Of a stretch of 64,000 nucleotides of DNA, positions 1 to 64,000 are shown piece by piece. How positions within the stretch are numbered: position 1 is the first letter of the stretch; each line of letters opens with the position of its first letter. The notes under the pieces were generated by a model. That model saw only the letters and a list, made by a program, of their open reading frames with translations. It searched no databases and had not been told where the DNA came from. Source of the DNA: Falsiroseomonas stagni DSM 19981 (GTDB lineage Bacteria > Pseudomonadota > Alphaproteobacteria > Acetobacterales > Acetobacteraceae); assembly GCF_900114315.1 (NCBI RefSeq), contig NZ_FOSQ01000013.1, forward strand, positions 62,001 to 126,000, in the 5' to 3' direction. A program made the position numbers and the translations under genes.

Positions 1-1226
1 TCCCCATCCTCCGCCAGCAACAGCCGGCCGCGCGAGGCGCCATCCGGCGGGCGGCGCGGGGCGGGCGGCGCGGGCGCGTCGGGGACCAGCAGCGCGGGGG
101 ATGGGCCGGCGGGCTGGTCGACCGCCGCGACCAGGGGCAGGTCGAAGCGGAAGACGCTGCCGGCGCCGGCCTCGCTTTCCACCGCGATGGTGCCGCCCAT
201 CAGCCCGACCAGGCGGCGGCAGATCATCAGGCCCAGCCCCGATCCGCCATGCCGTCGCGCCGTGCCCGAATCCGCCTGCTGGAAGCGCTGGAACAGGCGG
301 CGGCGGAGGGAGGGGGAGATGCCGCAGCCGCTGTCCTGCACCTCCACCACCAGGCGGTCGGCGAAGCGGGCCAGGCGGATTTCCACCGCGCCGGCGGCGG
401 TGAACTTCACGGCGTTGTCGGCCAGGTTCATCAGCACCTGGCGCAGGCGCTGCGGATCCCCCACCACGCGCTTCGGCAGGCCGGGGTCGATGCGGGCACA
501 GAGCCCGATGCCCTTCTCCGCCGCCGCCGCGGCCTGCAGGGCCAGCACGTCCCGCACCGGCTGGTCGAGGTCGAAGGCGATCTCCTCCAGCACCAGGCGC
601 CCGGCCTCGATCCGCGACAGGTCCAGGATCTCGTTCACCGTCCAGAGCAGCGTGTCCCCGCAGCGCCGGGCGGTGTCGACATAGGCGCGCTGTTCCGCAT
701 CCAGCGTCGTGTCGGTGAGGAGGGAGAGCGTGCCGAGCACGCCGTTCAGCGGCGTGCGGACCTCATGGCTCATGAAGGCGAGGAATTCGGACTTCTCCTC
801 GCTCGCGCGCTCCGCCGCGCGGCGGGCGCGTTCGGCGGCGCGGGTCGCGGTCCGGGCGGCCTGTTCGGCGGCCACGCGCTCCGTCACGTCATGCTGGATG
901 CCGAGGATGTGGCGGAGCGCGCCATCCGGGCCGAAGACCGGGGAGAGGTGGAGTTCGTTGACGAAGCGGCGGCCATCGCGCCGGTAGTTCACCAGGCGGA
1001 TGTCGAGGGGCCGCGCCTCCCGCACCGCCGCGCGGATGGTGGCGAGCGCCGCGGGGTCCGTCCCGGGCCCCTGGAGGAAGCGGCAGTTGCGGCCGATCAC
1101 GGCCTCCGGCGGATAGCCGGTGATGCGGTGGAAGGCGGGGTTGGCGAAGATGATGGGGCAGTCCGGCAGCGTCGGGTCGGCGATGACGATGCCGGTGGGC
1201 GCGGCCGCGGCGGCGGCGGCCAGCAC
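1..1226 (-). CDS. LOV-domain hybrid sensor histidine kinase (3' end beyond window)
   Basis: Light- or redox-sensing kinase of a two-component system. From a GTG start at 1226, about 408 residues are visible. A PAS/LOV domain (about 10-115) carries the flavin-cysteine signature GRNCRFLQG with Cys48. A linker helix (115-145) follows, then HisKA with FMSHEVRTPL (His154), and HATPase_c with an N box (LMNLADNAVKF) and G1 motif DSGCGI. The last residues, LLLAEDG, match the start of a receiver domain, so the protein is probably a hybrid kinase continuing past base 1. LOV domains form a cysteinyl-FMN adduct under blue light (family knowledge). The frame stays open upstream into apt, so the start is uncertain; the GTG was chosen because it sits just before the conserved LOV start. 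It lies downstream of apt on the same strand. Confidence 0.88.
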   Translation of the reverse strand, partial: MLAAAAAAAPTGIVIADPTLPDCPIIFANPAFHRITGYPPEAVIGRNCRFLQGPGTDPAALATIRAAVREARPLDIRLVNYRRDGRRFVNELHLSPVFGPDGALRHILGIQHDVTERVAAEQAARTATRAAERARRAAERASEEKSEFLAFMSHEVRTPLNGVLGTLSLLTDTTLDAEQRAYVDTARRCGDTLLWTVNEILDLSRIEAGRLVLEEIAFDLDQPVRDVLALQAAAAAEKGIGLCARIDPGLPKRVVGDPQRLRQVLMNLADNAVKFTAAGAVEIRLARFADRLVVEVQDSGCGISPSLRRRLFQRFQQADSGTARRHGGSGLGLMICRRLVGLMGGTIAVESEAGAGSVFRFDLPLVAAVDQPAGPSPALLVPDAPAPPAPRRPPDGASRGRLLLAEDG

Positions 1227-1239
1227 GGCCGGAAAGGCG

Positions 1240-1344
1240 CCCGCCGCGAGAGCGGCATCAGGAGAACCCGCCGCGAGAGCGGCGGGACCGGCAGCAGGGT
1301 CCGGGAAGCCCGCCGCCGGTCCGGGGAGTGACCCGGCGGCGGGC
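1240..1344. repeat. Cluster of short perfect hairpins between apt and the LOV kinase
   Basis: A 17-bp unit (CCCGCCGCGAGAGCGGC) occurs at 1240-1256 and again at 1267-1283, 27 bp apart. The second copy extends to an 8-bp perfect stem around GAGA (1267-1286). A separate 12-bp perfect stem pairs 1308-1319 with 1333-1344. None is followed by a T run. The cluster may attenuate read-through from apt into the kinase, or be repeat debris. If the kinase starts further upstream, these bases would code for an Ala/Pro-rich extension. Confidence 0.5.
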
Positions 1345-1404
1345 GACAGTCTGGCCGGCGTCTCCGGCGGCGGGTCGGCTTCCGATCCCGCCGGCGGGGG
1401 CCGG

Positions 1405-2001
1405 CTAATCGTCGTACTGGATGAGCGCTTCGAACGGGACATCGAGCCGGCCTCTGCCACCGAGGAAGGTCAATTCGATCAGGGCCGCGGCGCAGGGCAC
1501 CACGGCACCGGCCTGGCGGAGCAGGGAGATGCCGGCCGCCATGGTGCCGCCCGTCGCCAGCAGGTCATCCAGCAGGATGACGCGCTGGCCGGGCTGGACG
1601 GCATCCGCCTGCATCTCGATCCGGTCCGTGCCGTATTCGAGCGCGTAGCTGAGCCCGATGGTCAGCCCCGGCAGCTTGCGCGGCTTGCGCAGCATGACGA
1701 AGCCGAGGCCGAGTTCGAGGGCGAGCGGCGCGGCCACCAGGAAGCCCCGGCTCTCGATGCCGGCCAGCACCTGGGGCCGGTGCGGGCGGATGATGTCCGC
1801 CATCCGCGCCATGGCGGTGCGCCAGGCGGGCCCGTGCCGGAGCAGGGTGGAGATGTCGTAGAAGAGGATTCCCGGCTTCGGGAAATCCGGGATGCCCCGG
1901 ATGTGGTCCTTCAGCTCGATCGAGGGATCGGGCACCAGGCGGGTGGCATCGGCGGGAAGGCTGGAAGGGGGAGGATTCTGGTCGGCCATGCGGGTGGTCA
2001 T
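1405..2001 (-). CDS. apt: Adenine phosphoribosyltransferase
   Basis: Purine salvage enzyme making AMP and pyrophosphate from adenine and PRPP in the cytoplasm. The core begins [20 protein letters not shown], typical of Apt. The PRPP-binding loop [13 protein letters not shown] is intact. IESRGFL and the substrate region around [20 protein letters not shown] are also present. The start at 2001 (MTTRMADQ) follows GGAG; an ATG at 1989 is the alternative. Either gives a protein slightly longer than the usual 170-180 residues because of an N-terminal tail. The LOV kinase follows on the same strand after about 180 bp rich in hairpins. Confidence 0.93.
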
Positions 2002-2222
2002 GTGCTCCGGGAAGCGGGTCCGAGTCCGGGCGCATGACATCGTGCCGCCGCGCGGATCGCGCGGACGGCGGGCCAGCCTGTGCCTTCCTCGGGGGGCACG
2101 CTACGCCCGGCCGGGCGGCGGCCGCAACAGTGGCATGGAGTCGGGCTTGGCGGGTCCGCATCGCCGGGGGCTCATCAGCCGCGTGGCGGCGGGGGCTTGG
2201 CGGATCGCGGGGGGCGGTCCAC

Positions 2223-2423
2223 ATGCGCGGCATGTCCCGCACCCCCATCGCCCTCGCCATCGGCCTGATCGGCTTCGCGCTCTATGTCATGGCGGTGGTG
2301 GCGCTGGCCGACCACGTGCTGCCGCTGCACTGGGCGCTGCAGTTCCTCTATTTCACGATCGCGGGCGTCGCCTGGGCCTGGCCCGCCAAGCGGCTGATGT
2401 TCTGGGCCGCCGGCGCGCGCTGA
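2223..2423 (+). CDS. DUF2842 small membrane protein
   Basis: Protein of 66 residues with two predicted membrane helices (about 8-27 and 34-55) and the family signature LPLHWALQFLYF...WPAKRLMFW. DUF2842 proteins are short inner-membrane proteins of Alphaproteobacteria with no known function. A G-rich stretch (GGGGGGCGG) lies 7-15 bases upstream of ATG 2223; ATG 2232 is an alternative. It is divergent from apt. Its stop codon lies in the loop of a strong hairpin, so translation and termination end together. Confidence 0.75.
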   Translation: MRGMSRTPIALAIGLIGFALYVMAVVALADHVLPLHWALQFLYFTIAGVAWAWPAKRLMFWAAGAR

Positions 2424-2474
2424 CGCGCGCCGGCTTTATCAAGCCCACCACCGGCGCGCGCTGAGGCGCGCCGG
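2409..2474. terminator. Duplicated terminator-like hairpin, convergent junction
   Basis: First hairpin: 11-bp perfect GC stem 2409-2419 with 2424-2434, loop CTGA, followed by TTTAT (plus-strand terminator for the DUF2842 gene). A second copy, CCGGCGCGC at 2451-2459 with GCGCGCCGG at 2466-2474, has the loop GCTGAG. The two share nearly the same sequence, which looks like a local duplication. They lie between genes ending head-on, so they probably terminate both strands. Confidence 0.7.
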
Positions 2475-2486
2475 CCGCGCGACTCC

Positions 2487-3284
2487 TCAGAAGGGCCGGC
2501 TGAGGGTCAGGGTGAAGCGGTTGTCGCAGATCTTCGACCCGCCGAAGCAGTCATTCGCGACGCCGCCGCGTTCCGTGGACAGGGTGTTGTAGATGCCGGC
2601 CACGGTGCCGATGATGCCGCCCACGATCTCCCGCGACACGGAGAGGGAGAAGTAGCCGTAGTCCTGGGCGCCGAAGAAGCCGTCCCGGCTGCCGGCGGCG
2701 GGAACGATGTTGCGCTCGACCCACTGGTAGCCGACGCGCGGGGAGACGGTGAAGCCGTAGTCGAGCGTCAGGTCGAACCCGCCCTCGAGGTAGTAGGCGG
2801 CGCCGGATTCGCCGGTGAATTGCGGCGAATAGGCCGCGGTGCCGACGAACTTCATCGGCGCGATCTCGTAGCTGGCGCGCAGTGCGAATTCGTAGAAGGC
2901 GAGTTCGAACCCGCCGCGCGGGGCGGAATAGCCGGGATAGGCGTAGTAGGTGGCGCCGAGGTCGAGCTTCAGGTCGCCGATGGCGAAGCGGTAGCCCGCC
3001 ATCAGGTCCACCTCCTGCCGCGCATTGGTGCCGGCGAAGGCGACGTTGCTGAGGAAGGCACCGACATAGACGCCGCTTTCATGCTCCACATCCAGCGTCA
3101 GCTGCGCGGCCGGGCGGTTCCGAGTCTGGCTGAGGCCGCGGAACATGTAGTCGCTGGTGATGGCGGGGGTGGTGGTGACGGTCAGGCCCAGACTGTCGAT
3201 GGTCTGCTGGGCCCGGGATGCCTGCGGCGCGAGCGCGATGCCGCCGGCCAGGGCAGTCGCGGCGAGGAGGGTGGATCGGAGCAT
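2487..3284 (-). CDS. TorF/Gcw-type putative porin, copy 1
   Basis: Outer-membrane beta-barrel of the TorF/Gcw_chp family. A signal peptide (MLRSTLLAATALAGG...SRA, about 24 residues) is followed by the family start LGLTVTTTPAITSDYMFRGLSQT. Alternating aromatic/polar strands follow, and a terminal Phe (TLTLSRPF) forms the BAM recognition signal. Length 265. It is strongly similar along its whole length to the next gene upstream (3490-4281), so the two are tandem paralogues. Both carry a cysteine pair near the C-terminus (DCFGGSKICDNR), probably a disulfide in a loop. Start 3284 was chosen because the signal peptide begins there; the open frame continues 21 codons further. Transport substrate unknown. 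Confidence 0.85.
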   Translation of the reverse strand: MLRSTLLAATALAGGIALAPQASRAQQTIDSLGLTVTTTPAITSDYMFRGLSQTRNRPAAQLTLDVEHESGVYVGAFLSNVAFAGTNARQEVDLMAGYRFAIGDLKLDLGATYYAYPGYSAPRGGFELAFYEFALRASYEIAPMKFVGTAAYSPQFTGESGAAYYLEGGFDLTLDYGFTVSPRVGYQWVERNIVPAAGSRDGFFGAQDYGYFSLSVSREIVGGIIGTVAGIYNTLSTERGGVANDCFGGSKICDNRFTLTLSRPF

Positions 3285-3414
3285 CGGACGTATCGCCTTC
3301 TGCGGTTGCACTAAGACGGTCCTTTGCAAACGTGGCGCCACATCCATGCGGCCGGGGCGATGCTCAAGATTTCGTGTACGAGACGCATGGCGGCGCGCTG
3401 CCGGGCGGCGCCAT

Positions 3415-3448
3415 GAAAAAAGGCGGCGCCCCGGGGGGACGCCGCCTT
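3415..3448 (-). terminator. Rho-independent terminator after porin copy 2
   Basis: Read on the minus strand, the stem AAGGCGGCG/CGCCGCCTT (3440-3448 with 3420-3428) is followed directly by a run of T (the A run at 3415-3421 on plus). It separates the two porin genes, so porin copy 1 probably has its own promoter in 3285-3414. Confidence 0.85.
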
Positions 3449-3489
3449 CAGGCCGCTCGCAGGCGGGCTGCGTTCAGAATGGGCCGCGT

Positions 3490-4281
3490 TCAGAACGGCC
3501 GGCTCAGGGTCACCAAGGCGCGGCTGTCGCAGGCCTTGGTGGAGCCGAAGCACTCGGACCGGCCGCTGCTCTGGTTCATGCTGTTCCACACCACCGTGCC
3601 GGTGCCGATGAAGCCGCCGAAGATCTCCCGCGACACGGAAAGCGACAGGGTCATGTAGTCGGGCGTGCCGAAATAGCCGTCGCGGCTGCCGGTGCGCGGG
3701 GCGATGTTGCGCTCGACCCACTGGTAGCCGAGGCGGGGCGAGATGGTGAACCCGTAGTCGAGCGCCATGTCGAAGCCGCCTTCGACATAGACGCCCGTGC
3801 CCGACTCGCCCGAGAAGTTCGGCGACCAGGCGGCGAGGCCCACGAACTTGACCGGCGCAACCTCATAGCTGGTGCGCAGCGCGAATTCGTAGAAGTTGAT
3901 GTCGAAGCCGCCGCGCAGCGCGGTGTAGCCGGGATAGGTGTAGTAGGTGCCGCCGATGTCGAGCTTCAGGTCGCCGAGGGCGAAGCGGTAGCCGGCGTTG
4001 TAGTCGATCTCCTGCCGTGCATTCGTCCCGGCGAAGGCGACGTTGCTGACGAAGGCGCCGACATAGAAGCCGCTGCTGTGCTCGGCATCGACCGTGACCT
4101 GCGCGGCGGGCCGGCCCCGCGTCTGGCTCAGGCCACGGAACAGGTAGTCGCTGGTGATGGCAGGCGTCGTCGTGACGGTCAGGCCGAGGCTGTCGATCGC
4201 GGTCTGGGCGTTGCCGGCCTGGGGGGCCATCAGCAGGCCGCCGCAAAGCGCCGTGGCGGCAAGGAAGAGGTTGCGGGCCAT
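3490..4281 (-). CDS. TorF/Gcw-type putative porin, copy 2
   Basis: Protein of 263 residues: signal peptide (MARNLFLAATALCGG...GNA), the conserved start LGLTVTTTPAITSDYLFRGLSQT, beta-strand-rich body and terminal Phe (VTLSRPF). It shares most positions with copy 1, including GTNARQE, GYRFA.GDLKLD, GYQWVERNI and the closing cysteine pair (ECFGSTKACDSR). It differs most in surface-loop-like stretches, as expected for paralogous porins with different permeation. It ends at a strong terminator and starts downstream of an AT-richer region (4330-4440) that is the likely promoter region. Confidence 0.85.
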   Translation of the reverse strand: MARNLFLAATALCGGLLMAPQAGNAQTAIDSLGLTVTTTPAITSDYLFRGLSQTRGRPAAQVTVDAEHSSGFYVGAFVSNVAFAGTNARQEIDYNAGYRFALGDLKLDIGGTYYTYPGYTALRGGFDINFYEFALRTSYEVAPVKFVGLAAWSPNFSGESGTGVYVEGGFDMALDYGFTISPRLGYQWVERNIAPRTGSRDGYFGTPDYMTLSLSVSREIFGGFIGTGTVVWNSMNQSSGRSECFGSTKACDSRALVTLSRPF

Positions 4282-4493
4282 CAGGGGACTCCTTGGCGAG
4301 GGATGAAGGTCAAGGGTTGGGGGCGATCAACTCCCCTTAGCAGCACCACACAAAGACGCGAGGGCGATTTTCACGCCGGCGTAGAATTCATGATGCGTTG
4401 TTGCACGCACGCATCGCATTCAATCATTAATGGGACGATATCACCCACCCCAGGCCCGTATGGCGGCGCAGAAACAGGAACAGCGCGCGAACG

Positions 4494-4529
4494 AAAAAAA
4501 ACCCCGCCAGGCTGGTGCCTGACGGGGTT
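4494..4529 (-). terminator. Terminator of the tRNA-Pro gene
   Basis: On the minus strand: a 13-bp stem (4517-4529 with 4500-4512, one mismatch), loop of four bases, then a T run (A run 4494-4501 on plus). It lies 18 bp downstream of the tRNA 3' end. Clear intrinsic terminator. Confidence 0.92.
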
Positions 4530-4546
4530 CCGTCGCCACGATCAAT

Positions 4547-4623
4547 TGGTCGGAGTGAGAGGATTCGAACCTCCGGCCCCTGCGTCCCGAACACAGTGCT
4601 CTACCAGGCTGAGCTACACTCCG
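4547..4623 (-). tRNA. tRNA-Pro (anticodon CGG)
   Basis: Complete cloverleaf of 77 nt with encoded CCA. Acceptor CGGAGTG/CACTCCG, D arm GCTC...GAGC with AGCCTGGTA loop, anticodon stem CTGTG/CGCAG with loop TTCGGGA (anticodon CGG, reads CCG), T arm GGAGG-TTCGAAT-CCTCT. Prolines in neighbouring genes are mostly CCG or CCC, so this tRNA serves a heavily used codon. Confidence 0.97.
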
Positions 4624-4644
4624 GTGGGCCGCGGCGAGGCCGGG

Positions 4645-4673
4645 GCTATAGCGAAGCCCCAATGGGGCGGCAA
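4645..4673 (-). promoter_or_regulatory. Promoter of tRNA-Pro
   Basis: On the minus strand, a -35 box TTGCCG (4673-4668) and a -10 box TATAGC (4650-4645) are separated by exactly 17 bp. Transcription would start near 4638, about 15 bp before the mature tRNA 5' end. The spacer contains a short inverted repeat (CCCCATTGGGG). Confidence 0.7.
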
Positions 4674-4817
4674 GGGGGGGTAGGGTCGCGGATCGACGCC
4701 GCGGGCCGGGCCGTGGCGCCCGCTCTGCGACGAAATGCGACAAGCCCCGTAAACCGTTGCACCAGCACTCCGATCCTGCCAGCCTTGTCAGCCTCCGATA
4801 CCGGAAGGGATGGATTG

Positions 4818-5273
4818 ATGCGCTTCGGGATGCTTGTGGCTGGCGTGGCGATGACCATGGGGGCGGCAATGCCGGCCTTCGCGCAGGGCGACGTGATTGC
4901 CGAGCGGCGCGCGGGATTCCGCATGCTGGGCCAGACGATGGAGGCCTTCACCCAGGCCGTGAACCAGCGCGGCGATACGCGCGCCCTGGCGCCGCGGGTG
5001 GACCAGATGATCGCCTTCATCAACAGCCTGCCCAACCGCGTGCCGACCGCGTCCCTGACGCCGCCCCAGCCGCAGGGCACGAATGACGGGCAGACCCGCG
5101 CCCTGGCCGCCATCGATGGCGACCGCGCCGGCTTCGCGACCCGCGCGACCAACGCCGCCACCGCCTTCGCCGCCCTGAAGGTCGCCGCCGAGGCCGGCAC
5201 CGTCACGGCCGATACGCTGCGGACCGTGGGCGGCACCTGCGGCGCCTGCCACCAGCCCTTCCGCTCCCGCTGA
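4818..5273 (+). CDS. Cytochrome c' (class II c-type cytochrome)
   Basis: Periplasmic haem protein of 151 residues. The signal peptide ends near AMPAFAQG (about residue 23). A helical body follows, with the single haem motif CGACH at 141-145 close to the C-terminus, the hallmark of class II cytochromes c. Start ATG 4818 has GGAAGGGA upstream. The family binds NO/CO or works as a low-potential electron carrier and is often paired with a membrane cytochrome b, which is encoded next door on the opposite strand. The two genes converge on a shared hairpin. Confidence 0.88.
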   Translation: MRFGMLVAGVAMTMGAAMPAFAQGDVIAERRAGFRMLGQTMEAFTQAVNQRGDTRALAPRVDQMIAFINSLPNRVPTASLTPPQPQGTNDGQTRALAAIDGDRAGFATRATNAATAFAALKVAAEAGTVTADTLRTVGGTCGACHQPFRSR

Positions 5274-5284
5274 CGCGGCCGCCA

Positions 5285-5310
5285 CCCGGCCGTGCAACCG
5301 CACGGCCGGG
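5285..5310. terminator. Bidirectional hairpin between converging cytochrome genes
   Basis: An 11-bp perfect stem, CCCGGCCGTGC (5285-5295) with GCACGGCCGGG (5300-5310), loop AACC. It lies 12 bp after the cytochrome c' stop and 8 bp before the cytochrome b stop. No T run on either side. Confidence 0.65.
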
Positions 5311-5318
5311 GGACAGGC

Positions 5319-6077
5319 TCAGCCGAAGCCGCCGCCGGCGCCGGCCCCCAGCCCCACCACATACCAGACGACCCCCGCCGCGGCCGCCAGCAGCAGGATC
5401 GCGAGCAGCGGATGCCCCATGCCGGGCTGCGGGCCATCATAGGGCGCCGGGACCTTGAGGTCCCCCGTCAGCATCGGCCCGACCAGGTTCTGCCCCCGCA
5501 GCACGCGGTAGGCGATGATGGCCAGGATATGCAGCACCGCCGCGGCCACGATCACCCAGAACAGCCGCACATGGATGCTGGTGGCGGATGCGCTGTCGCC
5601 CTCGCTGACCAGCATGGAAAGCGGGCCGTGCTGGGAATAGGTGAAGCCCGGATCGTGGTTGGCGAACAGCCCGGTCCCGGTCTGCGTGAGCAGCAGCAGC
5701 AGCAGGGCCAGGACCATCCAGCCGCCGGCCGCGTTGTGGCCGATCTCCACGCCGGTCGGCCGCTGGCGCAGATGGGCCAGGTGGCGCAGCGCCTCCAGCG
5801 GTGACTTGATGAAGCTGGCGAAGCGCGCGGTCTGGGAACCGACCAGGCCCCAGGCGATGCGGAACAGGATCAGGGTCAGCATCGTGTAGCCGGCCAGCAG
5901 GTGCAGGTCCCAGCGATCCGTCTTGGCGGTCCAGAAGGAGATCGGGATCAGCAGCACGATGGACCAGTGCACCAGGCGCACCCAGGGATCCCATACCTTC
6001 AGGCGCCGCGTGCCGGGGCCCGGCCCCGCGCCCGTCCCGGTCATGCCCTGTGGTGTCGGTTCCGCCATGCCATCCAT
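5319..6077 (-). CDS. Cytochrome b561-type di-haem membrane protein
   Basis: Protein of 252 residues with four core membrane helices plus a C-terminal one. It starts KVWDPWVRLVHWSIVLLIPIS, the usual first helix of CybB/HyaC-like cytochromes b. Likely haem-ligand histidines are in RLVHW, DLHLLAGY and the HVRLFWVIVAAAVLHI helix. The family passes electrons from quinol to soluble cytochromes; the adjacent cytochrome c' gene is a plausible partner (inference). ATG 6077 was used; ATG 6068 (MAEPTP) is equally possible. A Gly/Ala tail (GLGAGAGGGFG) follows the last helix. Confidence 0.85.
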   Translation of the reverse strand: MDGMAEPTPQGMTGTGAGPGPGTRRLKVWDPWVRLVHWSIVLLIPISFWTAKTDRWDLHLLAGYTMLTLILFRIAWGLVGSQTARFASFIKSPLEALRHLAHLRQRPTGVEIGHNAAGGWMVLALLLLLLTQTGTGLFANHDPGFTYSQHGPLSMLVSEGDSASATSIHVRLFWVIVAAAVLHILAIIAYRVLRGQNLVGPMLTGDLKVPAPYDGPQPGMGHPLLAILLLAAAAGVVWYVVGLGAGAGGGFG

Positions 6078-6208
6078 TCCGCTGTCGTTGCGCGGGGATT
6101 AGGCCGCGCCCGGACCGCCGCCGCAAGTTTCGTTCCGTGACGGACCCTCGCCTGCCGTCCTGCGATGCATGATTGCGCGACGGGGCACGGTGGCGGCAGG
6201 AAGGGACC

Positions 6209-6991
6209 ATGGACGCTTTGATGCTCTGGCCCTTCCCCGTGGCACTGCTGGTGGCGCTGCTGGTGGCGGTGGCAATCGCCGGCGCGGGGCGCATCGGCCG
6301 CCGGCCGGGGCTGGCGGCGCTGGCCTCCGCCGCGGGGCTGCTGGCGGGGTGGTGGTGGACCATGGGGCTGGTGACGGCATCGCCCCGCCAATTGCCGGAA
6401 CGGCTGCCGCTGCTCGCCGCCTGCCTGCTGCTGCTGGCCGGCCTCGGCACCGCGCTCGTCCGGCGCGGGCGCTGGATCGCCCCCGTCATCGCCGGGGCCG
6501 GCGCGCTGGCGACGGGGTGGTGGATGGCCGGCGCGCCGCGCACCGGGGCGGATCTGGCGATGGCACTGCCGGTGCTGGCGGGGGTCACGGGGCTGGCGCT
6601 GCTGCTGCTGCGGCGCGATGCCGCCTGGTCCGCCCCCGCCGCCGCGCTGGCGCTGCTGGCGGCACTGATCCTGGCGCGGCTCCCCGGGCCGGCCGAGGTG
6701 CTCGCGCTGGTGGCGGTGGCGGCGGCGCTGGGCGGCGTGATCGGCGCCGGACCGGCCGGCCGGGCATCAGCGATGGCGGCGATGCCCCTGGCGGGCGGGA
6801 TGGCGGCGCTGGCGGCGCTGCCGGTCCTCGCGCGCGGCACGGCGGCGGATTGGGCCGTGGCGGCGGCGCCGGTCGCACTGCTCTGGGCCGGGCCGGCGCT
6901 CCGCCGGGTGCTGCCGTTCCGGATTCCCGCCCTCGCCCTGTCCATCCTGGCCGCGCTGGCCTGCCTCGGGGGGGTGTGGCTTTTGCGTTGA
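6209..6991 (+). CDS. Polytopic membrane protein of unknown function
   Basis: Protein of 260 residues, almost entirely Ala/Leu/Gly/Val-rich hydrophobic helices (seven or eight predicted) joined by short Arg-containing loops. No recognisable domain or catalytic motif. ATG 6209 is preceded by GGAAGGGA, a good ribosome site; an upstream in-frame ATG at 6173 lacks one. It is followed 75 bp later by the LysM gene on the same strand. Function cannot be assigned from sequence. Confidence 0.7.
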   Translation: MDALMLWPFPVALLVALLVAVAIAGAGRIGRRPGLAALASAAGLLAGWWWTMGLVTASPRQLPERLPLLAACLLLLAGLGTALVRRGRWIAPVIAGAGALATGWWMAGAPRTGADLAMALPVLAGVTGLALLLLRRDAAWSAPAAALALLAALILARLPGPAEVLALVAVAAALGGVIGAGPAGRASAMAAMPLAGGMAALAALPVLARGTAADWAVAAAPVALLWAGPALRRVLPFRIPALALSILAALACLGGVWLLR

Positions 6992-7066
6992 CACGTTGCA
7001 CCGAAATCACGGCTGCGGCTCCCAGACCCTTGTGCCGACGCGACTTCACGCTCTAGTTACGAAGGT

Positions 7067-8893
7067 ATGAAGCCCAGCGGGCGCGTCCTGTTGATCGTGG
7101 CCATGGCCGCTGGTGGCCTGGCCGCTTATGTCGCCAGCCAGTTCGCGTCGGAGGATCCGATGCGGGCCGCTCCGCCGCGCCCCGCCACCGGTGCGGAAAC
7201 CCGCCCGGTCCTGGTGCCGCCGCCGGCCTCCCCCGCCGCCATCCCTGCCGCCCTCGCGCCCACCGCTGCCGCCCCCGCCATGGCGCTGGAGCCGCCGCGC
7301 TTCGATGTCGCCCGCGTCGGTGCCCGCGGCAATGTCGTCGTCGCCGGCCGCGCCGCGCCGGGGTCCGAAGTTCTGCTGCTGGAGGATGAGCGGGAGATCG
7401 GCCGCACCCGCGCCGATGCCCGCGGCGAATGGGTAATCCTGCCCGCCGATCCGCTGCGCCCCGGCACGCGCCAGTTCAGCCTGCGCGGCCGCCTCGGTGG
7501 CGCGGAAATCGCCGGGCCGGACGTCGTCGTCGTGGTCGTGCCCGACCCCGCCGTGGTGGCCGAAGCCGCGGCGCGAGAGGCGGCGGAGCGCGCCGAAGCC
7601 CTGGCCCGCGCCGAGGCCGCCGCCCGTGCCGAGGCCGAGGAACGCGCCGCCACGCTGGCGCGGCTGGAAGCGATGGCCCGGGAGGCCGCGGAGCGCGCCG
7701 AGGCGACCGCCCGCGCCGAAGCCGCCGCCCGCGCCGAGGCGCAGGCCCGCCGCGAGGCCGAGGAACGCGCCGCCGCCGAGGCCCGCGCTGCCGAGGAACG
7801 CTCCCGCGCCGAGGCCCTGGCCCGCCGCCAGGCCGAGGAACGCGCTGCCGCCGAGGCCCGCGCCGCCGAACAGGCCGCCCGCCTGGCCGCCGAGGCCCGC
7901 GCCGCGGAGGAAGCCGCCCGCATCGAGGCGCAGGCCCGGATGGAAGCGGAGGCCCGCGCTGCGGCACAGGCGCGCCTTGCCGAAGCCACCGCCCGGGCCG
8001 AGGCCGCCGCCCGCGCCGAGGAAGCCGCCCGCGCCGAGGCCAATGCCCGGGTCGATGCCGCCCTCCGCGTGGCCGAAAGCGCAGCCCGCGCCGCGGAGGC
8101 CAGCGCCCGCGCGGCGGAGATTTCCGCGCGCGCCGCCGAAGCGGCATCCCGCGCCGCGGAGGTCGCGATCCGCCAGGAGACGCTCGCCCGCGCCGAGGCC
8201 GAGGCCTCTGCCCGTGCCGAGGCCAATCGCGTCGCCGAACAGGCGCGCCAGGCGGAAGCCGAGCGCCAGGCCGGGGAAGCCCGCGCCGCCGCGGCCCGGC
8301 TGGCGCCGCCGCCGGCACCGCCGCAACCGGTGGTGGTGCTGGTACCGGGCGCACCCGGCGCCACGCCGCGGATCCTGCAGACGCCGACGATCACGACGCC
8401 GCGCCGGGGCCTCGGCCTTGATGTGGTGGATTATGACGATGCGGGCGGCATGCGCTTCTCCGGCAGCGCGGCGCCGGGGGCATCGGTGCGCATCTATGTG
8501 AATGGCGTCCATGCCGGCGATTCGCGGGCGGATGCGGCGGGGCGCTGGGTGCTGACGCCGCCGACCGCGCCGGCCATCGGCCGCCATCGCGTGCGGGTGG
8601 ACCAGTTGGCGGCGAATGGCGCCGTCTCCGCACGGGTGGAACTGCCCTTCCAGCGGGAAAGCGTGCCGCAGGGCGACATCCCGGAGGGCCGGGTGATCGT
8701 GCAACCCGGCAACAGCCTGTGGCGGCTGGCGCGCGCGGCCTATGGGCGCGGCGTGCTCTACACCGTGATCTACGACGCCAACCGGGACCAGATCCGCAAC
8801 CCGGACCTGATCTTCCCGGGTCAGGTCTTCACTTTGCCGCCGCCGCCGCCCCGCGCGGCATCCAGGCCCGCCGATTCAAGCCGGTCCAGGTAG
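7067..8893 (+). CDS. LysM envelope protein with Ig-like domains and long coiled coil
   Basis: Protein of 608 residues. An N-terminal membrane anchor or signal (6-25) is followed by a Pro/Ala linker. A first Ig-like beta domain (about 77-165) includes GNVVVAGRAAPGSEVLLLED. A very long Ala/Arg/Glu-rich helix (about 165-410) consists of AEARAAEE-type heptads. After a Pro-rich hinge comes a second Ig-like domain (about 440-540) with a matching GGMRFSGSAAPGASVRIYVNG. A C-terminal LysM domain (543-590; GNSLWRLARAAYG...NPDLIFPGQVFTLP) follows. LysM binds peptidoglycan, so the protein probably spans membrane to wall. The 3' end overlaps the converging gene by 73 bp. Confidence 0.85.
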   Translation: MKPSGRVLLIVAMAAGGLAAYVASQFASEDPMRAAPPRPATGAETRPVLVPPPASPAAIPAALAPTAAAPAMALEPPRFDVARVGARGNVVVAGRAAPGSEVLLLEDEREIGRTRADARGEWVILPADPLRPGTRQFSLRGRLGGAEIAGPDVVVVVVPDPAVVAEAAAREAAERAEALARAEAAARAEAEERAATLARLEAMAREAAERAEATARAEAAARAEAQARREAEERAAAEARAAEERSRAEALARRQAEERAAAEARAAEQAARLAAEARAAEEAARIEAQARMEAEARAAAQARLAEATARAEAAARAEEAARAEANARVDAALRVAESAARAAEASARAAEISARAAEAASRAAEVAIRQETLARAEAEASARAEANRVAEQARQAEAERQAGEARAAAARLAPPPAPPQPVVVLVPGAPGATPRILQTPTITTPRRGLGLDVVDYDDAGGMRFSGSAAPGASVRIYVNGVHAGDSRADAAGRWVLTPPTAPAIGRHRVRVDQLAANGAVSARVELPFQRESVPQGDIPEGRVIVQPGNSLWRLARAAYGRGVLYTVIYDANRDQIRNPDLIFPGQVFTLPPPPPRAASRPADSSRSR

Positions 8894-9252
8894 GGATCGA
8901 GGGCAAGGGCGAAGGCCACCATGGCGCGGACCAGGGCGGTCGCCGTCACGTTACCCTGGCGCGGCATCGCCGCTTCCAGCCGGACCCGATGGTCGGGCAG
9001 CAGCCGCAGGCGCCAGCCTTCCGGCATGTCGGGCGCCATCTCCCCCAGCGCCGCGAAGGCGCCGGGGCGGACCTCGGCCCGTTCGGCGGTATAGGGGATC
9101 GCGCCGGCCTGCACCGTCAGGCTCACCTTCCCGTCATCGAAGGTGGCCTCGCAGTCCCGTCCGCGCCATTCGAAGCGCATCGCGGGCTGGCGCTGGGGGG
9201 TCAGGGACCCGTCCTCGGCGACAAGGAATGGGCCATGCGTGATCTGTGTCAT
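8821..9252 (-). CDS. Conserved hypothetical protein, overlaps LysM gene tail
   Basis: Protein of 143 residues starting MTQITHGPFLVAEDG. A mixed alpha/beta pattern (FEWRGRDCEATFDDGKVSLTV; WRLRLLPDHRVRLEA) is followed by a long helix (ATALVRAMVAFALALDPYLDRLE), resembling the small YbjN/chaperone-like fold, but no family is certain. The open frame runs back through the divergent psd gene, so ATG 9252, 9261 or 9288 could be the start. GGGAGG sits immediately before 9252, closer than ideal. The last 73 bp lie antisense to the LysM gene end, encoding a Gly-rich tail. Confidence 0.6.
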   Translation of the reverse strand: MTQITHGPFLVAEDGSLTPQRQPAMRFEWRGRDCEATFDDGKVSLTVQAGAIPYTAERAEVRPGAFAALGEMAPDMPEGWRLRLLPDHRVRLEAAMPRQGNVTATALVRAMVAFALALDPYLDRLESAGLDAARGGGGGKVKT

Positions 9253-9297
9253 ACCTCCCATGTTGTCCGGATAGAGTGAACGGACCATAAGCGCCGC

Positions 9298-9987
9298 ATG
9301 AGCCTGATCGACAGTTTCCGCCTCGTCCTCGCCAAGCCGCACCCGGCCGGGCGTCCCTTCATCTATGGCGGCGTGGCCGTCGCGGTGGTCGGAGGGCTGC
9401 TGCTGGGCAAGTGGCTGTTCTGGCCGGGCGTCGCCTTCACGCTGTTCTGCCTCTACTTCTTCCGGGACCCCGAACGGGTCATGCCGCCCCGGCCCGGGGT
9501 GGTGATCGCGCCCGCGGATGGGCGGGTGGTGATGGTCGGGCCGGCGGTGCCGCCGGCGGAACTCGGCCTGGGCGACGTGCCGCGCTGGCGGGTCTGCATC
9601 TTCCTCTCGGTGCTCGACGTGCATGTGAACCGCGTGCCGGTGGATGGCGTGGTGACGCGCATCGCCTACCGCCACGGCGCCTTCCTGAATGCCAGCCTGG
9701 ACAAGGCGAGCGACGAAAATGAACGCAACGCGCTGGCCATCCGCATGCCGGACGGCCGCGATGTGGCGGTGGTGCAGATCGCCGGGCTGATCGCGCGGCG
9801 CATCCTCTGCCATGTGCGGGAACAGGACCAGGTGATGGCGGGCGACCGCTTCGGCATCATCCGCTTCGGCAGCCGTACCGATGTCTACCTGCCGGAAGGC
9901 GTGCGGCCGCTGGTGGCGGTGGGCCAGTTGATGATCGGCGGCGAGACGGTGGTGGCCGACCTCAACGCGACAGGCCCGCGCGCATGA
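9298..9987 (+). CDS. psd: Phosphatidylserine decarboxylase proenzyme
   Basis: Converts phosphatidylserine to phosphatidylethanolamine at the inner membrane. The 229-residue form is the short bacterial type (PSD-A). An N-terminal hydrophobic segment (GGVAVAVVGGLLLGKWLFWPGVAF) is followed by FFRDPER, the core motif VLDVHVNRVP and the self-cleavage site GIIRFGSR at Gly191-Ser192; the new N-terminal pyruvoyl group forms on the Ser. The start codon overlaps pssA by ATGA at the 3' end, making a two-gene operon for phosphatidylethanolamine. Confidence 0.95.
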   Translation: MSLIDSFRLVLAKPHPAGRPFIYGGVAVAVVGGLLLGKWLFWPGVAFTLFCLYFFRDPERVMPPRPGVVIAPADGRVVMVGPAVPPAELGLGDVPRWRVCIFLSVLDVHVNRVPVDGVVTRIAYRHGAFLNASLDKASDENERNALAIRMPDGRDVAVVQIAGLIARRILCHVREQDQVMAGDRFGIIRFGSRTDVYLPEGVRPLVAVGQLMIGGETVVADLNATGPRA

Positions 9988-10856
9988 GCGAGGAAGGCCG
10001 CAAGCCGCTGCAACGGCTGCGCCGGCGCTTCCGGCCGCGCACCCGGCCGCGCTTCGACGGCCAATCCTTCAACCGGCTGATCCCGAACATCCTGACCATG
10101 CTCGGCCTCTGCGCCGGGCTGGTCGCGATCCGCTTCGCGATCGACGGGCGCTGGGCGCCGGCGGCGGGCATGATCGTCGTCGCGGCCGTGATCGACGGGC
10201 TGGACGGGCGGCTGGCGCGGCTGCTGAAGGCGACATCGCGCTTCGGCGCGGAATTCGACAGCCTGGCGGATTTCCTGAGCTTCGGCGTGGCGCCGGCGCT
10301 GATCCTCTATCTCTGGTCCATGCAGGCGGTGGGGCCGCTGGGCTTCGTGCCCTGCCTGCTCTTCGCGGTCTGCTCCTCGCTGCGCCTAGCGCGGTTCAAC
10401 GCCTCCCTCGATATCGGGCCGGCGCCGCAGCCGGCCTATGCCTATAATTTCTTCACCGGCGTGCCGGCGCCGGCGGGGGCGGGCTGCGCGCTGTTCCCCC
10501 TGTTCGCCGGCCTGGCGCTGACGGAATGGGGTTGGGACGGCACGGCCGCCTTCATCCGCCACCCCGTGCTGGTCGGCGTCGTGCTGGTGGTGGTGGGCGG
10601 GCTGATGGTCTCCACCCTGCCGACATGGTCCTTCAAGAATTTCCGCGTGCCGCGCGCGGCGATCCTGCCCCTGCTGCTGGGCGTGGGCTTCTATGTCGCG
10701 CTGCTGCTGGCGGAGCCCTGGGCGGCGCTGGCCGCAGGCGGCTTCATCTATCTCGGCATGCTGCCCTTCTCGCTCCGGTCCTACCTGACGCTGAAGCAGG
10801 AGGCCGAGGCGCTGATCGAACAGGTGCCGGACGCCACGGGCGGCCGCGCGCCCTGA
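9984..10856 (+). CDS. pssA: CDP-diacylglycerol-serine O-phosphatidyltransferase
   Basis: Makes phosphatidylserine from CDP-diacylglycerol and serine, the step before Psd. Protein of 290 residues with the CDP-alcohol phosphotransferase signature DGLDGRLARLLKATSRFGAE...D (D-G-x2-A-R-x8-G-x3-D-x3-D) near residues 68-90. Several membrane helices follow. The N-terminus is short and basic (RLRRRFRPRTRPRFD). It overlaps psd by 4 bp, so translation is coupled. A 14-bp hairpin follows the stop. Confidence 0.95.
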   Translation: MSEEGRKPLQRLRRRFRPRTRPRFDGQSFNRLIPNILTMLGLCAGLVAIRFAIDGRWAPAAGMIVVAAVIDGLDGRLARLLKATSRFGAEFDSLADFLSFGVAPALILYLWSMQAVGPLGFVPCLLFAVCSSLRLARFNASLDIGPAPQPAYAYNFFTGVPAPAGAGCALFPLFAGLALTEWGWDGTAAFIRHPVLVGVVLVVVGGLMVSTLPTWSFKNFRVPRAAILPLLLGVGFYVALLLAEPWAALAAGGFIYLGMLPFSLRSYLTLKQEAEALIEQVPDATGGRAP

Positions 10857-10861
10857 CGGGA

Positions 10862-10894
10862 ATGGCCCCGGCCCCGAGGGGGGGCTGGGGCCAT
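10862..10894 (+). terminator. Hairpin after psd-pssA
   Basis: A 14-bp stem, 10862-10875 with 10881-10894 (one G-T pair), loop GAGGG, five bases after the pssA stop. No T run. It probably ends the psd-pssA transcript; the rest of the gap to 11036 shows no other clear feature. Confidence 0.55.
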
Positions 10895-11036
10895 GGCCGC
10901 CACGCGGCGTGAAGCGCCGGAGCCTCCGCAAGGCGTGAGGCAGGAAACCGCCCTTCCGGCGGAATGACCGCATTGTCGCATCCTTCCCCCTGCGGCAGGC
11001 TGGACCGGCCGGGTCGTGCAAGGGGAACATCCAGGA

Positions 11037-11873
11037 ATGAAACGGATCATCGGGGCGGCCATCGCCTCCCTCTGGCTTGCCGCGCCCGCCTGGGCGCAGG
11101 ACGCCGCGCTGCTGGCCCGCGGGAAGCATCTGGTCGAGGTGACGGGCGCCTGCGGCAATTGCCACACGCCCATGGGCCCGCAGGGTCCGGACATGAGCCG
11201 CGCGCTGTCCGGCGGCAATGTCTTCGACGAACCGCCCTTCCGGGCCGTCGCCTCCAACATCACGCCGGACCCGGAGACGGGGATCGGCCGCTGGACCGAT
11301 GCGCAGATCGCGCGCGCCATCCGCGAAGGCATCCGGCCGGATGGGCGGATCATCGGCCCCCCCATGCCGATCGGCCTCTATCGCGGCCTGTCGGACCGGG
11401 ACCTGGCGGCGATGGTCGCCTATCTCCGCACCGTGCCGCCCGTCCGCAATGCGGTGGAGGCGAGCGTCTATCGCATCCCCCTGCCCCCGGCCTATGGCCC
11501 GCCCGTCACCAGCGTGCCGGAACCCGCGGACAACCCGGTGGCGCGCGGCGCCTACCTGGCCAATGCGGTCGCGCATTGCATGGAATGCCACACGCCGATG
11601 GTGGAGGGCCGGAACGATTTCAGCCGGATCGGCGCGGGCGGCATGGAGTTCCGCGGCCCCTGGGGCGTCTCCGTCGCCCGCAACCTGACGCCGCATGCCA
11701 ATGGCCTGGGCGGCTGGACGGATGCGGAGATCATCCGCGCCATCACCACCGGCGTGTCGCAGAACGACCGCCCCCTGGCGCCGCCCATGGCCTTCTGGGC
11801 CTACCGCACCATGACACCGGCGGAGCTGTCGGACCTGGTGAGCTACCTCCGCAGCCTGCCCCCCCAGCCTTGA
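11037..11873 (+). CDS. Di-haem c-type cytochrome
   Basis: Periplasmic electron carrier of 278 residues. The signal peptide ends at APAWAQ (about 21). Two similar cytochrome c halves carry haem motifs CGNCH (39-43) and CMECH (181-185). Each half repeats the pattern NITPDPETGIGRWTDAQI / NLTPHANGLGGWTDAEI and an axial-Met region, so it arose by internal duplication. It resembles the cytochrome subunits of acetic-acid-bacterial dehydrogenases, but no dehydrogenase gene is adjacent. ATG 11037 has AGGGGAAC and AGGA upstream. The stop overlaps the next start (TGATG). Confidence 0.88.
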   Translation: MKRIIGAAIASLWLAAPAWAQDAALLARGKHLVEVTGACGNCHTPMGPQGPDMSRALSGGNVFDEPPFRAVASNITPDPETGIGRWTDAQIARAIREGIRPDGRIIGPPMPIGLYRGLSDRDLAAMVAYLRTVPPVRNAVEASVYRIPLPPAYGPPVTSVPEPADNPVARGAYLANAVAHCMECHTPMVEGRNDFSRIGAGGMEFRGPWGVSVARNLTPHANGLGGWTDAEIIRAITTGVSQNDRPLAPPMAFWAYRTMTPAELSDLVSYLRSLPPQP

Positions 11874-12298
11874 TGACCGGGGGCATGAGGATTCGCGGCA
11901 CCCTGCCGCTGGTGGTCGCGGGGCATCCCGTGACCATCACCGGCGGCCCCTTCGATTCTATCCCGGACGGCGCCTTCGGCGTCTGCCTGGAGATGCAGGC
12001 CGAGAAGGCCTGGCTGGCGGATGTCGCGGTGCCGACGCCGGATTTCGGCCTGCCGGACCCCGCGGTGCTGCGGGATGCCGTGGGCCGCGTGCTGGCGCAG
12101 TTGGAAGCCGATCCGGGGCGGCCCGTTCATGTGGGCTGCCGCGCCGGCATCGGCCGGACGGGCCTGTTCATGGCCTGCCTGGCCCGCGCGGCGGGGGTGG
12201 AGGGCGATGCGCTGGACTATGTCCGCGCGCATTACCTGCCCCATGCGGCGGAAACGGCGGAGCAGCAGGCCATGGCCCGGGGCTTCGCTTGGCCCTGA
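11873..12298 (+). CDS. Dual-specificity/tyrosine phosphatase-like protein
   Basis: Protein of 141 residues with the complete phosphatase loop HVGCRAGIGRTG (Cys-x5-Arg) near residue 85, plus a possible general-acid Asp upstream (FGLPDP). The family hydrolyses phosphotyrosine or related phosphates in the cytoplasm; the substrate is unknown. Its ATG shares one base with the cytochrome stop (TGATG), so it is translationally coupled, and the next gene starts inside its 3' end. An alternative start is ATG 11885. Confidence 0.78.
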   Translation: MTGGMRIRGTLPLVVAGHPVTITGGPFDSIPDGAFGVCLEMQAEKAWLADVAVPTPDFGLPDPAVLRDAVGRVLAQLEADPGRPVHVGCRAGIGRTGLFMACLARAAGVEGDALDYVRAHYLPHAAETAEQQAMARGFAWP

Positions 12299-12654
12299 GG
12301 CGCCGGCCGCTGTGGCAGGCGGCGCTGGGCTCCGCGCTCGCAGGGGCGGCGCTGTCCTGGCTCGGCACGCTGGTCGCCTTCGGGCTGCCGGGGATCGCCT
12401 TCGCGATGGTGACGCTGCCGCTGATCGGGCTGGTCTGGCCGGCGGAGGAATTGCTGCCCGGGGAGAGCTTCTGGGCCTTCTTCCTGCTGATTTCCGCCTG
12501 GTGGGGGCTTTCCGTGCCCGTGGCCTGGCTGGGGACGCGTCGCTGGGCCGGGTGGCGGCGCGGCATCGCCTTCCTGGGCGCCATGGCGCTGGGCGGTGTC
12601 GTGACGACCTTTGCCGTCTATGCCCTGGTCATCCTGCCGATGCGCGGCGCCTGA
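12289..12654 (+). CDS. Small membrane protein
   Basis: Protein of 121 residues from a TTG start at 12289, overlapping the phosphatase gene by 10 bp. Three or four predicted membrane helices (ALGSALAGAALSWLGTLVAF; FAMVTLPLIGLVWP; FWAFFLLISAWWGL; FLGAMALGGVVTTFAVYALV). No known family recognised. It is the third gene of the cytochrome-phosphatase run. It overlaps the converging EamA gene by 26 bp at the 3' end. Confidence 0.6.
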   Translation: MALRRRPLWQAALGSALAGAALSWLGTLVAFGLPGIAFAMVTLPLIGLVWPAEELLPGESFWAFFLLISAWWGLSVPVAWLGTRRWAGWRRGIAFLGAMALGGVVTTFAVYALVILPMRGA

Positions 12655-13531
12655 AAAGGCGGCCATCGATCAGCAGCAGGCCGGTGCCGATCACGGCCAT
12701 GCCGGCGAAGTGGCGCGGGGCCAGCGCCTCATCCAGCAGCAGCCAGCCCAGCAGCAGGGCGGAGACCGGGACCAGCAGCGTGACCAGCATGGTGTTGGTC
12801 GCCCCCGCACCGGCGAGGATGGCGTAGTAGAGCGCATAGGCCAGGGCGGTCGCGACCAGGCCCAGGATCACCAGCGCCACCACCGCTTCCGCCGGCGGCA
12901 CCGGCAGCGCCCAGGGATGCTCGAAGCCCAGCGACAGCGGCAGCATCATCAGGCAGGCCGTCGCGCATTGCCCGGTGGCGGCCGGCAGCGGCGCGAGCCC
13001 GGCCCGCTTCACGCGGCGGGACCAGACGCCGGACAGCCCATAGGAGAGGCAGGCGCCGAGGCAGAGCGCGATGCCCAGTGCCTCCCCACCCCGATCGAGG
13101 TCGAAGGCGGCGGGGCCGATCAGGATGGCAACCCCTGCCACGCCGGTCGCCGCGCCGGCCAGGCGGTTCGGCGTCAGCCGCTCATCATCCGCCAGCCAAT
13201 GGGCGCAGAGCACGGCGAAGACGGGCGTCGCGGCATTCACCACCGCGGCGAGGCCGGAGGGGATGAATTGCAGGCCGAGCACGATGAGGGTGAAGGGGAT
13301 GGCGTTGTTCAGCAGCCCCATGCCCGCGCAGGCCAGCCAGGCCTGCCGTCCGCGTGGCAGCTTCAGGCCAAGGGCCAGGCAGGCCGCGCCCAGCACCAGC
13401 GCCGCCATGGCGGTGCGGGCGCAGACGATGGTGAAGGGCGGGAAGCCGCGCAGGGCCAGCGCCATGGTCAGGAAGGATCCGCCCCAGGCGAGGGAGAGCG
13501 CGATGAGCAGCGCCCAGAGGCGGGGAGTCAT
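12629..13531 (-). CDS. EamA/DMT-family transporter
   Basis: Inner-membrane permease of 300 residues with ten predicted helices made of two EamA repeats. The first begins WALLIALSLAWGGSFL and the second ALCLGACLSYGLSGVWSRR. The family exports amino acids or metabolites; the substrate is not predictable. ATG 13531 (MTPRLWAL) was chosen because the first helix begins there; 13543 is an alternative. Upstream lies a pair of two-hairpin repeats, 40 bp or more before the start. Confidence 0.85.
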   Translation of the reverse strand: MTPRLWALLIALSLAWGGSFLTMALALRGFPPFTIVCARTAMAALVLGAACLALGLKLPRGRQAWLACAGMGLLNNAIPFTLIVLGLQFIPSGLAAVVNAATPVFAVLCAHWLADDERLTPNRLAGAATGVAGVAILIGPAAFDLDRGGEALGIALCLGACLSYGLSGVWSRRVKRAGLAPLPAATGQCATACLMMLPLSLGFEHPWALPVPPAEAVVALVILGLVATALAYALYYAILAGAGATNTMLVTLLVPVSALLLGWLLLDEALAPRHFAGMAVIGTGLLLIDGRLFRRRASAG

Positions 13532-13571
13532 GGGTGCGGGCATGGGGTTGAGCCGGGCTGGCATGCGGGAT

Positions 13572-13629
13572 GGGGAGGGCGCTGCCCTCCCCACACCCCA
13601 CCCGCCAGGGTCCAGCCGGACCCTGGACC
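13572..13629 (-). repeat. Two-hairpin dispersed repeat, copy A
   Basis: Minus-strand orientation: GGTCCAGG...CCTGGCG stem 1, a short GGGG spacer, then stem 2 GGGGAGGGC/GCCCTCCCC around AG. 58 bp. It has the same layout as the copies at 13645, 23086 and 29672. It faces copy B head to head. Confidence 0.8.
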
Positions 13630-13644
13630 GGGATCATTTGACGT

Positions 13645-13702
13645 GGTCCAGGGGGCCGTTGCCCCCTGGCGTGGGGGGTGCGGGGGGAGCAGCGCTCCCC
13701 CC
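13645..13702 (+). repeat. Two-hairpin dispersed repeat, copy B
   Basis: Plus orientation: stem 1 CCAGGGGGC/GCCCCCTGG, spacer GTGGGGGGTGC, stem 2 GGGGGGAGC/GCTCCCCCC around AG. 58 bp. Stem bases differ from the other copies but remain paired. It ends 11 bp before the stop of the 13713-14243 gene. Confidence 0.8.
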
Positions 13703-13712
13703 GCGCGCCACC

Positions 13713-14243
13713 TCATGCGAAGCCGAACTTCTCCAGCGCCGCCGCATGCCGCGCGATCGCCGCCGCCGTCTGTTCGCGGACCGCGACCGGATCAGCCTCC
13801 GGCATCGCCACGATCTGGTAGAGCCGCCGTTCCGTCGGCGTGCCGCGATGTACGCCGGGGGTGACGTAGAAGGGCGGTTCCTCCGACACCTGCGCGATCT
13901 CCGCCGCGGTCAGGGAGGCATCGGTCGGCGCACGCTTCACATACCATTGCCGCAGCAGCACCGGCTGGCCGTCCAGCATCGCGAGCGCGCCCTGGTTGCC
14001 GTGGTCGATGCGCCAGCGATTGGCGGTCACTTCCTCCAGCGAGATGTTCATCTCCATCCCGCCGACCTTGGCGCCCCACTGGGTGAAGCCTTCACGCCGG
14101 CCGGGGCCCATGGGCTTCAGGCGCGGGCGCTGACGCGCGGGGATCGACTTCTCGTCGAAGGCCTTGCCCCACAGGGCCAGCAGGCGGTCGATCTCCGCCG
14201 GCTGTTCGATGGCGCGGAGGCTGCGCGGTGGTTCCCTGCTCAT
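13713..14243 (-). CDS. Hypothetical protein in CoA-transferase operon
   Basis: Protein of 176 residues, soluble, no signal peptide. Notable stretches are WGAKVGGMEMNISLEEVTANRWRI, LLRQWYVKRAPTD and a C-terminal helix AVREQTAAAIARHAAALEKF. Not assigned to a family. The ATG overlaps the CaiB-type gene by 4 bp, making it the last gene of the four-gene CoA-transferase operon and suggesting a related catabolic role (inference). Confidence 0.65.
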   Translation of the reverse strand: MSREPPRSLRAIEQPAEIDRLLALWGKAFDEKSIPARQRPRLKPMGPGRREGFTQWGAKVGGMEMNISLEEVTANRWRIDHGNQGALAMLDGQPVLLRQWYVKRAPTDASLTAAEIAQVSEEPPFYVTPGVHRGTPTERRLYQIVAMPEADPVAVREQTAAAIARHAAALEKFGFA

Positions 14244-15475
14244 GTGCGGCGCGTGCCCACCACGATTCCCTTTGCTTTCAACTCATCCACCTCATCCGCC
14301 GTGAAGCCGTGGCGGGCCAGAATGTCATCACCGTGTTCGTTGAACCGCGGCGGGGCGGCACGGGTGCCGCCGGGCGTGCGGCTCATCTTGATGGGGGTAC
14401 CGAGGCCTTTGTAGGCGCCGAGCTCCGTCACCATCTCGCGATGGGCGGTATGGGCCGCATTCATCGCTTCGTCCACATGCAGGACGGGCCCCGCCGGCAC
14501 GCCGGCCTTGAGGAGACGGTCGCAGAGGTCGTGGCCATCCTCCGCCGCCAGCCGCGCCTCGATGATCTCCGTCAGCTGGTCGCGATTGGCCAGGCGGTCG
14601 CCGTTGGTGCGGAAACGGGCGTCGTCGGGCAGCGACTTCAGCGACAGGAACTCGCAGAACTTGCGGAAGGCGGGGTCGTTGCCGACGGCGAGGAAGACCT
14701 CGCAGGTCGCGGTGCGGTACTTCGAATAGGGGCTGATGTTCGGGTGCGGGTTGCCGGTCGCCTTGGGGCGGCGGTCATTGAGGAAATAGTTGGCGGCCTG
14801 CGGATGAAGCAGCGCCATGCCGCAATCATGCAGAGACATGTCGAGGAACTGGCCCTGCCCGCTGCGGTTGCGTTCCTGCAGCGCCATCAGGATGGCGATG
14901 GCGGAATAGAGGCCGGTGGCGAGATCGACGATCGGCGTGCCCATGCGCAGCGGGCCGGTATCGGCGTTGCCGTTGATGGACATCAGCCCGACCATCGCCT
15001 GGATGACCGCGTCATAGCCCGGAAGCCCGCCCAGCGGCCCGTCCGGCCCGAAGCCGGAGACGCGGCAATGCACGAGCTTCGGGAAACGCTTCGACAGGAC
15101 CTCGGCGTAGCCCATGCCCCATTTCTCCATGGCGCCGGGCTTGTAGTTCTCGATCAGCACATCGGCGCCATCCAGCAGCCGCATCAGCACCTGGCGGCCT
15201 TCGGGCTTGCCGAGGTCGAGAGCGAGGGACCGCTTGTTGCGGTTCACGCCGATGAAGTAGCTGGCCGACCCCTCGACGAAGGGGGGGCCCCAGTCGCGCA
15301 CCTCGTCCCCCTGCGGCGGCTCGATCTTCACCACCTCCGCCCCGTGGTCGGAGAGGATCATGGTGCAGTAGGGGCCGCCGAGCACGCGGGTGAGGTCGAT
15401 GACCTTGAGGCCCGCGAGGGCACCGGCGGATTTGGCCAGGCCTTTGCCCTCGGGGGTGGGAACGGCGTCCGTCAT
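14240..15475 (-). CDS. CaiB/BaiF family (class III) CoA-transferase
   Basis: Transfers CoA between carboxylic acids. Protein of 411 residues with the family N-terminus LKVIDLTRVLGGPYCTMILSDHGAEVVKIEPP, the GYDAVIQAMVGLM segment whose Asp forms the acyl-anhydride intermediate, and GQGQFLDMSLHD. Substrate not predictable. It overlaps the genes on either side by 4 bp. It is unusual that a class III and a class I CoA-transferase are encoded in one operon. Confidence 0.9.
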   Translation of the reverse strand: MTDAVPTPEGKGLAKSAGALAGLKVIDLTRVLGGPYCTMILSDHGAEVVKIEPPQGDEVRDWGPPFVEGSASYFIGVNRNKRSLALDLGKPEGRQVLMRLLDGADVLIENYKPGAMEKWGMGYAEVLSKRFPKLVHCRVSGFGPDGPLGGLPGYDAVIQAMVGLMSINGNADTGPLRMGTPIVDLATGLYSAIAILMALQERNRSGQGQFLDMSLHDCGMALLHPQAANYFLNDRRPKATGNPHPNISPYSKYRTATCEVFLAVGNDPAFRKFCEFLSLKSLPDDARFRTNGDRLANRDQLTEIIEARLAAEDGHDLCDRLLKAGVPAGPVLHVDEAMNAAHTAHREMVTELGAYKGLGTPIKMSRTPGGTRAAPPRFNEHGDDILARHGFTADEVDELKAKGIVVGTRRT

Positions 15476-16233
15476 GCGGCAAGCTTCCTTGAGAAAACAC
15501 GGGCACAGAATTCGGGGTAGGTTTCCAGCATCTCGTCGCAGACGGGGCCACGCAGCAGCGCCAGTTCTTCCGACGTCGGGTCGGGCGTGGCGGGGATGTC
15601 GGCGGGCACGTCGAAATCGAAGCCGGTCGCGGCGCGGATGGTCTCGACGCTCTCACCGGGATGCAGGCTCGCCAGGGTGAAGCGGGCGGCGGTGGCGTCG
15701 AAGGTGAAGACGCATTTCCCCGTCACCAGCGCCTGGGCGGTGCCGCGGCGGAAGACGCCGGGTTCGGACACGCCGGGGGCGGAGATGTTGTCGACGCGCG
15801 GCACCAGGACGCGGGGGGAATGCTCCTCCCGGAACAGGATCGTCCGCGGCGTCATGAAATACATGAAGGCGGAGCCGAAGCTGCCGGGGAAGCGCACGCC
15901 GCCTTGGGGTGAACCGCCGGGCCATTCGCCGGTGCCGACCAGGTTGAGGTTGGCCTGGCCGTCGATCTGCCCGCCACCGAGGAAGAACAGGTCGATCCGC
16001 CCCTGCCCCGTCAGGTCGAAGAGTTCGCGCGACCCTTCCGTGAAGGGGTTTCCCGACCGCTTGTGCAGCAGCGACAGGCGCACGGGATGGCCCGATTTCC
16101 GCACCAGCCAGCAGGCGGCGGCGGGGATGGGCGATGCGGCGCCGACCGCGATGTGGCGGGCGGGGGGCGCGGCGGGGTCCAGGATCAGCCGCGCCAGCGC
16201 GGCGGCCAGGCGTTCCTCAAGCTGGATGGTCAT
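15472..16233 (-). CDS. CoA-transferase, beta subunit (class I/GctB-IpdB type)
   Basis: Protein of 253 residues with the class I beta-subunit fold: VGAASPIPAAACWLVRK, DLFFLGGGQIDGQANLNLVGTG and the long C-terminal part (FRRGTAQALVTGKCVFTFD). It pairs with the alpha subunit encoded just upstream (4-bp overlap). The set resembles glutaconate CoA-transferase or the IpdAB steroid-ring hydrolases; which is meant cannot be told from the sequence alone. Confidence 0.82.
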   Translation of the reverse strand: MTIQLEERLAAALARLILDPAAPPARHIAVGAASPIPAAACWLVRKSGHPVRLSLLHKRSGNPFTEGSRELFDLTGQGRIDLFFLGGGQIDGQANLNLVGTGEWPGGSPQGGVRFPGSFGSAFMYFMTPRTILFREEHSPRVLVPRVDNISAPGVSEPGVFRRGTAQALVTGKCVFTFDATAARFTLASLHPGESVETIRAATGFDFDVPADIPATPDPTSEELALLRGPVCDEMLETYPEFCARVFSRKLAA

Positions 16234-17069
16234 TCCGCGGCCCTCGCTTGCACGCCATTGAAGACGTAGCGGTCGAGGTAGTCGCGGAAGCCGGAATCGG
16301 TCTTCGCCAGGCGGGCATATTCCGCGACATGGCCAGCGTCGAAGCCGTATTCGTCCAGCAGCGCCACGGGCCAGGCGCCGCGCTCGGCGACGGCCACGGC
16401 CTCGATATAGGTGCCGCTGATGCAGCCCGGCGCCAGGCGCTCATCCTCCAGCATGTCGCCCGGCACCATCCGCTCCACGGTGGCGAGCACCCGCTTCGAG
16501 GCATGGGCCACCGTGGAGAGTTCGCGGCGGCGGCCGGTCCAGACATTGCCGGCCTCATCGGCCATGACGCCATGGATCAGGGCGACATCGGGCTGGCGGG
16601 CCGGCAGCAGGACGATTGGATCACCGCCCCCGGCGAAGGGGTTGTCGATCACCATCCAGTCCGGGCGATGGGCCAGGATGTCGCTGCCGATGATGCCCCG
16701 CAGCGGCATGAAGGGCACGCCCTTCTCGGCGGCCTGGAGCATGGTGTGGATGGCCGGGCAGGTCGCGTCCCGCACCACGATCGTGCCGGCCTTCAGCGCC
16801 TGGGTGAAGCGGGGCGCGAAGCCGGCCTCGCCCAGCGAGACCGCGCTGGTCTCGATCTCCGCCACGCAGCCCGCGCCCACCAGAAGGTCGGTGGCGAAGC
16901 CGGAGACGGGGACGCCCAGCAGCCGCAGCCCGCGGGCGCCGCGGCGGATCAGCGCCCGCGCGAGCGCCACGGAGGGCAGGGAATTGTCCGGCGGCAGGGC
17001 GACCAGCGCGCCATCGGGCACGCTGGCGGCGAGGGTATCCACGGTCACATCCAGGGGCGGCGGGTTCAT
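16230..17069 (-). CDS. CoA-transferase, alpha subunit (class I/GctA-IpdA type)
   Basis: Protein of 279 residues, first gene of the operon. Class I alpha-subunit features: VPDGALVALPPDNSLPSVALAR, IHTMLQAAEKGVPFMPLRGIIGSDI, and DVALIHGVMADEAGNVW, which is the typical subunit-interface strand. ATG 17069 has GGAAGGAG upstream; the open frame extends 45 codons further without family similarity. It is followed by the beta subunit with a 4-bp overlap. Confidence 0.85.
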   Translation of the reverse strand: MNPPPLDVTVDTLAASVPDGALVALPPDNSLPSVALARALIRRGARGLRLLGVPVSGFATDLLVGAGCVAEIETSAVSLGEAGFAPRFTQALKAGTIVVRDATCPAIHTMLQAAEKGVPFMPLRGIIGSDILAHRPDWMVIDNPFAGGGDPIVLLPARQPDVALIHGVMADEAGNVWTGRRRELSTVAHASKRVLATVERMVPGDMLEDERLAPGCISGTYIEAVAVAERGAWPVALLDEYGFDAGHVAEYARLAKTDSGFRDYLDRYVFNGVQARAAE

Positions 17070-17263
17070 GGGGCGGCTCCTTCCCGGCGCGGAACCTAGC
17101 CCGGACTCGGCGCGAGGGCGAGGCGCCCAGGGAGGTGATGGGCGGGCGGGGAAGGGATGCCTGGTCCCGGGCGAGGCGCCCGACGATCGACGGCGATCAA
17201 GCAACTTCCCGAACGATGCCGAAGCCGCCTAGTCTTCGTCCCGCACACGCAAGGATCGCCCCG

Positions 17264-17476
17264 ATGACGGCACCCCCGCCGCCTGACCCGCGTGAGGAGA
17301 TCGCGGCGCTGCGGGCCGAGATCGCCGAACTCCGCGCCCGGATCCTGGCGCTGGAAAACCTGCTGGGCGCCGCCGCCGCCGCGGCGCCGGAGGAAGCCCC
17401 ACCGGACATGGTGGCGAGCATCGAGGCGCAGGAGCCCTGGGGGCTGCGGCCGCCATCCGGGACCGCCGAGCCATGA
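17264..17476 (+). CDS. Small coiled-coil protein
   Basis: Protein of 70 residues. After MTAPPPPDP comes a clear leucine-zipper helix EEIAALRAEIAELRARILAL (about 10-35), then a Pro-rich tail. SlyX-like in size and pattern but without the SlyX ending. ATG 17264 with AAGGA upstream. It overlaps the lipoprotein gene by 4 bp. Unknown function; probably forms a complex with its neighbours. Confidence 0.6.
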   Translation: MTAPPPPDPREEIAALRAEIAELRARILALENLLGAAAAAAPEEAPPDMVASIEAQEPWGLRPPSGTAEP

Positions 17477-17667
17477 GCGGCATGGGGGCGCCGTGCCGGT
17501 CCGGGCAGGCGGTGGCCGCCATCGTCACGGCGGTCGCGCTCGCGCTGCCCCTGGCCGCCTGCCGCAGCACCCCGCCGCTGGAGGCGCCCGCACCCGCCCC
17601 GGGCCTGACCATCGAATCGCCCACGCCCTGGACCATCGGTCCCCCTGGCCGCGGAATCCCCCGATGA
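17473..17667 (+). CDS. Small lipoprotein
   Basis: Protein of 64 residues: hydrophobic signal followed by the lipobox LAAC (Cys30), giving a lipidated mature peptide of only about 35 residues, Pro-rich with no folded domain. Residue +2 is Arg, so outer-membrane sorting is likely. It overlaps both neighbours by 4 bp (ATGA), so translation is coupled. Confidence 0.6.
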   Translation: MSGMGAPCRSGQAVAAIVTAVALALPLAACRSTPPLEAPAPAPGLTIESPTPWTIGPPGRGIPR

Positions 17668-18275
17668 GCACGACGACCACCCCGCCGGCGCCAGCGGCCT
17701 GGCCCGATGCCGATATCGGCCTGCTGACGGCGATCTATGAGTTGCAATGCACGTCGCGCATGAACGCCATCTACTACGGCGGCCGCCTGCGTGCCCTGCA
17801 GAAGGAGGCCTTCCTGCTGGAGGTGACGACGGCGGTGACGGCCAGCGGGTCGGGCATCGGCGCGCTGGCGCTGTGGAACCAGGGGGCGGGGCAGGTCCTG
17901 TGGCAGGGCCTGGCGCTGTTCGCGGCCTTCGCCGCGGTGGTCAAGCCGCTGCGCGCGCCGGGCAAGCGGATCGAGGTCTTCACGCGGCAGCAGCAGGGCT
18001 ACCACGCGAATTTCTTCGCGCTGAAGAAGCTGGCCTTCGCCATCCGCCAGGCCGGCAGCATCAGCGACGACCACCGGAAGCGCTACGATACCTTCTACGA
18101 CCGCCATGTGCAGCTGAACGGGGAGGATGAGACGAGCCCGGACGAGGATCTTCGGCGAGAGGCGCAGGAGGCGGTTCGCAAGGAATTGCCCGGCACCGCC
18201 TTCTGGTGGCCCCCGGCGCCGCAATCCCCCCCTCCCCCGGCGCTGACGGATGGGCGAACATCGCCCCCGCCATGA
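17664..18275 (+). CDS. SLATT-like 2TM protein
   Basis: Protein of 203 residues. A helix with RMNAIYYGGRLRALQKEAF is followed by two adjacent membrane segments (about 57-72 and 80-94; LALFAAFAAVVKPL) and a cytosolic helical part (TRQQQGYHANFFALKKLAFAIR...RYDTFYDRH). Length and layout resemble SLATT (SMODS/SLOG-associating 2TM) proteins, predicted pore formers in nucleotide-signalling defence. No SMODS, SLOG or nuclease gene is nearby, so this is a fold-level suggestion only. The C-terminus is Pro-rich. It overlaps both neighbours by 4 bp. Confidence 0.55.
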   Translation: MSTTTTPPAPAAWPDADIGLLTAIYELQCTSRMNAIYYGGRLRALQKEAFLLEVTTAVTASGSGIGALALWNQGAGQVLWQGLALFAAFAAVVKPLRAPGKRIEVFTRQQQGYHANFFALKKLAFAIRQAGSISDDHRKRYDTFYDRHVQLNGEDETSPDEDLRREAQEAVRKELPGTAFWWPPAPQSPPPPALTDGRTSPPP

Positions 18276-18850
18276 CCGCCCCCGCCACCCTGCACGGCCC
18301 CCGCGTCACGCTCCGCCCCTGGCGGCTGCCGGAGGATCTCGACCCGCTTTTCGCCATCAATGGCGATCTGGAAGCCATGCGCTTCTTCGCCAATGTCCAT
18401 GACCGGGCGGAAAGCGATGCCTGGGGCCACCGGATCGCCGGCCTGTTCGGGGATCGCGGCTACGGCTTCTGGGTGGTGGAGCTGAAGGGGGAAGGCATGG
18501 TCGGCGTGGTCGGCCTGCAACCCGTGATGTTCGAGGCCCCGTTCAACGATCCCGCGCGCCCCGTGACGGAAATCGGCTGGCGCATCGCGACGCGCTTCCA
18601 GCGCCGCGGCCTGGCGGAGGAAGCGGCACGGGTGTCGCTCGCCTATGGCTTCGGGCCTGCGGGCCTCGATCGCATCGTCGCCTTCACGCCGCCCGCCAAT
18701 GTCCCCTCCTGGTCGCTGATGGAGAAGCTCGGCATGCGGCGGGAGGGGACCTTCGACCATCCGCGCCTGGCGGAGGGGCATCCGTTGCGGCACCACCTGC
18801 TCTACGCCGTGACGCGGCGGGACTGGATCGACAGCCGCATCGGCGGCTAA
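18272..18850 (+). CDS. GNAT acetyltransferase, RimJ/RimL type
   Basis: Protein of 192 residues. The N-terminus, LHGPRVTLRPWRLPEDLDPLFAI, is typical of RimJ/RimL enzymes. The acetyl-CoA site is in EIGWRIATRFQRRGLAEEAA (R/Q-x-x-G-x-A pattern), with the usual VPSWSLMEKLGMRREGTFDH ending. It acetylates an amine, either a protein N-terminus or a small molecule. The ATG overlaps the SLATT-like gene by 4 bp. Confidence 0.87.
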   Translation: MTAPATLHGPRVTLRPWRLPEDLDPLFAINGDLEAMRFFANVHDRAESDAWGHRIAGLFGDRGYGFWVVELKGEGMVGVVGLQPVMFEAPFNDPARPVTEIGWRIATRFQRRGLAEEAARVSLAYGFGPAGLDRIVAFTPPANVPSWSLMEKLGMRREGTFDHPRLAEGHPLRHHLLYAVTRRDWIDSRIGG

Positions 18851-18898
18851 GCCTTGTCCCGGCAAGCGCGACTCGGCGCGGGGACAGGGGGAACGGGC

Positions 18899-19771
18899 AT
18901 GGGCTTCGCCGGGGCGATCACACGGCGGGGCCTGCTGGCGGCGCCCTTCCTGCTCGCCACCCCCGCGCGGGCGCAGCCGCAGGCGACCAGCCGGTATTTC
19001 GTCGCCTCCGACCAGACGCGGCTGCATTTCCTGGAAGCCGGCGCGGGGCCGACCATCGTCTTCGTGCCGGGCTGGTGCATGCCGGCCTGGATCTTCACGC
19101 CGCAGATCGAACAGCTGGCGCAGCGCTACCGCGTGGTGGTGCTGGACCCCCGCGGCCAGGGGCAGTCCGACATCGCGCGGTCGGGCTATGAGCCGACCCG
19201 GCGCGGGCGCGACATCGCGGAGCTGATGCCGCATCTCGGCCCCGGGCGCGTGGTGGTGGCGGGCTGGTCGCTCGGCGTGCTGGACGTGCTGTCCTGGCTG
19301 GACCAGGCGGGCGATGCGCGGCTCGCGGGCCTGGTGCTGATCGACAATTCGGTCGGGGAGGGCGATCCGCCGGCGGCCGGCAACGGGCGCTTCCTGCAGA
19401 ACCTCCGCGCCAACCGGGATGCCACGGTCCGGGGCTTCGTGGCCTCCATGTTCCGCACCCCGCGAGAGCCGGCCTATCTGGACCGCCTGGCGCGCGATGC
19501 GCAGCGCATGCGGCTGGAGGACAGCATCCGCCTGCTGTCCTACGCCCGGCCGCGCGAATTCTGGCGCGACACGCTCTACGCCACGCGCCGGCCGGTGCTC
19601 TACGCCGTCACGCCGCGCTTCCGCGGGCAGGCGCAGCTGGTGGCGCAGAAGCACGCCCGCGCCAGCATGGACCTCTACGAGGATGCCGGCCACGCGCTGT
19701 TCGTCGATGCCGCCGCGCGCTTCAACACGCGGATCGAGACCTTCATGGCGCGCGAGGCTGCCTTCACGTGA
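18899..19771 (+). CDS. Exported alpha/beta hydrolase
   Basis: Protein of 290 residues with a Tat-like signal (ITRRGLLAAPFLLATPARA) and a standard alpha/beta-hydrolase body: oxyanion region FVPGWCMP, nucleophile elbow GWSLG, acid region near YAVTPRFRG, and the His in EDAGHALFVD. Substrate unknown. Start 18899 follows a purine-rich stretch; TTG 18854 is an alternative. The stop overlaps the next start, so it is coupled to the membrane spermidine-synthase-like gene. Confidence 0.83.
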   Translation: MGFAGAITRRGLLAAPFLLATPARAQPQATSRYFVASDQTRLHFLEAGAGPTIVFVPGWCMPAWIFTPQIEQLAQRYRVVVLDPRGQGQSDIARSGYEPTRRGRDIAELMPHLGPGRVVVAGWSLGVLDVLSWLDQAGDARLAGLVLIDNSVGEGDPPAAGNGRFLQNLRANRDATVRGFVASMFRTPREPAYLDRLARDAQRMRLEDSIRLLSYARPREFWRDTLYATRRPVLYAVTPRFRGQAQLVAQKHARASMDLYEDAGHALFVDAAARFNTRIETFMAREAAFT

Positions 19772-22149
19772 TGCGCGCGCTGCTGCCGCTGTTCCTGCTC
19801 TCCGCCGCGGCTGTCGGCGTGGAGATCGCGCTGACGCGCTTCTTCGCCGTCGCGAGTTTCTCCGAATATGGCTACTGGGTGATCTCCATCGCCATGACGG
19901 GCTTCGCCGTCTCCGGCGTGGTGATGGTGCTGGGGCGCGACGCCTTCCTGCGGCGCGCGGCGACACTGCTGCCCGCGCTGCCCTTGGCGATGCTGGTGGC
20001 GGGCGCGGCGGGGTGGATCGCGGCCTCGGCCAATCCCTTCAACCCGCTGGAACTCCAGAATCCCGCGACGGCATGGCCGCAACTGGAAAACATCCTCGGC
20101 TACTACGCGGCGCTGTTCCCCTTCTTCTTCCTGGCGGGTCTCGCCGTCTCCCTGAACTTCGTGGCGCGGCCGGAGCGGATCGGGCTGGTCTATGGCTACG
20201 ATCTGCTCGGCGCCGGCGCGGGGGCGGTGGCGGCGCTGCTGCTGATGCTGGTGCTGCATCCCTTCCTGCTGGTGCCGGCGCTGCTGCCGCTGCTGGCGCT
20301 GGCCACCGCGCTGGCCGGTGGCCGGCGGTGGCGCATCGCCGCCGTCACGGTGCTGGTCGCGGCGGAAGCGGCCGTCTTCGCCTTCGCCGCACCCGCGGTC
20401 AGCCAGTACAAGCCGATCTACGCGCCGCTGAACGTGCAGGGCGGCCAGGTGCTGGGGGAATGGACCAGCCCTCGCGGCCTCTACCAGCTGCTCGACAATT
20501 TCACGGAACGCCTCGACACCGACGTCACCAACAACGCCGGTTCCATGGGCATGCCGGCGCCGCCGCGCGCCTATGGCCTCTATCGCGACGGCAGCCGGAT
20601 CGCGGCGCTGCCGATGCGGCTGCCGGTGGAGGCCGGCCACGCGCCCGGCGCGCTGGATGCCGCGCCCTATGCGCTGCTGGATGCGCCGCGCGTCCTGCTG
20701 CTGGGCGCCGCCGGCGGGTTCCGCGCCGCGGAGGCGCTGGCGCTGGGCGCCGCCCATGTGACGGTGATCGAGCCCGAGGCCGTTCTGCGCGACGCGCTGC
20801 GCCACGGCCTCGGCCCCGTGCCGGCGATGGCGCCGGATCCGCGCATCACGCTGTCGGACGCGCATCCGCTGCGTGCCGCGGGGCGCTTCGACCTGGTCGA
20901 TGTCAGCGGCGATTTCCTCAGCGCCGATGACCAGAACCGCCACGCCTATACGCGGGAGGCGCTGGCCGCGCGCCTCGCGCAGCTGAACCCCGGCGGGATG
21001 ATCTCCATCCCCGTCAGCATCCGCGAATTGCCGGCCTATGCGGTGCGGGTGATCGCCACCGCGCAGGCGGCGCTGCGCCTGGCGGGGGTGTCGGATCCCG
21101 GCGCGCATCTCGCGGTGATCCGATCCGCCTGGAACCTCCGCGTGCTGGTGGCGCGGGAGGCCTTCGACGAAGCGCGCGTCGCGAAGCTGCTCGATTTCGC
21201 GGAGGCGCGGAGCTTCGACCTCTCCTGGGCGCCGGGGCTGCCGCCGGGGCGAGAGGTCTGGAACGAGTTATCGGCCGTCTCGCTGGACAGCGGCGGCGTG
21301 GATAGCGGCAGCGGGTCCAGCGCGGATGCGGTGGCGGAGGAAGCGGCGGCGCTGCTGTCGGGCACGCCGCGGCAGGATGCCTTCGACCGCTCGCCGCTGA
21401 CCGCCGATCGCCCCTGGCTCAGCCCGCTGGTGCGGCTTCCCGCCGTGGGGGCGGCGATCGAGCGGATGGAAGTGCTGCCGCAGCCGGAGATCGGGCTGCT
21501 GGTGAATGTCGCGGTGCTGGCGCAGGCGGCGCTGCTGGCGCTGGTCGTCGCCGGCCTGCCGCTGCTCGCGCGGGGATCGCTGCGCGTCCGCCCCGCCATG
21601 ATGGGGCGCGCGCTGGTCTTCTTCCCGGCGCTCGGCCTCGGCTTCCTGATGGTGGAGATCGCGCTGATCGAACAGGCCGCGCTGCTGCTGGGCGACCGGA
21701 CGGCGGGCTTCGCGCTGGTGCTGACGGCGATGCTCGTCTTCTCCGGCCTGGGCGCAGTGCTGGCCGGGCGCGTCGCGAATCCCGGGCGGGCGCTGCGAAT
21801 CGCGGCGCTGCTGGCGCTGGTGCTCGGCGTCGGCGCCGCCTTCGTGCTGCCTGGCGCGGTGGCGGCGGCGCTGGACCTGCCCTTCGCTGTTCGTGCGGGG
21901 CTGCTGGTGTTGGCGCTGGCGCCGCTGTCGCTGGCGATGGGGATGCCCTTCCCGCTGGGGCTCGACCGCTTCCGGCAGGAAGGCGCGGCGCTGCTGCCCT
22001 GGGCCTGGGCGCTGAACGGGGCGTTCTCCGTGGTGGCCACGCCGCTGGCGAATCTCATTGCCCACGGAATCGGCATCGCGCCATTGTTGCTGGCAGGAGC
22101 GGCTTGTTACCTTGCCGTCGCCCTCGCCTGGCCACGGAGTTCCGCCTGA
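19771..22149 (+). CDS. Membrane-embedded spermidine-synthase-like protein
   Basis: Protein of 792 residues: about seven N-terminal membrane helices, a soluble Rossmann domain in the middle (about 270-420) with the nucleotide motif VLLLGAAGGFRAAEAL and acidic VIEPE, and a second block of six or seven helices from about 575. It resembles bacterial membrane proteins carrying a spermine/spermidine synthase domain, whose reactions are largely unknown. In the expected catalytic region the sequence reads DLVDVSGDF, so activity is uncertain. GTG 19768 is an alternative start. TGATG junctions on both sides couple it to the flanking exported enzymes. Confidence 0.8.
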   Translation: MRALLPLFLLSAAAVGVEIALTRFFAVASFSEYGYWVISIAMTGFAVSGVVMVLGRDAFLRRAATLLPALPLAMLVAGAAGWIAASANPFNPLELQNPATAWPQLENILGYYAALFPFFFLAGLAVSLNFVARPERIGLVYGYDLLGAGAGAVAALLLMLVLHPFLLVPALLPLLALATALAGGRRWRIAAVTVLVAAEAAVFAFAAPAVSQYKPIYAPLNVQGGQVLGEWTSPRGLYQLLDNFTERLDTDVTNNAGSMGMPAPPRAYGLYRDGSRIAALPMRLPVEAGHAPGALDAAPYALLDAPRVLLLGAAGGFRAAEALALGAAHVTVIEPEAVLRDALRHGLGPVPAMAPDPRITLSDAHPLRAAGRFDLVDVSGDFLSADDQNRHAYTREALAARLAQLNPGGMISIPVSIRELPAYAVRVIATAQAALRLAGVSDPGAHLAVIRSAWNLRVLVAREAFDEARVAKLLDFAEARSFDLSWAPGLPPGREVWNELSAVSLDSGGVDSGSGSSADAVAEEAAALLSGTPRQDAFDRSPLTADRPWLSPLVRLPAVGAAIERMEVLPQPEIGLLVNVAVLAQAALLALVVAGLPLLARGSLRVRPAMMGRALVFFPALGLGFLMVEIALIEQAALLLGDRTAGFALVLTAMLVFSGLGAVLAGRVANPGRALRIAALLALVLGVGAAFVLPGAVAAALDLPFAVRAGLLVLALAPLSLAMGMPFPLGLDRFRQEGAALLPWAWALNGAFSVVATPLANLIAHGIGIAPLLLAGAACYLAVALAWPRSSA

Positions 22150-23081
22150 TGACCGCCATCTCCCTCAGCCGACGCGCGCTGCTTGTCGCTGGGCTCGCCC
22201 TGCCCGCCGTGGCGCGGGCGCAGACGCCCGCCTGGTCGCCGGATGCGTTCAACGCCGCCATGCGAGCCTCCGGCCGCAATGGCGATATCTCCGCCGCCAC
22301 CTTCCAGGCGGTCCAGCAGCGGAAGGCGCGCGCGCTGGCCGGCATCGAGAGCTACCTGAAGGCGCGCTTCCAGGGGGAGGCCGATCCGGCGGTGCTGCGC
22401 GCCTTCGCCGAGGTGCCGCGGGAGTATTTCCACTACAACTACGATGGCGGACGGCCCTCGCCCGGCGATGCCTATGAGAGCGAGGCCAAGCCCTGGTCCG
22501 TCGGCTTCGGCTCCGCGCTGTCCGATTATCTCGGCCAGGCCTACATGACGCAGGTCTGCGCGCCGAAGCCCGACCATGTGGTGCTGGAGATCGGCACGGG
22601 GTCCGGCTTCCAGTCCGCGCTGCTGTCGCGGATCGTGGCAAAGCAGTATTCGATCGAGATCATCGAGCCGCTGGGCCGCGGCGTGTCGAGGATCTTCGAG
22701 CCGCTGGGCTACACGAATGTCGAGACGCGCGTGGGCGACGGCTTCTTCGGCTGGCCGGAGGTGGAGGGCGGCTTCGACACCATCATCGTGACCTGTGCCG
22801 CGCAGTATGTGCCGCCCGCCATCATCCAGCAGCTGAAGCCTGGCGGGCGCCTGGTGATCCCGATCGGGCAGCCCTTCCGGCGCGGCCAGTTCCTCTACAT
22901 CTACACGAAGGAGGAGGATGGGCGCGTGCGCAGCCGCAAGGATGTGGGCGTGTATTTCATCCCGATGACGGGTGCGATGATGAACCGCCCCCCGCCCCCC
23001 GGCACGCCCGTGGCGCCGGCTGGCGAGCCTGTCGCCCCCTCCCCCGGCCACGCCCCCCTCCCCCGCCGCCCGGCGGGCTGA
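22149..23081 (+). CDS. Exported protein-L-isoaspartate O-methyltransferase-like protein
   Basis: Protein of 310 residues. An N-terminal signal (SLSRRALLVAGLALPAVARA, Tat-like) precedes a PCMT domain: PREYF, SALSDYLGQAYMTQV, SAM motif VLEIGTGSGFQSALLSRI, VGDGFFGWPE, IIVTCAAQYVPPAI, QLKPGGRLVIPIG. PCMT repairs isoaspartyl residues using SAM, normally in the cytoplasm. A signal peptide puts the enzyme in the periplasm, where SAM supply is unclear. The C-terminal tail is Pro-rich. It overlaps the preceding gene by one base. A two-hairpin repeat follows the stop. Confidence 0.85.
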   Translation: MTAISLSRRALLVAGLALPAVARAQTPAWSPDAFNAAMRASGRNGDISAATFQAVQQRKARALAGIESYLKARFQGEADPAVLRAFAEVPREYFHYNYDGGRPSPGDAYESEAKPWSVGFGSALSDYLGQAYMTQVCAPKPDHVVLEIGTGSGFQSALLSRIVAKQYSIEIIEPLGRGVSRIFEPLGYTNVETRVGDGFFGWPEVEGGFDTIIVTCAAQYVPPAIIQQLKPGGRLVIPIGQPFRRGQFLYIYTKEEDGRVRSRKDVGVYFIPMTGAMMNRPPPPGTPVAPAGEPVAPSPGHAPLPRRPAG

Positions 23082-23085
23082 CGAC

Positions 23086-23142
23086 GGTCCAGGAGGCTCT
23101 GCCTCCTGGCGGATGGGGTATGGGGAAGGCAGCGCCTTCCCC
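23086..23142 (+). repeat. Two-hairpin dispersed repeat, copy C
   Basis: 57 bp, starting four bases after the PCMT stop: stem 1 CCAGGAGGC/GCCTCCTGG, spacer GGATGGGGTAT, stem 2 GGGGAAGGC/GCCTTCCCC around AG. It probably acts as a 3' stem-loop of the upstream transcript. Confidence 0.8.
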
Positions 23143-23201
23143 ATTGCATCCCTGCCCGCCCCGCGCGAGCCTTCCCGCCAACCAGGGGAAGGAAATCGAC
23201 C

Positions 23202-25154
23202 ATGAAGCAGATCCTGTTGGGCGCCGTGGCGCTTGGCGCGCTTGCACCGGCCGCGATGGCGGAGGTGGTCCGGTTCGAGTTGACGGGCCCGCCGCGCCCC
23301 GCCCTCGAAGGCCGCAGCTTCGGTGCTGTCGGTCCCTATGTGGAGATCCGCGCGCGAGCGACGATCGCGCTGGACTCGGCCGACCCGCGCAATGCCGTCA
23401 TCGCCGATATCGACCGCGCGCCGCGCAACGCGCAGGGGCGCGTCGAGGCGACGGCGGATGTCATCATCCTGCGTCCCGCCGACCTGTCCCGCGGCAATGG
23501 CACCTTGCTGGTGGAGCCGCCGAACCGCGGCCGGCGCATCATCACGCAGGTGCTGAACGACTCATCGGCGGCAGGGACGACGCGGCTGGAACAGGCCGGC
23601 GATGCCGGCAATGCCTGGACCTTCCGCCAGGGCATGACGCTGGCCTGGGTAGGCTGGCAGGGGGATTCGACGCCGGGGCCGCAGGGCATGAAGGTCCAGG
23701 TCCCGCGCATCGCCGGCATCACCGGCCCGTCGCGGGAGGAGTTCGTCTTCGACAACACCACGAACCCCGCCATCGGCACCCTGACCTATCCCGTCGCCGA
23801 TCCCGCCAGCATCGTGCTGACGGTGCGCGCGCGGCAGGAGGATGCGCGCCAGACCCCCGCGGGGCTGACATATCGCCTGCTGGATGGCGACCGGATCGAG
23901 ATCACTCGCCCAGCCGGCTTCGATGCCGGCGCGATCTATGAGATGACCTACACGGCCCGCGACCCGCTGGTGCTCGGCATGGGCTTTTCCGCGTTCCGTG
24001 ACGTCACGGCCTTCCTGCGGCGAGAGGGATCGGATGCGAACCCGCTGGCGGTGAATGGCCGCAGCACCGTGACCGCCACGATGGGCATGGGCATCTCCCA
24101 GTCCGGGCGCTTCCTGCGGGACTACCTGCATCTCGGCTTCAACGAGGATACGCGCGGCCGCCCGGTCTTCGACGGGCTGGTGGCGCATATCCCGGGCAGC
24201 CGGCGCACCTTCATGAATGTCCGCTGGGCGCAGCCCGGGCGGAACCCGTCCGACCACACGGATCGCCTCTACGCCGCCGATCAGTTCCCCTTCACCTATG
24301 CGACGACGACCGACCCGCTGACCGGCGCGCGGGATGGGCTGCTGCGGCGCTGCCGCATCACCAACACCTGCCCGCGGGTCTTCCAGACCGATACGGAGTT
24401 CGAGTTCTGGGGCGCGCGCGGGTCGCTGACCTACACCGATGCCGCCGGACGCCATGTCGACCTGCCGCGGGAGGTGCGCGGCTACATGATGACGGGCCAT
24501 CCGCACTACGCCGTGGCGCAGGCAGTCGCGAACCGCAACCCGATGTGCCAGATGTCGATGAACCCGCTGCAGGCCGGCGCGCCGACCCGGGCGCTGGTCG
24601 CGGCGCTGGAAGCCTGGGTGCGCGAAGGCGCGGAGCCGCCGGCCAGCCGCGTGCCGATGTTGGCGCATGGGACGCTGGTCGCCGCCGCGGACAACCCCGC
24701 CATCCCCGGCATGCCGCGCCTGACGTCCTGGACCCCCGCGCCGCTTCTGGACACGTCGAAAAACCCGCCGGCGGTGGTGGGCAGCTATCCCATCCTGTTC
24801 CCGCGCCTGGATGCCGATGGCAACGCCATCGGTGGCCTCCGCACCCCGGTGATCGAGGCACCGCGCGCCACCTATACCGGCTGGAACCCCCGCGCCGCGG
24901 GCTTCGGGGAAGGCGCGCTCTGCACCAACCAGGGCGGCGTCATCCCCTTCGCCGCCACGCGGGCGGAACGCCAGGCGGCGAATGATCCGCGCCCCTCCAT
25001 CGAGGAACGCTGGCCGAGCCAGGCCGCCTATGTCGCCGCCGTGCGCGCCAGTGCCGAACGCCTCCAGGCCGAAAGGCTGCTGCTGGCGGAGGATGTCCAG
25101 GCCATCGTGGCGGCGGCGGAGGCCAATACGCTCGCCCGGCTGCCGGCGCGCTGA
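23202..25154 (+). CDS. Exported alpha/beta-hydrolase domain protein (Abhydrolase_10-like)
   Basis: Protein of 650 residues with a signal peptide (about 1-20, ending AAMA). It resembles the large alpha/beta-hydrolase-domain family: RVEATADVIILRP, TLLVEPPNRG, GMTLAWVGWQGD, and the nucleophile motif MGISQSGRFLRDYL with the serine near residue 305. The C-terminal half contains conserved EFWGARGSL and HPHYAV. Substrate unknown; family members act on lactones or esters. ATG 23202 has GGGGAAGGAA upstream. Confidence 0.8.
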   Translation: MKQILLGAVALGALAPAAMAEVVRFELTGPPRPALEGRSFGAVGPYVEIRARATIALDSADPRNAVIADIDRAPRNAQGRVEATADVIILRPADLSRGNGTLLVEPPNRGRRIITQVLNDSSAAGTTRLEQAGDAGNAWTFRQGMTLAWVGWQGDSTPGPQGMKVQVPRIAGITGPSREEFVFDNTTNPAIGTLTYPVADPASIVLTVRARQEDARQTPAGLTYRLLDGDRIEITRPAGFDAGAIYEMTYTARDPLVLGMGFSAFRDVTAFLRREGSDANPLAVNGRSTVTATMGMGISQSGRFLRDYLHLGFNEDTRGRPVFDGLVAHIPGSRRTFMNVRWAQPGRNPSDHTDRLYAADQFPFTYATTTDPLTGARDGLLRRCRITNTCPRVFQTDTEFEFWGARGSLTYTDAAGRHVDLPREVRGYMMTGHPHYAVAQAVANRNPMCQMSMNPLQAGAPTRALVAALEAWVREGAEPPASRVPMLAHGTLVAAADNPAIPGMPRLTSWTPAPLLDTSKNPPAVVGSYPILFPRLDADGNAIGGLRTPVIEAPRATYTGWNPRAAGFGEGALCTNQGGVIPFAATRAERQAANDPRPSIEERWPSQAAYVAAVRASAERLQAERLLLAEDVQAIVAAAEANTLARLPAR

Positions 25155-25215
25155 GGACGGATTACCGTTTGTTCACTCTTGTTTCAGGGAGTGGGACTGC
25201 GCAGAGTGGGCGGCA

Positions 25216-25920
25216 ATGGATCGTCGGATTGCCGCCCTGGCCGTGTTGCTGGCCGCGCCCCTGCTGGGGGGCGCGGTCTCCCCAGGCCGCACCCACGCCG
25301 ATGTGGCGGCACTGGGCTGGCGGAAGATGGAATGGCACGGCATCCGCCCCGCCGATTTCAGCGCCACGCCCTCGGGCGGCATCCGGGTCCGCGGGCGGGG
25401 CGAGGGCGGCTTCATCTTCCGGCCCCTCTCCGGCGCGGCCACCTGCCTGGCCTGGCGCTGGCGCGTGGATGCGGGGCCGCCGGTCACGGATCTGACGAAG
25501 CGGGGCGGCGATGACCGGGCACTCGCGATCTCCGTCGGCTTCGTGGAGTTCGGGCCGGCCGCCAGCTTCGTGACGCGCACGCAGCACGCCGTGGCGCAGG
25601 CCAGCGCGGGCGACCACCGCCTGCCGCGCAGCGTGCTGAGCTATGTCTGGGGTGGCACGGGGCGGGAGGTCGCCGCCGGCACCTTCTTCGCCAGCCCCTG
25701 GACCGGCGCCATCACCCGCATCCGCGTGCTGCGCCCCGCCGAGGCACCGCGCGGGCAATGGGTGGAGGAGAAGGTGGACCTCGGCGCCGATTGGCGGATC
25801 GCCTTCGGGGGGGGCGAGGTGCCGGGGTTGCAGGAGGTGGTGATCTCCACCGATGTCGAGGATAGCGGCGCCGCGGTGGATGCGCAGGTCGAGAACATCC
25901 GCCTGGTGCCCTGCCGGTAG
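25216..25920 (+). CDS. DUF3047 family exported protein
   Basis: Protein of 234 residues: signal peptide (ALAVLLAAPLLGGA), then the DUF3047 pattern with CLAWRWRVD, KRGGDDRALAISVGF, LSYVWGG, and a closing GLQEVVISTDVEDSGAAVDAQVENI. Probably a beta-sandwich; function unknown. It lies 61 bp downstream of the hydrolase and may share its transcript. Confidence 0.75.
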   Translation: MDRRIAALAVLLAAPLLGGAVSPGRTHADVAALGWRKMEWHGIRPADFSATPSGGIRVRGRGEGGFIFRPLSGAATCLAWRWRVDAGPPVTDLTKRGGDDRALAISVGFVEFGPAASFVTRTQHAVAQASAGDHRLPRSVLSYVWGGTGREVAAGTFFASPWTGAITRIRVLRPAEAPRGQWVEEKVDLGADWRIAFGGGEVPGLQEVVISTDVEDSGAAVDAQVENIRLVPCR

Positions 25921-25978
25921 CCGGGAACCGCCGGATACCGAAGGCGGTTGAACACGCCGGGTCAGGGAGGCCCGGCGC

Positions 25979-27436
25979 ATGCGCGAGAGTTCCGCCCGTT
26001 CGGCCGATGGCAGCTTCGAGACCTCGGTCCCCGCCAGGCTGGACCGCCTGCCCTGGGACCGCTTCCACACGCTGGTCTGCGTGGCACTCGGCGTTACCTG
26101 GATCCTGGATGGGCTGGAGGTCACGCTGGTCGGCAGCCTGGCCGCCGCCATCGCCGCCAGCCCGAGCCTGCGCCTGACGGAAACCGAGGTCGGGCTGATG
26201 GCCTCGGCCTATCTGCTGGGCGCGGTGCTGGGGGCGCTGGGCTTCGGCTGGGCGACGGATCGGCTGGGGCGGAAGAAGCTCTTCACCGCCACCGTCGCGG
26301 TCTATCTGCTGGCGAGCATCGCGACGGGATTCGCCTGGGATTTCTGGTCGCTGGCCTTCTTCCGCTTCCTGACGGGCACGGGGATCGGCGGCGAATATGC
26401 CGCCGTGAACAGCGCCATCCAGGAACTGATCCCGGCACGGCGGCGCGGGCAGACGGACATCGTCATCAACGGCACCTTCTGGGCCGGCGGCGCGATGGGT
26501 GCCGTGATCGGCCTGGTGGTGCTGAACCCCGCGGTGGTGGACCCCGAGATCGGCTGGCGCGCGGCCTTCATCGTCGGCGGCGCGCTGTCCTTCGTGATCC
26601 TGCTGCTGCGCCGCTTCATCCCGGAAAGCCCGCGCTGGCTGATGACGCATGGGCGGCCGGAGGAAGCCGAGCGCATCGTCAGCGAGATCGAGCGTGGCGC
26701 CGAATCCCGCCATGGCCCCCTGCCGCCCCTTCAGCATGGCCCGATCCGCCTGCATCCCCGCGACCATATCGGCATCGTCGAGGTCGTCGGCATCATGTTC
26801 CGCCGGCACCGGGACCGCAGCGTGCTGGCGCTGGTGCTCATGGCCTGCCAGGCCTTCTGCTACAACGCGATCTTCTTCACCTATGCCCTGGTGCTGACGC
26901 GCTTCTACGCCGTGCCGAACGAGCATGTGGGCTGGTACATCCTGCCCTTCGCCATCGGCAATTTGATGGGCCCGCTGCTGCTGGGCCGGCTGTTCGACAC
27001 CATCGGACGCCGGCCGATGATCACGGCCACCTACGGCATCGCCGGCGTGCTGATGGCCATCACCGGCTTCGCCTTCGCGCAAGACTGGCTATCGGCGGCC
27101 AGCCAGACCGCCTGCTGGACGGTGATCTTCTTCTTCGCCTCCGCCGCGGCGTCGGCCGCCTATCTGACGGTCGGCGAGAGCTTCCCGCTGGAGATGCGCG
27201 CCATGGGCATCGCCGTCTTCTACGCCTTCGGCACCGGCATCGGCGGCGTGGTCGGCCCCGCGCTGTTCGGCTGGCTGATCGAGGGCGGGCAGCGCGTGGA
27301 CATCATGTGGGGCTACCTGTTCGGCGCCGCCCTGATGATCCTGGCCGCCATCACCGAATGGCGCCTGGGCTTCGCGGCGGAGGGCAGGTCGCTGGAGGAG
27401 GTGAGCGAACCCGTCTCCGCCCGCGCGCGGCCCTGA
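25979..27436 (+). CDS. MFS transporter (sugar/aromatic-acid porter type)
   Basis: Protein of 485 residues with 12 predicted helices. Major-facilitator signatures are GWATDRLGRKK (loop 2-3), RFLTGTGIGGEYAAVNS (helix 4), PESPRWL before the central loop, and a second-half repeat RLFDTIGRRP. The layout fits the sugar-porter/AAHS group, proton-driven uptake of organic acids or sugars. It converges on the Bug receptor gene with only three bases between stops. Confidence 0.87.
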   Translation: MRESSARSADGSFETSVPARLDRLPWDRFHTLVCVALGVTWILDGLEVTLVGSLAAAIAASPSLRLTETEVGLMASAYLLGAVLGALGFGWATDRLGRKKLFTATVAVYLLASIATGFAWDFWSLAFFRFLTGTGIGGEYAAVNSAIQELIPARRRGQTDIVINGTFWAGGAMGAVIGLVVLNPAVVDPEIGWRAAFIVGGALSFVILLLRRFIPESPRWLMTHGRPEEAERIVSEIERGAESRHGPLPPLQHGPIRLHPRDHIGIVEVVGIMFRRHRDRSVLALVLMACQAFCYNAIFFTYALVLTRFYAVPNEHVGWYILPFAIGNLMGPLLLGRLFDTIGRRPMITATYGIAGVLMAITGFAFAQDWLSAASQTACWTVIFFFASAAASAAYLTVGESFPLEMRAMGIAVFYAFGTGIGGVVGPALFGWLIEGGQRVDIMWGYLFGAALMILAAITEWRLGFAAEGRSLEEVSEPVSARARP

Positions 27437-27439
27437 TCC

Positions 27440-28396
27440 TCAATCCACCTTCACATTCGCCGCCCGCACCACGCCCGCCCATTTCGTGATCTCGCTACGG
27501 ATGAAGGCCGCGAAATCGGTGCGGTTGAGGAAGGTGGCGGTGAAGGCCTGGTCGGCCAGGCGCGCCTGGAAATCGGGCTGGCGGAGCACGCCCTCCACCG
27601 CCTGCTCGATCCGCGCCGCCTGGGCATCGGGCAGGCCGCGCGGGCCGAGCAGGCTGATCCAGCCCACGGATTCGTAACCGGCCACGCCCTGCTCCGCGAT
27701 GGTCGGGATCTCCGGGAAGAAGGGCGAACGCTCCTTCGACGTCACGCCGATCGCGCGCACGCGGCCGGTGCGGACCAGATCCGTCACCGCCGCCAGCGTG
27801 TCCGACATGAAGGGCACCTGGCCCGCGACCAGATCGGCCAGCGCCGGGCCCGATCCGCGATAGGGCACATGCGTCAGGTCGGTCCCCGTCAGCGTCTTGA
27901 ACAGTTCCACATTCAGATGCTGCGTCGTGCCATTGCCGGAGGAGGCGTAGAAGATGCCGCCCGGATTGGCCCTGGCCCGCGCGATGAGGTCCGGGATGCT
28001 GCGCACGGGGAAGTCGTTGTTGACGATGAAGAGCTGGGGGACGCTGGCGATCAGCGCGATCGGCGTCAAATCCCGCAGCGTGTCGTAGCCGAGCCGCGGA
28101 AAGAGGCTGCCCGCGATGGTGGTCGGCCCGCTGCCGCCCATCACGATGGTGTTGCCATCCGGCGCCGCATTGGCCGCGTATTCCATGCCGAGCGTGCCGC
28201 CCGCGCCGGCCCGGTTCTCCACCACGACGGGCTGGCCGAGCGGGCCCTGCAGGCGCTCCGCCAGCAGCCGCATCAGGATGTCGCTGCCCTGGCCCGGCGG
28301 GAAGGGCATGATGATGCGCAGCGCCGCACGGCCCTGGGCGTTCGCCAGGGCGGGCGTGGCAAGGGTTGCGGCCAGCAGCAGGCGGCGGGGGATCAT
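27440..28396 (-). CDS. Bug/TctC-type tripartite tricarboxylate receptor
   Basis: Periplasmic solute-binding protein of 318 residues. Signal peptide MIPRRLLLAATLATPALANA; conserved LRIIMPFPPGQGSDILMRLLAERL, VVVENRAGAGGTLGMEYAA, and YASSGNGTTQHLNVELF. Bug proteins bind carboxylates through water-mediated contacts and are greatly expanded in Roseomonas-like and Bordetella-like genomes, usually without linked TctAB permeases, as here. It is divergent from the lyase at 28722, which suggests a shared catabolic substrate (inference). Confidence 0.92.
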   Translation of the reverse strand: MIPRRLLLAATLATPALANAQGRAALRIIMPFPPGQGSDILMRLLAERLQGPLGQPVVVENRAGAGGTLGMEYAANAAPDGNTIVMGGSGPTTIAGSLFPRLGYDTLRDLTPIALIASVPQLFIVNNDFPVRSIPDLIARARANPGGIFYASSGNGTTQHLNVELFKTLTGTDLTHVPYRGSGPALADLVAGQVPFMSDTLAAVTDLVRTGRVRAIGVTSKERSPFFPEIPTIAEQGVAGYESVGWISLLGPRGLPDAQAARIEQAVEGVLRQPDFQARLADQAFTATFLNRTDFAAFIRSEITKWAGVVRAANVKVD

Positions 28397-28512
28397 CGGC
28401 GGTCGTCCTCGGGCAGCTTCTGCCGCGCAGCATGGACCCAAGCGGCGCCGTCGCAAAACCGGGAAAACCCCTGTCTTCCGCCCCGCCCCGGGCGCGACTA
28501 GCTTGTATCCAA

Positions 28513-28698
28513 GTGATCGTTTGAGAATGCTGGCGGCTGAGGGTTCGCGAGGGATTTTTCGGCCCTGGCAGGAGCCGGGCGCGGCCGATGCTGGTTGCAT
28601 CGGCAAGCCGGGCATCATGCCGCAGGCGTGCCTTCGGCACGAGGCCAGGGGCGGAAAAACCCAGCGAAACCGACCCGCCAGTGTTCTCAAACGGTCAC
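28513..28698 (+). ncRNA. Long imperfect inverted repeat: candidate structured leader RNA
   Basis: Bases 28513-28536 pair with 28675-28698 over 24 positions. The three non-Watson-Crick positions (28517/28694, 28528/28683, 28529/28682) are all U-G or G-U in plus-strand RNA and would be mismatches on the other strand. Pairing resumes at GGGATTTTT/AAAAACCC and at CCCTGGC/GCCAGGG (28563-28569 with 28644-28650). The enclosed tip has an 8-bp hairpin (28584-28591/28597-28604) and CGTGCC-TTC-GGCACG (28627-28641). The ribosome site GGAG (28710) and ATG 28722 follow closely. It could be a cis-regulatory RNA of the lyase gene or a MITE-like element. The gap 28397-28721 holds no gene. Confidence 0.5.
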
Positions 28699-28721
28699 CA
28701 AGTCCCTTCGGAGAGAACGCC

Positions 28722-29663
28722 ATGCCCGACGACGCGCCCCTGCCCGCCGGCCCCACCTTCCCCATCGGTCTGGCGGAGGCCACCGGCCGCAACCGCCGGC
28801 TGCGCGAATTGCTGGCGGGGCCGGACCTCTTCCTCGCCCCCGGCGCCTTCGACTGCGTCGGCGCAAGGCTGGTGGAGGCCTCCGGCCATTCCTGCCTCTA
28901 CATCACCGGCGCCGGCATCTCGATGTCGGCACTCGGCGCGCCGGACGTCTCCGCCCTTTCGTTCGGGGAGATCCTGGACCGGATCCGGCGCATCTGCGAC
29001 GTCGTCTCCATCCCCGTCATCGCCGATGGCGACACGGGCTATGGCGGGCCGCTCAACGTCATCCGCACGGTGCGGGAATATGAACGAGCCGGCGTCAGCG
29101 GCATCCAGATCGAAGACCAGGAATGGCCGAAGAAGTGCGGCCACGAACCCGGCCGCAAGCTGGTCTCGACGCATGAGATGTCGATGCGCATCAAGGCGGC
29201 GGTGGAGGCGCGGCGGGACCCCGATTTCGTCGTCATCGCCCGCACTGACGCCCGCGCCGGCGAAGGGCTGGAAGCCGCCATCGAGCGCGCCCGCGCCTAT
29301 CGCAACGCCGGCGCCGACGTGATCTTCGTGGAAAGCCCGCAGAGCGAAGCGGAACTGGTCGAGGTCGGCCGCGCCTTCCCGGACGTGCCGCTGCTGGCCA
29401 ACATGGTGGAAGGCGGCAAGACGCCGATCCTGCCAGCGGCGCGACTCCAGGAACTGGGGTTCCGGCTGGCGATCTACCCGAACGCGCTGACGCGGCTCTT
29501 CGCCAAGGCGGGGCTGGAAGTGCTGGCCTCGCTGAAGGAAACCGGCTCCTCCAACGCCAGCGCGGGGCGGATGCTCAGCCATGGCGAATTGTGGACGCTG
29601 TTCGACAACGCCACCTGGCGGGGGCTGGAGGATCGGTACATGGGGACCAACACGAAGGTCTGA
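28722..29663 (+). CDS. Isocitrate lyase/PEP mutase family lyase
   Basis: Protein of 313 residues, TIM-barrel family that cleaves or forms C-C bonds next to a carboxylate (methylisocitrate, dimethylmalate or oxaloacetate type). Motifs: LFLAPGAFDCVGARLVE, metal-binding VIADGDTGYGG, catalytic loop EDQEWPKKCGH, FVVIARTDARAGEGLEAAIERA, IFVESPQ, and ANMVEGGKTP. KKCGH is the loop of the lyase branch rather than PEP mutase. Start ATG 28722 has GGAGAGAAC upstream. It is divergent from a Bug receptor, suggesting uptake plus cleavage of a branched dicarboxylate. Confidence 0.9.
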   Translation: MPDDAPLPAGPTFPIGLAEATGRNRRLRELLAGPDLFLAPGAFDCVGARLVEASGHSCLYITGAGISMSALGAPDVSALSFGEILDRIRRICDVVSIPVIADGDTGYGGPLNVIRTVREYERAGVSGIQIEDQEWPKKCGHEPGRKLVSTHEMSMRIKAAVEARRDPDFVVIARTDARAGEGLEAAIERARAYRNAGADVIFVESPQSEAELVEVGRAFPDVPLLANMVEGGKTPILPAARLQELGFRLAIYPNALTRLFAKAGLEVLASLKETGSSNASAGRMLSHGELWTLFDNATWRGLEDRYMGTNTKV

Positions 29664-29671
29664 GTGATTCC

Positions 29672-29728
29672 GGGGAAGGCGCTGCCTTCCCCGGACCCCT
29701 ACCGCCAGGGCCGTGACGGCCCTGGACC
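29672..29728 (-). repeat. Two-hairpin dispersed repeat, copy D
   Basis: 57 bp in minus orientation: stem 1 CCAGGGCCG/CGGCCCTGG, spacer, stem 2 GGGGAAGGC/GCCTTCCCC around AG. It begins nine bases after the lyase stop, downstream of the converging chorismate mutase gene. Confidence 0.8.
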
Positions 29729-29740
29729 GTCCTCAATCAG

Positions 29741-29786
29741 GATCCACGCCGCTCCGCGGCGCTATGATCCACGCCGCTCCGCGGCG
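29741..29786. repeat. 25-bp tandem duplication at the chorismate mutase 3' end
   Basis: The 21-bp block beginning GATCCACGCC and ending CGCGGCG occurs at 29741-29761 and 29766-29786, with a 4-bp spacer. Each contains the hairpin CGCCGC-TCC-GCGGCG. The gene's TAG stop (29764-29762) is in the spacer, so one copy is coding and one is outside. Confidence 0.8.
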
Positions 29787-30085
29787 ATCTCCCCATGCTG
29801 GCGCACCACCTCCGCCATCACGCGCCGGATGAAATCCTCGGCGAAATCGGCGTCGAGGCCCGCACGATCCGCCATGCCGCGCAGCTTGGCGACCTGCGCT
29901 TCCTCACGCGACACATCCACCGGCGGCAGGCGATGCACGGCCTTCAGCACGCCCACTTCCCGCGTCACGCGGAAACGCTCGGCCAGCATATGCACCAGGG
30001 CGGCGTCGATATTGTCGATGCTGCGGCGCAGTCGCCAGAGGTCCTCCGGGACGGCGTCGCCCGCGGGGGCGGTTTCTTGGGGCAT
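29762..30085 (-). CDS. Chorismate mutase, AroQ type
   Basis: Protein of 107 residues, all-helical. Core: LWRLRRSIDNIDAALVHMLAERFRVTREVGVLKA, then REEAQVAKLRGMADRAGL and a C-terminal helix EDFIRRVMAEVVRQHGEIA. It matches the AroQ fold with Arg, Lys and Glu/Gln active-site positions. Converts chorismate to prephenate for Phe/Tyr synthesis; isochorismate-pyruvate lyase is a related alternative. Divergent from the sensor kinase. Confidence 0.87.
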   Translation of the reverse strand: MPQETAPAGDAVPEDLWRLRRSIDNIDAALVHMLAERFRVTREVGVLKAVHRLPPVDVSREEAQVAKLRGMADRAGLDADFAEDFIRRVMAEVVRQHGEIAAERRGS

Positions 30086-30216
30086 GGGCTCTCGGCCGCC
30101 TTTCCTGGCATTCTTCGGTCACGCAAAAAACGCCGCCCGCGCCCGGAAGGCAAGGGTCGCGCCGCGACGGTCGATGTTTCACCCTGGCTAACGGACGAGT
30201 CACAGAACCCGACCTA

Positions 30217-32382
30217 ATGGTGCAACCCCAGATGGTCCACACAGGCACCTTGCCCCGGAGACGGCGATGGTCGGCATTCCTTGCCGGCTGCGCCGGGCTG
30301 CTCGCCCTGCTGCTGCTGTGGTCCGGGGCCGAGACGATCGGCGAGCATGTCGAGAGCGATGCGCTGGAAGCCGCGCAACAGCGCGCCGACGCGATCGCGG
30401 AAGTCGCCAGCCAGTTCGCCCAGCGCGCCCTGGCCGCGGCGCGGGACGCGCAGGCCCTGGCCGGGCACTGGGCCTCCCATCGCGCGCCGGAGGAAGCCGC
30501 CATCCGGGCGGAGGTCGCGACGCTGCTGGCCGACCACATCGCGCAATCCGGCGGCGCCATCGCACGCGTGGCCATCGCCGATGCGGCCGGCACCGTGATC
30601 TGGTCCTCCGCCGCGCGGGAAGGGTCGGTCGCGGACAAGCCCTGGTTCCGGGCCCATACCGCATCCGCCGGGCCAGCGCGGGTGAACCCCACCATCGGCA
30701 CCGCGCCGGCGGATGCCGCCCTGCCCGGCTGGACCATCCCCGTCTCCGCCCGGATCGAGGCGCCGGGCGGCGGCTTCGGCGGCGTCGTGGTGGTGGCGCT
30801 TGATATCGGCGGCCTGGAACAGGCCCTGGCCGGCCTGGCGCACCGCCCCGGGGAGGTCGCGGCGATCCTGCGGCAGGAAGGCGACCTGCTGGTGCGAAGC
30901 GCGGGGACGGCCCGGCTGGTCGGCCAGGCCCTCGTCACCGAACGGGCGCGGGCGGCGCTGCTGAACGGCGAAACCACCCCCTTCCGGAGCCACAGCCCCC
31001 TGACCGGGGAGGAGGTGATGATCAGCCTGCGCACCGTGCCCGGCGGCACCATGCTGGCGCTGGGGTCCGCGCCGCTGGGACCCGACCTCGCCTATGCGAA
31101 GCGGGTCCATGCCTGGGCGCGCGTCGCGGCGCTGGTGGCCTGGGGCGCGCTGGTGCTGCTGCTGCTGGCGGGCTTCGCCGTGCTGCGCGGGCGGAACGAC
31201 CGGCGCGAACTGGCCGCGCAACAGGCCGGGCGGGCGGAGATCGAACGCCTGCTGGCCGGGCTGCCCGCCATCGTCTTCCTGCGGGAGGTCGGGCCCGATG
31301 GCACGGCCCGCCACCTCTACCGCAACGGCGACAGCGCGGCGGTATCCGGCTGGCCGGAGGAGGCCCTCCCGCGCCGGCAACCCTGGGCCGACCTCGCCGA
31401 TCCCGAGGCGGATTTCGAGGGCATCTACCAGCGGGCGCTGGTGGAAGGACAGGCGGTGATGGACTGGCGCATGCGCCAGCCCGATGGCGGCTGGGCCTGG
31501 ATGCGCAGCACGCTGCGCCTGCTGGAACGACTGCCCGACGGCCGCGGGCTGGTGGTGGGCTACATCGTCAACATCACCGCCGAACGGGCGGCGGAGGCCC
31601 GCGCGCTCGCCGCCTCCCGCCTCGCCTCGCTGGGGGAGATGGGGGCGGGGCTGGCGCATGAATTGCGGCAGCCGCTGACCGCCATCTCGCTGGCCGCCGG
31701 CGTCGCCGTCATGGCGGCGAAGCGCGGCGACAACGACCGCGTGCTGCAGCGGCTCGACCGCATCCTGGACCAGGTGAAGCGGGGATCGGCGATCATCGAC
31801 TACCTGCGCCGCTTCGCCCGCGGGCGGGAGGATTCGGAAGGGCTGGTGCCGGTGAACCTGGCGGATGCCGTGAACGGCGCGCTGACGCTGTGCGGCGGCG
31901 CGCTGGCGGAAGCCGGGGCGGAAGTGCTGGTGACGCTCGGCCCCCCGGCGCCGGTGGTGCTGGGCCATGCGGTGCCGATCGAGCAGGTACTGCTCAACCT
32001 GCTGTTCAACGCCCGCGATGCGGTGGCCGCGCTGCCGCCGGGGGCGCCGCGGCAGATCGCCATCACCACCGCGGTGGAGGACGGGATCGCGCGGCTGACG
32101 GTCGCCGATACCGGCGGCGGCATCCCCCCGGCGGTGCTCAGCCGGGTCTTCGAGCCCTTCGTCACCACCAAGGGGCCGGACCGCGGCGCCGGGCTGGGCC
32201 TGTCCATCTGCCACGGGCTGATGCGGTCGATGGGCGGGGGGATCGTGGCGGAGAATGCCGGCGCGGGCGCGCGCTTCACCCTCTCCCTCGCCATCGCGCC
32301 GGATGGCGCGGCGGATGGCGCGGCGGATGGCGCGGCGGATGGCGTCACCGAGGATGCGGCGACGCCAGGCGCGCCGGGATAG
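30217..32382 (+). CDS. Membrane sensor histidine kinase (PDC-PAS-HisKA)
   Basis: Protein of 721 residues. First membrane helix about 20-36, large periplasmic sensor (about 40-305) of double-Cache type (DKPWFRAHTAS...GWTIPVSARI; GGVVVVALDI), second helix about 308-326, PAS domain (about 345-450; WAWMRSTLRLLER), HisKA with ASLGEMGAGLAHELRQPL (His481), and HATPase with LNLLFNARDAV, DTGGGIPP and GLGLSICHGLM. No response regulator gene is adjacent, so the partner is elsewhere. The C-terminus carries a DGAA repeat from a 12-bp tandem array. The start may be ATG 30235 (MVHTGT). Confidence 0.9.
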   Translation: MVQPQMVHTGTLPRRRRWSAFLAGCAGLLALLLLWSGAETIGEHVESDALEAAQQRADAIAEVASQFAQRALAAARDAQALAGHWASHRAPEEAAIRAEVATLLADHIAQSGGAIARVAIADAAGTVIWSSAAREGSVADKPWFRAHTASAGPARVNPTIGTAPADAALPGWTIPVSARIEAPGGGFGGVVVVALDIGGLEQALAGLAHRPGEVAAILRQEGDLLVRSAGTARLVGQALVTERARAALLNGETTPFRSHSPLTGEEVMISLRTVPGGTMLALGSAPLGPDLAYAKRVHAWARVAALVAWGALVLLLLAGFAVLRGRNDRRELAAQQAGRAEIERLLAGLPAIVFLREVGPDGTARHLYRNGDSAAVSGWPEEALPRRQPWADLADPEADFEGIYQRALVEGQAVMDWRMRQPDGGWAWMRSTLRLLERLPDGRGLVVGYIVNITAERAAEARALAASRLASLGEMGAGLAHELRQPLTAISLAAGVAVMAAKRGDNDRVLQRLDRILDQVKRGSAIIDYLRRFARGREDSEGLVPVNLADAVNGALTLCGGALAEAGAEVLVTLGPPAPVVLGHAVPIEQVLLNLLFNARDAVAALPPGAPRQIAITTAVEDGIARLTVADTGGGIPPAVLSRVFEPFVTTKGPDRGAGLGLSICHGLMRSMGGGIVAENAGAGARFTLSLAIAPDGAADGAADGAADGVTEDAATPGAPG
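32301..32344 (+). repeat. 12-bp in-frame tandem repeat at kinase C-terminus
   Basis: The unit GGATGGCGCGGC repeats 3.7 times, encoding DGAADGAADGAADG after the ATPase domain. A likely site of copy-number variation that changes the tail without shifting the frame. Confidence 0.85.
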
Positions 32383-32385
32383 GCG

Positions 32386-33186
32386 CTACAACCGCGCGCG
32401 GCGCGCCAGCACCAGTTGGATGTCGCCATCGCGGGCCAGGGCCTCCGCCAGCGACAGCGGCGCCACGCGGGCATCGGCGCGCAGGTGGCGCAGGGGGAAG
32501 CGGGCGGCGATGGCGTGCAGCAGGGCGGCGGGGTCCTGGCCCCGGTCGCGGTTGAACTCCATCAGCACCAGCACGTCCGGGCTGCGGTCCAGCAGGCCCT
32601 GCATCCCGGCCCAGACCGCCTCCTCCGCCCCCTCCACATCGATCTTCACGAAATCCACGGCGCCCGGGGCCAGGTCGTCCAGCCGCAGGGTCGGCACTTC
32701 CGCCTCCGTCACCGTGCCGCCGCCACCCGCCGGCCGCGAACCGGGGGGCAGCAGATGGCCGTTCTTCGGATCCGCGGTGTCGAGGCGCAGCCACCGCACC
32801 TCCCCGCCCCTGTCGGCGGCGGCGGCCTGGTGGATGCGCACGCGGTCGGCCAGGCCGTTCATCACCAGGTTTCGCCCCGCCAGCCCGGCCAGCGCCGCGT
32901 TCGGCTCCACCGCCTCCACCCGCCCGGCCGGGCCGACCATGTCCGCCATGAGGACGGTGAGGAAGCCGAGATTGGCGCCGGCATCGATCGCCACCTGGCC
33001 CGGCCGCAGCACGCGCGCGATGAAGGACACGACCGCGTAGTCCCAGAACCCCTCGATCATCAGCCGCGCCGACAGGCCGAGGTCCCGGCCCTCCACCACC
33101 AGCGGATAGCGGCCGAGCGCGCGGCACAGCACCACGCCATCCGGCAGCGGCACGGCGCGGGCATGGGCACGGATCAGCGCCTGCAT
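32386..33186 (-). CDS. FkbM family methyltransferase
   Basis: Protein of 266 residues from ATG 33186. SAM-binding motif VAIDAGANLGFLTVLMADMV with acidic VEAVEPN, FkbM signature TLRLDDL...VDFVKIDVEGAE, and LVLMEFNRDRGQD. FkbM enzymes O-methylate sugars or polyketides. The start is uncertain: GTG 33255 would add 23 residues (GAGDALFRLEPEDFANPWRRVR) that look coding, and the frame runs on upstream into the next gene. It ends three bases after the sensor kinase, convergent. Confidence 0.82.
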   Translation of the reverse strand: MQALIRAHARAVPLPDGVVLCRALGRYPLVVEGRDLGLSARLMIEGFWDYAVVSFIARVLRPGQVAIDAGANLGFLTVLMADMVGPAGRVEAVEPNAALAGLAGRNLVMNGLADRVRIHQAAAADRGGEVRWLRLDTADPKNGHLLPPGSRPAGGGGTVTEAEVPTLRLDDLAPGAVDFVKIDVEGAEEAVWAGMQGLLDRSPDVLVLMEFNRDRGQDPAALLHAIAARFPLRHLRADARVAPLSLAEALARDGDIQLVLARRARL

Positions 33187-33314
33187 GCGAACGCGCCGCC
33201 AGGGGTTGGCGAAATCCTCCGGCTCCAGCCGGAACAGCGCATCGCCGGCACCCACGCGCCGGCGCCGGCGCCAGCGCCCATGAAGTCGGCTGGCGAGCCG
33301 GAGGAGCCCGAGGC

Positions 33315-33530
33315 TCAGTCGCGATTCTCCATCGAGACCGTGGGATCGCCGGGCGCCGCGGCGCCTTCGCGCCGGCGGCGCCGGACGAAGACGGGCACCA
33401 GCAGCACGACCAGGCCGAGCAGCGCGATGACCCAGAAGGGATAGGTCGACTGGTCCGACCGCCCGGACCAGATCGGCATCATCACCAGCAGGAACAGGCA
33501 GCAGGCGGCCGTGACATAGTAGCCGACCAT
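33315..33530 (-). CDS. Small two-helix membrane protein
   Basis: Protein of 71 residues: two hydrophobic helices (YYVTAACCLFLLVMMPIW; FWVIALLGLVVLLVPVFV) and a basic tail RRRRREG. Not assigned to a family. It begins 5 bp after the dienelactone hydrolase gene and precedes FkbM on the same strand, so it probably belongs to one transcript. Confidence 0.6.
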   Translation of the reverse strand: MVGYYVTAACCLFLLVMMPIWSGRSDQSTYPFWVIALLGLVVLLVPVFVRRRRREGAAAPGDPTVSMENRD

Positions 33531-33535
33531 GCGCG

Positions 33536-34198
33536 TCAGCCCAGGTGGCGGGCGAAGAAGTCGAGCGTCCGCCTCTCCGCCACCGCCGCATCATCGGCCT
33601 TGTAGGAACCGCGGTCCTCGCAGCCGAAGCCGTGGCCGGCGCCCTCATAGACGAAGATCGCGATGCCGGGCTGGGCGGCGCGGATGGCCTCCACGTCGCT
33701 CATCGGGATGGAGGCATCGAGGCTGCCGAAATGCAGTTCGACCGGGCAGGACGGCGTCTCATCCTTCGTGCCGGCGATGCCGCCGCCATACCAGCCGCAG
33801 GCCGCCTTGAAGCTGGTGCTGCGCGTGGCACCCCACCAGGCGACGGTGCCGCCCCAGCAATAGCCGACGATGCCCTTCGCCGCGCCCGCGGGCAGGGCGG
33901 CAGCGCAGGCCTCCACATCCAGCATCGGGCCATCGGCGGGCACCTTGGCGCGCAGGTCGCGGCCGCGCGCCACGTCATCCCCGGTGTAGCCAAGCTCCAC
34001 GCCGCGCTCCACGCGGTCGAACAGCGCGGGGGCGATGACCTGGTAGCCTTCCTTCGCGAAATCGTCGCAGATGCGGCGCATGTGGCGGTTCACGCCGAAG
34101 ATCTCCTGCACCACCACCAGCGCCTTCTTCGCGTCGTCCGGGCCCGCCTTGTAGGCGGCGAAGCGGTGGCCGTCGGCGGCGGTGAGTTCGATCATCAT
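33536..34198 (-). CDS. Dienelactone hydrolase family protein
   Basis: Protein of 220 residues. The Cys nucleophile is in GIVGYCWGGTVAWW (Cys114), followed by the Asp in GSLDASIP and the His in YEGAGHGFGCEDR, completing the Cys-Asp-His triad of carboxymethylenebutenolidase-like enzymes. VVVQEIFGVNRHMRRICD is also typical. It hydrolyses lactones or esters in the cytoplasm; no other aromatic ring-cleavage genes are nearby. Two adjacent ATG codons (34198, 34195) are possible starts. Confidence 0.9.
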   Translation of the reverse strand: MMIELTAADGHRFAAYKAGPDDAKKALVVVQEIFGVNRHMRRICDDFAKEGYQVIAPALFDRVERGVELGYTGDDVARGRDLRAKVPADGPMLDVEACAAALPAGAAKGIVGYCWGGTVAWWGATRSTSFKAACGWYGGGIAGTKDETPSCPVELHFGSLDASIPMSDVEAIRAAQPGIAIFVYEGAGHGFGCEDRGSYKADDAAVAERRTLDFFARHLG

Positions 34199-34237
34199 GG
34201 CGTTTCTTCCGATCCTGGGGCGCGGTATCCTGCCCCC

Positions 34238-34423
34238 ATGGCCGAGATCGTCAACCTGAACAAGGCCCGGAAGGCGGCGAAGAAGCGCGGGGAAGCGGCG
34301 GAAGCCGCGGCGAACCGCGTGAAGCATGGCCGCACGGGGGCGGAGAAGCTGAACGACCGGCGTGAGGAGGCGCGACGCCGCGCCTTGCTGGATGCCGTGA
34401 AGCGCGACGACAAGCCAGGCTAG
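34238..34423 (+). CDS. DUF4169 family protein
   Basis: Protein of 61 residues, MAEIVNLNKARKAAKKRGEA, highly basic and helical, with the family ending RRRALLDAVKRDD. A small alphaproteobacterial protein of unknown role. It is divergent from the dienelactone hydrolase (39 bp between starts). Confidence 0.8.
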   Translation: MAEIVNLNKARKAAKKRGEAAEAAANRVKHGRTGAEKLNDRREEARRRALLDAVKRDDKPG

Positions 34424-34503
34424 CAGCTGTCGAAAAGCCGGCAGCCCGCGCGTCATCATCCCGGCGCCGATCGGGCGCCGCCACGATCGCGAAGGAACGC
34501 GCC

Positions 34504-34848
34504 ATGCAGGTCATGCTGCTGATCCATGCCGATGAAAACGCCTGGCCGCTCATGCCGCCGGCCGCCCGCGACGCGGCCATGGCGGCCTATGGGGCCTATA
34601 CCGCCGCGCTGCGGGAAGCCGGGGCGCTGGTGAACAGCAACCGCCTCCTCCCCACCGCCGCGGCCCATACCGTCCGGATCGTGGATGGCGCGCCGCAGGT
34701 GCTGGACGGCCCCTATGCGGAGACGCGGGAGCAGCTGGGCGGCTACTACCTGATCGACGTGCCGGACATGGCCACCGCGCTCGCCTGGGCGGCGCGCTGC
34801 CCCGGCGCCGGGCATGGCGTGGTGGAGGCCAGGCCCGTGATGGCATGA
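34504..34848 (+). CDS. YciI/DGPF-domain protein (upstream of sigma factor)
   Basis: Protein of 114 residues with a ferredoxin-like fold: MQVMLLIHADE, VLDGPYAETREQLGGYYLIDVPD (DGPF motif), ALAWAARCPGAGHGVVEARPV. DGPF proteins are the standard partners of ECF42 sigma factors, though their action is unsettled. It overlaps the sigma gene by 4 bp. A second DGPF gene lies on the far side (36028-36372). Confidence 0.88.
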   Translation: MQVMLLIHADENAWPLMPPAARDAAMAAYGAYTAALREAGALVNSNRLLPTAAAHTVRIVDGAPQVLDGPYAETREQLGGYYLIDVPDMATALAWAARCPGAGHGVVEARPVMA

Positions 34849-36041
34849 CCGCGGCGTCGCTCGCCGCCGAACGCGCGGCGCGGGACAGCTACGGCAGGCT
34901 GCTGGCCTGGCTGGCGGCGCGGGGGCGCGACATCGCGGCGGCGGAGGATGCGCTGGCCGATGCCTTCGCCGCCGCGCTGGCCACCTGGCCGAGGGACGGC
35001 GTGCCCGACAAGCCCGAGGCCTGGCTGCTGACCGCGGCGCGGCGACGCCTGCTGGACGGGCATCGCCGCCGCGCCACCGCGACCGCCGCCGAACCCACGC
35101 TGCGCCACACGGCGCTGCTGGCGGAGGAGGCGGATGCGGAGGCCATCCCCGACCATCGCCTGGCCCTGCTGCTGGCCTGCGCGGCGCCGGAGGTGGAGCG
35201 CGCGGCGCAGGCGCCGCTGATGCTGCAGGTGGTGCTGGGGCTGGACGCCGCGCGCATCGCCTCCGCCTTCCTGCTCTCCCCCACCGCGATGGGACAGCGG
35301 CTGGTGCGCGCGAAGCGGCGGATCGCGGCCAGCGGCGCCCGCTTCGCCCTGCCGGGGCGGGAGGTGGTGGCGGCACGGCTGCCCGCGGTGCTGGACGCCA
35401 TCTACGCCGCCTATGCCGCCGGGGCGCAGGACCCCGCCGATGGCGGCGCCCTGGCCGGGGAGGCGCTGTGGCTGGCGCGGATCGCCGCGGCGCTGGCGCC
35501 GGAGGAGGCGGAAGCGGCGGGCCTCGCCGCGCTGCTGCTGCACCTGGAAGCGCGGCGGCCGGCCGCGCGGGACGCCGCGGGTCGCTACGTCCCGCTCTCC
35601 GCGCAGGACATGGGCGCCTGGGACACCGCGATGCAGGCGGAGGCAGAGGCGTGGCTTCGCCGCGCCTTCGCGCTGGGCGCGCCCGGGCGCTTCCAGTGGG
35701 AGGCCGCGGTGCAATCGGTCCATGCCGCGCGGCGCGTGACCGGGCGCACCGAATGGCGGGAGATCCTGCTGCTGTACGACGCCTTGATGGCCGCCACGGG
35801 CAGCCCGGTGGTGGCGGTGAACCGCGCCGTGGCGCTGGCCGAGGTGGAAGGCGCGGCCGCCGGGCTGGCCGCCCTGCGAGAGGCCGCCGCGGATGGAAGG
35901 CTGGCGGGCTACCAGCCCTTCTGGGCGGCGATGGCGGCCCTGGCCGGGGGCGAGGAAGCCGCCGCCGCAAGGCAGCGCGCCGCGGGGCTGGCGACGGACC
36001 CCGCGGTGCGCGATTTCCTGCTGCGCCTCACCCCATCATGA
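34845..36041 (+). CDS. ECF sigma factor, ECF42-like with C-terminal extension
   Basis: Protein of 398 residues. Sigma region 2 and 4 at the N-terminus (DIAAAEDALADAFAAALATWP; EAWLLTAARRRLLDGHRR; LGLDAARIASAFLLSPTAMGQRLVRAKRRI), then a long helical TPR-like part (about 190-398), including the SnoaL-free ECF42 signature YAAYAAG, EALWLARIAAAL and SPVVAVNRAVALAEV. No anti-sigma gene. In ECF42 the extension itself controls activity (family knowledge). Coupled by 4 bp to the upstream DGPF gene. Confidence 0.9.
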   Translation: MTAASLAAERAARDSYGRLLAWLAARGRDIAAAEDALADAFAAALATWPRDGVPDKPEAWLLTAARRRLLDGHRRRATATAAEPTLRHTALLAEEADAEAIPDHRLALLLACAAPEVERAAQAPLMLQVVLGLDAARIASAFLLSPTAMGQRLVRAKRRIAASGARFALPGREVVAARLPAVLDAIYAAYAAGAQDPADGGALAGEALWLARIAAALAPEEAEAAGLAALLLHLEARRPAARDAAGRYVPLSAQDMGAWDTAMQAEAEAWLRRAFALGAPGRFQWEAAVQSVHAARRVTGRTEWREILLLYDALMAATGSPVVAVNRAVALAEVEGAAAGLAALREAAADGRLAGYQPFWAAMAALAGGEEAAAARQRAAGLATDPAVRDFLLRLTPS

Positions 36042-36372
36042 CGAGGTGGGGACGCAGCTCGATCGTGCCGAGCGCGGCGGCAGGGCATCGGGCGGCCCAT
36101 ACCTTCGCGGTCTCCAGGTCCGGCACCTCCAGCGTGAAATAGCCGCCAAGCTGCTCGCGCGTTTCGCTGTAGGGGCCATCGAGCACGGCGGCGCCGCGCA
36201 CCAGCGTCGCGGTCTCCGGCCCCTGCAGGCCGGCGCCGCCCTGCACCATCCCGGTCGCGCCCAGCGCATCGGCATAGGCTTTCCAGGCGCCCCAATAGGC
36301 GGCGGCGCGGGCGGGATCGGTGCGCGCGGCGACATCCTCGGGCGCTTCGTGGATCAGCATCGTGACCTTCAT
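36028..36372 (-). CDS. YciI/DGPF-domain protein (convergent with sigma factor)
   Basis: Protein of 114 residues: MKVTMLIHEAPED, AVLDGPYSETREQLGGYFTLEVPDLETAKVWAARCP. A paralogue of the 34504 gene but on the opposite strand, overlapping the sigma gene's 3' end by 14 bp. ATG 36372 was chosen from the family start; an upstream in-frame ATG at 36504 lies across the nitroreductase promoter. It is a likely target of the sigma factor (inference). Confidence 0.88.
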   Translation of the reverse strand: MKVTMLIHEAPEDVAARTDPARAAAYWGAWKAYADALGATGMVQGGAGLQGPETATLVRGAAVLDGPYSETREQLGGYFTLEVPDLETAKVWAARCPAAALGTIELRPHLVMMG

Positions 36373-36487
36373 CGGTGTGTCCTGGCTCGGCGCGCGGAAT
36401 GGCGCGTCCGGGAGCATGACGCGGCCGGGGCGCGGATTTCGACAGGGTTGCCGATTTTTCTTGATATCATTCGTCGTCGAACCATAT

Positions 36488-36503
36488 TGTTCGATATCGA
36501 ACA
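36488..36503. promoter_or_regulatory. Palindromic MarR-type operator
   Basis: A perfect 16-bp palindrome, TGTTCGATATCGAACA, lies 15 bp before the nitroreductase start in an AT-rich island (36455-36510) that contrasts with the GC-rich surroundings. Size and position fit a MarR dimer site; marR is the second gene of the operon, so autorepression is likely. Confidence 0.7.
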
Positions 36504-36518
36504 TATGGAGCTGCCCCG

Positions 36519-37661
36519 ATGACCATCTCCCGCCGCCTCCTGCTCTCCGCCGGCCTGGCCGGCATGGCCCTGTCCCGCACCGCGCGCGGGCAGGTCGTCA
36601 GCGCGGCCGATCCCGCCGCCCCCTGGGAAGCCGCCCCCGCCGCCGCCCAGCATCCGGACCCGCGGGTGCGGGCGCTGGCCTGGGCGGTGCTGGCGCCCAA
36701 CCCGCACAACCGGCAGCCCTGGATCGCGGAGTTGCCGGATGCGGCGCCCGACGCGGTGGTGCTGCGCTGCGACCTGGATCGCCGCCTGCCGGTGACGGAC
36801 CCCTTCGACCGGCAGATCACCATCGGCCTCGGCGCCTTCGTGGAGTTGTTCCGCATGGCGGCGGCGCAGCAGGGGTTTTCCGCCGTGGTGACACCCTTCC
36901 CGGAGGGAGAGCCCCGGCCGCGGCTGGATGGCCGGCCGGTGGCGGTGATCCGCCTGGCGCCGGGTGGCGTCGCGGACCCGTTATTCGCCGATGCCGCCGC
37001 GCGGCGTTCGGTGAAGCGGCCCTTCGACCTGGCGCGGCCGGTGCCGGAGGCCGCGCTGGCCGTACTCGCCGCCACGGTGGATGCACCGCGGCGCTTCGGG
37101 GCGACGACGGCGCCGGCGCGGGTGGAGGCGATCCGCGACCTGGCCTGGCGGGCCTGGCTGATCGAGGCGCGGGATGAGGCTGCGCATCTGGAGAGCGTCG
37201 ATCTGATGCGCTTCGGCCGCGCCGCCGTGGCCGCCAATCCCGACGGCATCAGCATCTACGGCCCGGGGCTGGATGAGGCCGTGGCGGCAGGGCAGTTGAC
37301 GCGGGACGCCATGTTGCCCGGTCGTCCGGGCTACGACATCATGATCCAGCGCTACACGCCGATGCTGGCCGCCACCCCCGCCTATGTCTGGACGACGAGC
37401 CCGGGCAACAGCCGGGCGGAGGCGCTGGCATCCGGCCGGGACTGGCTGCGCATCAACCTGGCCGCCACCGGCCTCGGCCTGTCGCTGCACCCTGTCAGCC
37501 AGGCCCTGCAGGAGTTTTCCGCGATGGCCGGCCCCTATGCCGAGGCGCAGGCGATGCTGGGGGGTGGGGGCGTGGTGCAGATGCTCGGGCGGCTGGGCTA
37601 CGGGCCGACGGTGCCGGCCACGCCGCGCTGGGCGGTCGAAACAAGGATACGCCGCGCGTGA
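36519..37661 (+). CDS. Tat-exported nitroreductase-like flavoprotein
   Basis: Protein of 380 residues with twin-arginine signal SRRLLLSAGLAGMALSRTARG. The Acg/nitroreductase pattern is APNPHNRQPWI (FMN-phosphate region), then AARRSVKRPFDLARPVPEAAL and the C-terminal ATGLGLSLHPVSQALQEF. Probably an FMN protein acting on nitro compounds or quinones in the periplasm. First gene of an operon with marR and preceded by its palindrome. Confidence 0.83.
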   Translation: MTISRRLLLSAGLAGMALSRTARGQVVSAADPAAPWEAAPAAAQHPDPRVRALAWAVLAPNPHNRQPWIAELPDAAPDAVVLRCDLDRRLPVTDPFDRQITIGLGAFVELFRMAAAQQGFSAVVTPFPEGEPRPRLDGRPVAVIRLAPGGVADPLFADAAARRSVKRPFDLARPVPEAALAVLAATVDAPRRFGATTAPARVEAIRDLAWRAWLIEARDEAAHLESVDLMRFGRAAVAANPDGISIYGPGLDEAVAAGQLTRDAMLPGRPGYDIMIQRYTPMLAATPAYVWTTSPGNSRAEALASGRDWLRINLAATGLGLSLHPVSQALQEFSAMAGPYAEAQAMLGGGGVVQMLGRLGYGPTVPATPRWAVETRIRRA

Positions 37662-38101
37662 ATGACCCGCCGCTCTTCGTCCTGTTGAACGAGATCTCGA
37701 TCATCGAGCATCTCGCGCGCAACAGGCTGGAGCGGGCGCTGCCCGAGGGGCTGCGCGTGTCGCATTTCGTGGTGCTCAATCACCTCGTGCGGATGGGCGA
37801 TGGGCGCAGCCTGGTGCGGATTGCCCGTGCCGTGCAGGTGGAGCGCCCCGCCATGACCAACACGATCCAGAAGCTGGAGGCGCGGGGCCTGGTGACGCTG
37901 GAGGCCGATCCGCGCGATGGCCGCGGCAAGCTGGTGTTTCTCACCCCCGCCGGCCGTGCTGCGCGGGAGGAGGCGGTGGCGATCGCGGAGGCGGCGATCG
38001 CGCCGGTCGCCGGTGATGTGTCGGCTGCCGAGGTTGGGGTGGTCCTTCCCGTCTTGCGGCGCCTGCGCGCCGCCCTGGACCGCGCCCGCGACGACGATTG
38101 A
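37658..38101 (+). CDS. MarR family transcriptional regulator
   Basis: Protein of 147 residues: winged-helix core LRVSHFVVLNHLVRMGDGRSLVRIARAVQVERPAMTNTIQKLEARGLVTLEADPRDGRGKLVFLT. GTG start with AAGGA upstream; GTGA overlap with the nitroreductase stop. It is expected to bind the palindrome at 36488 and respond to an oxidant or phenolic compound. Confidence 0.9.
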   Translation: MNDPPLFVLLNEISIIEHLARNRLERALPEGLRVSHFVVLNHLVRMGDGRSLVRIARAVQVERPAMTNTIQKLEARGLVTLEADPRDGRGKLVFLTPAGRAAREEAVAIAEAAIAPVAGDVSAAEVGVVLPVLRRLRAALDRARDDD

Positions 38102-38110
38102 AGGCGGGGC

Positions 38111-38156
38111 CCGGGGGGCGCCAGGCCCCCCGGCGGAGCGCGAGGCGGAGCCTCGC
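38111..38156. terminator. Two-hairpin bidirectional terminator
   Basis: Hairpin 1 CCGGGGGGC/GCCCCCCGG (38111-38119/38125-38133); hairpin 2 GCGAGGC-GGA-GCCTCGC (38140-38156). Lies between marR (plus) and the amidohydrolase (minus), which converge. Similar two-stem layout to the dispersed repeats but a different sequence. Confidence 0.65.
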
Positions 38157-38158
38157 CC

Positions 38159-39592
38159 TTACTGATACCGCGTATTCTTCCAGAAGCTCTCCGGCGTGAC
38201 GGTCATGGGCCGCATGCCGCTGCGGTCCAGCGCCAGCCCGATCTCCCGCGTCGCGTCGTCGAGGATCTCATCCTCCTGCACGGTCAGCACGGTGCGCCCC
38301 GCCATCACGATGCGTCCGCCGACGATGACGGTGTCCACATCCGATCCCACGGCGAAGCAGACCAGGCGATACAGCGGCATGTCGCCGGGCCAGAGATGCG
38401 GCTTGCGCAGGTCGATGATCGCGAGGTCCGCGCGCTTGCCCACTTCCAGGCTGCCGACCTCCTCCGCCATGCCGAGTGCCGCGGCGGCGTCGCAGGTGAT
38501 CATCTCCAGCGCCTTGCCGGGCGGGAGCACCTTCGCGTCGCGGAAGTGGCGGCGGTGGTAGTGCATGGCCTGGAACATGTGGCGGAACATGTCGAAGCTG
38601 CGGTCGGGCGCGGTGCCGTCGGAGCAGATGGCGACGGTGGCGCCGGCCTCCATCAGCTCGATCGCCGGGCAGCGGCCGATGATGGAGAAATTGGCGGAGG
38701 GGTTGTGCGCGACCTTGGTGCCGGATTCCGCGATCAGCGCGATCTCGTCCTCATGCAGGTCGATGCAGTGGGAGAGCAGCGCATCCGGGCCGAGCAACCC
38801 GGCCTCCGCCGCCGCGCGCACCGTGCCGCCCTTGTGGCCGTCCTGCGTGAAGCCGACGCCAAGGCGGCGCGACAGCGCGCGCACCTGTTTCGCGGTGTCG
38901 TCGTATTGCGCGGCGATCTCCGCCGTCACGCCGGGGCGGCCGGAGAAGGCGACGGGCGCGCAGAGCATCACGCGGCTCATCGCGCCCTGGCGATCATGCA
39001 GCGCGGCGGTGAGTTCCTCGCAGACCTGCAATTGCCGGTCGAGCGTGACGGCGAGGCTTTCGTGGCTGTCGCCATCCCAGCGGAAGAAGGTGTTGGGATA
39101 GGGCGGCGGCGAGGCGCCGGGGCAGATCACGTGCCGCACGCCGACGCGGCGATAGCCGCTGGCATGGGCAAGCGCATGCGATGCCTCGTCCGTGCGCGAC
39201 CCATAGGCGCCGAAGATGGAAAGACTGGTGGTGACGCCGGCCTTGAGGCGTTCCAGCGCGGCCAGCGATCCATCGGCGCCCCAGAAATCCGGCGTGGCGC
39301 CGCGGGGATAGATGGCTTCCACCGCTTCCGCCCATTTCGCGCTGTCGCCGCCGCCGAGCGTTTTCACAAGGGTGTGACCGGCATGGGCATGGGCATCGAT
39401 CAGGCCGGGCAGCACGGCCTTGCCCTTCGCGCTGAGTTCGGGCGCGCCGGGGAAGCGCGCGCGCAGCGCGGCCGTGTCCCCGATGGCGGCGATGCGGCCG
39501 GCTTCCAGCAGCACGGCACCGCCTTCGATCACGCGGCGGTCCGGATCCATGGTCACGACCAGGCCATCCACCACCAGCAGCCGATCCGTCAT
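38159..39592 (-). CDS. Amidohydrolase (metal-dependent deaminase/chlorohydrolase type)
   Basis: Protein of 477 residues. Metal ligands: DAHAHAGH, HCIDLHEDE, KVAHNPSANFSIIG, and Asp in AICSDGTAPDRS. The N-terminal beta-sandwich begins LLVVDGLVVTMDPDRRVIEGGAVLLEAGRI. Closest in pattern to the SsnA/guanine deaminase/TrzA group; the substrate is unknown. ATG 39592 has GGGCGG upstream. It is divergent from a peptide-type binding protein, which may deliver its substrate (inference). Confidence 0.9.
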   Translation of the reverse strand: MTDRLLVVDGLVVTMDPDRRVIEGGAVLLEAGRIAAIGDTAALRARFPGAPELSAKGKAVLPGLIDAHAHAGHTLVKTLGGGDSAKWAEAVEAIYPRGATPDFWGADGSLAALERLKAGVTTSLSIFGAYGSRTDEASHALAHASGYRRVGVRHVICPGASPPPYPNTFFRWDGDSHESLAVTLDRQLQVCEELTAALHDRQGAMSRVMLCAPVAFSGRPGVTAEIAAQYDDTAKQVRALSRRLGVGFTQDGHKGGTVRAAAEAGLLGPDALLSHCIDLHEDEIALIAESGTKVAHNPSANFSIIGRCPAIELMEAGATVAICSDGTAPDRSFDMFRHMFQAMHYHRRHFRDAKVLPPGKALEMITCDAAAALGMAEEVGSLEVGKRADLAIIDLRKPHLWPGDMPLYRLVCFAVGSDVDTVIVGGRIVMAGRTVLTVQEDEILDDATREIGLALDRSGMRPMTVTPESFWKNTRYQ

Positions 39593-39660
39593 TGTCCGCC
39601 CTTCCGTTCTTCCCTCGGCACAGCCTAGCATCGTGCGACGTCGGGGAAAGGATGCGGACG

Positions 39661-41223
39661 ATGACGCGACAGCGAGCATGGCTTGCGGGATTGGCATCGG
39701 TGGCGATCGCCACCGCGGTGCAGGCGCAGGAGGTGCGGATCGGCTATGGCGCGGCCGTCACCTCCGTCGATCCACATTTTCACGCGCTGACCAGCAATGT
39801 CGCGATCCACCAGCACATCTACCAGGCCCTGGTCGGGCAGGATGAGAAGCTGGGCCTGAAGCCGGAACTCGCGACCGCCTGGCGCGCCATCGACCAGACC
39901 ACCTGGGAATTCACGCTGCGCCCGACCGCCCGCTGGCATGACGGCACGCCCTTCACCGCCGCGGATTTCGCGCCCAACATCGACCGCGTCGCGAATGTGC
40001 CCAACAGCCCGGGCCGCTTCACCATCTACACGCGGCGCATCAACCGCGTGGAGATCGTGGACCCGCACACGCTGCGCCTGCACACGGACGGCCCCCATCC
40101 GCTGCTGCCGAACCAGATGGCAGGGCTGATGCTGGTGCGCGGCAGCGATCGCGATTCCTCCACCGCCGACTTCAACAATGGCCGCGCCGCCATCGGCACC
40201 GGCCCCTACCGCTTCCGGTCCTGGACCCCGGGCAGCCGCTTCGAACTCACGCGCAACGACGCGTATGACGGGCCGAAGGAACCGTGGGAGCGGGTGAATT
40301 TTCTCCTGATCACCAACACGGCGTCGCGCGTCGCCGCCCTGCGCGCGGGCGATGTGCAGCTGATCGACCAGGTGCCGACGGATGAGGTCGCGGGGCTGTC
40401 GCGGGACGCCAATCTCGGCGTGTTCTCGATCCCCGGCGTGCGCAACATCTACCTCTATGTCGACCACGCGCGGGAACGCACGCCGGGGGTCACGGACGCC
40501 GCGGGCAATGCCATCGACAACCCGCTGCGGGATGTCCGGGTGCGGCGCGCCCTCTCGCTCGCCATCAACCGCGACGGCATCGTGCGGTCGGTGATGAACG
40601 GGCAGGCGGTGGCGTCGGGGCAGCTGCTGCCGGCCGGCGTGATGGGCCATGACCCGTCGCTCCGCCCCGATCCCTTCGACCCCGAACGCGCCCGCCGCCT
40701 GCTGGCGGAGGCCGGCTATCCGCAGGGCTTCCAGATCGTCCTCGGCGGGCCCAACGACCGCTACATCAATGATGACCGCGTGCTGCAGGCCATCGCGCAG
40801 GGCTGGACGCGCGCCGGGCTGCGCGTGCGGGTGGAGGCGCAGCCCTCCGCCACCTTCTTCGGCCGCGCGGCGCGGGCGGAATTCAGCGTGGGCCTGCTGG
40901 GCTGGGGCACCGGCACCGGGGAGCCCGACAGCCCGCTGCAATCCCTGATCGCCACCAACGAACCCAGCCGCGGCTGGGGCGCCGTGAACCGCAGCGGCTA
41001 TTCCAGCCCGCGGCTCGACCAGGTGCTGGCGCAGGCGCTGCAGACGCTGGAACCGGCAGCGCGGGAGCCGCTGTACCAGCAGGCCACCCGCATCGCGATG
41101 GAAGACCTGGCGATCATCCCGCTGCACCATCAGGTGAATATCTGGGCCGCGCGGCGTGGCTACACCTACAACGCGCGGAATGATGAGCGGACGATGGCGA
41201 CGGAGCTGCGGCCGGCCAGGTAG
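39661..41223 (+). CDS. ABC transporter substrate-binding protein, family 5
   Basis: Periplasmic receptor of 520 residues: signal peptide MTRQRAWLAGLASVAIATAVQA, then the SBP_bac_5 pattern YGAAVTSVDPHFH, LVGQDEKLGLKPELATAW, WEFTLRPTARWHDGTPFTAADF, GTGPYRFRSW, LRDVRVRRALSLAINRD. Binds oligopeptides or similar solutes. No permease or ATPase gene follows. ATG 39661 was chosen with AAAGGA at good spacing; 39652 is an alternative. Confidence 0.9.
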   Translation: MTRQRAWLAGLASVAIATAVQAQEVRIGYGAAVTSVDPHFHALTSNVAIHQHIYQALVGQDEKLGLKPELATAWRAIDQTTWEFTLRPTARWHDGTPFTAADFAPNIDRVANVPNSPGRFTIYTRRINRVEIVDPHTLRLHTDGPHPLLPNQMAGLMLVRGSDRDSSTADFNNGRAAIGTGPYRFRSWTPGSRFELTRNDAYDGPKEPWERVNFLLITNTASRVAALRAGDVQLIDQVPTDEVAGLSRDANLGVFSIPGVRNIYLYVDHARERTPGVTDAAGNAIDNPLRDVRVRRALSLAINRDGIVRSVMNGQAVASGQLLPAGVMGHDPSLRPDPFDPERARRLLAEAGYPQGFQIVLGGPNDRYINDDRVLQAIAQGWTRAGLRVRVEAQPSATFFGRAARAEFSVGLLGWGTGTGEPDSPLQSLIATNEPSRGWGAVNRSGYSSPRLDQVLAQALQTLEPAAREPLYQQATRIAMEDLAIIPLHHQVNIWAARRGYTYNARNDERTMATELRPAR

Positions 41224-41229
41224 CGCAGA

Positions 41230-41267
41230 CCCCCACCCCAACCCTCCCCCGCAAGCGCGGGGGAGGG
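41230..41267 (+). repeat. CCCTCCCCCGC dispersed palindrome, copy 1
   Basis: 38 bp: CCCCCACCCC, then hairpin CCCTCCCCCGC/GCGGGGGAGGG around AAGC. Starts seven bases after the family 5 receptor stop. Identical to the copies at 46084-46121 and 46144-46181 apart from one spacer base. Confidence 0.85.
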
Positions 41268-41276
41268 AGAGCCTAG

Positions 41277-42242
41277 TCAGTCAGCGGTCGCGCCGCTGGC
41301 CCGTACGATCGGCGCCCAGCGCGCGATCTCGCTGCGGATGAAGGCACCGAATTCCGCCGGCCCGCCCTCCAGCACCTGCATCCCCTGCCCCGCCAGCCTC
41401 TCCCGCACCGCCGGAACCTCCAGCGCGGCGCGGGTCGCGGCGTTGATCTGCTCCACCACCGCGGCAGGCGTGCGCGCGGGGCCAACGAGCCCGAACCAGG
41501 CCGTCACGTCGAAGCCGGGCAGGCCCAACTCCGCCAGCGGCTTCACCTCCGGCCAACTCGCCATCGGCCGCAGGCCCGACAACGCGATCGGCCGCAGCCG
41601 CCCGCCCTGCGCCATGCCGAGCGCCGCGGGGACGGAAGCGAAGGTCATCGTGGTCTGCTGGCCGAGTACCGCATTGATGCTCTCCGGCGCGGAACGGAAC
41701 GGCACATGCGTCAGCCGCACGCCCGTCATCTGTTCCAGCACCGCGCCACCCAGATGCTGCGACGTGCCCGAGCCACCGGAGGAATAGGTCAGCTCCCCCG
41801 GCCTGGCGCGTGCCGCGGCGACGATGTCGGCCACGCTGCGATAGGGGCTGTCGGGATGCACCACCAGCACGTTGGGGCTGGTGGCGGCCAGCGTGATCGG
41901 CGCGAAATCCGCCACCGGGTCGAAGGGCATGGCCCGGTAGAGCGCGGGATTGATGCCATGCGTGGACACCGTCGCCATCAGCAGCGTGCGGCCATCGGGA
42001 TCGGCGCGCCTCACCACCTCGCCGGCGATATTGCCGCCCGCGCCGGGGCGGTTCTCCACCACCACGGATTGCCCAAGCCGTCGCCCGAGTTCATCGGCCA
42101 GCGCGCGCGTCAGGATGTCCGCCGCCGACCCCGCGCCGATGGTGACGATGATGCGGATGGGGCGCGCCGGGAAGGATTGCGCGCGCGCCCCGCCGGCCAG
42201 CGCCAGGGCGGGTGCGGCCAGCAGCAGCGACCGGCGGTTCAT
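41277..42242 (-). CDS. Bug/TctC-type tripartite tricarboxylate receptor
   Basis: Protein of 321 residues: signal MNRRSLLLAAPALALAGGARA, then PARPIRIIVTIGAGSAADILTRALADEL, VVVENRPGAGGNIAGEVV, TYSSGGSGTSQHLGG. Same family as 27440-28396 but only moderately similar. The ATG overlaps ridA by 4 bp, an operon of receptor and deaminase-like protein. The ligand is probably a carboxylate. Confidence 0.92.
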   Translation of the reverse strand: MNRRSLLLAAPALALAGGARAQSFPARPIRIIVTIGAGSAADILTRALADELGRRLGQSVVVENRPGAGGNIAGEVVRRADPDGRTLLMATVSTHGINPALYRAMPFDPVADFAPITLAATSPNVLVVHPDSPYRSVADIVAAARARPGELTYSSGGSGTSQHLGGAVLEQMTGVRLTHVPFRSAPESINAVLGQQTTMTFASVPAALGMAQGGRLRPIALSGLRPMASWPEVKPLAELGLPGFDVTAWFGLVGPARTPAAVVEQINAATRAALEVPAVRERLAGQGMQVLEGGPAEFGAFIRSEIARWAPIVRASGATAD

Positions 42243-42637
42243 GGCACCACCCCGATGCCCTGGATTTCCACCACGATCCCCGGCCGCGCGAAGGCGCTGA
42301 CGGTCAGCAAGGCGCTGCACGGGAACCTCCCGCCCGGGAAATGCTCCGCCCGCAGCTTTACCAGCTGGTCCCCATGCCGGGGGTCCAGGATGTAGACCGT
42401 CGTCCAGACGAGGCTGGAAAGGTCGCCGCCCGCGCGCTTCAGGGTGCGGTCGATCAGCGCGTAGCAGGTCCTCACCTGCTTCTCGAAATCCCAGTTGATG
42501 TCGTTGCCGTCCAGGTCCTGCGTCGCGGTCTGGCCGGAAAGCCAGACGGTGCGGCCGCCCGAGGTGATGACGGCGGGGGAGAAGGCGCGGGATTTCTGGA
42601 AATCCGTGCCTTCCAGATGCTCGACGACCAGGCTCAT
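42239..42637 (-). CDS. RidA/YjgF family protein
   Basis: Protein of 132 residues. Family pattern: RAFSPAVITSGGRTVWLSGQTA, FEKQVRTCYALIDRTLKRAGGDLSSLVWTTVYI, FPCSALLTVSAFARPGIVVEIQGI. RidA proteins hydrolyse reactive enamine/imine intermediates; the C-terminal RPGIVVEI keeps the catalytic-type Arg. Coupled to the Bug gene. Confidence 0.9.
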   Translation of the reverse strand: MSLVVEHLEGTDFQKSRAFSPAVITSGGRTVWLSGQTATQDLDGNDINWDFEKQVRTCYALIDRTLKRAGGDLSSLVWTTVYILDPRHGDQLVKLRAEHFPGGRFPCSALLTVSAFARPGIVVEIQGIGVVP

Positions 42638-42698
42638 GGCACTCCCTCTCGGATCGGTGATAGGGAGCCTGCAACCGATTGCGGGGTGATGGGAAGCC

Positions 42699-43673
42699 CT
42701 ACCGCTTCACGATCTCCACGCGCCTGTTCTGCTGGCGGCCGGCATCGTTGTCGTTGCTGGCGATCGGCGCCGCCATGCCGGCGCCGAAGGGCGTCAGTCG
42801 CCCCGCAGCGATGCCCCATTCCCGGGTCAGTGCCGCCACCACCGATTGCGCGCGGCGCGTGGAAAGCTGGACATTGTAGTCGAAGGCACCCTGCCCATCC
42901 GTATGCCCGGCGACGATCACGTTCAGCGCGGGGTTGGCGCGCAGGAACTTCGCCACCTCCTCCAGCGTCGGGCGGGAAGCCGGCAGGATCTCCGCGCTGT
43001 CGAAGCCGAACTGGATGCCATACAGCGCGACGCGGCCCGTGCGCTCCACCGCCTGCTGCATGGCGGAGGCATCGACGAAGGTGATCCGCCCGCCCTGCAT
43101 CGGCCGGCTTTCCACCACATCCACCAGCACCTGCGTCCGCTGCCCCTGCACCACGGCCAGGATCGCGACATGCACATCGCCCTCCGGCCGCGTCAGCTTC
43201 GCCAGCGTGTAGAGCTGGTTCTCCCACCCCGCGGCCAGGCTCGGGCTCGGGCCCGGCACGCCTTCGACGACCGCGAACCACAGATCGGACCGGTCCCCGC
43301 ATTCCTGGGCACGGCAGGCGAACAGCGTCTCGAACCCGTTCGCCGCCAGCTTCTCCTGGTGGTTGCGCATGACCTCGAGCGGCGAACGCCCCTCGGGCCC
43401 TTCGTAGCGCAGCCGCCAGGCGCGGCCGGAGACGGGGATGGAGTTGCGGTCATTGATGCGCGACCCCGTCTCCCGCGTGTCGCGGCCATGGACGGGGCGG
43501 TTCACCATGCGGAACTCGTCGAAATCCCGCGGGCGGTAGTGCCGCAGCGACGAACCCTCATACCGCCCGACCAGCGGATGGTCTCGCCCGCCAGCCACAT
43601 CGGGCGCGGGGCGCGGCTGGGCCGACACCGGGGCGGCAAGGAGCAGGACGAACAGGAGCAGGAGCGTGCGCAT
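42699..43673 (-). CDS. OmpA-like protein with DUF4892-type N-terminal domain
   Basis: Protein of 324 residues. Signal peptide (LLLLFVLLLAAPVSA), an N-terminal domain resembling DUF4892 (DHPLVGRYEGSSLRHY; LFACRAQECGDRSDLWF), and a C-terminal OmpA peptidoglycan-binding domain (about 215-324; GIQFGFDSAEILPAS, VIVAGHTDGQGAFDYNVQLSTRRAQSV). Probably periplasmic, anchored to peptidoglycan. Followed by a spacer then ridA. Confidence 0.87.
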   Translation of the reverse strand: MRTLLLLFVLLLAAPVSAQPRPAPDVAGGRDHPLVGRYEGSSLRHYRPRDFDEFRMVNRPVHGRDTRETGSRINDRNSIPVSGRAWRLRYEGPEGRSPLEVMRNHQEKLAANGFETLFACRAQECGDRSDLWFAVVEGVPGPSPSLAAGWENQLYTLAKLTRPEGDVHVAILAVVQGQRTQVLVDVVESRPMQGGRITFVDASAMQQAVERTGRVALYGIQFGFDSAEILPASRPTLEEVAKFLRANPALNVIVAGHTDGQGAFDYNVQLSTRRAQSVVAALTREWGIAAGRLTPFGAGMAAPIASNDNDAGRQQNRRVEIVKR

Positions 43674-43778
43674 GCCGCATTGTTCCGCATCGCCGCGAAA
43701 CCGGACAACCGCGCCATTGTTTCACCCGCTTCGCGCCGCGCCCTTTGCGTGGCAGCCGGAAGCGGGCAGAACAGCGCC

Positions 43779-44210
43779 ATGACCGCCGCCGACGACACCA
43801 CCATCCGGGACCTTCTGCTCGCCACGCGCCGCATCGCCGTGGTCGGCGCCTCCGACCGCCCGGACCGGCCGAGCCACGGGGTCTTCGGCTTCCTCCTCGC
43901 CCGCGGCTATGACGCCACGCCGGTGAACCCGGTGCTGGCGGGCAAGGCCATCCTGGGCCGCGAGGTCGCCGCGACACTGGCGGCGGCCGGGCCGCTCGAC
44001 ATGGTGGACATCTTCCGCCGCAGCGCGGAGGCCGGCGCGGTGGTGGATGAGGCGATCGCCCTCGGCGCGAAATCCGTCTGGCTGCAGCTGGGCGTGGTGG
44101 ACGAAGCCGCGGCCGCGCGCGCGCGGGCGGCGGGGCTGGTCGTGGTGATGGACCGCTGCCCGGCGATCGAATGGCGGCGGCTGAACCTGCCCGCGCGGAT
44201 CGGTGCGTGA
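43779..44210 (+). CDS. CoA-binding (YccU-like) protein
   Basis: Protein of 143 residues with the CoA-binding Rossmann pattern IAVVGASDRPDRPSHGVFGFLLARGYDATPVNP, DMVDIFRRSAEAGAVVDEAI, KSVWLQLGVVDEAAAARARAAGLVVVMDRCP. The family binds CoA; function unresolved. ATG 43779 follows GCGGGCAG. Confidence 0.87.
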   Translation: MTAADDTTIRDLLLATRRIAVVGASDRPDRPSHGVFGFLLARGYDATPVNPVLAGKAILGREVAATLAAAGPLDMVDIFRRSAEAGAVVDEAIALGAKSVWLQLGVVDEAAAARARAAGLVVVMDRCPAIEWRRLNLPARIGA

Positions 44211-44364
44211 AACGTAACACCCACCCCGCTTGAAAAGCGCGTCGCGCCGGGCCACCTTCGGCCCACGTTAAATGCCGGTAAGGTTGCGCGGGCACCCTGC
44301 CGGCCCCACCCGCCCGCCCGGACCGCATCGCGGCCGGACTTCCTGCCAAGGGAATGAGAGAGAC

Positions 44365-45063
44365 ATGACGGACGAGGAACGCCGGATCATCACCGGCTAT
44401 GTGGAGCGGGTGAGCGGCGCGGCGAACGCGGCGCCGGCGCGCCCGGCCTCGCCCTGGGGGGCGTTCGGCGGCCAGCAGCAGCCGGCCGCGCAGCCGCTGC
44501 CCCCGGTGGACCGGGAAGCCGATGCGCTGATCGCGGACCTGTTCAACCGCTATCCGGAAGCGCGCTACCGCATCACCCAGACCGCCTTCGTGCAGGAGCA
44601 CGCGCTGGTGGAGATGCAGAACCGCATCCAGCAGCTGGAGTGGGAGCTGGAGAACGCCCAGCGCCAGGGCCAGGCGGCGCAGAGCCGCGGCGGGATGTTC
44701 GGCGGCATGTTCGGCGGTGGCGGCAGCCGTCCCGCGCCGATGCCGCCCCGCCCGCAGCCGCAGTATCCGCCGGGCTACAACCCGGCCGCGATGCAGCAGG
44801 GCGGCGGCCGCGGCTTCCTCGGCACCGCCATGATGACGGCGGTCGGCGTCGCCGGCGGCCTGATGCTGGGCAATGCGCTGATGGGCGCCCTCGGTGGCGG
44901 CGCGGCGCAGGCCGCGCCGACCTCCGATGCCGGCGGCTCCGCCTGGACGGATCCCGGCGCCGCGGCCAGCGAGGCGCCCGCCTATGGCGACGACGCCCAG
45001 GCCTATGACAATGGCGGCGGCTATGACGATGCCGGCGGCGGTGGCTACGACGAGGAAATCTGA
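44365..45063 (+). CDS. DUF2076 family protein
   Basis: Protein of 232 residues. MTDEERRIITGYVERV start, helical section with ALIADLFNRYPEARYRITQTAFVQEHALVEMQNRI, then Gly/Pro/Gln-rich low complexity, a Gly-zipper helix (MMTAVGVAGGLMLGNALMGALGGG) and an acidic Asp/Gly/Tyr tail. DUF2076 proteins are envelope-associated in Proteobacteria with unknown function. ATG 44365 has AAGGGAATGAGAG upstream. Ends at a strong terminator. Confidence 0.85.
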   Translation: MTDEERRIITGYVERVSGAANAAPARPASPWGAFGGQQQPAAQPLPPVDREADALIADLFNRYPEARYRITQTAFVQEHALVEMQNRIQQLEWELENAQRQGQAAQSRGGMFGGMFGGGGSRPAPMPPRPQPQYPPGYNPAAMQQGGGRGFLGTAMMTAVGVAGGLMLGNALMGALGGGAAQAAPTSDAGGSAWTDPGAAASEAPAYGDDAQAYDNGGGYDDAGGGGYDEEI

Positions 45064-45088
45064 TCCCCCCACGGGGTGACGGGGAAGG

Positions 45089-45119
45089 GGCGCGGCGGGG
45101 ATACCTGCCGCGCCTTTTT
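45089..45119 (+). terminator. Rho-independent terminator
   Basis: Stem GGCGCGGC (45089-45096) with GCCGCGCC (45107-45114), followed immediately by five T. Ends the DUF2076 transcript before the LysR gene. Confidence 0.9.
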
Positions 45120-45169
45120 CATGTCCGCTGCTCATTGATCCCGGCCGATCCATTGTGGATCATCCAGGC

Positions 45170-46018
45170 ATGCGCATTCCCGACCTCGACCTCGACCTGC
45201 TGCGCTGCTTCGTGACGGTGGCGGAGCAGGGCGGCTTCACCGCCGCCGGCACCGCGCTCGGCCTGACGCAATCCGCCATCTCGCTCAAGATCAAGCGGCT
45301 GGAGGATCTGGTCCGCCGCCCCGTCTTCCAGCGCACCAGCCGCCGCGTTTCCCTGACGCGGGAGGGTGAGACGCTGCTGGCCTATGCGCGCCGGATGCTG
45401 GCCCTGAATGACGAAGCCGTGCGCCGCCTGGTGGCACCCCCCGTCGCGGGGCGGCTGCGGCTCGGCGTCGCCGACCATTTCGTGCCCCGCAGCCTGGCCC
45501 CCATGCTGGCCCGCTTCGCCACCACCTATCCCGAGGTGCGGCTGGAGGTGGAGGTGGGCCGCAGCCACGAACTCCGCGCCAAGCAGGCCAAGGGGGGCCT
45601 CGACCTGGTGCTGGGCAAGCGGCGGGATGGGGAGACGGCGGGCGTGCCGATCTGGACGGAGACGGTGGTCTGGGCCGCCGCCGCCGATTGGCAGCCGCCG
45701 GAGGGCCGCCCCCTGCCGCTCGCCTTGCTGCCGGAAGGCTGCATGTTCCGCGAACGGGCCCTGGCCGCCCTGGCCCGCGCGGGGCTGGGGTTCGAGGCCG
45801 TCTTCACCTGCGACAGCCTGCTCGGCCTGGCCGCGGCGGCGCAGGCGGGCTTCGCGCTGACCGTGCTGGGCCGCAGCGGCTTCCCGCCGGGGCTGCGGGA
45901 GGTGCCTGGCCTGCCGCCACTCGGCGTCGTGGAGATGGCGGTCTTCGGGGATGAAACGGGCCGCAGCCAGGTGGTGGCGCCGCTGGTGGGGCTGATCCGG
46001 GACAGCCTGGCCGAGTAG
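45170..46018 (+). CDS. LysR family transcriptional regulator
   Basis: Protein of 282 residues. The N-terminal winged helix is LDLLRCFVTVAEQGGFTAAGTALGLTQSAISLKIKRLEDLVRRPVFQR, followed by a periplasmic-binding-protein-like effector domain (AGRLRLGVADHFVPRSLAPML...). GTG 45155 is an alternative start. It precedes an MFS gene on the same strand across a repeat pair; it may regulate that gene, although LysR targets are usually divergent. Confidence 0.9.
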   Translation: MRIPDLDLDLLRCFVTVAEQGGFTAAGTALGLTQSAISLKIKRLEDLVRRPVFQRTSRRVSLTREGETLLAYARRMLALNDEAVRRLVAPPVAGRLRLGVADHFVPRSLAPMLARFATTYPEVRLEVEVGRSHELRAKQAKGGLDLVLGKRRDGETAGVPIWTETVVWAAAADWQPPEGRPLPLALLPEGCMFRERALAALARAGLGFEAVFTCDSLLGLAAAAQAGFALTVLGRSGFPPGLREVPGLPPLGVVEMAVFGDETGRSQVVAPLVGLIRDSLAE

Positions 46019-46083
46019 GGGCTGGGATGCGCGCGTGGCGATTGACCGCGCGCGGGGGCGGGGCGCAGCGTGGCGCGCGAATA

Positions 46084-46121
46084 CCCCCACCCCAGCCCTC
46101 CCCCGCAAGCGCGGGGGAGGG
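46084..46121 (+). repeat. CCCTCCCCCGC dispersed palindrome, copy 2
   Basis: Same 38-bp element as 41230-41267 in plus orientation, between the LysR and MFS genes. Faces copy 3 across 22 bp. Confidence 0.85.
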
Positions 46122-46143
46122 AGCAGGCAGCGCCACCCGCACT

Positions 46144-46181
46144 CCCTCCCCCGCGCTTGCGGGGGAGGGTCGGGGTGGGGG
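46144..46181 (-). repeat. CCCTCCCCCGC dispersed palindrome, copy 3 (inverted)
   Basis: Inverted copy of the element at 46084-46121. The pair can form one long hairpin and fills most of the 46019-46218 gap, which otherwise holds no gene. Confidence 0.85.
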
Positions 46182-46218
46182 ATAGCCGGCGCGACGAATA
46201 CCCGGAGCCCGCGCCCGC

Positions 46219-47454
46219 ATGCACGCCGAGACCGCCGACGTACCGCATCAAGACGCCCCGCACCGGGACGCCCGCGTGCTGGCGCTGATCGGCACGGGCC
46301 ACTTCCTCAGCCATTTCTACATGCTCTGCCTGCCGCCGCTGTTCCTGGTGTGGCAGGCGGAGTTCGATGTCTCCTTCGCGACGCTCGGCCTGGCGGTGGC
46401 GCTGATGGCCGGCGTCACGGCGGCCTTGCAGACGCCGGTGGGGTTCCTGGTGGACCGGCACGGCGCCATGCCCTTCCTGCTCGGCGGCGTGGCTCTGATG
46501 GCGCTGTCCATCGCCGCCATGGCCTTCGCGCCGGGCTTCTGGGCGATCGTGCTGCTGTCCATCCTGTCCGGCGTCGGCAATGCGGTGATCCATCCCGCGG
46601 ACTACGCGATCCTCGGCGCCTCCATCCATCCGTCGCGCATCGGGCGGGCCTTCGCCATGCACACCTTCACCGGCAATCTCGGCTTCGCCGCCGGCCCGCC
46701 GGTGGTGGCGGCGATGCTGCTGGTGATGGATTGGCGCATGGCGCTGCTGGTGCTGGGGCTGGTCGGCGTGCCGGTGGTGCTGGCCATCCAGTGGCAGGGC
46801 CGCATCCTGAAGGACCAGGCGAAGCCGAAGGATCGCGCCGCCGGGCCGGGCGGGCGCGAATTGCTGCTGTCCCGCCCCATCCTGCTGTTCTTCGCCTTCT
46901 TCCTGCTCTCCGCCATGGCCGGCAGCGCCATCCAGGCCTGGTCCATCACGGTGCTCGGCAAGCTCTGGGGCACGCCGGTCGCGGTCGCGTCGCTGGCGCT
47001 GACCGCCTACATGGTCGGCGCCACGGGCGGCACGCTGGTGGGCGGCTGGTATGCGGACCGGTCCACGCGGCACCTGGTGTTCGTGATATCCACCACCATC
47101 GCATCGGCGGCGCTGCTGCTGTCGCTCGGCCTGGTGCCGATGCCGGAATGGCTGCTGCCGGCGGTGGCCGCGGCTTCGGGGCTGCTGATGGGATCGTCGC
47201 GCACGCCGCGCGACGTGATGCTGAAGAACGCCATCCCGCCGGGGCAGATGGGCAAGGTGTTCGGCTTCGTGTCCTCCGGCCTGCCGCTCGGCGGCGCCAT
47301 CACGCCGGTGCCCTTCGGCTGGCTCATCGACCTCGGCCTGGCCTGGATGGTGTTCCCGCTGGCCGCGGCCCTGCTGGTGGCGTCGCTGTTCTGCATGGGC
47401 AGCGCGCAGGGCGCCGCGCTACGCGCGCGGGCCGTGCCGGTGGCGGCGGAATAG
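46219..47454 (+). CDS. MFS transporter (Fsr/fosmidomycin-resistance-like)
   Basis: Protein of 411 residues with 12 predicted helices: ALIGTGHFLSHFYMLCLPPLFLVWQ start typical of the Fsr/ACS branch, GFLVDRHGAMP (loop 2-3), GVGNAVIHPADYAILGAS, GGWYADRSTRHLV. Drug- or metabolite-efflux class; substrate unknown. Followed 4 bp later by the TRIC-type gene. Confidence 0.85.
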   Translation: MHAETADVPHQDAPHRDARVLALIGTGHFLSHFYMLCLPPLFLVWQAEFDVSFATLGLAVALMAGVTAALQTPVGFLVDRHGAMPFLLGGVALMALSIAAMAFAPGFWAIVLLSILSGVGNAVIHPADYAILGASIHPSRIGRAFAMHTFTGNLGFAAGPPVVAAMLLVMDWRMALLVLGLVGVPVVLAIQWQGRILKDQAKPKDRAAGPGGRELLLSRPILLFFAFFLLSAMAGSAIQAWSITVLGKLWGTPVAVASLALTAYMVGATGGTLVGGWYADRSTRHLVFVISTTIASAALLLSLGLVPMPEWLLPAVAAASGLLMGSSRTPRDVMLKNAIPPGQMGKVFGFVSSGLPLGGAITPVPFGWLIDLGLAWMVFPLAAALLVASLFCMGSAQGAALRARAVPVAAE

Positions 47455-47458
47455 GGCG

Positions 47459-48106
47459 TTGGACGCCTTCGATACGGGGCTCCGAATCCTCGACCTGCTG
47501 GGCATCGCGGTCTTCGCCGCCTCCGGCGCGCTGGTGGCCAGCCGGAAGCAGATGGACATCGTGGGCTTCGTGCTGATCGGCGTCATCACCGGCTTCGGCG
47601 GTGGCACGGTGCGGGACCTGCTGCTGGGGCGCACGCCGATCTTCTGGCTGAAGGCGCCGGAACTGCCGGCCATCGCGGCCGCCGCCGCCATCCTGGTGTT
47701 CTTCTTCGCCCATCGCGTCGAAAGCCGCTTCAAGGCGCTGCTCTGGGCGGATGCGGTGGGCCTCGCGCTCTATGCCGTGCTGGGGGCGGAGATCGCGCTG
47801 ATCGCCGGCGCCAACCCCTGGGCCGCCGTGCTGCTGGGCGCGGTCACGGCGACGGCGGGCGGCATCATCCGAGACGTGGTCTGCAACGAATTGCCGCTGA
47901 TCCTGCGGAAGGAGATCTACATCACCGCCGCCATGGCCGCCGCCACCGCCTATGTGGTGCTGCGCCTGGCCCCCCTGCCGCGCGACGTGGCGCTGGTCTC
48001 CGGCATCGCGATCGGCTTCACGCTGCGCGGATTGTCCATCTGGCGCGGCTGGTCCCTGCCGCCCTTCCGGCCGCGCCCGGCGCGGGACTATCCGGACGCC
48101 CGGTAG
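47459..48106 (+). CDS. Trimeric intracellular cation channel-like protein (UPF0126)
   Basis: Protein of 215 residues, seven predicted helices as two repeats: LDLLGIAVFAASGALVASRKQMDIVGFVLIGVITGFGGGTVRDLLLGRTPIFW and ADAVGLALYAVLGAEIAL...TATAGGIIRDVVCNELPLIL. Matches YadS/YicG-type TRIC family, membrane channels for cations or small amino acids. TTG start, 4 bp after the MFS stop. Confidence 0.9.
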   Translation: MDAFDTGLRILDLLGIAVFAASGALVASRKQMDIVGFVLIGVITGFGGGTVRDLLLGRTPIFWLKAPELPAIAAAAAILVFFFAHRVESRFKALLWADAVGLALYAVLGAEIALIAGANPWAAVLLGAVTATAGGIIRDVVCNELPLILRKEIYITAAMAAATAYVVLRLAPLPRDVALVSGIAIGFTLRGLSIWRGWSLPPFRPRPARDYPDAR

Positions 48107-48112
48107 GGCGTC

Positions 48113-50953
48113 TCACCCCGGCTCGATCACCCCGGCCTCGACCAGCTCCTCGAAGCGCCCGGCATGGGCGACGCGGCCTTCCTCGATCACCACGATGCGG
48201 TCTGCGCCGCGGATCGTCTCCAGCCGGTGCGCGATGACGATGCGGGTGCAGGTCATCCCCGCCACGGTGCGCGTCGTCACCGCCTGGGTGGTGGGGTCCA
48301 GCGCGCTCGTCGCCTCGTCCAGGATCAGCACATCGGGCCGGTTCACCAGCGCGCGCGCCAGCAGCAGGCGCTGCACCTGCCCGCCGGAGAGCACCTGCGA
48401 CGCATCAGCGATGGGCGTGCGCAGGCCCAGCGGCATGGCCCGCACATCCTCGGCGATGGCGGCGCCTTCCAGCGCGGCCCAGATCTGCGCCTCCGTCGCG
48501 TCGCTGAAGCCGCGCAGCGTGTCGATCAGCGCGCCGGGCGGCAGGGTCGCGCCCTGCAGCACGGTGCCGACGCGCCGCCGCAGCAGGCCGAGGTCGAGCG
48601 AGGCGAGGTCCTGCCCGTCATAGGCCACGGAGCCGAAATGCGGCCGCTCCAGCCCCAGCAGCAGGCGCACCAGCGTGGATTTCCCGCAGCCCGACCGGCC
48701 GATGATGGCGACGAATTCGCCCGCCTCCACCTCCAACTCCAGCCCCCGGAAGACCGGCTGTTCCGCCCCCTCATAGGCGAAGGCGACGTTGGACAGGGAC
48801 AGGTGGCCGGACAGGCGGCCGGGATCGATCCGCCCGGCCGTCGCCTCCGGCAGGGATTGCATCAAGGGCGCCGCATGGTCGCGCATCGCGTTCAGCGGGT
48901 GCAAGCCCATGAAGGCCGCGCCGAAGCCGGACGCCGCGCCATTGGCGATCATGAAGGCCATCAGGAAGCCGACCACCGCCGGCTTCGCGCTGGCGTCGCC
49001 GGCCGCGAAGACCACGAACAGCAGGCCGAGCGCGATGAAGGTCAGCGCGGCGGAGATGGCGGCGTGCCAGGTCTCCACATGCTCCTCCGCCAGCTTGCTG
49101 CCGCGCAGCGCCATGAAGCGCTCCGCCCAGCGGGCCAGCAGGCGCTGCTCCACGCCGGCCAGGCGCAGCTTGGTGATGCCGCTCACGGCCTCGATCGCCA
49201 GCGCATCGGCCGCGCCGGTCTGCGCCAGGCTGGCGGCATGGGCGCGCGTCTTCAGGATGCCCGCGCCGATGGAGAGGCCGAGTTGCAGCAGGATCAGCGG
49301 CAGCGCCACCACGGCGGCCATCGGAATATAGGCGAACAGCGCAGCCATGGCGGCGGTGAAGGTCGCGATCCCACCGATCATCGCCAGGCGGTAGTTCTTG
49401 CGCCCCAGCGGCACGGCCAATGCGACGCCGAGGCGCGAGGCGAGGTCGGACGGGTTGTGCCGCCGCAGCACCGGGATCGGCAGGCGCAGCAGCCGGTCCC
49501 ACAGCGCGGCATGCAGCGGCGCCTCCATCGTGGCCGTCATGCGGTGCTTGGCGATGTCGCCCGCCATCTGCACGACGAAATTGGCCAGCCCCACGCAGGC
49601 CAGCGCGATGCCGAGTTCCACCAGCCCGAAGCGGTTGCCGCCCGGGATCAGCGACCCCGTCGCGAAGGACATCGCGACCGGCATGCCAAGGCCGAGGAAG
49701 GCACCGATGACGGCGGCCCCGATCGCCAGCGCCTTGTCCGACCCATGCGGATGCACGAAGTGCTGCAACTGCGCCCAGCCCAGCGGCTGGTCCGGCAGCG
49801 GTTCGATCAGCGTCCAGGCGCGGGCTTCCAGCGTGCCGGCGACCGCCTCCGTCACCGCCACCGCGGCGGCGCCGGGCTTGTGGATGGCGTAGTGGCTGCC
49901 GGCGCGCAGCAGCGCCACAGCATCGCCCCCTTCCTCCCGCCCCAGCAGCGGGCCGAGGTCGCGCTTCCACCAATCCCCGGGCAGCGCCACCTGCCGCAGC
50001 CGCAGGCCGGAGGCGCGGGCGATCTCCTCCATGGTGGGGGGCGTGTCGATATCCTGTTCGCGCAGCCGGATCGGCCGCGTGATGCGCGGGCGGAGCCCCG
50101 CGGCCTTCGCGACCGCCACCATGGCGAGGAACAGCGGCGCCTCGTCCCGCCCGGGATCGGCTTCCGCCGGCGGGGGCGCGTGCAGCAGGGCGGCGGCGAT
50201 GCCGGCGGTGCGGCTTTCCGCCTCCCGGTCCTGGCGCGCCCGTTGTTCCAGCCGCCCGCTTTCGTCGATCTCCGCCAGGCTGCGCAGCCCCGGCAGCATG
50301 GCGACACAGGCCTGGGTGAAGGCGGCGATGCCGGCGGCCGCGTCATCCAGCGCCTCCGGCAGGACGCCGGCGAAGACCGGCGCCTCGAAGGCCGATCCCG
50401 CGACGATCCACGCCTGGGGAGGCAGGGGCAGCAGGCCGGAGACAGGTTCGAGGCCCAGCAGCATGGCCCCCTGGGCCGGCAGGCGCAGCCAGGCGCCGGC
50501 ACCGCGCGTGGTGGCGGATTGCCGGTCGGCCAGTTGCAGCATGCGGCCGGGCCGTGCCACGCGGTCGATGTTGGAAGGCCGCCAGAGCCGCGCGCCGAGC
50601 CCCTGGGCCAGCACGCCCGCCCAGCCCTGCATCGCCTCCAGCACCGCCTCCGACCCGCCCAGCGCGTGCAGCTGCGGCAGGCGGCGGAGCACCGCGCCGG
50701 CGGCGGGGCGGATCACCAGGCATTCGATGTCGGACTCATGCCCGACGACCAGGCTGCCTTCCTCCAGCCTGCCGACGAAGAGGTAGGGGCCGGGCGGCGC
50801 CACGCCCTCCTCCAGCCCCTCCACCGCGGCGAAGAGGTCGGCCTCCCCCCCTTCCAGCACCCAGAAGGCACCGGGCTCCGCCAGGCTGCGCGGGGGCTGC
50901 TGGAAGCGGCGATCGATCGTCTCGATCGGCAGCGTCGAGGTGAGCGTGTCCAT
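48113..50953 (-). CDS. NHLM-type exporter, second ABC permease/ATPase (ABC2)
   Basis: Protein of 946 residues. A long N-terminal part (about 1-370) has a cNMP/cupin-like start (AFWVLEGGEADLFAAVEG) and a middle region like a degenerate peptidase domain without catalytic Cys. It is followed by six membrane helices (about 410-680) and an ATPase domain with Walker A GRSGCGKST, ABC signature LSGGQ, and Walker B VLILDEATSALD. It matches the family-specific second ABC of NHLM/NHLP leader-peptide export systems. Last gene of the block; one base separates it from ABC1. Confidence 0.88.
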   Translation of the reverse strand: MDTLTSTLPIETIDRRFQQPPRSLAEPGAFWVLEGGEADLFAAVEGLEEGVAPPGPYLFVGRLEEGSLVVGHESDIECLVIRPAAGAVLRRLPQLHALGGSEAVLEAMQGWAGVLAQGLGARLWRPSNIDRVARPGRMLQLADRQSATTRGAGAWLRLPAQGAMLLGLEPVSGLLPLPPQAWIVAGSAFEAPVFAGVLPEALDDAAAGIAAFTQACVAMLPGLRSLAEIDESGRLEQRARQDREAESRTAGIAAALLHAPPPAEADPGRDEAPLFLAMVAVAKAAGLRPRITRPIRLREQDIDTPPTMEEIARASGLRLRQVALPGDWWKRDLGPLLGREEGGDAVALLRAGSHYAIHKPGAAAVAVTEAVAGTLEARAWTLIEPLPDQPLGWAQLQHFVHPHGSDKALAIGAAVIGAFLGLGMPVAMSFATGSLIPGGNRFGLVELGIALACVGLANFVVQMAGDIAKHRMTATMEAPLHAALWDRLLRLPIPVLRRHNPSDLASRLGVALAVPLGRKNYRLAMIGGIATFTAAMAALFAYIPMAAVVALPLILLQLGLSIGAGILKTRAHAASLAQTGAADALAIEAVSGITKLRLAGVEQRLLARWAERFMALRGSKLAEEHVETWHAAISAALTFIALGLLFVVFAAGDASAKPAVVGFLMAFMIANGAASGFGAAFMGLHPLNAMRDHAAPLMQSLPEATAGRIDPGRLSGHLSLSNVAFAYEGAEQPVFRGLELEVEAGEFVAIIGRSGCGKSTLVRLLLGLERPHFGSVAYDGQDLASLDLGLLRRRVGTVLQGATLPPGALIDTLRGFSDATEAQIWAALEGAAIAEDVRAMPLGLRTPIADASQVLSGGQVQRLLLARALVNRPDVLILDEATSALDPTTQAVTTRTVAGMTCTRIVIAHRLETIRGADRIVVIEEGRVAHAGRFEELVEAGVIEPG

Positions 50954-50954
50954 C

Positions 50955-53099
50955 TCAGGCCTCCTGCAGCATCAGCCGCGCGAAGGCGCCGCGGCGGGCC
51001 GCCAACTCCCCGGGCGGGCCCATCTCCACGATCCGGCCGCGCTCCATCACCACCACGCGGTCGCAATCGCGCAGCGGCGCCAGGCGATGCGCGATCACCA
51101 GCATCGTGGCACCCCGGCGACGGATGTTGGACAGCAGCTCGGCCTCCGTCTCGTCATCCAGCGCGGCCGTCGCCTCGTCGAAGACCAGGATGCGCGGGTC
51201 CTGCACCAGGGCGCGCGCGATCTCGATCCGCGCGCGCTGGCCACCCGACAGGTTCGTGCCGCCGCCGGCCACGGGGAAGGCGTAGCCCTCGCGCCGGTCC
51301 AGGATGAAGTCGTGGATCACCGCGTTGCGCGCCGCGGCGTGCAGGCGTTCCTCCGACACCGTCGGGTCCCACATCGCGATGTTGTCGCGCACCGTGCCGG
51401 TGAACAGGAAGCCGTTCTGGTCCACCACCTGCACGCTCTGCCGCAGCACGGCGCGGGGGATGTCGCGGATCGGCTTGTCGTCCAGCAGCACCTCCCCCGA
51501 CCAGGGCTCATGCAGCCCCGCCGCCAGCAGCGCGAGCGTCGATTTGCCGGACCCGGAGGCGCCGACGATGCCGACGCGCTCGCCCGGCTCGATCACCAGC
51601 GACACGCCGGTGATGAGGGGCGCGGCGCGGCGCGAATGCCCGAAGGTGACGTCGCGCAGCTCCACCTTCCCCTGCAGGCGCCGGATGAGGCGCGGCGCGG
51701 GCGGCGGCTTCGTGAATTCTTCGGACAAGGGATGGCGCAGCGTGTCGTCGAGCAGGCGGAGATTGGCGCCGGCTTCCTGCAGCCGCGGACCCAGTTGCAC
51801 CAGCCGCCCGACCGGCGCCAGGAAGGCGGATTGCAGGAACAGGAAGGCGACCAGCGCGCCGATGGACATCTGCCCATCGATGATGAGGCCGCCGCCCACC
51901 GCGATGGCCGCCGCCGCGGCGATGGTGGTGACCAGCCCCGGCAGGTACTTCAGCGCGGCCCGGCCCAGCATCAGCGATTGCCGCAAATTCAGCGCGCGGG
52001 CGCGCCGCGCCGTCAGCCGATCGAACAGCAGCGCCTCCGTCCCGCTGGCGCGGTAGCTGTCGATCATGCGCAGCCCCTGCTTGGCCTCCGCATCCTCCAG
52101 CCCCTGCTCGTTCAGCAGCCGCTGCTGATCCTCCCGCAGCCGGGCCGACAGCAGCAGCAGCGCCAGGCCGAGCGTCGCGGCGCCGAGCGCGGAGACGAGG
52201 CCGAGCCGCCAGTCGAACAGCACCAGCACCGCCAGGTAGGTGACGGCCATGATGAGGGCGAGCATCGTGCCGCCGATCTCCCGCGCCACCGTCCCGGCCA
52301 CGCGGTCGTTCAGCATCACCCGGTCCGCGATGCCCGCCGCGCCGCGCTGGCCGTAGAAGGACAGCGGCAGGCGCAGCACGCGTTCCATGAATTCGATCCC
52401 GCCGCGCACCGCGACACGGGTTTCCAGATTGTGCTGCAGCGTCTTCTGCATCCAGGTGCAGAGCGCGGCGAAGAGCCCCGCGCCGAAGACCACCAGCACG
52501 ATCGGCCACAGCCAGGCGACGATGCCGGCCGACATCACGCGATCCAGGAATACCTGCCGGAAACTCGGCTGCAACACGCCCGGCACCGCCAGCATCAGGC
52601 TGATCCCGATGGCGAGCCATACGGCCGCGCTGCCGCCCTTCAGGCGGTCCGCCAGCCCGCGCAGCGCACTCGGCGCGCTGCCGCCGCGCTGGAAGTCGGG
52701 GCCGGGCTTCATCATCAGCAGCACGCCGCTGAACTGCCGGCGCAGCTCCCGGTCATCCACCCGGCGGCGGCCGCGGGCGGGATCGTTCACGCACCACAGG
52801 CCGCCGGACTTCCCTTCGAGCACCAGGAAATGGTCCATGCCCCAATGCAGGATGGCGGGGCAATCGGCCTGCTCCAGCGCCTCCGGCTCGCAGCGCACGG
52901 CGCGGACCTCGAAGCCCAGCTCCCGCGCCGCGGCCACGATGTGCTGCGCCTTGCTGCCGTCGCGGGATACGCCGCAGCGCGCGCGCAGATCCTCCAGCGT
53001 CAGCCACAACCCGTGATGCGCCGCGATGATGCCAAGGGCGGCGGCGCCGCATTCCGCCGCCTCCACCTGCAGGATGGTCGGCGTGCGCATCGCCATCAC
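50955..53099 (-). CDS. NHLM-type exporter, C39 peptidase/ABC permease/ATPase (ABC1)
   Basis: Protein of 714 residues. An N-terminal C39 cysteine peptidase (1-125) has Cys17 in QVEAAECGAAALG, His90 in HWGMDHFLVLEG and Asp106 in NDPARG, a complete triad. Six membrane helices (about 160-430) and an ATPase with GASGSGKST, LSGGQRARIEIARAL and ILVFDEATAALD follow. C39 domains cut after a double glycine as the cargo is exported. Cargo is very probably the GG-leader protein two genes upstream. Overlaps the HlyD-like gene by 4 bp. Confidence 0.95.
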   Translation of the reverse strand: MMAMRTPTILQVEAAECGAAALGIIAAHHGLWLTLEDLRARCGVSRDGSKAQHIVAAARELGFEVRAVRCEPEALEQADCPAILHWGMDHFLVLEGKSGGLWCVNDPARGRRRVDDRELRRQFSGVLLMMKPGPDFQRGGSAPSALRGLADRLKGGSAAVWLAIGISLMLAVPGVLQPSFRQVFLDRVMSAGIVAWLWPIVLVVFGAGLFAALCTWMQKTLQHNLETRVAVRGGIEFMERVLRLPLSFYGQRGAAGIADRVMLNDRVAGTVAREIGGTMLALIMAVTYLAVLVLFDWRLGLVSALGAATLGLALLLLSARLREDQQRLLNEQGLEDAEAKQGLRMIDSYRASGTEALLFDRLTARRARALNLRQSLMLGRAALKYLPGLVTTIAAAAAIAVGGGLIIDGQMSIGALVAFLFLQSAFLAPVGRLVQLGPRLQEAGANLRLLDDTLRHPLSEEFTKPPPAPRLIRRLQGKVELRDVTFGHSRRAAPLITGVSLVIEPGERVGIVGASGSGKSTLALLAAGLHEPWSGEVLLDDKPIRDIPRAVLRQSVQVVDQNGFLFTGTVRDNIAMWDPTVSEERLHAAARNAVIHDFILDRREGYAFPVAGGGTNLSGGQRARIEIARALVQDPRILVFDEATAALDDETEAELLSNIRRRGATMLVIAHRLAPLRDCDRVVVMERGRIVEMGPPGELAARRGAFARLMLQEA

Positions 53100-54430
53100 C
53101 GCTGCGCCACGGTGGTCGCGGCCGGCGCGGCGGCGCTATCGGTCGTGACGCGCACATCCTCCCCCAGCCATCGCTGCAAGGCGGGCAGGCCGAGCGCGAT
53201 CATCCGCACCTGGCGCACCGTGGCCTGCATGCCGACCGGCGTGCCACCCTCGATCGAGAAGGCGGGACCGCTGCCGCCGGACCAGACATGGCGGCCGCGG
53301 GCGTCGTGCTGCAATTCGATGTTCACCTCGAACAGCGTGCGCTGGTTGCGCTGGAATTCCGATACCAGCGCATCGTTCTGCAGCGTGCGGAGCATGCCCG
53401 CGCTGCTGGCCGGCGTATCCGCCACCCGCAGCACGCGGCCGCGCAGGAAGCCGTATTCCTGCGACGGCGCGGTGGCGGGGGAGAGGTCGACCGTCATGCC
53501 TGGCTGAAGCTTCTTGCCGTCCTGCGCGCCGACATAGACCAGGCCCACCAGCGATCCCGTGCCCGCTGCCGTGTCGCTGCGCACCAGCGTCAGCAGCGGG
53601 CCGCCGCGGCTGACCACCTGCCCGACATTCGCCTTCGCCTCCACCACGCGGCCATCGAAGGGCGACCGGACCGCCCCCATCCGGTAGATGCGGTCATTCA
53701 GCGTCGTCACCTGGCGTTCCGCCGTCGCCACGCGCTGGTCGGCGGTCAGCATGTCCCGCTCCCGCTGCGTCTGGCGCATCATCGCGTCCATCTCCAGCAC
53801 GCGGCGCTCGTTCTGGAGGCCCTCGATCTGGTCGCGCACGCCGAACAGCTCGATCTGCGCGCCGATGGCGCGGTCCCGCGTGGCCAGCGACCGGTCCGCC
53901 AGATCCCGCACCACGCCCTCCCGCTCCGTCAGCAGGCGGAGGCGATCCTGCGCGGCGCGCAGGCTGCGGGCGAGCCCTTCATCCCGCGCGGCGCGCCAGG
54001 CGCGGTCCGCGGCCTGTTCGCGCTCCTGGAAGCGACGCATCTCCGCCCGCGCCGTCTCGGCATCCCGCAACTCACCCTCCGCCGCGGTGAGTTGCAGGCG
54101 AAGCTCCGCCTGGTCCACCACCGCGACCACGCTGCCGGCGGTGACGAGATCCCCCGGCCGCGCGGTGAATTCCACGACGCGCCCCTCGGTGTCGGAGACG
54201 ATGTCGGTCAACCCGCCGGCGGAGAGCAGGATGCCCTGGCCGTTGATCTTCACCGGCACGTTGGTGACGGCGGACCAGCCGATGAGGCCCAGCGTCAGCG
54301 CGCCCAGCACGCCCCACAGGATCTTCAGCGGCGGGGGAACCACCTCCAGCGCGTCCTCCACCGTGGTGACGGAGGTGGCGGAGGCGACGGCCTCCGCACG
54401 GAACAACGGGGGGTTGCCGGGGTTTTCCAT
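53096..54430 (-). CDS. NHLM-type exporter, HlyD-like adaptor
   Basis: Protein of 444 residues. One membrane helix (about 36-58; LKILWGVLGALTLGLIGWSAV), then the biotinyl-lipoyl half GRVVEFTARPGDLVTAGSVVAVVDQ, a long coiled coil (about 115-245; LRDAETARAEMRRFQEREQAADRAW), the second half GAVRSPFDGRVVEAKANVGQVV, and a beta-barrel end. Bridges the ABC exporters to the outer envelope. Overlaps ABC1 by 4 bp; separated from the cargo gene by 92 bp with a hairpin. Confidence 0.9.
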   Translation of the reverse strand: MENPGNPPLFRAEAVASATSVTTVEDALEVVPPPLKILWGVLGALTLGLIGWSAVTNVPVKINGQGILLSAGGLTDIVSDTEGRVVEFTARPGDLVTAGSVVAVVDQAELRLQLTAAEGELRDAETARAEMRRFQEREQAADRAWRAARDEGLARSLRAAQDRLRLLTEREGVVRDLADRSLATRDRAIGAQIELFGVRDQIEGLQNERRVLEMDAMMRQTQRERDMLTADQRVATAERQVTTLNDRIYRMGAVRSPFDGRVVEAKANVGQVVSRGGPLLTLVRSDTAAGTGSLVGLVYVGAQDGKKLQPGMTVDLSPATAPSQEYGFLRGRVLRVADTPASSAGMLRTLQNDALVSEFQRNQRTLFEVNIELQHDARGRHVWSGGSGPAFSIEGGTPVGMQATVRQVRMIALGLPALQRWLGEDVRVTTDSAAAPAATTVAQR

Positions 54431-54491
54431 GGGCGTGCATCCGCGTCAGGGCGTGAAGCCGAGGAAGGCGTGAAGCGGGAAGGCGATGGAA

Positions 54492-54514
54492 CGGGGCGCC
54501 GCGAGGGCGCCCCG
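54492..54514 (-). promoter_or_regulatory. Intra-operon hairpin between cargo and exporter genes
   Basis: A perfect 9-bp GC stem (CGGGGCGCC/GGCGCCCCG) just after the cargo gene stop (54523) and before the HlyD-like start. No T run, so partial termination or 3' protection is more likely than full termination. It would allow more cargo than exporter to be made. Confidence 0.55.
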
Positions 54515-54522
54515 CCGGGCGA

Positions 54523-55683
54523 TCAGAAGCGGAAGGCGCGACGGATCTTGCGGCCCACCTTCTTCGCGGCCTCCTTCGCCTTGTTCGCCGCATCGGCGGC
54601 CGCCTTCTCCGCCGCGGCCTTCGCATCGGCCGCGGCCTTCTCGGCGGCCGCCCGCGCATCGGCCGCCGCCTTTTCCGCCGCCGCCTTGGCCTGCGCCGCG
54701 GCCGCGTCAGCCTGCGCCTTGGCCTGTGCCGCTGCCTTCTCGGCGGCCGCCTTCGCCTCGGCCGCCGCCTTCTCCGCCGCCACCTTGTCCGCGATGGCCT
54801 TGGCTTCGGCGGCCGCCTTGAGGGCGGCATCGCTGGTCGCCTCGGCACCCTTCACCGCGGCATCCGCGATCGGCTTGGTGTCGACGGTCACGCTGGCGCC
54901 GGCGTTCAGCCCGCCGATGCCGACCGCGGCTTCCCCGCCCAGGCCCAGCGTGACCTTGCCCTTGTCCAGCGCCGCCGTGCCGTTCAGCCCGACACCCGCC
55001 GAGCCCGGATCGACATAGCCGACGGAGCCGGTGCCGGAGGCTTCCTTGGTGCCCACGGTGACCGAGGCGGTGATGGAGCTGTAGGCGCCCGCCATCACTT
55101 CCGCGCCGGCCTTCACGCCGGTGACACCGACGCTCATCTGCCCCTCGACGCCGGCCTTGACGCCGACTTCCGTCGTCGTACCCGTCGTGGCCGTCACGCC
55201 CTTGCCCAGATTATGCTCGGTCTCCACCGTCACGCTCACGGTGCCGCCGATGCCCGCGACGCCGGACACGCCCACATTCGTCACGCCGACCTGCGCGCCG
55301 ACCATGACGCCGGCCGCGGCTTCCGCCGTGACGGTGGTGGTGACGTTGCCCTCCGTCTTGGTGCCGGTGATCGACGCGAAGGCGCCCGCGCCGGCGGAAG
55401 CGCCGACACCGGTCATCGAGACTTCGTAGCCCGCGCCGGCAAAGGCGCCGGCCTGGCCCGTCACCGTCACGCCGCCGATCTCCTTCGTCGTCGACACCAT
55501 CGCGCCCACGCCGACGCTGTCGGACTTCACGACCGGACCGCTGATCGCGACGCCGTATTCGACGTCATCCTCCTTGCCGTCGCTGGCCTGTGTGCTGGAC
55601 TGGATGGCGCCGCTGCCGCCGACGACGGCGGCAAGCATGGAATCGTCGAGCTCCACGAAGGCGGGCTTGGTGACAGCGTTCAT
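54523..55683 (-). CDS. Large double-glycine leader protein, predicted exporter cargo
   Basis: Protein of 386 residues. The leader 1-23 ends ELDDSMLAAVVGG with L-12, L-7, V-4, G-2, G-1, matching a C39 double-glycine site (cut after Gly23). The mature 363 residues have no Cys or Trp. Residues 24-270 are Gly/Ala/Val/Thr/Ser-rich with three imperfect repeats (84-107, 127-151, 178-207; pattern TGVxAxAxAxA...SIT), probably beta-rich or membrane-active. Residues 272-375 form an Ala/Lys/Glu helix with AAAEKAAA repeats, like TolA or colicin translocation rods. The tail KKVGRKIRRAFRF is strongly basic. Located between the RsbW-like gene and the exporter. Family not recognised; a toxin, adhesin or matrix protein are all possible. 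Confidence 0.75.
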   Translation of the reverse strand: MNAVTKPAFVELDDSMLAAVVGGSGAIQSSTQASDGKEDDVEYGVAISGPVVKSDSVGVGAMVSTTKEIGGVTVTGQAGAFAGAGYEVSMTGVGASAGAGAFASITGTKTEGNVTTTVTAEAAAGVMVGAQVGVTNVGVSGVAGIGGTVSVTVETEHNLGKGVTATTGTTTEVGVKAGVEGQMSVGVTGVKAGAEVMAGAYSSITASVTVGTKEASGTGSVGYVDPGSAGVGLNGTAALDKGKVTLGLGGEAAVGIGGLNAGASVTVDTKPIADAAVKGAEATSDAALKAAAEAKAIADKVAAEKAAAEAKAAAEKAAAQAKAQADAAAAQAKAAAEKAAADARAAAEKAAADAKAAAEKAAADAANKAKEAAKKVGRKIRRAFRF

Positions 55684-55807
55684 CGGCGGGCATTTCCCTG
55701 GCAGACGGGGCGATGGGGGAACCGTTGGCCGTCATGACCCGGGTTCCCGGAACGCGCCGCATCCTGCGGGCAGCCGGATGATGCAAGCGTGCCGGTTACG
55801 CGGTGGT

Positions 55808-56242
55808 TTATGCGGCGCGCTGGAACAGCCGTTCGACCGAAAAGCGGTTCTCGCCCTGCTCCCGCGCATAGTGCTGAGCGTCCGTCATCTGCCGCACGAG
55901 GAACATGCCGAGGCCACCGATCGCGCGATCATCGACCGCCGCCTCGATGTCGGGGTCCTGCTGCACGGTGGGATCGAAGGGCGTGCCGTCATCGATCGTG
56001 GTCAGCCGCACGCGCAGCCCGCCGGCTTCCGGCACGGCCGCCAGCTCCACATGGAACAGGCCGGCCTCGCCTTCCGGCCAGGCGCAGCGGGCGATGTTGG
56101 TGACGATCTCCTCCGCCACGAGGCGAAGCTGCATCGCCTCCGTCATCTCGGCGCCGGCATCGACCAGGTGCTCCTCGATGCTGTCGAGAAGCTGGCCGAC
56201 CGCCGCATCGTCGCGCCGGCAGGAAAGCCGGATCACCGCCAT
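55808..56242 (-). CDS. RsbW-like ATP-binding (anti-sigma type) kinase
   Basis: Protein of 144 residues, HATPase_c_2 fold: N box RLVAEEIVTNIARCAW, G1 DDGTPFDPT, and GGLGMFLVRQMTDAQHYAREQGENRFSVERLF. Such proteins phosphorylate an STAS anti-anti-sigma protein and hold a partner. Here no STAS gene is seen in the window; the partner is unknown. Follows the PP2C gene after 4 bp. Confidence 0.85.
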   Translation of the reverse strand: MAVIRLSCRRDDAAVGQLLDSIEEHLVDAGAEMTEAMQLRLVAEEIVTNIARCAWPEGEAGLFHVELAAVPEAGGLRVRLTTIDDGTPFDPTVQQDPDIEAAVDDRAIGGLGMFLVRQMTDAQHYAREQGENRFSVERLFQRAA

Positions 56243-56246
56243 GCCG

Positions 56247-58304
56247 TCACGCGCAAGCCAGCGCCACCGGGCCGGGATCGGCCGGATGCCCCGCGGATGA
56301 GGTGCCGCGCCAGTGCAGCGCCAGCATCGTGATATCGTCCGCCTGCGGCTCGGTATCCGCGAAGGTCTCGACCTGCAGGGCGACGGCATCGACCAGCTGC
56401 GCGGGTTCCGCCAGCGAGGGATCGGCCACGATCGCGGCCAGGCGGTCATCGCCGAACAGGATGTCGCCGGGCGCCACCGCTTCCGTCACGCCATCGGTGA
56501 ACATCAGCACCATGTCGCCGGCCTCCAGCGTGATCTCCTGGTCGATGAATTCCATGCCGTCCATGACGCCAAGCGCGATGCCGCGCGCCACCGGCAGCTC
56601 CGCCTCCCCACTCGCGCCACGGCGGCGGGGCGCGTTGTGGCCGGCATTGGCGTAGGTCAGCAGGCCCGTGCGGCAATCCAGCACGGCCGCGAAGGCAGTG
56701 GCGAACATCATCGTCGGGTTGTCGGTGGACAGCACGTCATTGGCCTGGGCCAGCGCCTCCGCCGGGCTCGCGCCCCTGCCGATGGCCGCCCGCAGCAGGC
56801 TGCGCGCCATGGCGATGAAGATGGCGGCATGCACGCCCTTGCCGGAGGCATCGCCGATCAGCAGCGCCAGGCGGTGTTCGTCCAGCATCACGAAGTCGCA
56901 GAAATCGCCGCCGACCTCCTTCGCCGGCACCATCGCGGCATGCAGGCGGAATTCCGGCAGCTGCGGGAAGGTGGTCGGCACGGAGGACAGCTGCAGGCGC
57001 CGCGCGACGTCCAGCTCCTCCCGCATCCGGTTCAGCTGGGTGCGTTCCTCCAGCGCCTGGCGCACCAGAGCGAGGTCGCGTGTCCGCTCCTCCAGCAGCT
57101 GCGCCATCGCCGCGTGCTGCTGCACGACAAGGCCGGACAGCCGCGTGAAGGCGGGGCCGAGTGCCGCGCCCTCCCCTTCCAGCAGGCCCAGGATCTCCTG
57201 CCGCTCCGGCCCGTCCAGAACGGCGGTCAGGCGCGCGATCTCCTGCCCGATCAGCGCGCGCTCCCGCAAGGCGGAGAGGCGGTTGCGGGTCTGCAGGCGG
57301 TCCAGCGCCAGGGTGTTGCTGCGAAGCGCCTCCAGCGCCGCCTGGATGGCGCCGACCTCATCCCGCCGCGTGGCGATGGCGGCGGAGGCGAAGATGTCGC
57401 CCCCCGCCACCGCCTGCAGCGCGCGCGCGAGTTCGCTGAGCGGATCGATGGCATCGCGGATGACGCGATAGAGCAGCCCGCAGGTGACGGCGGCCGCCAC
57501 CACCAGCAGCGCGCCGGCCAGCAGCAGCAGCAGCTGGCGCGACTGCGCCTCCGCCGTCGCATCCGCCAGCACCAGCACCTGGCCCACGCGCGCCCCCGCG
57601 GAATTGTAGAGCGGCGTGGCCTCCACGCGGAAGATGCGGTTGCCGAGGCTGACGGACTGGCCTTCCCGCAGCGTGGCCGCGCCATCGCGCAGCCCCTGGT
57701 CCGTGGCGAAGAGCACCGCGCCCTGCCGGTCCCGCAGCAGCAGGTCAGCGCCCAATTGCCGCGCCACGCGGTCCAGAGCGCCATCCGCCGGCATGCTGGC
57801 CGAAAGCAGGTCCCCGCCGCCCGTGCGCAGGCTGACCACGAGCAGCATCGGCCCATCCGCCGACGCCTCGAACCGCGCGGAGATGCCATCCCGCGGCAGG
57901 TCGCGCTGCAGCGCGGATGCGCCGCTGGCCAGCGGTTCCGCCATGGCCGGCGCGGCCGCCAGCAGCTGGCCCCGCGGGCCAACGATGTCCATGCGCGCGG
58001 CGGGCCCCTCAAGCCCCAGCGCCGCCCGCAGCGCCGCCAGGCGCTGGCGCAGCGCGGATTCGTCATGCGCCGCGCTGGCCGACAGCAGCGCCTCGTCCAC
58101 CGACGCCTGGCGCAGCGCGGCCAGCAGCGGTGCCGCGGCACGTTCCACCGCATCATTCAGGGTGGCGGATTGCAGCCCGGCGCGAAGGGCGGCGGCGCGA
58201 TCCTCCCCGTCGCGCAGCACGAGCCAGGCCGGCACGGCGACGGAGGCCGCGACCAGCGCCATGGCCAGGGCGAAGAGCAGCAGGATGCGGGATCGAAGCA
58301 GCAT
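56247..58304 (-). CDS. Membrane SpoIIE/PP2C phosphatase with sensor and HAMP
   Basis: Protein of 685 residues: membrane helix 8-28, periplasmic sensor about 32-240, second helix about 252-273, HAMP about 274-327, coiled coil about 335-440 (EERTRDLALVRQALEERTQLNRMREELDVARRLQ), and PP2C domain about 450-655 with metal motifs KEVGGDFCDF and IGDASGKG, NAGHNAP, and MFTDGVTEA. Directly senses an outside signal and dephosphorylates a partner. Coupled closely to the RsbW-like gene and to the binding-protein gene (4 bp each side). Confidence 0.92.
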   Translation of the reverse strand: MLLRSRILLLFALAMALVAASVAVPAWLVLRDGEDRAAALRAGLQSATLNDAVERAAAPLLAALRQASVDEALLSASAAHDESALRQRLAALRAALGLEGPAARMDIVGPRGQLLAAAPAMAEPLASGASALQRDLPRDGISARFEASADGPMLLVVSLRTGGGDLLSASMPADGALDRVARQLGADLLLRDRQGAVLFATDQGLRDGAATLREGQSVSLGNRIFRVEATPLYNSAGARVGQVLVLADATAEAQSRQLLLLLAGALLVVAAAVTCGLLYRVIRDAIDPLSELARALQAVAGGDIFASAAIATRRDEVGAIQAALEALRSNTLALDRLQTRNRLSALRERALIGQEIARLTAVLDGPERQEILGLLEGEGAALGPAFTRLSGLVVQQHAAMAQLLEERTRDLALVRQALEERTQLNRMREELDVARRLQLSSVPTTFPQLPEFRLHAAMVPAKEVGGDFCDFVMLDEHRLALLIGDASGKGVHAAIFIAMARSLLRAAIGRGASPAEALAQANDVLSTDNPTMMFATAFAAVLDCRTGLLTYANAGHNAPRRRGASGEAELPVARGIALGVMDGMEFIDQEITLEAGDMVLMFTDGVTEAVAPGDILFGDDRLAAIVADPSLAEPAQLVDAVALQVETFADTEPQADDITMLALHWRGTSSAGHPADPGPVALACA

Positions 58305-58308
58305 GGCG

Positions 58309-59292
58309 TCAGACGGTCTCCGCCACGCGCAGCAGGCCGACCGGCGGGAAGGACCGCAGGCGCCGCGCGCTGTCCATGCGGACGAGGAAGGACATGCGGG
58401 TCAGCGTCTCCACCGGGATGGATTCAGCGGCGCGGCCCTCCCGCAGGATCTGTTCCGCCTTGAAGCCGGTGAAGGCGCCCACGCTGTAGTAGCGGCTGAC
58501 GAGGCCCGCGAGCCCCTCGGCGAATTGCACGAAGCGCTCGGTCGCCGCGAAGGTCGGCAGCCCGTGGTCCAGCGCCGCCTGCGTCAGCACCATGCGGTGG
58601 TCGTTCAGGAAGGTGTCGGGCGGGATGTAGAGCCAGTCCACCCCCGCCGCGCGCGCCTCCGCCACCCGGCCGGGGATGGAGGCCGGGTCGGGTCGCCGCG
58701 CGGGATCCAGCGCCACCGGCAGTTCCACCAGCCCCGCGCCCAGCAGCGCGCGCATCTGCGCGACGACGGACAGCGAATTGCGTTCATTCGGATTGAAGAT
58801 GGCGGCGACGCGGGAGAAGGGGCGGTAGCGCGCCATGGCGCGCATCTGCACCTCGACCGAGGCGATGTATTCCGTGCCCGTCACCGCGCGCCCCGGCGAT
58901 TCGCCACTGCGGATGAGGCGGTTGCCGACGGGATCGGTGACGATGTTGAACACCGCCGGCACGCCGGTGATGTGCCGCGCCGGATCGGCCGCGTCCCATG
59001 GCCCGAGCGCCGCGATGGCGAGCGAGGTGCCCCAGACATAGACCAGGTCCGGCTTCGACTCCCGGATCTCCGCCACCATGACGGGCAGGCGGCGCAGATC
59101 CTGCGCCACGTCCCGCACCGTCAGTTCCACCGGGATGCGCCGCGCCGCGAAATGGTCGCGGAAGCCGTCGCAGGCTTCCTCCCAGCCGCGGAACAGCAGC
59201 ATGGTGATCCGGTGGGGCCGCGCTTGCGCGATGGCGGGGGCCGCCAGCAGCAGTGTCGATGCGGCGACCAGGCCGCGCCGTCGGATGATCAT
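58309..59292 (-). CDS. ABC-type substrate-binding protein (PF04392-like)
   Basis: Protein of 327 residues. Signal peptide IIRRRGLVAASTLLLAAPAIAQA. Pattern like the TrpX/ABC_sub_bind family: ITMLLFRGWEEACDGF, LVYVWGTSLAIAAL, ITGVPAVFNIVTDPVGNRLI, VAAIFNPNERNSLSVVAQMR, LYIPPDTFLNDHRMV, PTFAATERFVQFAEGLAGLVSRYYSVG. No permease or ATPase accompanies it, so it may present a ligand to a sensor in this block (inference). Overlaps the MFS-fusion gene by 4 bp. Confidence 0.87.
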   Translation of the reverse strand: MIIRRRGLVAASTLLLAAPAIAQARPHRITMLLFRGWEEACDGFRDHFAARRIPVELTVRDVAQDLRRLPVMVAEIRESKPDLVYVWGTSLAIAALGPWDAADPARHITGVPAVFNIVTDPVGNRLIRSGESPGRAVTGTEYIASVEVQMRAMARYRPFSRVAAIFNPNERNSLSVVAQMRALLGAGLVELPVALDPARRPDPASIPGRVAEARAAGVDWLYIPPDTFLNDHRMVLTQAALDHGLPTFAATERFVQFAEGLAGLVSRYYSVGAFTGFKAEQILREGRAAESIPVETLTRMSFLVRMDSARRLRSFPPVGLLRVAETV

Positions 59293-61316
59293 GCCAGGGC
59301 CTCCCTTCGTGCCCGGCCCAGCAGCAGGGCCAGGGCATAGGCCAGCGCCGTGGCGGCGGAGACGATGCCCAGCACGAGCATCGCCTGCTGCCCGCCGCCC
59401 GCCGCCAGCAGCGCCGCCGCGGCCGGCGGGCCGACGACGCTGCCGATGCGTTCCGCCAGGCGCAGGAAGCTCATCATCGCGGCCGAACTCGGCGCGCCCG
59501 GGCGCAGGCTGAGCGCCGGGATCATCGCCAGCATCGGCGCGGCCGCCAGGCCCTGCGCGACGCCGGTGGCGATGACCGCCAGCGGCAGCGCGGTCTCCGC
59601 CGGCAGCCACAGCGGCGCCAGCAGCCCCGCGCCATTCAGCAGCCCCGCCGCCACGATGATGCTGCCGCCGCGGCCGGACCGGTCCGCGATCCAGGCACCG
59701 ATCATGATCGCCGGCAGCATGCAGAGGCCGTAGAGCATCACGTTGCGCCCGATCGCCGCCTGGCTCAGGCCAAGCTCCCGCAACTCCAGCGGCGCCAGGA
59801 AGAAGACGAAGCCGCCCAGCAGCACCTTGGCGGGAATGGCCGCCAGCAGCACCAGCATCAGGAAATGCGGCTCCGCGAAGGCCGCTCGGGCGGATTGCCA
59901 CAGGCCGAGGCGCTTCTCCTCCGCCGCGCCACCCGCCGGCAGGCACCGCCAGGCCAGCGCCGCGACGCCGAGGACGAGCAGCGCGGAGACGATGAAGGTG
60001 AGCCGGAAGCCGAGCCGGTCCGCCAGCACGGCGCCGATCGCGGTGCCGCAGACCGCCCCCGTCATCACCGCCGCGGTGAAGCCGCCCAGGCTGCGCGCCA
60101 TGCGGCCGGTCGATGCCTCCCGCGCCAGCTGTACCTGGCAGGCGATGGTGACGATGGCGTAGCCCGCGCCGCAGATGGCCCGCGCGGCGGACAGGGTGAC
60201 AAGGTCCGGCGCCAGCGCCGCGCCGACATGGCCGATGCCGGCGGGCACCATGCCCATCAGCAGCGCGCGGCGCGGGCCGTGGCGCGACACCATCTGCCCG
60301 CCCCAGGGCGTCAGCAGCGCGACGGCGGCGACGAAGGTCACCAGCGGCAGCGCCGCGCCCAGCATCCCCGCCTGCCCGCCCGCGAGTTCCATGGCGAAGA
60401 TCGGGTTGAAGGAGGTCGAGAGCTGTTCGGCGAAGACGAAGAGGAACAGCGGCAGCCGCGCCGATGCGGCACCGCCGCCCAGCCCTTCCCGCAGCGATTC
60501 GGCGCCGAAGCGCAGGCGGTCGCGCACGCCATCCAGCGCCGCCGCGGCGCGGCGGCCGGCACCGCTTTCGCCCGCCAGCCAGCACAGCCGGTCCCAGCGG
60601 TCATTGGTGCGGCGCACCAGCACGTTGAAGTGGCGCGCGACGCGCCCGGCTTCCGCGCCGATGTCGCCCGGCGCGCGCACCGTCCAGTCGCCGCGGGACA
60701 GCCGCGATTGCAGCCGCAGCACCATGTCGATCGGCGCGGCGACGAGGCGGGAGAGGATGAAGCGCAGGAATTCCGCGGTGGCCAGCAGCACCACCAGCAG
60801 CACGATCAGAACGTCCCACCGCATGTCGTCGAGTGCGGTGTCCAGCCGCGCGCGCGCGATGCCGACATGCAGCCAGCCCGCGACCTGGCCTTCCTCCATC
60901 AGCGGCTGCGCGGCATCGTAGCTGCCGCCCTGCACGCGCATCAGCGCGCCGCGGCTGGGCGCTGGCGTGCCCGCGGACAGGCCCGTGAATTCCGCCGGCG
61001 CGCTGCCCGCCACGGCGACGACGCGGCCGCTGGCATCGGTCAGCAGCAGATAGGCGAGCCCCTCCCGCGTCGAGAGCAGGCCGGCCAGGTATTCATCGAG
61101 GCCCGACAGCCCCGCGAAGGGCACGCCGAGGTCGAGCGCCCGCTGCACCGCCTGCGCGCCGATGCTGCCGACCACCGTCGCCTCCCGCTCCAGCTCCGGC
61201 CGCAACTCCGTCTCGAAGCTGCGGAGCGCGGCGGAGGAGACGAAGCCGACGGCGAGCGTCAGCAGCAGCACGGCGACGGCGACGACGCTGCCGACCAGGC
61301 GGCGATCCGGGGTCAT
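59289..61316 (-). CDS. Cache-HAMP sensor fused to an MFS-type transporter
   Basis: Protein of 675 residues. Membrane helix 10-30, extracellular sensor about 33-165 (LAYLLLTDASGRVVAVAGSAP; GQVAGWLHVGIARARLD), second helix about 170-190, HAMP-like segment about 190-240 (RLVAAPIDMVLRLQSRLSRGDWTV). From about 275 the rest is a 12-helix MFS domain with WGGQMVSRHGPRRALL, AARAICGAGYAIVTIACQ and WIADRSGRGG. An uncommon joining of a signalling input to a transporter body. 4-bp overlaps on both sides. Confidence 0.87.
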   Translation of the reverse strand: MTPDRRLVGSVVAVAVLLLTLAVGFVSSAALRSFETELRPELEREATVVGSIGAQAVQRALDLGVPFAGLSGLDEYLAGLLSTREGLAYLLLTDASGRVVAVAGSAPAEFTGLSAGTPAPSRGALMRVQGGSYDAAQPLMEEGQVAGWLHVGIARARLDTALDDMRWDVLIVLLVVLLATAEFLRFILSRLVAAPIDMVLRLQSRLSRGDWTVRAPGDIGAEAGRVARHFNVLVRRTNDRWDRLCWLAGESGAGRRAAAALDGVRDRLRFGAESLREGLGGGAASARLPLFLFVFAEQLSTSFNPIFAMELAGGQAGMLGAALPLVTFVAAVALLTPWGGQMVSRHGPRRALLMGMVPAGIGHVGAALAPDLVTLSAARAICGAGYAIVTIACQVQLAREASTGRMARSLGGFTAAVMTGAVCGTAIGAVLADRLGFRLTFIVSALLVLGVAALAWRCLPAGGAAEEKRLGLWQSARAAFAEPHFLMLVLLAAIPAKVLLGGFVFFLAPLELRELGLSQAAIGRNVMLYGLCMLPAIMIGAWIADRSGRGGSIIVAAGLLNGAGLLAPLWLPAETALPLAVIATGVAQGLAAAPMLAMIPALSLRPGAPSSAAMMSFLRLAERIGSVVGPPAAAALLAAGGGQQAMLVLGIVSAATALAYALALLLGRARREALA

Positions 61317-62089
61317 GGCGCGGCGGGCTCCGGCACGGGGGTGGATTCGGGCAGCGTGGCGGCGATCGCCTCCAGCCGTCGCTCGGCATCGGACAGCACG
61401 GCATCGGCTTCCGCGATCGCCTGCTGCAGCCCGGCGGCAAGGGGTTCTGCGGCCGCGCCGGGCTGCATCGCGCCTTCCACCGCCGCGAACCAGCGGCGGG
61501 CCTGGCGCGTCACCAGGTGGATGCCGAGAACGCCGAGCGGCACGGCGAAGGCCAGCGCCAGAAGCCCCGCCTTCACCATGCCGAGCAGCGTGGCGGTCAG
61601 GCGTTCATCCACCGCGTCGCGCCCGTAGCGCAGCAGCACCGCGCCTTCGAGCTGCCCGAAGCCGTTGATGATGGGCGCGCCGATCCCGTGCCGCGCGCCG
61701 TCGCGGAAGCGCCAGGATTCCGCCGCCGCACGCGGATCGAACAGGTCGCGCGGCAGGGTGGCGCCCAGATTCTGGCGATCCGTGTCGAACAGCACCACGC
61801 CATCGGAATCCGCGATGGCCAGGCCGCCGATCAGCGGTTCCGCCGCGCGCGACCGTTCCAGCAGCGCCTGCGCGCCCGGCACGCCGGCCAGCCGAACGCC
61901 GAGTGCCAGCGAATTCTCCACCGTGGCGCCGAGCTCGACGGCCAGGATCTCCAGCACCTTCGCCTGCTGCTCCAGCAGCATGCGTTCGAACTTCAGGTAG
62001 TTGAGGCCCGCCGTCAGCCCGCAGCCCAGCAGCAGCATCATGGCGATGACGCCGCCGAGCCGCGCGGCGAAGGACGCGCCCCCCGTCAT
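61313..62089 (-). CDS. Membrane sensor protein (single Cache-like)
   Basis: Protein of 258 residues: membrane helix about 11-31, extracellular domain about 34-165 (GLAIADSDGVVLFDTDRQNLGATLP; GAPIINGFGQLEGAVLLRYG), second helix about 172-197, then a short helical cytoplasmic tail. No output domain, so it probably signals by pairing with the neighbouring sensor-MFS or PP2C protein. The start overlaps the formyltransferase gene by ATGA. Confidence 0.75.
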   Translation of the reverse strand: MTGGASFAARLGGVIAMMLLLGCGLTAGLNYLKFERMLLEQQAKVLEILAVELGATVENSLALGVRLAGVPGAQALLERSRAAEPLIGGLAIADSDGVVLFDTDRQNLGATLPRDLFDPRAAAESWRFRDGARHGIGAPIINGFGQLEGAVLLRYGRDAVDERLTATLLGMVKAGLLALAFAVPLGVLGIHLVTRQARRWFAAVEGAMQPGAAAEPLAAGLQQAIAEADAVLSDAERRLEAIAATLPESTPVPEPAAP

Positions 62090-62880
62090 GCGGCGGCGCT
62101 CCACCGCACCGCGGCGGCGGGCTCGCGGGGCGGGAAGGCGGCGGACAGGACCTCCGCGAAATCCTGCGCGTTGACGATGGGCACGGGCAGCGCCGCGAGA
62201 TCCTCCGGCGCGGGGAAGCGGTAGTAGTGGCCGCCCTCCGGCTGCCTGGTGCCGGCGGGGGTGCCGCCACGCGCGATGGTGGCCGCTGCCTCCGCCGCGA
62301 TGGTGACGCCGCCGCGATACAGCGCGGCAGTATGCGCCATGAGCGACCGGGACGGGTCGAAGGGCACGCGCGCGATGCCGAGGATGGGGCCCGTATCGAT
62401 GCCCCGGTCCACCATGTGCACGGTGCAGCCCAGCACGGGCTCGCGCTTCAGGATCTGCCAGAAGGGCGCGAAGAGGCCGCGATAGCCCGGCAGCGCGCCG
62501 GGATGGACGTTGATGATGCCGCGCGGCACGGCATCGATCACGCGCTGCGGGAAGATCAGCGAGAAGCGCGCGGAGATGACGAGGTCCGGCCTGAAATCCA
62601 GCAGCTGGCGCGCGCCGCCATCCGCCTTCAGATCCAGCAGCGGCGTCCATTCATCGGGATGCGGCACCTGGCCGAAGCCGGTTTCCAGCGTCGCGAAGGT
62701 GTCGATAGCGACATCGCGTTCCAGCAGCTTCATGATCTTCAAGGCCGGAACAGCATTCTCCGCATCCCGCGTCTTCACGCTGCAGAAGAAGCGGAGGTCG
62801 GCGAATTGGAGGCGTTCGGCCAGGATCCGGGCCGCGAGCAGGCCGTGGATGTCCTTCTTGACGCAGAGCGCGATACGCAT
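62086..62880 (-). CDS. Formyltransferase-domain protein
   Basis: Protein of 264 residues. Formyl-transferase core: GIINVHPGALPGYRGLFAPFWQI with the catalytic Asn and His, then VHMVDRGIDTGPIL with the catalytic Asp. The tRNA-binding C-terminal domain of Fmt is missing, so this is not the housekeeping enzyme. It resembles sugar N-formyltransferases or hydrolases of the family. First gene of the export block; 4-bp overlap with the sensor gene. Confidence 0.83.
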   Translation of the reverse strand: MRIALCVKKDIHGLLAARILAERLQFADLRFFCSVKTRDAENAVPALKIMKLLERDVAIDTFATLETGFGQVPHPDEWTPLLDLKADGGARQLLDFRPDLVISARFSLIFPQRVIDAVPRGIINVHPGALPGYRGLFAPFWQILKREPVLGCTVHMVDRGIDTGPILGIARVPFDPSRSLMAHTAALYRGGVTIAAEAAATIARGGTPAGTRQPEGGHYYRFPAPEDLAALPVPIVNAQDFAEVLSAAFPPREPAAAVRWSAAA

Positions 62881-63003
62881 GCCCGTCCCATGCCTCGCGC
62901 GACGCCCAGGCTTCTTCCCGCCAGCGCCGCGCCCTGTGTCCGGGCCTTCTGCCCCGAACCTAGGTAACCCGGGGCTGGTTGATGTGCGGTGAAGAGGGTG
63001 CGG

Positions 63004-63414
63004 CTATCCGCAGACGCGAACGGCTTCGGGGCCCTCGAACCCCTCGAACTCCGCCAGGTGGTCGGCGGCCTCGATCCATTGCAGCAGGCCGGGTTCCGCG
63101 GTGATGCGGGCGGTGCCCTGGATGATGCGGGTGGCGGAAATCGCGCTCTGCCGGCGATAGGACAAGGTCAGGCCATCATCCGCGATGGTCCAGTCCAGCA
63201 CCGGCAGCGGCTTGCAGAAGAACAGCAGCCGCACGGCGATGGTGCCGGTCCGGTTCGCCTCCAGCAGCAGGCGGGCCTGGCCGCTATCCCCGTTCAGCTT
63301 CGCCGTCCGCCCCACCCATTCCTGGAACGGCGGCACGCGGAACCGCGCCCGCGCCGGCAGGGCGAGGAGGAGAAGCGGCGTGGCGAGGGCGGCGCGGCGG
63401 GCAAGGGCAGGCAT
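63004..63414 (-). CDS. Hypothetical exported protein
   Basis: Protein of 136 residues: signal peptide (MPALARRAALATPLLLLALPARA), then beta-rich sequence VPPFQEWVGRTAKLNGDSGQARLLLEANRTGTIAVRLLFFCKPLPVLDW. Family not recognised. Beyond its start lies a short gap (63415-63521) without a gene. Confidence 0.6.
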   Translation of the reverse strand: MPALARRAALATPLLLLALPARARFRVPPFQEWVGRTAKLNGDSGQARLLLEANRTGTIAVRLLFFCKPLPVLDWTIADDGLTLSYRRQSAISATRIIQGTARITAEPGLLQWIEAADHLAEFEGFEGPEAVRVCG

Positions 63415-63521
63415 GGCGGATATCGGACAGCACCCATCCTATCGGTACTGTATCCATGCCGTGCTCCTCGGGCGCGCGCAAGAATTGTCACATTTCGAAA
63501 AACCCACGCGCGATCCGTGGG

Positions 63522-64000
63522 TTACCAACCGTTAATGCGTGACCAGATGGCGACCACCCGGCCCCCTTCCATCACGTGGTAGCGGTCATGCGCCGCCGCC
63601 GTCAGGCAGACATGGTTCGGCACCACGCGCACCCGCGCGCCGACCGGCAGGCGGTCCAGCGCCAGGGTGCTGCCCTCCGCCGCGCGCACCTCCCCATGTT
63701 CCTGGTGCACGCGCGTCACCAGCGCATCGCCGAGCGTCGCCTGGCCGTCGCGGTCCAGCACGCGGCCGAACTTCCAGTCTCGCGGCGCGCCTTCCGTGCT
63801 GCGGTCCTTGGACAGCGCGAGCGCGCCGGCATCCAGCAGCACCGCCTGGCGCTGCGGATAGCGGCCGATGACGCTGCCCAGCACGGTCACGGCGATATCC
63901 TCCAGCGGATGCGTGCCGATCTGGCCCTGCAGCAGGTCGCCCATCATGTAGACGCCGGCGCGCATCTCCGTGACGCCATCGAGGTGCCGCGCATGCATCG
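63522..64000 (-). CDS. D-threonine aldolase/D-serine dehydratase-like enzyme (5' end beyond window)
   Basis: Only the C-terminal part (about 159 residues) is visible; the gene continues past the right edge. The visible domain fits the fold-type III DSD/D-threonine aldolase family: EMRAGVYMMGDLLQ, VTVLGSVIGRYPQRQAVLLDAGALALSKDRS, GARVRVVPNHVCLTAAAHDRYHV. The His-x-Cys pair in PNHVC is the usual metal site. PLP-dependent; acts on D-amino acids. Confidence 0.85.
   Translation of the reverse strand, partial: MHARHLDGVTEMRAGVYMMGDLLQGQIGTHPLEDIAVTVLGSVIGRYPQRQAVLLDAGALALSKDRSTEGAPRDWKFGRVLDRDGQATLGDALVTRVHQEHGEVRAAEGSTLALDRLPVGARVRVVPNHVCLTAAAHDRYHVMEGGRVVAIWSRINGW

Follow-up and report, generated by a model that had tools for sequence, protein, structure and literature searches.

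The locus analyzed here raises the question of whether a sensing cassette that stands directly in front of a protein exporter controls that exporter or has simply come to lie beside it. The window, 64,000 nucleotides from Falsiroseomonas stagni DSM 19981, contains ten minus-strand genes at 48113..62880 (Table 1), for which an ORF and profile check reproduced the make-up, order and spacings of the initial annotation: all junctions are overlaps or gaps of at most 4 bp, except for 124 and 92 bp on either side of the cargo gene. The block is two joined units, a sensing cassette and an NHLM-type exporter with its cargo. The ABC1 gene may start at a GTG (53099) or an ATG (53096). No sigma-70 promoters were found, terminator-like sites were about as numerous as in shuffled sequences (3 vs 2.7), and a tRNA was the sole match in an Rfam search. 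A defense system was considered and rejected, the PADLOC matches being limited to the two ABC ATPases, on two models.

Table 1. Features of the ten-gene block, in positions of the window; scores in bits.
Feature	Position	Strand	Evidence
FMT, formyltransferase-like enzyme, first cassette gene	62086..62880	-	PF00551 69.9
sens, membrane-anchored single Cache sensor	61313..62089	-	
Cache-HAMP-MFS fusion	59289..61316	-	MFS_1 102.3; sub-threshold sCache_3_2 26.9 (cut-off 28.4) and HAMP 16.6 (cut-off 25)
SBP, periplasmic ABC_sub_bind protein	58309..59292	-	PF04392 60.9; profile matches 6hni, 3lkv, 3lft
HAMP-SpoIIE phosphatase, N-terminal membrane/periplasmic part	56247..58304	-	SpoIIE 165.1; HAMP 23 (cut-off 25)
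RsbW-like HATPase_c_2 protein, kinase/anti-sigma candidate	55808..56242	-	PF13581 58.6, scored on longer ORF
Cargo, 386 aa, double-glycine leader	54523..55683	-	leader ends ..LAAVVGG at residue 23
Hairpin directly 3' of cargo stop codon, without T run	54490..54516	-	weak evidence
NHLM-type HlyD membrane-fusion protein	53096..54430	-	TIGR03794 225.9 (cut-off 156.2)
ABC1, C39 peptidase-permease-ATPase	50955..53099	-	Peptidase_C39 110.5; TIGR03796 804.8 (cut-off 853.3)
ABC2, permease-ATPase, ~270-aa N-terminal extension	48113..50953	-	TIGR03797 572 (cut-off 709.4), alignment from residue 272

Judged by its profile matches, the exporter belongs to the known NHLM/NHLP type, in which HlyD, a C39-containing ABC protein and a second ABC protein come together (TIGR03794/03796/03797; PMC2887384): HlyD scores above its curated cut-off, and ABC1 and ABC2, which fall below theirs, still have these families as their best matches by a wide margin. 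In a Pfam search, the C39 peptidase domain was found on ABC1 only, and no outer-membrane partner was recognized among the ten genes. Such exporters are more widespread than NHLP, according to a 2010 paper (PMC2887384), and NHLP-type exporters have been described in Legionella (PMC6959600). Besides the sub-threshold scores of ABC1 and ABC2, the locus departs from this type in its candidate substrate, the 386-aa cargo with its 23-aa GG leader. No NHLP or Nif11-type precursor adjoins the exporter, the cargo has no NHLP or Nif11 leader match, and it matches no Pfam or NCBIfam family. By composition, its middle part is rich in Gly, Val, Ala and Thr and its tail in Ala and Lys; among relatives, the leader and middle are conserved and the tail varies in length. 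In the genomes sampled, the cargo is confined to the genus Falsiroseomonas, to which both of the carriers among 242 family genomes belong, and no match was found on plasmids. The AF2 model of its fold was too poor for use (mean pLDDT 39). The cargo is presumably the substrate of the adjacent exporter, and NHLM-type exporters would gain a new, large candidate substrate family. A hairpin after the cargo gene is predicted in six of the seven exporter-bearing loci (it is absent from L071). In the window, the intergenic stretch does no better than its shuffles (z -0.31), whereas in the remaining five loci z lies between -1.3 and -2.6.

The cassette comprises the formyltransferase, the Cache sensor, the Cache-HAMP-MFS fusion, the ABC_sub_bind protein and SpoIIE, joined in most relatives by a STAS protein and an RsbW-like kinase. 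Its gene order is kept in all 15 named loci, and, on the evidence of this comparison, it is a conserved, separate module. The formyltransferase matches profiles of Fmt, sugar N-formyltransferase and PurN structures, and N124, H126 and D162, which we take to be the catalytic triad, are invariant in 12 homologues. No ABC permease or ATPase partner for the SBP was seen among the ten genes. Relatives of the Cache-HAMP-MFS fusion occur in other members of the class and of the phylum and on one Vibrio megaplasmid, and the relative of the N-terminal half of the SpoIIE protein at L159 is a dCache_3-HAMP part fused to a nucleotide cyclase. For class matches restricted to the MFS part, neighborhoods were read at five loci (L183-L187); the match in Azospirillum sp. 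B510, an MFS gene amid unrelated neighbors, serves as a negative control for matches of this kind. A literature search of open-access papers found none on the cassette outside Bordetella.

How tightly are the two units bound to each other? The exporter subtype (ABC2 at least 68% identical) was searched for in 15 genomes of the genus Falsiroseomonas; 7 of these genomes carry it, the cargo is present in exactly those 7, and both adjoin the cassette each time. Neither was seen without the cassette (0/15), and one of the eight cassette-bearing genomes (G011) lacks the exporter. These observations support a linkage within the genus that is not due to chance. The seven exporter-bearing genomes are not independent because the junction is probably a single shared event; the tree fits one gain and one loss. 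On a broader scale, the units come apart: the exporter was not found adjoining the cassette in 8 of the 15 named loci, 15 of the 17 family genomes with a TIGR03794 match over the cut-off have no match to the MFS fusion, and NHLM HlyD over the cut-off is lacking in four of the six family genomes that carry the fusion. Chance adjacency, the alternative raised in the initial annotation, is thus contradicted within the genus, whereas the separate occurrence of the cassette and of NHLM exporters in the broad sense speaks for it in part; the reading of all ten genes as one system does not survive.

The sensing core adjoins T6SS, T3SS-family or RND genes elsewhere, in a minority of loci. In one set of 20 neighborhoods, other secretion machines lie beside the core in six and no secretion or RND genes were recognized in 12; in ten of the 20, no catalytic part of SpoIIE is seen (at L159 and L160 the match covers the N-terminal half only), some of the contigs being short. 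T6SS genes adjoin the core at L074, L157, L158, L170, L171, L172 and L022, with TssB mapped nearby at L157, L158 and L022, and, as judged by eye, at L176 and L180; some cores head T6SS operons. A T3SS-family apparatus adjoins the core at L162 only, and RND pumps do so at L075 (= L020), L154 and L166. The L021, L023, L126 and L169 contigs span 3.5-5.5 kb, and the G605 neighborhood was left out. A small-molecule enzyme other than formyltransferase is often found near the core. In a sample of 385 genomes of the class, 32 have a core match and 10 of these also carry TssB. The gene is within 25 kb of the match in 3 of these 10 genomes, where uniform placement would predict 0.115 (Poisson P 2.3e-4); in F. 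stagni itself, TssB is on a different contig. T6SS carriage as such is weakly, and not clearly, enriched (10/32 match-bearing vs 60/353 other genomes, Fisher p 0.056). The recurrence of the core beside secretion machines fits stimulus-controlled secretion.

The closest described locus, in gene content only, is Bordetella btr (BtrU/V/W, BtrO, BtrN, alr and BtrM, with the bsc T3SS; PMC7498569, PMC8256260), for which Table 3 of PMC7498569 gives MFS, ABC, SpoIIE, STAS, kinase, alanine racemase and ligase genes beside the T3SS. In Bordetella, BtrU/V/W are required for T3SS secretion. As in btr, SpoIIE, a kinase, an MFS protein and an ABC-type protein stand beside a secretion system, with STAS present in relatives of the cassette; the likeness of BtrO/BtrN to the cassette MFS and SBP is one of annotation names only. 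An alanine racemase beside the core at L168 recalls the amino-acid enzymes of btr. Unlike btr as described there, the window has an NHLM-type exporter rather than a T3SS, a formyltransferase rather than alr/BtrM, and no STAS, and no BtrA/BtrS-like gene was recognized in the block. The initial statement that the set is not a described system was therefore too strong, the exporter type having been described (PMC2887384) and the gene content of btr being similar (PMC7498569).

The explanation that we favor, with about even confidence, is that a btr-like sensing module has been joined to, and perhaps controls, an NHLM-type exporter. The cassette would combine a small-molecule enzyme, the formyltransferase, with the SBP and Cache-type membrane proteins (sens, Cache-HAMP-MFS and HAMP-SpoIIE). 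The SBP and Cache domains would read a ligand present beyond the inner membrane, and this would set the SpoIIE phosphatase. In relatives, the target of SpoIIE would be the product of the adjoining STAS gene, whose binding to the RsbW-like kinase would change as a result; in the STAS-less clade, the target is perhaps an unlinked STAS protein. The exporter would cut the cargo leader after GG and secrete the cargo, whose production or export the cassette probably gates, by analogy with BtrU/V/W and the T3SS. The cassette may thus serve as a control unit that can be reused with different secretion machines; if so, a little-understood Bordetella regulatory locus is one case of a widespread, portable module, and non-pathogenic species could be used to find its ligand, enzyme product and output.

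A bolder extension, which we consider rather unlikely, makes the core an autoinducer-like circuit by which the secretion machine next door (NHLM, T6SS, T3SS or RND) is switched, with btr as one member. A lineage-specific enzyme (formyltransferase, GNAT, ATP-grasp ligase, PanB-like enzyme or alanine racemase) would make a small, probably amino-acid-derived molecule, Cache-HAMP-MFS would move or read it, the SBP and Cache receptors would detect it, and SpoIIE or a cyclase would be the output. LuxP/LuxQ likewise pairs a periplasmic binding protein with a membrane receptor but has a two-component output and is not known to involve an MFS or SpoIIE protein.

Against control of the exporter by the cassette stands the possibility, somewhat doubtful but substantial, that the two were joined once and co-inherited with no functional coupling, the cassette controlling a target elsewhere, for example, via an unlinked STAS protein. 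The frequent separation of the units and the tree are compatible with this, the gaps around the cargo set it apart from both units, and the genome has two clear unlinked STAS genes, one adjoining its own HATPase. Uncoupled neighbors, however, would not readily account for an exporter subtype and cargo seen, in the 15 genus genomes, only beside the cassette, or for the recurrence of the core beside unrelated secretion machines. It is still less probable, indeed improbable, that the sens/MFS/SBP core serves chiefly for transport, as a secondary transporter aided by the SBP, with sensing as an attachment and the secretion genes as incidental neighbors. The strong MFS_1 score, the adjoining ABC_sub_bind protein and the lack of ABC partners in the cassette point that way, but the extra Cache and HAMP parts, the adjacent SpoIIE or cyclase receptors and the cores that head T6SS operons suggest signaling.

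The partner switch proposed initially stands as far as the SpoIIE phosphatase and the RsbW-like ATPase are concerned, whereas their usual STAS partner is absent: no ORF of at least 60 aa between 47000 and 64000 matched a STAS profile. All three components are present in 10 of the 15 named loci (L069 is unscored); STAS is missing from the window, L063, L064 and L065, and RsbW also from L064 and L065, both of them close relatives in which SpoIIE and the exporter are retained. The clade might, accordingly, be losing the switch and its exporter be released from control, which we deem unlikely. In line with such decay, RsbW is 75% identical between the window and L063, vs 87-95% for the six other compared genes. 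However, this divergence is not special to the STAS-less clade because RsbW is again the most divergent protein in the STAS-bearing pair L067/L071 (76% vs 80-89%). Moreover, SpoIIE is 87-91% identical among the STAS-less loci, and, with dN/dS of 0.09 and 0.10 between the window and L063 (from noisy dS estimates), SpoIIE and RsbW look to be under constraint. Within the ten-gene block, neither a sigma factor nor any other output was recognized. RbaV/RbaW/RbaY of Rhodobacter capsulatus is an alphaproteobacterial partner switch for which no cognate sigma factor was found; that switch differs in affecting gene transfer agent production, and the abstract mentions no such sensor cassette (PMC3999984). 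The clade offers natural strains in which a partner switch is without its central component, and SpoIIE also stands without a local STAS or RsbW gene at L074 and L157.

Re-examination of the window reproduced the ten open reading frames and the junction spacings of the initial annotation, and the domain names it gave to the non-exporter genes agree with the Pfam and NCBIfam matches. The sens protein, previously described as a sensor of unspecified family, is predicted to consist of a single, membrane-anchored Cache domain. The exporter is of the NHLM type by both Pfam and NCBIfam: HlyD scores above the family cut-off, and NHLM models of NCBIfam are the best matches for ABC1 and ABC2, yet fall under the cut-off. 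The claim of a single block stands as far as the ten genes and their junctions are concerned, but the block comprises two units, the cassette and the exporter.

With the MFS fusion as the query, the cassette was detected in 8 of the 15 Falsiroseomonas genomes (the source genome included, where the window is part of contig C34), and 15 named loci were recovered from the GTDB contig collection. The order FMT-sens-MFS-SBP-SpoIIE is retained in all 15 named loci, STAS comes next in 11 and RsbW likewise in 11, the contig of L069 stopping short of the RsbW position. STAS is absent from the window and from loci L063, L064, L065 and L074, and RsbW from L064, L065 and L074. Because the four STAS-less Falsiroseomonas loci lie together on the same side of a branch with full support in a five-protein tree of 16 loci, the loss of STAS in this genus looks like a single event; the lack of STAS in L074 is independent of it. 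The closely related loci L069, L072 and L070 were binned from metagenomes under the labels Sphingomonadaceae, Asaia bogorensis and Roseomonas mucosa; given that L069 and L072 are nearly identical in the tree, part of this labelling is probably mistaken.

The initial annotation held that regular separation of cassette and exporter would indicate chance adjacency, and at the level of the family, the two are indeed often apart. The NHLM HlyD model TIGR03794 is above the cut-off in 17 of 249 Acetobacteraceae genomes, 15 of which lack a match to the MFS fusion; conversely, the fusion is present in 6 of the 249, 4 of them without NHLM HlyD above the cut-off. NHLM exporters as a whole thus do not depend on the cassette, nor does the cassette depend on them. 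The NHLP paper reports that the distribution of the exporter exceeds that of its first substrates (PMC2887384). Within the genus, however, the ABC2 of this exporter subtype always occurs with the cassette: as the initial annotation had asked of the cargo, cargo and ABC2 (at least 68% identity) occur in an identical set of 7 of the 15 genomes, each of them cassette-bearing, and genome G011 carries the cassette with neither the exporter subtype nor the cargo. The tie of the cassette thus seems to be with one exporter subtype, the ABC2 of which was sought in the genus genomes. The exporter adjoins the cassette in 6 of the 15 named loci. Exporter-bearing loci surround, in the same five-protein tree, the exporter-less clade of L070 and L072 (the exporter state of L069 is not readable). 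The simplest history is therefore one gain and a later loss, which makes the 7 exporter-bearing genus genomes a single event. An additional ABC2-like gene (36-42% identity) lies elsewhere in five of the 15 genus genomes; by eye, both such neighbourhoods that were read, L107 and L109, encode an RTX-like protein near another NHLM-like exporter, and in L109, this protein has a visible double-glycine leader.

Coordinates of features in the window and in other loci
Locus	Coordinates	Strand	Feature
window	63004-63414		small signal-peptide-like protein upstream of FMT; among the 15 named loci, kept in L063-L065 only
window	2487-3284 and 3490-4281	-	adjacent ORFs with closely similar, signal-peptide-like starts
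L102 (own genome, contig C11)	9596-11071		unlinked second cargo-family copy, 491 aa, GG leader; contig without NHLM HlyD or ABC2 match
L113 (own genome, contig C30)	8659-9415		STAS-HATPase pair beside phosphate-uptake-operon-like genes (by eye)
L077	15991-18168		Ser/Thr protein kinase gene adjoining cassette; no exporter
L068	1-1815		Ser/Thr protein kinase gene adjoining cassette; no exporter
L109	5337-12718		other NHLM-like exporter region (by eye)

In the cargo, a leader of 23 residues that ends in GG is followed by a middle rich in Gly, Val, Ala and Thr and by an Ala/Lys-rich tail of variable length with a basic end; the protein has no family match in Pfam or NCBIfam and no plasmid match. 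Seven of the 15 genus genomes carry it; among 242 family genomes it turned up in 2, both members of the genus. Of the 7 genus genomes with the cargo, 5 also have a second, unlinked copy, and in two of these, G000 and G001, the contig with that copy has no NHLM HlyD or ABC2 match; at L103, an ORF resembling an ordinary ABC exporter lies, by eye, about 2 kb from the second copy. Of 7 loci, 6 have a predicted hairpin 3' of the stop codon of the cargo. Its z-scores against shuffles are unremarkable in the window (-0.31) and modest in the other loci (-1.3 to -2.6), so that a part for the hairpin in maintaining high levels of cargo mRNA is no more than speculation.

In listed gene content, the cassette resembles the btr locus of Bordetella. 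According to a review of type III secretion in Bordetella (PMC7498569), that locus comprises STAS, a kinase, an alanine racemase, an MFS transporter, a SpoIIE phosphatase, an ABC transporter protein and a gamma-glutamylcysteine synthetase, with functions given there as unknown for the racemase, MFS, ABC and synthetase proteins. According to PMC7498569 and PMC8256260, T3SS secretion requires BtrU, BtrV and BtrW, with no negative regulator among them. For the block described here, the analysis shows anatomy, conservation and linkage, and we infer regulation, ligand, substrate and output, most likely along the following lines: SBP and the Cache domains would sense a ligand; SpoIIE activity would then shift; in most relatives STAS and RsbW, and in the STAS-less clade some other target, would pass the signal on; and the end effect would be altered production or export of the cargo. 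The source genome encodes two more clear STAS proteins (a third STAS match is weak), one of them adjoining its own HATPase, and one additional SpoIIE, which are candidate cross-talk partners; the STAS-HATPase pair at L113 could be a second partner switch.

The sensing core (sens, MFS and SBP) was traced beyond the genus with a profile search that, at a threshold of E 1e-40, gave matches, not all of full length, in 32 genomes of a class sample of 385 and in 10 of a phylum sample of 398. All three components occur together in 18 of 20 fetched neighbourhoods, with SBP on the opposite strand at L163 and L164 and truncated by the contig end at L169; of the other two, L172 is without a sens gene of its own, and L126 is truncated. 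A SpoIIE that includes the catalytic part occurs in 10 of the 20, and at L159, the receptor matching SpoIIE bears a nucleotide cyclase in place of that part.

Secretion genes lie near the core in 6 of the 20 neighbourhoods. Five are T6SS: L157 (Clp-type AAA, VgrG, TssB), L158 (Hcp, with TssB at a distance of 22 kb), L170 (VgrG, TssC), L171 (Hcp, PAAR) and L172 (Clp-type AAA by Pfam, others by eye). The sixth, L162, is a T3SS-family apparatus (FlhB/YscU, FliP family and the C-terminus of an EscN-type ATPase, by Pfam), by eye an injectisome rather than a flagellar one. RND pumps are present at L154 and L166. Beyond these 20, T6SS genes accompany L074, L022 (VgrG-like, TssB 22 kb off), L176 (on a Vibrio megaplasmid; by eye) and L180 (of the genus of L172; by eye), and RND genes L075 (the same locus as L020). 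As a control, TssB was mapped across the same 385 class genomes: it is carried by 70 of them and by 10 of the 32 with a profile match, only a weak association (p 0.056), and lies within 25 kb of that match in 3 of those 10 genomes versus 0.115 expected with uniform placement. At L176, L170 and L171, Sens-MFS-SBP stands at the head of T6SS operons (VgrG, PAAR, TssA, Hcp, TssB, TssC; partly by eye), and a DUF3369-HD response regulator lies upstream at L176 and L158.

By raw occurrence, the enzyme gene near the core differs from lineage to lineage. A formyltransferase occupies this slot in all 15 named loci and at L154 and L161. GNAT proteins are above the cut-off at L155, L158, L177 and L179 and under it at L167 and L168; those of L159, L160, L162 and L166 are GNAT-like by way of alignment A4, which matches a PDB entry weakly, the proteins of L159, L162 and L166 having no Pfam match of their own. 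PanB-like proteins occur at L156 and, by eye, L157, ATP-grasp proteins at L159, L160, L163 and L177, and an alanine racemase at L168; by eye, no slot enzyme is near the core at L165, L170, L171, L172 and L176. Because several slot enzymes use amino acids or similar molecules, one might speculate that the sensing core is an autoinducer-like circuit. Loci L182, L184 and L186 have a related architecture in which a D-Ala-D-Ala-ligase-like ATP-grasp protein adjoins the sensor-MFS fusion, and at L184, the protein after the fusion is ABC_sub_bind.
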